In this document: positions 1 to 19,893 of the stretch, in pieces
Position numbering within the stretch: the stretch's first letter is position 1
How the letters are laid out: each line of letters opens with the position of its first letter
DNA from: Bondarzewia mesenterica
Lineage: Eukaryota; Basidiomycota; Agaricomycetes; Russulales; Bondarzewiaceae
Assembly: GCA_004802705.1 (NCBI GenBank)
Contig: SGPL01000591.1
Location: 1 to 19,893 of the forward strand
Length of the DNA stretch: 19,893 nt
Direction: 5' to 3'
The notes under the pieces: model-generated
Seen by the model: the letters and a program-made list of their open reading frames with translations, nothing else
Database searches by the model: none
What the model was told of the DNA's origin: nothing
Translations under genes and position numbers: made by a program

Positions 1-1055
1 TCTCATGTCCCCAACCCTGAGTGGTAAGTGTCTGTGTAACAGAAGAGCACCGTTTGGGCACCCCCATACAGCAATCTGTCATTGTTGTGATCTTCATTTA
101 TCAAGAAACCAACTTTTGTTTTTTGGCCCGGACAAAATTCGCCGCTGTCTAAATTAGGCAGTGACTAAGTGTCCCGCACCATAGTGTCATTCTTCGCATC
201 GTTAAAGATCGTTAAAGACGTGACCTAAGACGCGACGTGCATCAGATGATCATACTTATGACCGGAACTGATTCAAGTTTCCATTTTTGTAAGTAATGCG
301 GTCATATACAATGACCCGCGCGCCTCACCCGGAACTCCCTTCCCAAAGACAACATGCATATGTCTTTAGATGGGAACCGGGAGTGGCGATAATTCGATTC
401 GTGTCATAGAAACATAGCCCATGACCGATAACATGCATGTATAAGAGGCCTCGTATCACCGTGTTCACTACACTTCCATCTTCCTTCCTACCACCATGGT
501 CCGATCGACGTGACGTGGGTGCTGATGCACCTTTAACCATGGCAGGCCTTGTTACCGTCCGTCTATGTGCCATTGTCGACGTGCGGTGAGGGCATGCATC
601 CTCGCCACCACTGCCACTGCCACCGGTATCATCGCACTCACGCTATTGGCCTGCAATAAAGCAGTGGCCTAAGTCAATGCTCTAGAGAGCGACCCAGTGC
701 TTCAAGTGGATAACACATTGTCTGATGGAGTATATGTATGGTTTGCAATGTAATGCATGCAGGAACAATTCTTGAACACCACATGTTAAGAGCACGCTAA
801 AAGAGACCCATTGTAATGCATGGCAATAAGAATTCTTAAACAACTCCATCCTTTGTGTTCATGTATAACAAAAGAGACATAATCCCTCTTGTTTGCAAAA
901 TCACACAAAGTGAATTGATGTAGAAACTATAAAAGGCTATAAATCAATAAAGTAAAAAGGACAAATCACAGTGTAGTCAACTACACATAAAGATTAGAGA
1001 AATGAAGGCTGATTATATCAGCAATTTGATATACAATCATCCAGCTAGACAAGAC
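1..1055. other. Stretch without a recognised gene
   Basis: I see no convincing coding region. The longest open frame (minus, 325-573) resembles nothing I know and has no start context or splice signals that support it. A tandem ten-base repeat sits at 201-220 (GTTAAAGATC then GTTAAAGACG). From about 720 the sequence becomes AT-rich. The stretch is probably intergenic or very old repeat sequence. Confidence 0.5.
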
Positions 1056-1245
1056 TAGGGCTCTGCACCGTCTCATTACGGTGTCGGCCGTATGTTTTAC
1101 AGTCGTCACCGTATAACTCCGTCAACCCACATGGTCATTTGACAAATTCACTGTCAACGGTATGACCGTATTTTTGACCATACAACTGTTTTATCGTTAA
1201 GACGGCACTTTATTTGCAATACAACTCATAACGGTTTTGACAATA
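1056..1245 (-). repeat. Probable hAT terminal and subterminal repeat region
   Basis: This lies just beyond the 3' end of the hAT gene, where the element end should be. It may begin with TAGGGCTCTGCACCGTC at 1056, which looks like a hAT terminal repeat. The short word ACGGT or its complement ACCGT occurs at 1067, 1078, 1108, 1157, 1165 and 1231, six times in 170 bases and in both orientations. Clustered short subterminal motifs are typical of hAT elements, where the transposase binds them. The other end of the element is not in the window, so the terminal repeat and the 8-bp target duplication cannot be confirmed. Confidence 0.5.
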
Positions 1246-1266
1246 GTAAACAAAGCTATAAAAAAT

Positions 1267-2168
1267 CTACGACATAATAGATGAGTCTTCTGTCAAGGCA
1301 CGATCAATTCTAACTCGAGCTAGAAGTAAATAATGCTTCAAGAGCATCAACTTCCTGATGGTGTCCGACTTGAGACTTGCACGATGCAAAGCAATCGTAT
1401 CTCTACCACCAGAAAAAACACGCCCCACAGCAACAGCACAACCTGCAACAGATTGAAGCATGAGAACATGCACTCCTCATAAGATTAATGTGGTTATTGA
1501 GACTGCTCACCAGGTATAGACATAATATCACGAGCCAGTCGGGATAAGCCCCGAAATCGAGTGCAATGAGCACGCCACCATGCTACTGGATCACACCCAT
1601 CAAAGATCTCTTGCTTCATACGAAAAAAAGTCATTGAGCTCGTCAACTGGTAAAGCTTGAGCATGGGATTTGTAGTGAGCAGTGAAGTCCATTTTTTGCG
1701 ATGTGCCAGTCGTCAGTTGTAGCCTGAGCGCGAGAAGAGTCGGTAGTCATTCCCGATGTATCTGATGCCAAGATGTAATGGTCGAGGTAGTATTTGCGAA
1801 GAGTCTCCTTTGCGCGCTCGACCTGCTGGAGGTATTCAGTATCTGAAGATTTAAGGGCCTCTTGCTTTAACCCCTCATATCCAATCTGAGGGTCCAATAC
1901 TATCAAACAATATCAGGACTTGTGGTTATATACAATAAATGAGCATTGTGAGACTCACATATAGCCCAGAGGTAGAACGAGCTTTCATCAAAGATAAAGT
2001 AATAATCACTCAACTTACAGTGTGCCGCTACGAGCCCCTAACGTATCATTGTGGGTGTATCGAGCGGCAGCGTACATAATGCATCCTTGAGGGAGTCTTG
2101 AAGTCCACAAAAAATCGCATGCACAGATGACAAAGTCATACACTTTGTTGCTGACATTTGCATAGTGG
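1267..2168 (-). pseudogene. hAT-family transposase, C-terminal part, broken
   Basis: hAT transposases cut and paste DNA, and their C-terminal domain forms the dimer. Reading on minus: exon from 2168 to 1959, intron 1958-1900 (GTGAGT..TAG), exon 1899-1511, intron 1510-1443 (GTGAGC..GCAG), last exon 1442-1267. The first exon holds KLSDYYFIFDESSFYLWAI and splices in phase onto LLDPQIGYEGLKQ, a signature of fungal hAT proteins. After two frameshifts (about 1690 and 1590) comes CDPVAWWRAH. The last exon has the dimerisation motif CAVAVGRVFSGGRDTIALHR; the usual Glu before RVFSGG is Gly. One TAG lies at 2038-2040. The N-terminal part, with the zinc finger and most of the catalytic core, is missing because the gene stops abruptly at LTR1 of element A. 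The family call is firm from memory; the exact subfamily is not. Confidence 0.82.
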
Positions 2169-2416
2169 TGTTAAGACCATGCTTGGGCAGGGATGCGGAG
2201 GCCTAATGGGTAGCTCGTGTATGCCGTTGCCTGGTACTTAAGGTCGATCAGGGTGGGACCACCCAGGCATCTAGCCCAGATGGCCCAGTCGTCTTAGTCT
2301 GTCAAGGGTTCTAGTTAAGAACAAAGTAGATTCAAAGGTTCAGGTGGTCTAGTACCCTAGTTGCTAGGCTAGGTTTTAGGAGATCAAGCTAAAGATCTAA
2401 GTACATCAGAGCCCTG

Positions 2417-2424
2417 TATATATA
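2417..2424 (+). promoter_or_regulatory. TATA box in LTR1
   Basis: TATATATA lies about 250 bp into the LTR, flanked by GCCCTG on the left and a partly complementary TATAGGGC on the right. It is placed where a retroelement promoter would start the transcript. The site is conserved in LTR2. This is a prediction from the sequence only. Confidence 0.5.
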
Positions 2425-2612
2425 GTAAAGCGCTATAGGGCAGGTCATCAACAATGGCATGTGTCAGTGGTTCGCGCTAGAAAGGCCATTGGTGGATAAG
2501 TATATCACATGTAAAGAACCAGCGGGGTTCTTGTGGGTCAGGGCCCAGACCGGTCCGGGGTCTGGGTGCATCTATGGTCACGTGATCCGCTGGTCTGATA
2601 GATAAGATAAAG

Positions 2613-2689
2613 ATAGGCGCGTCAGGGCGCCTATATCAGGTCTGTGCGCGTTGCGGCGCGAGTCGCAGTCTGCTAAGTAAGTTAGCAGA
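2613..2689 (+). other. Three hairpins in the 3' part of LTR1
   Basis: Three inverted repeats follow each other. ATAGGCGC at 2613-2620 pairs with GCGCCTAT at 2627-2634 (loop GTCAGG). GCGC at 2646-2649 pairs with GCGC at 2656-2659 around the loop GTTGCG. TCTGCTAA at 2669-2676 pairs with TTAGCAGA at 2682-2689 (loop GTAAG). The middle loop is the same six bases found in several hairpins inside the element. In LTR2 (5995-6071) the first and third stems each carry one mismatch caused by a transition. Confidence 0.6.
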
Positions 2690-2701
2690 TTCAGGTAAGT
2701 T

Positions 2702-2707
2702 AATAAA
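2702..2707 (+). terminator. AATAAA polyadenylation signal in LTR1
   Basis: AATAAA lies 38 bp before the end of the LTR, as expected for the end of the repeated R region of a retroelement transcript. It is kept in LTR2 at 6084-6089. Confidence 0.45.
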
Positions 2708-2830
2708 GTAAAAGCCTACTGATGTAAGCCAGGCCGTTCATGACAACTGCCCACTTACTAGCCTTTTGTCGCCCTTGACAAAACCTAAGGTAGGGTTGGA
2801 GTTGTGTCGTCGTCGTCAGTGTTCGTCTAC

Positions 2831-2995
2831 TAGTTTAAACTCGTTGCGGAGGTGTCGCTAGTTTTCTGTCATCGCAGACAATCTGTCACTAGTTTTACAT
2901 CATTTCAGATGATCTACAGTTTAGTGTCATGTTGGACAATCTACAGTTTAATGTCATGTTGGACATGTTCTCCAGTTTTATGTCATGGTGGACGT
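2831..2995 (+). repeat. Hairpin array, copies 1-6
   Basis: Six units spaced 26-31 bp apart, each with AGTTTT or AGTTTA, then a 3-5 base arm, a six-base loop and the complementary arm. Arms and loops: CTC-gttgcg-GAG (about 2840-2851); TGTC-atcgca-GACA (2867-2880); CATC-atttca-GATG (2898-2911); TGTC-atgttg-GACA (2925-2938); ATGTC-atgttg-GACAT (2951-2966); ATGTC-atggtg-GACGT (2980-2995, one G-T pair). No reading frame explains the pattern. Confidence 0.8.
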
Positions 2996-3115
2996 CTGTG
3001 TGAGAAATGGATCAATGCCTTTCTCATTCGATTGGCAGATCGCTAGCTCTTCATGAGTCGTCTGGGGGTGTCATCCCATCAGTGAAGGGTGTGGGGTTCA
3101 TGTGGTATGGTGTCT

Positions 3116-3202
3116 TAGTTTTACGACATTACGGTCGTCTGAGTCAAGGCCTAGTTTTACGTCTTCGCGGACGTCCATTTAGTTTAACGTCATTTCAGAC
3201 GT
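3116..3202 (+). repeat. Hairpin array, copies 7-9
   Basis: Three units. ACGAC-attacg-GTCGT at 3123-3138; ACGTC-ttcgcg-GACGT at 3159-3174; ACGTC-atttca-GACGT at 3187-3202. All stems are perfect over five pairs and each follows TAGTTTT or TAGTTTA. The first unit replaces the usual GTC/GAC pair by GAC/GTC, a fully compensated change. Confidence 0.85.
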
Positions 3203-3322
3203 GCTTGTTATTCGCATATAGGCCCCAGTCTGGCATAGCCTATATCAGCCGGTGCGACGGGTGGGTTTTCCAAAGTTTAACATGGCCCCTTGTCCACGTC
3301 CGCAGTATCCAGTCCTTGTGGC

Positions 3323-3427
3323 CTAGTTTTACGTCGTCGCGAACGTTTGATAGTTTAAAGTCATTTCGGACTTTCGTTAGTTTTAAGTCGTTGCGGACTT
3401 TCATTAGTTTTAAGTCGTTGCGGACTT
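3323..3427 (+). repeat. Hairpin array, copies 10-13 (27-bp period)
   Basis: Four units in near-tandem. ACGTC-gtcgcg-AACGT at 3331-3346 (one loop-side mismatch from a G-to-A change); AAGTC-atttcg-GACTT at 3358-3373; AAGTC-gttgcg-GACTT at 3385-3400; the same again at 3412-3427. The start-to-start distance is 27 bp for the last four arms. The last two units are nearly identical and look like a recent duplication. Confidence 0.85.
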
Positions 3428-3479
3428 TGTGGAGTTAGAGTAAAAAAGTTTTGTTTTCCTCTTTGTTGCTCATTGCCCT

Positions 3480-3965
3480 AGGCCCTTCACCGGATAGTCT
3501 TAGCGTCGCTCTTCTTCCTTCGCTTCAGACTGCGTTCACCTCTCGGCTCACTTGTCTTGTGCAGTCATTCCTCGCTTAGGCAGACCTATCTTGTCGGCTA
3601 GGACCGGGCATTCTTCACTCCATTTTCTCTTTTTTCTCGCCTTCCGACTACCGCTCCAGGCTCGGATAGCTCGTCCGCTTCGTTCGAGCCCCTCGTCACT
3701 CCGCTCGTCAGGCTCTTCCGCAATCCAGCCAGAGGCCCTCCTCCTGTCTGCTTTGTTCCTTGCAGACATCGTCGGTGGTCCAAGGTCACTCATCATTCCC
3801 TGCATTCCTTGCTCCCTTGTCCCTGTCTCTGTCTGATTGCTGCCTTTCCTCCTCTTTCCTCGAGGCTCGTCCTTGCCTCCTCACTATCTCCGAGGCTCGC
3901 TCCCTGCTCGCCTCTCTCCGTTCCATGCTTCCACTACCCCCGATCAACCCGTAGCTTGCCCTCAA
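3480..3965. other. Pyrimidine-rich tract inside element A
   Basis: About 480 bp in which the plus strand is strongly rich in C and T (many CTTCC, CCTC and TTCGCTTC words). Several overlapping open frames exist here on both strands in different phases, which is expected when stop codons are rare for reasons of composition. I do not regard them as genes. One copy of the TACCCCCGATCA motif lies at its right end (3935-3946). Confidence 0.55.
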
Positions 3966-4042
3966 GCTACATGTGGTTCAAACATGCTCCTTCTATTCTT
4001 GTTTTAGACTAGAAGGGCGAGTTGAAAGGAAAAAAATTTCCC

Positions 4043-4065
4043 TAGTTTTGCATCGTTGCGGATGT
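4043..4065 (+). repeat. Hairpin copy 14
   Basis: TAGTTTT followed by GCATC-gttgcg-GATGT (4050-4065). The four inner pairs CATC/GATG are perfect and the outer one is G-T. It stands alone between the CT-rich tract and T-rich sequence. Confidence 0.75.
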
Positions 4066-4206
4066 TTATTTTCTTCTTTTTTTCTTCTTCTTTCCAGTAG
4101 ATCTATGACTGGTGCGGTCTACTCATCTCATTCGAGTTGTAGGTCCCGTTCGATTAGACCTTCTTCGTCGTTAGGAATCCTGTGGCTTGTGGTGTTCCTA
4201 AATCGC

Positions 4207-4338
4207 TAGCTTTACGTCTTTGCGGACATTCTTGTCATGTTCTAGTTTAACATCGTTCCGGACGTCTTTGAGCTATCTTGCTCATGTGGAGTTTTGCAAA
4301 GCTCCGCATGTTCTCCAGTTTTATGTCATGGTGGACAT
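4207..4338 (+). repeat. Hairpin copies 15-17 and two other small hairpins
   Basis: ACGTC-tttgcg-GACAT at 4214-4229 and ACATC-gttccg-GACGT at 4250-4265 each have one mismatch that a single CG to CA change explains. ATGTC-atggtg-GACAT at 4323-4338 is perfect. Between them lie GAGC-tatctt-GCTC (4270-4283) and GGAG-ttttgcaaag-CTCC (4288-4305). The latter belongs to the second hairpin class seen again at 5417-5507. Confidence 0.75.
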
Positions 4339-4440
4339 CTTCATCGTTCGTTCAAATTGCGCCTCATGCGCGGATGGTTTATGATAAGCGGCGCAGCATC
4401 GCCTTTATAGGGCGGGTCCAGCTCATCATTGGTAAGGTTC

Positions 4441-4586
4441 TTCTATGCCTCCCTATTGGGTAACCTGGCATTGTCGTGTAAGAGGTCTACTGCTACTCCC
4501 TATTGGGAACCCTGTAGCTGTAGTGTAAGAGGGCAATATCTTCTGTGCCTCCCTATTGGGAAACCTGGCACTGTCGCATAAGAGGG
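4441..4586 (+). repeat. Three-copy repeat with CTCCCTATTGGG core
   Basis: The core CTCCCTATTGGG, followed by AACCTGGCA-type sequence and TAAGAGG, occurs three times in a row (cores at about 4449, 4496 and 4549). Copies one and three are closest, sharing TTCTRTGCCTCCCTATTGGG; the middle copy is shorter and more diverged. No open frame runs through all copies. Confidence 0.75.
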
Positions 4587-4592
4587 TATTCA

Positions 4593-4668
4593 TAGTTTAA
4601 AGTCTTTACGGACTGTGTCGTTGTGCTGCTGTCAGGACTGTGGTACGGTAACATTGTACCCCCGATCA
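4593..4668 (+). repeat. Hairpin copy 18 in a duplicated unit (first copy)
   Basis: TAGTTTA followed by AAGTC-tttacg-GACTG (4600-4615), four perfect pairs. Further on comes GTCAGGAC (about 4631-4638), a second small inverted repeat using the same GTC/GAC word, and the unit ends with TACCCCCGATCA. It lines up over its whole length with 4962-5036. Confidence 0.75.
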
Positions 4669-4935
4669 AACTTGTGGTGGGGATGTGGATGTCATCTACT
4701 TGAGCAGGGTTCCTCTAGGGAATTCACCCAAGTCTCAAGTAGAGTGTAAGTAGGATTCGGCGCATTATCGTGGCGCTAGACGTCTGTGCGTTACAGGTCA
4801 AAGCCCTAGTCTCATTCGGCTAGGGGATCGCTGGCTCCGCAGGTTTCTTCAGGGTGTATCGTCCCTTTGGTGGAGGTAGTTATCATCGTACCCCCGATCA
4901 GGTCTTTACCCCCGATCAGGGTTGTAGTAGGGATC

Positions 4936-5036
4936 TAGTTTAACGTCGTCGCGAACGATCATAGTTTTAAGCCATTACGGGCTATAGTCGTTCTCCTGCC
5001 GGGGCTAGTGGCACGGTGTCATTGTACCCCTGATCA
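4936..5036 (+). repeat. Hairpin copies 19-20; second copy of the duplicated unit
   Basis: ACGTC-gtcgcg-AACGA at 4943-4958 is partly decayed. The next unit has AAGCC-attacg-GGCTA at 4969-4984 with four perfect pairs. Compared with 4593-4668, the word GTC/GAC has changed to GCC/GGC in the main hairpin, and GTCAGGAC has become GCCGGGGC in the small one. Both sides of each stem changed together, so pairing is kept. Confidence 0.75.
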
Positions 5037-5121
5037 GGTTGGAGCCCCATGTGTGGGGTGTCGGTGTGGTTGATGATTCTAGATGTGGGATGTGTCAATT
5101 CCCATATGATAGCACGGTCCT

Positions 5122-5171
5122 TAGTTTAATGTCGTTACGGACGTCTTGTAGTTTTACATCATTACGGATGT
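5122..5171 (+). repeat. Hairpin copies 21-22
   Basis: ATGTC-gttacg-GACGT at 5129-5144 (one G-T pair) and ACATC-attacg-GATGT at 5156-5171 (perfect), 27 bp apart, each preceded by TAGTTTA or TAGTTTT. These are the last copies before LTR2. Confidence 0.8.
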
Positions 5172-5416
5172 TCCATCATTTCTTCGTTCGGGTTCCTGGA
5201 TCATCTTGTCATCAGTCACACATGTTTGCTGATCTCACACAGATGTCTGTTGCTCTCGCCAGACACTCCTGTGCACCTTGGGGGATCTCCGAAGATCACC
5301 ACCCTTGGTCATACGGGTCACTCAGGTGTTTAGCCCTCAAGCGTGCCCTGGAGATACTATAATGTGTAACTGGAATCCTGGGTGTTGCAGGAGTTCGGGT
5401 TCGAGGTAGGGTTCAT

Positions 5417-5507
5417 GGGGTGCGCTACTTCCCGAGTTATCACGCCATTTCATGGAGTGTGCTAAGCTCCGAGTTATAGCACGTCGTCTTGGGGTGCGCC
5501 AAGCCCC
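5417..5507 (+). repeat. 37-bp-period repeat with a second hairpin class
   Basis: Three diverged units begin at 5417, 5454 and 5491. Unit two holds GGAG-tgtgctaag-CTCC, unit three GGGG-tgcgccaag-CCCC and unit one a GGG/CCC version with a longer loop. The A/T pair of unit two is a G/C pair in unit three, so the stem is kept although both arms changed. A relative, GGAG-ttttgcaaag-CTCC, lies at 4288-4305. The rest of 5172-5550 holds a GATCT-ccga-AGATC stem (5284-5297) and no gene. Confidence 0.65.
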
Positions 5508-5550
5508 AGCATGTCGCGCATCGTTCGTCAGGTTTGGGAGCTTGATCTAA

Positions 5551-6127
5551 TGTTAAGACCATGCTTGGGCAGGGACGCGGAGGCCTAATGGGTAGCTCGT
5601 GTATGCCGTTGCCTGGTACTTAAGGTCGATCAGGGTGGGACCACCCAGGCATCTAGCCCAGATGGCCCAGTCATCTTAGTCTGTCAAGGGTTCTGGTTAA
5701 GAACAAAGTAGATTCAAAGGTTCAGGTGGTCTAGTACCCTAGTTGCTAGGCTAGGTTTTAGGAGATCAAGCTAAAGATCTAAGTACATCAGAGCCCTGTA
5801 TATATAGTAAAGCGCTATAGGGCAGGTCATCAACAATGGCATGTGTCAGTGGTTCGCGCTAGAAAGGCCATTGGTGGATAAGTATATCACATGTAAAGAA
5901 CCAGCGGGGTTCTTGTGGGTCAGGGCCCAGACCGGTCCAGGGTCTGGGTGCATCTATGGTCACGTGATCCACTGGTCTGATAGATAAGATAAAGATAGGC
6001 ACGTCAGGGCGCCTATATCAGGTCTGTGCGCGTTGCGGCGCGAGTCGCAGTCCGCTAAGTAAGTTAGCAGATTCAGGTAAGTTAATAAAATAAAAGCCTG
6101 CTCATGTAAGCCAGACCGTTCATGACA
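5551..6127 (+). repeat. Element A LTR2
   Basis: Second 577-bp LTR, same ends and length as LTR1. Its TATATATA is at 5799-5806 and AATAAA at 6084-6089. The last bases, TTCATGACA, run straight into an integrase frame and read as Phe-Met-Thr, the residues expected there in the intact protein. The exact end of the LTR is therefore hidden by shared sequence. Confidence 0.85.
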
Positions 6128-7528
6128 TCAATCTATGGGCAACTCGGGATCAAGGCAGCCCTGAGCACAGCTTTCCATCCTCAGTCAGACGGAGCCACGG
6201 AACGAGTCAACCAGGAACTAGAACAATACCTTCGAGCCTTCTGCACTAAGGCGCAAGACAATTGGCCTAGCCTTCTTCCTTACGCTGAGTTTGCACATAA
6301 CAACCATATACACGCGGCCACCAAGAAGTCCCCATTCGAACTCCTCCATGGATTCCAGGCCAAAGCCTATCCCATAATCAAACCAGACGAACAAGTTCCA
6401 GGCTCAGAAGAATGGCTCAACAAATTGATTAAGGCACGCGAAGAAGCTAGAGCCAGCATAGCCCTCGCAGCTGAGTCGATGAAATGGCAGCACGACAAAT
6501 TAGGAGACCCGCCCAAAGCCCTTTGCCTCCTCGGAGATAAGGTCTGGCTCAGCGGGAAGAACCTCGCAATGGCGTACCCTAAGAAGAAGTTTGCGCCAAG
6601 GCGTTATGGACCATTCAAAATCATCAAGGTTCTAGGAAAGGTCAATTTCAAACTGAAGCTTCCAGAAGCATGGCGAATCCACCCCATTTTTCATCGATCA
6701 TTGCTCATCCCTTTCAAAGAAATGGATGAACACGGCCCCAACTTCACGGAACCACCACCAGACCTAGTAGACAACCAGGCAGAATACGAAGTTGAACAAG
6801 TCGCGGCTTCATGGCACTTTGGACGAAACAAAACCCTCCAGTACCTGGTCAAGTGAAAAGGCTATCTGGAGTCAGAAAACACGTGGGAACCCGCGGCCAA
6901 CCTCAAACGATCGAAAGCCATCGTCAATGAATTCCACCGGAAAAACCCGTTATCAGCCAAAAGCGCTCAAAGGAAACCTACACCGCCCTTGAGGCCCAAA
7001 AAGCCACCTTTCGATCAGATCCCTCAATCAGCACAAGAACTCCGTTCTCACACGTCAGGACTTCCTGTCACGCGGTCACCAGGATATCTTCCCACATGGC
7101 ACCGCATGACTCTAGAAGACATGGAAGAAGAAGCGGAGCAGAAACGAGAGGACGACCTCATTCGAGAAAGCATTCAGCAAATGCGGCGAGAACGGGAACA
7201 ACGACTGATACCACCCCCACGACCTCTGGCACCAAGAGGATGGACTAAATTCTTTGATCAGCCAACCCCGAAACCGACCATCAATCTAGACCAAACTATC
7301 AGAACAGTGGAGTTGAGTCCACATGGGACGGACAAGCCCTACATGGACCCATCAAAGGCACCACATGGAAGCATAGATACCGGTTCATCGAGCACAAGCT
7401 ACGCACTTGGGAGCGAATCAGGAAATGACGCCGACAGGGAAGACTCGACCCCAGAGTCAGACACACCCTCAAAAATCATCTTAGCAAGCACAGACCCCTT
7501 GTGCGAGCATTGCGAGTACCCACCATAG
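6122..7528 (+). pseudogene. Ty3/gypsy chromovirus polyprotein, integrase C-terminal part and chromodomain
   Basis: Integrase joins retroelement DNA to the chromosome; the chromodomain directs it to marked chromatin. From 6122 one frame runs to TAA/TAG at 7528. Residues about 18-33 read FHPQSDGATERVNQEL, the block with the third acidic catalytic residue (probably Glu27). A GPY/F-type motif, RYGPF, lies at about 161-165. The chromodomain starts near residue 222 (YEVEQVAASWHFGR) and continues LESENTWEPA. It is cut by a single TGA at 6854-6856, in YLVK-stop-KGY, where the family has Trp; TGG to TGA explains it. A charged tail of about 200 residues follows with no domain I know. Protease, reverse transcriptase, RNase H and the first two catalytic acids of integrase are missing, because LTR2 abuts the frame. 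The ATG at 6122 is only an internal Met. Confidence 0.88.
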
Positions 7529-7544
7529 CAGGGCCATAAACCCC

Positions 7545-7552
7545 TATAAAAA
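7545..7552 (+). promoter_or_regulatory. TATA-like box before the extra frame
   Basis: TATAAAAA lies 31 bp before the ATG at 7583 and after the integrase stop. It could drive a separate transcript of the downstream frame. Only position and sequence support this. Confidence 0.3.
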
Positions 7553-7582
7553 CTCAGGCAATTCAACCCGGTCAACTCAGCA

Positions 7583-8826
7583 ATGCCCCCCACCAGACAA
7601 ACTCACTTCTACCACATCGACGTCCAACCCATCCATGTCTCAGTCCGCCCCATCCTCCCTCTGATCCCAGAATCCCCCACTCCCCCTCCTGACTCCCCCT
7701 CGCCACCTCAGTCCCCCATGTCTGGCCCATCACCCCCGTCATTCACTGACATCCCGACCCTCTCCCCCNNCATTCGACCCCTCTTNGANCAAGNGNAGTC
7801 CCTGGCTGACATCCTGNACCCCCNTTTTNACNGACCAGTATTCCCTCCATGCNGGCCCCCTTCNCCAATNAGACNAGGAGCTCCTNGATGAGCTCATNAA
7901 GATCAANAAATGGCNNGGTGCACANTGGGGCATCCAGATCNCCNTCAANGCNGTTCGTTNNGACCTCCTCTCTGAGAGAGAAGGCCNNATCNACCCCCGG
8001 CTCCACCTGCTCAANCAAATGAGCAANTGGGATTGGGAATCAGNGGTGGAGCTNNTNNAGATGCGGCAGCAGGGCCTANNNGGCGAGGCATTCNCTGGAT
8101 CCCTGCGGCGATCNCCATCCNCTTCNTACCACNTCCATACCCCTGGANAAATGCCTCCTGNTTCNNNCCCCCCATCCCCTCCNTACNTCCCCCTATCCCT
8201 GATCATCACAGAGGTGGACCTCTACCACCCTGGCCCCCATTTCCCCTTAATCTCGCCTTTCCTAATCGACCCCAACTACCTGCTCCTCATCCCCCCACCC
8301 TGATCCCCATCTCTGACCATGCAAGAGGATACTACACCAGACCTCCCCCCTTTCATTATGCCCCACTCGAGCTTGGCGAGCTCTCACCTCACTGTCAACT
8401 GGGCCGCAGCATCCCCCTCAGCCTTCGAATGGGATACCTGGACCTGGCCAACACCACCATCCCCCCCTACACCTGACACCCATCTGCAACATGCGCCATC
8501 GCTGCTGGCGATGCAATATGACTGGGCATTTGAAGAAGGACTGCCCAGTGGACCCCCTGTTTGGCTTAAGATAGAGGATCAACCCGACAGCGTGTGAGGC
8601 TCTCAACCTCCACGCCTACGCATCATCACAGAGGGACTCGACCTATCAAGCAGCACAAGAAGCTGCTGAGTCCTTCGTGTACTAGGACAACTGGTGCCGT
8701 GAATTTGAGTCCGCTCGACCTCCATGGCTCATGGGGCTCTGGAACAGTGCAGGGATCTGGAGGGCAGCAAACAACTGGCCGGCATAGGGCATGGTGTCAT
8801 GGAAGACACTACCTAAAAGTGGAGAT
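7583..8826 (+). pseudogene. Extra reading frame downstream of integrase, unknown function, with N calls
   Basis: It starts at ATG 7583, 54 bp after the polyprotein stop. The first about 75 residues are rich in Pro and Ser (PTPPPDSPSPPQSP). After SLADIL the frame shifts by one base at a CCCCC run beside N calls near 7822, then continues with DQYSLHAGPL, LLDELIKI-type, DLLSEREG and WDWES segments. A TGA at 8301 is followed in the same frame by residues 8319-8597 (FEWDTWTWPTPPSPP, YDWAFEEGLP). At about 8596 a second frame change leads to CEALNLHAYASSQRDSTYQ and REFESARPPWLMGLWNSAG, ending shortly before the polypurine tract. The Trp-rich acidic protein is not a protein family I recognise. Its place matches that of env-like third frames, but I see no signal peptide or membrane segment. 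It could also be a displaced gag-like gene. The isolated Ns make the frameshift near 7822 suspect as a sequencing error. Confidence 0.5.
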
Positions 8827-8828
8827 AG
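8814..8828 (+). promoter_or_regulatory. Polypurine tract of element B
   Basis: AAAAGTGGAGATAG is almost all purine and directly precedes TGTTAAGA at 8829. That is the usual position of the plus-strand primer next to a 3' LTR. Confidence 0.55.
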
Positions 8829-9350
8829 TGTTAAGAACATGTACATCACCTGATGGGCCAGTTTATTTTTTATTATCACGTGCTACATTCTCAGGACGTA
8901 AGGACCCTTTCATATGCAAGGCGAACATATTGACTCCTTTTCTCTCATCATAATGCAGACAGACTTATCGTTACATTTCTACTTCTTATCTTGTGCATTG
9001 CTAAGTCGTACTCAGGCAATACAGACATATCATCATCTCGTTCACTTTGCAATACATTGGATCTTCTGATCTACTGCCTAGTCTGACGAGCCTCTGGGCT
9101 TCTCTCTCTCATCATCCTCTTCTTGTACGTCAAGTCAATGATCACATTAACCAGTCTTCCATCAAGGATCTGCTGGCTACGCTATCCACACCTCACGTCA
9201 CACGAAGTCATCATCTTGGTCTCCTCGATCATCACCTCATGATCATCTCGGCCACCATCACCTTCCATCACTATCATCTCATCACGAGGCATCCCGTTGT
9301 AGCCTGAGCACCCTTCTGTATCAGAAGCGTCCTTAGCACTAAACTCATTC
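8829..9350 (+). repeat. Putative 3' LTR of element B (end uncertain)
   Basis: It starts TGTTAAGAACATG, differing at one of 13 bases from the start of element A's LTR, and follows a polypurine tract. The interior is rich in CATCATC and TCATCATC words and has no coding frame I trust. A possible end is CATGCACACA near 9360. The 5' LTR is not in the window, so the length cannot be checked. Confidence 0.45.
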
Positions 9351-10448
9351 TCATGCACACATGCAACCCCTATGTGGCAAAGATCAAGACACTCAAACTG
9401 ACTGCCATGCCCTCATGTATGTTCACCCACCTGGCCCCCTGTGATTAGTCAGCATTCACATCCTCAACTGCTGTTGTATTTAGTGCTATAGATTTTACAT
9501 GCACGTGTTCTGCCGAGTTGGCTTCATTATCCACTACTATGGTAGATCTGGTTGTCAGAAGAAAGGAAAAATGCAAGGAGAAGGTCACGGTGGACAATGT
9601 TAATGAGGAGTTGTATTACAGATATGAAGAATATGTACAACAAAAATGCATCTCTCAGATGCGATGAACTCATCTGGTCATAAGGGTGCATGGTGGAAAT
9701 ATCATGAGCAAAAACTCCACCTTGCAATAACAGGTAATAAGATGTTATTGATCTTATTCAGTCTTATTTTTGAAGACCACCCTAATTTTGCTACAGTAAT
9801 AATTCTAATTGTTATTAAAAGCTTATTCACAAGTAATTGAATGCAATTAACAGTGGATAATCTGGGCATCAGACAACCTTGCAGTCTAATAGATAAAGTA
9901 TCACATTGACTAAATCACAAAGTGGCTAGCACGTTTTCATCGAAAAGTCTATCAAGCCATTACTAATACTATTACTGTTCCCTCAACCGAGTGTTTGCTC
10001 CTAAATTCTACAAATCCTCCTCTGTCAGAAGCTAGAGCGGTGGCCACATCACACATTGCTAATATTGCTAGAACTCAGTACCTGCCATCTGCACTAGCAC
10101 ATTCATACCATTCATGCCCATCAGCATCTGCAACTTAGGCATACTGCCTATCTCCATCGATATTCCCAACATGCCTGACATTCTGGTAATAGTTAGCTGA
10201 GTTATCCCAGGGTGATCTGAACTATGGATCTTAATTATAGCATGCAGCATGGAAGATGAAACAACATACTGCACAATGATAAAGAATGGGTCAGTCAAAA
10301 TGAAGAGGAATTCCTGGCCATGATTCTTAATTCAACAGTTCAAGTGGCACCTCTAAGCTAGAAAGAGATATTAGCAAGGAGAATTGTGTTTTGAGGTCAA
10401 CACTGATGATCTCATGGGAATATTGTACTCGGCTGACTCAGACAGCTC
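9351..10448. other. Old CpG-poor sequence without a recognised gene
   Basis: A plus-strand frame from ATG 9539 to TGA 9665 has a charged, coding-like start (MVDLVVRRKEKCKEKVTVDN) but is only 42 codons long. A minus-strand frame at 10068-10298 is rich in Met and Gly. Neither resembles a family I know. The stretch has few CG and many TG and CA dinucleotides. Confidence 0.4.
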
Positions 10449-11091
10449 ATGTGGCTCTGTAGAGCCTATGGCTCTAATCACCGATATGAACATCCCACCA
10501 TCACTTCTCTTCTTGTCGACCTCCCAACACATGCTCCCAGTAATGTCCCACCTAAAAAATGCCCCTGTGAACCTTCTGCAGTGCTTCCACCTCTTTTCTC
10601 ACTGCCATTTCTCCTCTTTTGTCCTCACTGCTGCCCCCTCTCCTATACCTCACTACTCTTTCTTAGCTGTGCTCATCCTCATGTCGAAGTTTATGCAAGA
10701 TGGGTGCTATTTGAACTGCACTTGGGCTAAGCTCGCTGCACTCCCACCTATGAGATTGATAGATGTGAGCGCATTTTGGAGGATGCTTTAGAATAGTGCC
10801 TGTGGGTTGACAAGCTCTCACTATCGCATGGACTGGGCATTCACAGCAGGAACAATAGTGAAGTGTTCCTGTAGGCATCTACATTGTCTATGGAGGTTTT
10901 GACTTCAGGTAAACATGCCCCTGCCTTCGACTTTCTATTGCAGCAACATGCTACTTGATAATGTGTTCACTTTACAATTGTCACAAGATATCTTCATCTC
11001 CCCTCCATCTCTCCTAGCTCCATCAACACTCATGCGAATGGCATCAACATCTCTTAATCTTCCTTTTATCTCACAATTTGATGGTGCTTGA
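10449..11091 (+). pseudogene. Unknown coding-like segment, plus strand
   Basis: One frame from 10449 is interrupted by TAA at 10728, then by two TAG codons, the first in LEDAL-E-stop-CLWVDK. All three can come from CAA or CAG by one C-to-T change. Between the stops the residues look coding (ARCTPTYEIDRCERILEDAL, CLWVDKLSLSHGLGIHSRN). Its early part is rich in Pro, Cys and Leu and may be low-complexity. In the next frame VYGGFDFS can be spliced over a short possible intron (10909-10943, GTAAAC..GCAG) onto NMLLDNVFTLQLSQDIF, ending at TGA 11089-11091. I do not recognise the product. It may be a remnant of another element's accessory protein. Confidence 0.4.
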
Positions 11092-11208
11092 CTTTAAATG
11101 CCATAATTCATTGCTTGTGAGAAGGTGGGGCAGAAGTGAAGAATGCGGCTGGCTCTGTACCACTCGGGACCTACTGCTGGATAGCACCATGAGATATTGT
11201 ACCTTGCC

Positions 11209-14070
11209 TCATATTAGCAACATCTGAAAGAGACCAAACAGCTGAGAAGGGCTTGCAGCAGCTATTATTTGTTGTTGATTCAGAGTCAAAACTGAGTGTA
11301 GAGTATTCATGCCTTGCTGCTGCATATTAGAATGCTGATGGCACATAGAATGACTAGGCTGCATTAGGAGCATTGATTGTGCTAGAGGCTCTATCGGCTT
11401 TATTGGGCATGATAAACGTATCAGGAGCATATCCCTTAGTGATAAGCCTGACTAGATTTGTCAATCCATTTTGAAGATGTTAGGGAGAGAGAGGTTGCCC
11501 CAGTTCCCTAAAGATGCAGATGGAGAATAAATCATATGATTAAATGATGCAAAGATGGAACTCTTACAAAAGAATATGACTGGGTCTTTGCACTTCTCTG
11601 AGGTGGCATGATCATGAAGTAGATGTGATGCAAGAAGGTGATCTCATTCTCTATTTTCTTCTGCAATACTTGGTGTCAGCAACAGTCATCTTCTAGTTCA
11701 TCATCACTATCTTGTCCTCAGTGACTGCTAGCTAATTCTGTGCATTTATGAGCCACTGCTCAGCATTATTAGCATGGGCTTACAGTGCTCATAATTTTAT
11801 TCAAATCTCCTGAACTAGGGCATCGTAGGCTCACCAGTTGCACCATAAGCTCCATATTTGATGACTGCGACAAGTCAGCCACATTCTTTGCTGTGAGGGG
11901 GATATTTTGAGAGTACCTTGATAACCTCGAGTTCACCCTCCTTAGCAGTGAGCTTTTGCTGCTAAGTTGACTTTGTCTCTGATGCTGCTTTTAACCTTAT
12001 GCAGTTGCCCATAATGCATGACTGATCACAATGAATCTTAGAATTTACAACAGTGAATAGGATATCGTCACGTTCAAGTCATTGCACGCAGTTATAAAAT
12101 AAGCCCTGATAGTGGCTAACATACTGATATCCAGCTATAATACTAAAATGCAATCACTCGAGGTTCATACAATCAGCATCAGGTAAGATATTCTATGAGA
12201 GGGGTTACTTGCTGTTCTCGGCCAAATTATTCCTATTCACCAATAGGTGAGAGGAATCTCATCACTTGAAGACCATCCATGCTATGAGCTGCAAGAAACT
12301 ACAAACCACCACTTTGCCATGTTCATCGTGTTAGATAGTCAACTCACCTGCCCCTGGAGTGATGCTAACTCCTGTCAAATCTTTGCTGACTTTCAACCTC
12401 AATAAAACCTGAACCTCCTTTCTATGCTCTTTCTTCTTCTTGTGCATGTGTCTTGCCTTCACATGGCATGCTTCAGTGACCTGTAGCTCACACTGTATAG
12501 TGCTCTTTGGATCTAGCCCCACCTGGAGTTGCACATCTGCCAGCACACTGAGTACAAGTGGGCTGATACGCAGCTCCACTGTTATCCACTGTGCTTCTTC
12601 TATGAATAATTATTCAGTCTGCTTCATGCTACACTCAAGGAATCATGCACATTGATGGAGACTAATGAGCTTGTCAAACTCTGTAGTGTTCACATGTGAA
12701 TGTGCCATGTCAGAGAAGTAGAGATCAGACTCTTCTTCAGGAGAAGAGCCAGCTATAGTGACTGCATTGGTAGATGCGATAGGCACAGATAAGCCAAGGG
12801 TAGGTCTATCCGATGGTGGTGGTAGTTCAGCATCAGCGTGATGAGAGGAATCAGAAATGATAAGATCGTCATCAGTTTCTGCACTGGGGAGGGAGAGTAA
12901 GCAGAAAGATGGCATAAGATGAGATGGTGAGATGACCTCATCTATGTCCATGTCTAGGAGGGAAGTGAATGATCGCTGTGAAGGAGATAGTGAGGACGAT
13001 AGTTGCAAGGTATCTGAGAATTCATCATCATCATCATCCATGTCTAGAAGTGATGTAAAACTGTGCTACGAAGGTGACGATGGGGCAATCTCATCATTGT
13101 TAGTTGAAGACTGCTCTTGAGGGAAAAAGTTGAGCTTGGGTAGGTTTGACAGTGTGCATCGTGGGAATGTGAGAGGTAAATCAAGGTCCATAAAGTGAGG
13201 ACTGTCATCACCAGGTGGTAAACTAAGCTTTAGCTTGGAGTCTTCCACCTGCAAAAGAGAAATACTGGGATCATTGAAAGCGTCATTCATATCCAAGTCA
13301 TTGACATAGAGCTGTGAACCATTCACTTCATGTGATCAATCCATAGTATCATAACTGTAGTTGTTCTAGAGGGCATCCAATTGTATAGGCAGTAAAGTCG
13401 AGTCCTAGTTCTCCTGTAATGCATTATGATTGACGCCATCCTCAGTTCCTTTCATCAGATTGCCGATGAGCATGACTATCAAAGGCATATACGATGGCAG
13501 CTCGGCCATCAATGCTAGCTCATTCACACTTCCAGATGGAACTGCACCCTGTTCTGACTGCAGATTTTATGTCAGTCAATCAACATAATCAGCATCTATA
13601 TAATCATATGGTACGACATCTAGAAGGCAGATGTGTGCATCAGTTTTGAGCATAGGAAGGTCATTTCCAATGAAGGGTGTTAATGTTGTCTAGTTTGCCC
13701 AAGTTGGAGAGGCGAGGAGTATGGTGTTTACCATTAGACAATGCGATGGTGATGAGGGCAGCAGCTTCTATGCCCCAGGATAATGGATTCTACATAAAGG
13801 ACAAGAACTGCACATTGGAAGAAGTTAGAACACGGGAACACGAGACTAGTGATTTGAATAGGAGCCACGCACCTGAAGGGGTTCTGCCCTTCACTCCCAT
13901 TTTCATTGCATTGAAGGAGCTTGAAGACGTTATTGACCTTGATGGTCTTCAGGTCGACCTCTTCTATATTCAATTCAATCTGAAGGGAAAATGCCTGAGA
14001 TATGATATGAATTTAAGCAGACAAATTGTATACTTACTTGTGAAATATTAATATTCACATCTAAGTGCAT
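11209..14070 (-). pseudogene. Long acidic, Ser-rich unknown protein, decayed
   Basis: Start at ATG 14070 (MHLDVNINISQ), the first Met after an in-frame stop. Introns: 14037-13980 (GTAAGT..TCAG) and 13872-13808 (GTGCGT, branch-like TCTAAC, GTGCAG); both join exons in phase. A single frame then runs to about 11745 and again at 11430-11209; 11590-11740 is better in another frame, so indels exist. It reads IELNIEEVDLKTIKVNNVF, then Asp/Ser-rich sequence with the motif SFTSLLDMD twice (about 13060 and 12965), a basic patch HMHKKKKEHRKEVQ near 12430, and better-conserved-looking blocks such as MNLE-stop-LHFSIIAGYQY, ERDDILFTVVNSKIHCDQ and GELEVIKVLSKYPPHSKEC. The end is Gln-rich. Many stops (TAG, TAA, TGA) interrupt it, most explainable by C-to-T or G-to-A. 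It lies downstream of the Plavaka gene on the same strand, so it might be a second gene of that element; this is inference. No known domain seen. Confidence 0.55.
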
Positions 14071-14929
14071 ATATGGATGAGTTATAGAAGAATGAGATAG
14101 GAAGATAAGAAGAGATAAGATGCATACATATTAGCCTTGACTTTATTTGTGTTTGAGATGAAAGTTTACACCAGTCTAATCAACAATGCTGGGATCTCTT
14201 AGTGATGTTCACCACCCTAGACCATGTCTAGGTTATCTGCCATGCTTTGCACAGTTGCACAGGCTGAGGGTACCTCGGATGCTTCTGAGATGAGTACCAT
14301 ACATGCCACTCTAGACTGATAGAGGAGGAGTCACACAGGGGCTATGGTAGATTTGTTATGAAGGGTTCCTAGACATTGGATCCTCCTCATTCAGGTGATG
14401 GTGATATACTGTGTTAAAAGGTCACTCCTCCTTAGTTCACGCTCTCACCTTGCCGGGTCTATAAAGTGTTTTATTTATGTCTATGAGGCTCACAGCTCAC
14501 GCTCTCACCTCGCCAGGTGTATTTTTTCATTGCCCACCCATCCCACTCATTATGAATACTCTTTCTATTTGATATTACTTGCCCTCATCTGAGTTGTTGT
14601 GCTACTATATTTGTATGGTTGTGGTCTCTGTGCCTAGTAGCATGGCTCATAATACAGCGTGTTCTTAGTAGGTGCCCATCAGGGCACCGTATTTCCCTAT
14701 CCCTTCTAATTGTGCATGCCACACATGAGGTAGTAAAGTCAATTAGCATGGCTGAAGTGCTGAAGTGTTCTGCTGGCAATGGCCATCACATTCAAATATA
14801 ATGAATGACTAAGCAAATCAGTGGTAAGAACCTTCATCATCATCATGCAAGAAAAATTCAATAAAAATAGGAAATATGCATGACTGAAGCAAGAATGCTA
14901 GTATTATTCAGGTAGGACAGCTAATATAT
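14071..14929. other. Spacer between the two minus-strand pseudogenes
   Basis: No gene recognised. Short open frames on both strands have no family resemblance. The stretch holds a pair of 27-bp direct repeats described separately, and otherwise CpG-poor sequence. Confidence 0.45.
14434..14520 (+). repeat. 27-bp direct repeat, 60 bp apart
   Basis: The copies are 14434-14460 and 14494-14520, both followed by AT. The shared core is TCACGCTCTCACCT at 14437 and 14497. I count four differences, at least one of them CG against CA or TG. The sequence between is AT-rich. Confidence 0.7.
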
Positions 14930-17900
14930 AGTAATAAATGTATGCCGATCAGTATGTGAGTTAACGTAGAAAAACTTGCATTCATCTAGGACAGTGCTGT
15001 TTGCCCATGTCTAAGGTGCGACTGGTCTGAATTTAGGCACAAGATGGACACTGCGCTATATAGATGATATGCCAATAATGCTCGCAAACTGCTTGCCATC
15101 CTTGTAGGCCCTAGATATTTTGTACATACTATGGTCACCTTTGGGGCTGTTCATGAAAGGTATAAACCATTCAACATAGGCGAGGAAACCAGGGTGCTCG
15201 ATGCCAGCTAGAAGTACAGCATTGCAACCTCGCTTTGAGATATAAAAGATAGCACATACTTGCGTAACTCGATATCCTAAAAGTATCATAAATGAGCATC
15301 ACACTAGACCTAATACATAATATTTATAACTTATCTTGAATGTCATGTGAATCTTCATCAACATTTTGCTCCACCAACACAATATTGAACTGTGTGGGAA
15401 CTCTCTTGTTATGCTTTGTCCATTGTGCTGGCCTGACATGCACAACATCCATATGCTCCAGTGCATCAAAGCCTTGAGGATTCAGAATCGAGAACTTCAT
15501 TTTAAACCAAATGGGAACAGTTTGAAAAGGTAAGTGCAGTGCGCTTGCAGTGTTTCGGACTCCAGCATTGGATAAATGAGGGTTAGCAAGGCGAATGATG
15601 AACTCACACAGAAGATTGCAGAAATTGATGGTGCCGTACTCATTAGCCAATGTTTTAAATGACATGTAGCAGTGCTTGGATACTGGGTCATCTTAAGGTG
15701 CAAATAAGGTCGGAGAGTTGAATAGGGAATGTCAGCAATGGAGATATGCCCTTGAAGCTGCCATTGAATGAACAAATGGTGGCAATGAACTTTCTCCTTC
15801 CGTGAGAGCCACTGAGTCATTTGTGGATACTCATCTTTCTGATTTATCACATGGTAGGCGTCTTTTGTGAGGTCAATATGGAGATGTTCCGTGTATGCAG
15901 TGTCATAGTTATCTAGTGTCCTAAATAGCATGATTGAAGTTGCAAAATGCCAAAGTGAATGAAGCTTTGGTATCTTGAATTTATCATGAACTCCGAGCTA
16001 CACGAGGATGTCTTTATTGTTATGGAATTGATGAAGGGCATTCTCCATGTATTGCAGGGTCTCAGTGCTATGTGATGGATATTGTGCAAGGTATGTGAAA
16101 TCCAGCAATGCACAAACAGTGCAGATGAGATGATGAGGTGAGAGGTTGTTTGACAACTGCAGGCCCATGACTAGTCCTAAAAAGATGCGATAGATGTCCT
16201 TGTGTTCAGTCCTGGAAATGCGTGACAGAGATGAGATACCTTTGGAGAAAAAGTGGATGCTATGGTTTGGTGGCATGCGTAGGCATCGTGCATTGATCTC
16301 AGATGGACCAAATGTGCTCTTCACTCACAAAATGAGATGTTTAATGACTCCTTAGTACAACTGGTAGAGAATGTCAGAGGTGATAGATTGGAATATGTTG
16401 ACATAAGGTAGGTCTTCTTTCTAGAATGGATGATAAATCGGCTTAATGCTAACCTGAAGGCAAGCCTGAGTGTAGACAGAAGATAGTTGATTGACCTGTG
16501 AGAGCACATCAAGAACGACATCAAGGTTGCATGGTGAGCAGTGCACAAGATCTCTCAGCTCATCACGCAACACATCACAGGTTGGAAAGCCACTGGACTT
16601 GGTGTAGGTGACTAAACACTGCTCAGGATAATCCCCAATAAAGCAAGCCAATATGGGGTAGCAGCATCAAAAGATACCATTGGCACTGGCCATAACTTTG
16701 CCATCGACCCCATATTTTTTGAGCAGTTGAAGGATGCACCATACACAGGCATGAAACAAGTTTGCTAGTGTGCACCGACGGGCACTCTTGTTTGTAATAT
16801 GCTCAAGGTGAGTGGCCAGAAGGTAACCTAACAAAACATAAGCATGCCGAGATGGTTTGCGATGAATGCCTTTTAGGATGTTGCTAATCATCAGATACAT
16901 TGGATAGGCAGCTTTGTTTCAGAATAAAGTGAGCTGTGTTTTATCTGTTGAAATAAGAATAGGGACAGCTGTCCCTCTGTGCCATGCTCAGTCTAGTGAT
17001 TTCTGTGCAGGAGGTTCAGATTAATCTTGATGTGATCATAATACGAGAAACCCACCTAAACAGACCACCACCACCGGCCTGTGTTCATGTTGCTATAGAT
17101 CCATGTCATCTTCATCTCATCAGTATAGTGTCACATAGGTGTGAATGTGAGGTGAGGCACAAATTCTGGATCCTGCTATAATGCACAAATGCAGTCCATG
17201 ATGTCTTAAAAGTATACATTGAATGCCACACCACTAATAATTATCTCCTTTCATTAGAATTGTGGCCGCCTGGGAAGTGTGTCAATCTTAGCATTCAGCT
17301 CGTGGGAGTTTTTATATAATAAACCAATCAGTCTACAACCTACGATTCTCATTTAGCATATAGTAGAACAGTGAATGCATGAAAGCTTACTCCATTAATG
17401 TTCAAGAGGTCCGAAATGGCTGTTGATCCCAGACCATGTAGCTTTGCCCAATGCATGACCTTCTAGTTAATCTGAGTGATGAATGGGAACTACACATTAT
17501 ATAGATCTAAATCATCACATCGCCGATGGTACTGCTCATAAACAGATGTGGATAAGTTAGCTCTCTCGACTAGCACACTAGTGAGTTCATCAGGATACTC
17601 CTCAGCAAAGACATTGTCCTAGACAAAATGAATATTATGAGTAGATGACTGTGGCTCATTATCAGGCAAATCGAGGGTGTCTTCATCTGTGGCTAGTGGC
17701 ACGGGGGATGCGGCTCATGATAGAAGTAGTGGGGGCTCTCACCCTAAGTCTAATCCATATCCTTCTTCATCTTTATTGACTTCATTGTCAGTGTCATCCA
17801 AATTAACCTCATGAACTACATTCTCTTCATCAATCTGGTCATACTCTTCATGGTAACTGTAGTCATCTTCCTCTTCTACCATGTTTTAATATCAATATTG

Positions 17901-18236
17901 AAGGTAAAATGTGAGATATGCACTGAAACACATATTGTTGAAATGCTCATCAATGACCTGCCTCCATTGAATGTTTTCATCATTATCACCTGAAAGGTGT
18001 TTAGGTAAGAGCACCTTATTGGCCTCTAACTCATAGTTGTGCTGCTCAATGTCAATATCTGAATCATTACCATGATCATGGCCCATGTCCATGTTGACAT
18101 CAGAGTCTTCAGCATCAGGCATGTACATTTCTCGTGAGAGGTAGAGCACCTGACATGGTAGATTGTGGGAAAAGCAAAGATGCTTGGAGTACCCAACAAT
18201 GGAAAATGCAGAGTTATAGCCAAGGTAAATGTGCAT
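14930..18236 (-). pseudogene. Plavaka-type (CACTA-like) transposase, decayed
   Basis: Plavaka transposases are large enzymes of CACTA-like elements common in Agaricomycetes. Acidic N-terminus: frame 18236-17391, including YMPDAEDSDVNMDMGHD and HWAKLHGLGSTAISDLLNIN. Intron 17390-17340 (GTAAGC..GTAG; phase off by one base). Exon with GLLYKNSHELNAKIDTLPRR, DPEFVPHLTFTP and NTGRWWWSV. Intron 17055-17003 (GTGGGT..GCAG, 53 nt) joins in phase. Then PILISTDKTQLTLF, YPMYLMISNILKGIHRKPSR, FIGDYPEQCLVTYTKS, PYVNIFQSITSDILYQLY, FSKGISSLSRISRTEH, and DNYDTAYTEHLHIDLTKDAY (from about 15915). One frameshift near 15665, then VRNTASALHLPFQTVPIWFK; back in frame for FLAYVEWFIPF (about 15185) and the C-terminal block VHLVPKF, ending about 14930. 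In-frame stops include 16919-16921, 16667-16669 and 15998-16000. From memory of the family they replace Trp, Gln or Arg. The N-terminal zinc-finger region was not found. Confidence 0.85.
17003..17055 (-). other. Intron in the Plavaka pseudogene
   Basis: 53 nt, starting GTGGGT and ending CTGCACAG in the minus-strand sense. Removing it joins the frame of NTGRWWWSV directly to the frame of TAVPILISTDKTQ without a phase break. The intact splice ends in a dead gene suggest point decay rather than reshuffling. Confidence 0.65.
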
Positions 18237-18857
18237 GGTTATTCAGCTTGGGAGATGAAAAAGTTTACGAAAATAAAACAAATGATTAACAAATATACAA
18301 GTGAATGGGTGAGAAAACCCAATATAAGGTTGAACTTTCCTACGTGGACACTTCTAAGTTGAACATCTGCCACATCTCATTATCATGCTCTTCCTCTTTC
18401 TGCTTGTACTGTATGCATCAGCTTCCATTTGCCACGTCTTATTGTTACACTCTTCCTCTTGCATCAGCTTCCAGAAGCCTGCCTCACTTTCTACTGACTA
18501 TAGAATGGATTTCTGATCTGATGTAACCATAGACAGTAAGTGCTAATACCCACACGATTGGCCTTGATGGCCTTGCCCACTTGCAACCAAGTCGGTCATG
18601 ATACTTGATAGCTAATCATGATTTTAGGATCTCATAAGGCAAAATTGAAGGCACTCACAAATCCTAGTTAACAATGCAAATCTTAAGTTTAATTGATGAA
18701 ACTCACCATTAAATTCTCACAGCATGGTAAAAACATAGGCATAATGATAACGATGACACCACAATAGATGAAGGAGCTAAAAAACTGCATACAGGTTAAG
18801 TCTTGAATAACTTACCACCCTTATGCTGAGGCACTGAGATCCCATTTTAGGCACCAA
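18237..18857. other. Intergenic stretch between divergent genes
   Basis: The transposase fragment reads leftward from 18236 and the next gene reads rightward from about 18858. I see no gene here. A possible upstream exon of the right-hand gene may end at CATACAG near 18795, followed by GTTAAG..TTTTAG as an intron, but this is weak. Confidence 0.35.
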
Positions 18858-19893
18858 GACTTCCAACAATGCCTCGGATATAAAGAAGGCTTCCACAGTG
18901 AAAGAGAATAAGTCCTCGGAAATAGCAAGAAAGAAAGCCAAGGCTGCTACCCCTTCCAAAAAAGAAAAGAAACCCATCAGACATGTACAGTGCAAACTCA
19001 GTAAGTGTAAAGTGCATGCAGTATTTTGAGTACTCACTGACATTGCCCAAGAGTGTGAGTATGCATTCATAATGGATGAATCTAGCAATGAGCTAAATGA
19101 GAAGCTGTGAGGGATGAGTGAGTAAAATTTCCATGCAGTATTCATTCAATACTAATATGTGATTATGCAGACAAGATGCAAAAGTCTCAGTGTGATATTG
19201 AATGTGACCACAGGGAAACAGGAGAAGACATAGAGGTTGAGATGGATATCGACAGTAGTAATGAGAAAGAGCTCAGTCAAGAATCTGATGGCAAGATGGA
19301 AGATGATGATGAGTTGATGGAGATGGCAAACAAAAATTCAAAGAATCTTCAGCAGATGTATACAATGGAGGTGAGCTGGTAAACTTATAATTAAAACCAG
19401 ATTGAAGGTCTTTAACATAAATTTCAGAGGCCCCAGTGGGAAGAATCAGATGAAGGGAAAAACAATCGAGGTCAGCATAGTGCCACAAATGAAGACAGCA
19501 ATGCTAAAGAAGATAATAATGCAGGAAAAATCATGACAAAGATGGAGATGATGGTGCGAATGGTAGTGATGGTGTGAATGGTAGTGATGGTGCAAATAGT
19601 GGTGATGGTGCAAATGGCAGTGATGGCACAAATGGTGGCGATAGTGCAAATGGCATCAATGGCATGAACAGTGGTGATGGTGCAAATAGTGGTAATAATG
19701 TGAATGATAGTGATGAGATGGCAGATGGCCATGACAAAGAGCAACACAATGGCATGGATGATAGTATGGATGATGATATGTATAAGGGTGACCACAGAGA
19801 TTGAGATGATGGAGCAGATAACTCTGAGAGGGCCACCCACCATGATGGATATGACTATACAGATAGTGGCAATGGTGAGCTGTCAGCTGGTGA
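18858..19893 (+). pseudogene. Multi-exon acidic protein of unknown function, partial
   Basis: Four exons fit one reading phase: about 18858-19000, 19052-19117, 19171-19370, 19428-19893. The introns are 19001-19051 (GTAAGT, CTGAC branch-like), 19118-19170 (GTGAGT, TACTAAT, GCAG) and 19371-19427 (GTGAGC..TCAG), of 51, 53 and 57 nt. Exon 1 is basic (KKASTVKENKSSEIARKKAK). Exon 2 reads CEYAFIMDESSNELNEKL then TGA, a likely CGA to TGA change. Exon 3 is acidic (EDIEVEMDIDSSNEKE). Exon 4 starts RPQWEESDEGKNN, shifts frame at an A run near 19530 and then enters an Asn/Gly/Ser/Asp repeat. TGA at about 19802 cuts the last part, and the frame runs on to the window edge. The basic then acidic make-up suggests a nuclear or chromatin-linked protein, but no domain is recognisable. 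Start and end lie outside what I can define. Confidence 0.5.
19545..19715 (+). repeat. Imperfect tandem repeat coding Asn-Gly-Ser-Asp-Gly
   Basis: Units of about 18 bases of the type GATGGTGCAAATGGTAGT are repeated roughly nine times with substitutions. In the best frame they give ANGSDG-like residues, for example GANSGDGANGSDGTNGGD. On minus the same DNA gives Thr/Ile/His-rich frames that are only shadows. The protein part would be flexible and low-complexity. Confidence 0.7.

Follow-up and report, generated by a model that had tools for sequence, protein, structure and literature searches.

A non-autonomous LTR retrotransposon without recognisable genes carries an array of about 22 covarying hairpins, perhaps for packaging or dimerisation

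A stretch of DNA from the basidiomycete Bondarzewia mesenterica (contig SGPL01000591.1, positions 1 to 19,893; this whole stretch of 19,893 nucleotides is referred to as the window) contains a family of short hairpins whose arms differ from copy to copy and yet stay paired. A preliminary description had read these hairpins on the plus strand, had placed them in an element without genes and had taken the compensated arms as a sign of selection. This raises the questions of which element carries the hairpins, on which strand they would act, whether the pairing exceeds what controls give, and what could maintain it.

The hairpins lie within a non-autonomous LTR retrotransposon without recognisable genes, which spans positions 2169-6127 (3,959 bp). 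Its internal region of ~2.8 kb (2746-5550) is bounded by two LTRs that are 98.1% identical (11 differences), and a genome search with the LTR revealed single LTR copies at other places. There is no target-site duplication at the window copy (AGTGG before 2169, TCAAT after 6127). The features that define the element are as follows.

2169 to 2745, minus strand: LTR of 577 bp (TG...CA), the 3' LTR in the RNA sense
2746 to 2763, minus strand: purine-rich tract GGCTAGTAAGTGGGCAGT, before the sense 3' LTR
5535 to 5550, minus strand: primer-binding site (PBS) TTAGATCAAGCTCCCA, directly after the sense 5' LTR
5551 to 6127, minus strand: LTR of 577 bp, the 5' LTR in the RNA sense
5763 to 5772, minus strand: self-primer AGCTTGATCT, the predicted RNA 5' end, complementary to the PBS
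5799 to 5806, minus strand: TATA-like box TATATATA in the sense 5' LTR, beginning 34 nt before the self-primer

The absence of genes was borne out: the internal region has eight stop-to-stop frames of at least 70 aa (longest 144 aa), and a search of these for gag and pol gave no Pfam match up to E 0.01; nor does the region contain a reverse transcriptase or integrase domain of the Tf1/sushi clade. A Tf2-1-like SH3 domain at 6122-6856 adjoins the element, outside the LTRs. Rfam gave no match at the gathering threshold in the whole window and none up to E 1 in 2169-6127, so that there is no sign of a 5S-like domain; neither this feature of Cassandra nor the hammerhead ribozyme of Retrozymes was found by this search, and no tRNA was detected.

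The PBS, the self-primer, the purine-rich tract and the A-richness of the internal minus strand (926 A vs 498 T) all mark the minus strand, and the RNA of the element is therefore most likely the minus strand; the plus-strand reading of the hairpins is probably wrong. The transcript start is a prediction. The match between self-primer and PBS is 10 nt long, a length reached by one of 2000 shuffled 16-mers, and it is kept at 10 nt in two other full copies of the element (copies A and B) and in L017, and at 8 nt in L019. The purine-rich tract of copies A and B reads GGCTAGTGAGGGGGCAGT. One-sided changes in the hairpin units do not tell the strand: summed over the inner pairs, they comprise 17 of the G.U type and 17 of the A.C type.

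Scanning the whole window for the flanks TAGTTTW, CAGTTTW, GAGTTTW or TAGCTTT gave 23 places in 2831-5171, all on the plus strand, and no place inside the LTRs. One of them (4289) is not a hairpin of this form; the other 22 constitute the array of hairpin units, each 23 bp long.

2831 to 3427, minus strand: 13 units, starting at 2831, 2859, 2890, 2917, 2944, 2973, 3116, 3152, 3180, 3324, 3351, 3378 and 3405
4043 to 4338, minus strand: 4 units, starting at 4043, 4207, 4243 and 4316
4593 to 5171, minus strand: 5 units, starting at 4593, 4936, 4962, 5122 and 5149

The reported number and single direction of the hairpins thus stand, and the arm pairs quoted for them are present at the units. The shared flank TAGTTTT or TAGTTTA holds for 17 units, the remainder having CAGTTTW (four) or TAGCTTT (one). 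Spacings of 26-31 bp recur as described (28, 31, 27, 27, 29; 28; 27, 27, 27; 26; 27), and include tandem runs of 27 bp. Under a strict test, requiring AGTTT[TA] exactly and at least 4 of 5 arm pairs, region 2746-5550 contains 20 units on the plus strand and none on the minus strand, far above the mean of 0.24 (maximum 2) in 300 dinucleotide shuffles; no unit was found in the window outside the element, a count that leaves the LTRs aside. Put differently, 20 of the 24 AGTTT[TA] sites of the internal region are followed by at least four pairs, as against none of 16 outside the element, where no site exceeds three. When the minus-strand units were folded, a hexaloop hairpin was obtained for 21 of 22 (three of these with only three pairs), and individually the stems are weak (-1.2 to -6.0 kcal/mol). 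Taken as a whole, the internal region shows no unusual stability (mean z -0.84 on the plus and -0.74 on the minus strand). Since there is no strong excess of stability and the strands are about alike, a long globally stable fold was dropped as a candidate, and the signal resides in local modules. Perfect inverted repeats of at least 6 bp number 8 in the internal region; 40 shuffles gave 3.6 on average and up to 8, and the count is not decisive.

The pairing of the units is well supported. Among 21 distinct rows, 89.5% of the cells pair vs 75.1% after shuffling, and covariation is 0.423 vs 0.140 and also exceeds that of controls in which partners were slid; the outermost pair is weak, being unpaired in 6 of the 21 rows. 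Pairing is near-perfectly Watson-Crick, without an excess of G.U. In line with the proposal that covariation be tested beyond phylogeny, a tree-based null (tree from 23 non-stem columns, one simple substitution model) was run, and none of 400 simulations reached the observed covariation. This test took 72 of 82 rows, those that were identical or contained N being dropped. Rows of L011, L016, L017, L019 and L045 came from scans that sought pairing or scored structure, with insertions and weak scores excluded, and the tree-null percentages for these loci therefore lean towards pairing; L018, a 98% copy of L016, was omitted. The row set chosen by sequence only and the reading of orthologous places are free of this lean, many outer cells of the former being gaps because the model is local. 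When the orthologous places were read with no requirement for pairing, the four inner pairs were paired in 76 of 80 cells (20 units) in copy A and in 69 of 72 cells (18 units) in copy B; these two other full copies do keep the pairing.

Pairs with transversions on both sides, in stems of at least 6 bp with loops of 3-12, are still paired in 2 of 2 cases in copy A and 3 of 3 in copy B (values as high arose in 13 and 1 of 2000 permutations, respectively); with stems of at least 5 bp and loops of 3-8 this test was not significant (one pair; reached in 277 and 431 of 2000). Considering all helices of at least 5 bp with a span up to ~80, compensated pairs number 21 and 24 vs null means of 12.7 and 13.6, a modest excess (15 and 6 of 500 as high) that is stronger for short hairpins. 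In several classes, double changes are about as numerous between slid partners as between true ones, which indicates that CpG hot spots and clustering contribute; for this reason we place more weight on the tree null, the orthologous places and the transversions. The earlier argument from compensation to selection is accordingly upheld in that pairing is kept within and between copies, and weakened in that CpG decay, copying between units and template switching can also produce matching arms.

Because the RNA is most likely the minus strand, the loop would read YGNRAN and the flank would lie on the 3' side: a unit is a 5-bp hairpin with a hexaloop Y-GNRA-N, followed by WAAACUA. The loop previously given as close to NTTNCG is correct as plus-strand letters, and its GNRA nature was missed, probably through the choice of strand. 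The units' loops are termed GNRA here on the basis of a sequence motif in a predicted fold. The motif is present in 18 of the 22 window units, in five kinds and behind a Y.N mismatch that is not a pair, and four units fall outside the rule; it also occurs in 24 of the 34 L011 units that lack N in the loop. Loop ends are pyrimidine-pyrimidine in 73 of 80 units without N at these positions, and form a Watson-Crick pair in one (L016). In comparisons of orthologous loops and flanks, which cover 18 of the 22 units (the rest are missing or shifted in the alignment), the loop changes readily, at 18/105 and 16/105 sites. Flank columns 2-6 are nearly constant (109/110 cells) and the columns beyond the unit vary freely. 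Non-CpG flank sites changed in 1/119 cases vs 94/1973 elsewhere (p 0.04), a marginal difference (0.055 for A/T sites alone).

Beside the array, the internal region contains other structures that had escaped the preliminary description, including a second and a third structure family.

3745 to 3768, minus strand: 7-bp hairpin in which copies A and B have A-T in place of T-A, a compensated transversion
3951 to 3970, minus strand: 8-bp hairpin with three compensated pairs relative to copies A and B, GTAGCTTG/CAAGCTAC against GTGTCTC/GAGACAC
4445 to 4571, minus strand: second family, three hairpins that share a constant core TCCCTATTGGG and whose arms vary in matched pairs (ATGCC/GGCAT, GCTAC/GTAGC, GTGCC/GGCAC)
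5087 to 5115, no strand assigned: third family, copy P1, a 4-bp helix crossing a 6-bp helix (a pseudoknot or two competing hairpins)
5417 to 5519, no strand assigned: third family, copies P2-P4, next to the PBS and spaced by exactly 37 bp, starting at 5417, 5454 and 5491

In copy B the third hairpin of the second family has arms GCGCC/GGCGC. Genome-wide, the core of this family has nine exact matches, confined to C545 and C471, and when its hairpins were folded singly two of the three gave the named arms and the first failed to. The third family, analysed with duplicates and those copy A rows that contain N left out, has a covariation of 0.464 vs 0.300, a value that none of 500 shuffles reached. 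Its support is nevertheless weaker than that of the main family: it has 11 pair types vs 11.4, the 5 doubly changed pairs were matched in 85 of 500 shuffles, and 63.6% of cells still pair after a slide of -2. Its likeness to the upstream pseudoknots of tobamoviruses is taken as a resemblance only.

A gene-less element would depend on a helper, and a candidate is present in the same genome. Gypsy family 2 carries pol domains and has an LTR different from that of the element; its priming layout is the same, with a self-match of 11-12 nt in four of five copies and 6 in one. The two share one stretch.

3210 to 3316, minus strand: 107-bp stretch, 73-83% identical to part of the family 2 LTR, matching at 16 places

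This stretch has the same orientation in family 2 and in the element; the idea that it could be the 5' leader of family 2 was dropped, as it lies upstream of the predicted start on the sense strand. The hairpin array itself gave 0 matches in the family 2 stretches examined (17 loci, 54.8 kb, parts of family 2 copies), and a particle protein that binds the motif would therefore seem to make no use of it in its own RNA. Genome-wide, 58 of 66 matches to the hairpin pattern lie on seven array contigs and 8 elsewhere, vs 5 for the reversed control. A near search of phage records gave no relatives and viral contigs no match to the gypsy fragment; as for relatives in viral contigs, four matches to the hairpin survey pattern (one unit each) and one to the second-family core were taken as chance.

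LTR elements that lack genes and have a conserved RNA structure have been reported before. LARDs (large retrotransposon derivatives) have LTRs, an internal region without protein genes and conserved RNA secondary structure, with Sukkula of barley and related grasses as an example and a report from the basidiomycete Laccaria bicolor (PMC7215508, PMC3411680). The element likewise has LTRs, a gene-less internal region, conserved local RNA structure and, on the minus strand, a PBS and a polypurine tract; it differs from the LARD descriptions in these papers in its 577-bp LTRs, its self-priming signals and the repeated array of one hairpin motif. LARDs are large, over about 4 kb, and depend for their movement on an autonomous element acting in trans; the total here is 3,959 bp, and family 2 is the candidate helper. 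Like the Tf1/Tj1 retrotransposons, described as having a PBS complementary to the 5' end of their own RNA (PMC4600332), the element has a PBS that matches its own predicted RNA 5' end; membership of that clade cannot be shown because no gag or pol was found. The gene-less plant TRIM Cassandra is reported to occur as LTR-internal-LTR-internal-LTR tandems (PMC7215508), and C471 is such a tandem, although the element, unlike Cassandra, has no Rfam match. Short-loop hairpins with conserved loops in retroelement RNA recall the retroviral packaging and dimerisation stem-loops with GACG tetraloops, for which rat VL30 is given as a passenger (PMC516450), the difference being that here ~22 copies extend along the RNA. 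Dispersed packaging signals of RNA viruses, in which many stem-loops share a short recognition motif and vary otherwise, are presented with binding and assembly work (PMC6281560); the element shares the pattern of motif plus variation, at the level of sequence, whereas the candidate helper stretches are without the motif. Within the open-licence papers searched we met no described hairpin array of this kind, and to this extent the earlier remark that no such retrotransposon was known stands.

The best explanation of the internal region appears to be a modular structured RNA, and the function we infer for the array is perhaps packaging or dimerisation. We tentatively favour, at somewhat less than even confidence, a LARD-like element with Tf1-like priming whose minus-strand RNA would enter helper particles by means of multivalent GNRA hairpins. 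Transcription of the minus strand from the sense 5' LTR would give a self-priming, gene-less RNA; each hairpin would be a recognised RNA structure, so that its arms would change only as pairs; the repeated hairpins would act jointly as multivalent binding sites, for a particle protein or for RNA-RNA contacts in a dimer; and the array would bring the RNA into particles of a helper such as the self-priming gypsy family 2. A bolder and doubtful version is that ~22 GNRA-capped hairpins, kept as shape, loop and 3' WAAACUA, would be a multivalent assembly code for gypsy-helper particles; if true, the passenger would bear more handles than its driver, whose LTR differs.

The same RNA structures might instead do another job, such as binding a host protein, nuclear retention, silencing or small-RNA production, or dimerisation. 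We regard this as possible but rather unlikely, and both the lack of the motif in the family 2 stretches and the distribution of pattern matches over the genome speak for it. Arms could also be complementary mainly through mutation, by template switching, duplication in 27-bp tandems and copying of whole hairpins between units. According to published work, template switching can both generate RNA hairpins and preserve them (PMC8794818), and it could help to keep these arms complementary; in line with such a process, unit 3152 has the arms and loop of copy A unit 4207, tandem 27-bp runs occur and pairing is near-perfectly Watson-Crick without excess G.U. Mutation as the main cause is unlikely in our judgement, as it leaves unexplained both the constancy of flank columns 2-6 beside free outer columns and the GNRA pattern, and the other strand of the internal region has no unit of this form.

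Two further readings we consider improbable. A feature of the DNA, either a cruciform or a two-sided site for a DNA-binding protein spread along the element, would fit the equal numbers of G.U-type and A.C-type departures, as expected if the strand were irrelevant. However, a dyad protein site would keep its half-site sequence, whereas here the arms change with pairing kept; arms of five bases are short for a cruciform; and the loop obeys an RNA rule, GNRA, on one strand. That the functional RNA is the plus strand, as originally assumed, draws on the third family, which fits a pseudoknot better on plus than on minus: only there does it have the loop lengths classical for the H type (loops of 1 and 6 nt, stems of 6 and 4 bp), and its first helix has 97.7% of cells paired there when G.U is included. 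This G.U excess depends on few changes, mainly in old copies, whereas self-primer, PBS, purine tract, A-richness and GNRA loops all point to minus, and family 2, its sense set by pol domains, holds the shared stretch in the minus sense.

To our knowledge, it is largely an open question how retrotransposons without genes come to be recognised by the machinery of other elements. In the multivalent-hairpin reading that we favour, the internal region seems to have been selected for the shape of its RNA, in separate repeated modules, each of which can be deleted or relocated by itself. With ~22 sister hairpins evolving in parallel, the element may also allow compensatory evolution to be distinguished from template switching. 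Such modules, together with a candidate helper in the same genome, would make the mark by which a retroelement RNA is mobilised directly testable.

The internal region of the LTR element contains 22 hairpin units of 23 bp in a single orientation, each with a TAGTTTW-like flank, 5-base arms and a six-base loop. A strict test was passed by 20 units, versus a mean of 0.24 and a maximum of 2 in 300 dinucleotide shuffles and none on the opposite strand, which excludes that, as the preliminary description had allowed, shuffled sequences of equal composition give as many units. At least four of the five pairs were present at 20 of the 24 AGTTT(T/A) sites in the internal region, and more than three at none of the 16 such sites beyond the element. 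A genome-wide survey gave 66 matches to the pattern (58 on seven array-bearing contigs, 8 elsewhere), and 5 to the reversed pattern. The window is contig C545 of this 33-Mb genome, and a host-type gene from a different contig matched Artomyces and Vararia best among named hits (56% and 48% identity), both genera of Russulales, which makes an agaricomycete the probable host.

Features of the window (plus-strand coordinates)
2169-6127: LTR element; LTRs of 577 bp (2169-2745 and 5551-6127) with 11 differences (98.1%) and TG...CA ends; internal region of 2,805 bp
3210-3316: stretch resembling part of the LTR of a gypsy family (family 2)
3938-3950 and 4656-5035: about five occurrences of ACCCCCGATCA, exact or one base off
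4445-4571: second structured family, three copies
5087-5115; 5417, 5454 and 5491 (to 5519): third structured family, with a spacing of exactly 37 bp between the last three copies, which lie near the primer-binding site (PBS)
6122-6856: gypsy fragment starting at the LTR edge of the element and carrying a Tf2-1-like SH3 domain
19549-19687: tandem repeat of 18 bp (about 6 copies) or 36 bp (about 4 copies)

None of the eight stop-to-stop frames of at least 70 aa overlapping the internal region matched Pfam, the longest frame being 144 aa. Two other full copies, A and B, lie in tandem on contig C471 (LTR-internal-LTR-internal-LTR) and are 93% identical to the window and 98% to each other; the same arrangement is described for the plant element Cassandra in passages of PMC7215508. 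Matching target-site duplications were found neither for the window copy nor for this tandem, and TTAAA flanks both sides of a single LTR at another locus (L012). Array units are also present in older, truncated relatives on C762, C736 (a 98% copy of C762), C106, C648 and C226. Elsewhere (L010, C384), a single LTR of the family lies between copia pieces, inside a copia reverse-transcriptase region. The four frames of at least 60 aa before 2169 did not resemble the missing part of the gypsy fragment at 6122-6856.

The arms of the units change together. In the window (22 units, 21 distinct), pairing was 89.5% versus 75.1% upon shuffling and covariation 0.423 versus 0.140, a value reached in 0 of 500 shuffles; sliding the partners lowered pairing to 14-49%. 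Units collected with a sequence-only model (80 units, 68 distinct rows) were 95.8% paired versus 82.4%, with 40 double-changed cells versus 12.3. Under a tree-based null for the inner four pairs of 72 units, the values were 91.3% versus 76.1% for pairing, 55 versus 16 for double-changed cells and 0.511 versus 0.195 for covariation, the last equalled in 0 of 400 simulations. At orthologous places, where pairing was not required, inner cells were paired in 76/80 (A), 69/72 (B) and 83/88 (window) cases, so that pairing is kept in other genomic copies, as the preliminary description required. Among the older relatives, 80-88% of the inner cells were paired, in rows taken from pairing- or structure-scored scans and hence leaning towards pairing.

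The loop, NTTNCG on the plus strand, has the form Y-G-N-R-A-N on the minus strand, and GNRA is a rule for RNA loops. It is fitted by 18 of the 22 window units, with five kinds (GCAA, GCGA, GAAA, GUAA and GGAA); the other four, a CAGTTT subtype, read CAACAU or CACCAU. At the tandem locus, GNRA was found in 24 and ANRA in 4 of the 34 units without N in the loop, and the older relatives pooled gave 9 GNRA and 14 ANRA, a shift expected from C-to-T decay. First and last loop bases were pyrimidine-pyrimidine in 73 of the 80 units without N there, C-A in six and U-A in one (L016). Folded alone, 21 of 22 units gave the hexaloop hairpin, three of them with just 3 pairs. The loop pattern and the loop-end mismatches indicate, at the level of sequence, a hairpin whose 5-bp stem is topped by a Y.N mismatch and then a GNRA-type cap, with WAAACUA on its 3' side. 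Between orthologous units (18, window against B), the flank is almost constant, with changes at 1/119 non-CpG sites versus 94/1973 elsewhere (p 0.04).

On three signals, the RNA strand is most likely the minus strand. The 16 nt that follow the sense 5' LTR include AGATCAAGCT, the exact complement of which is found in the sense LTR, 34 nt downstream of where TATATATA begins, a match equalled by 1 of 2000 shuffled 16-mers and retained over 10 nt in A and B, 10 nt in L017 and 8 nt in L019; on the plus strand the best primer matches, located elsewhere, were of 7 or 6 nt. The sense 3' LTR comes directly after a purine-rich tract, which in A and B reads GGCTAGTGAGGGGGCAGT, and the internal region is A-rich on the minus strand (926 A versus 498 T). 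The main result against this reading comes from the third family, in which, over 11 distinct rows, a 4-bp helix (97.7% of cells paired) and a 6-bp helix (78.8%) interleave. It may form a pseudoknot or two competing hairpins, and as a pseudoknot it has classical loop lengths on the plus strand only; that the plus strand is the RNA nevertheless seems improbable. In the second family a constant core is flanked by arms differing as pairs, which copies two and three, not copy one, formed when folded alone; judged against A and the window as outgroups, B alone replaced T-A by C-G, a change involving both arms.

CpG sites within arms change fast (11/44 between window and B) and CpG often occurs in both arms, so matched transitions can arise by chance. 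Moreover, window unit 3152 (arms ACGTC/GACGT, loop TTCGCG; ATATC/GATAT in A and B) is identical in arms and loop to copy A unit 4207, and may therefore have been copied from another unit rather than successively compensated. The same comparison revealed no donor for unit 4962 (AAGCC/GGCTA versus ATGTC/GACAA). Both-side transversions with pairing kept, at 3745/3768, 3954/3967 and (B) 4592/4616, are beyond what CpG decay can produce. With stems of at least 6 and loops of 3-12 there were two in A (13/2000 permutations as high) and three in B (1/2000); the narrowest class (stems of at least 5, loops of 3-8) had one only, which is not significant. Some of the matching between arms may be maintained by template switching.

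An LTR element that has a PBS and a PPT but no genes depends on others for reverse transcriptase, Gag and integrase; if it is self-priming, its helper has to prime in that manner too. Family 2, a candidate helper in the same genome, has the same priming layout: across five copies the PBS complements measure 11, 11, 11, 6 and 12 nt, and the one at L030 likewise lies 34 nt from where TATTTATA begins. Its sense strand follows from the pol domains (L051, minus strand: RNase H, then Tf2-1-like SH3, towards the 3' LTR), and open frames, gag-like by look rather than by family match, follow the PBS in the same sense. Its LTR matches that of the element in short words only (best E 0.043). Inside the element, 3210-3316 shares 73-83% identity with part of the family-2 LTR at 16 places (L029-L044), including an 8-bp stem with both sides changed (C-G versus A-T); the family-2 counterpart lies upstream of the predicted start on the sense strand, that is, in U3. 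Self-priming of both resembles the Tf1/Tj1 manner as outlined in PMC4600332.

The structure is local, strand signals are present and recognisable genes are absent. LARDs, as portrayed in parts of PMC7215508 and PMC3411680, likewise are LTR elements that lack genes and have a conserved RNA structure, and they are reported in a basidiomycete too; the present element adds the array of about 22 hairpins. Searches of open-licence literature turned up no gene-less LTR element with an array of this kind, in which the stems of about 22 GNRA-type hairpins covary. Retroviral packaging and dimerisation regions contain hairpins with short fixed loops (sections of PMC516450). Against a role in packaging or with a particle protein, the family-2 stretches examined (17 loci, 54.8 kb, parts of copies) yielded none of these units, and it is nearly as likely that the hairpins serve a host RNA-binding protein or silencing instead. 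So many alike hairpins would suggest recognition by a partner binding many copies, most simply a particle protein, or RNA-RNA contacts in packaging or dimerisation.
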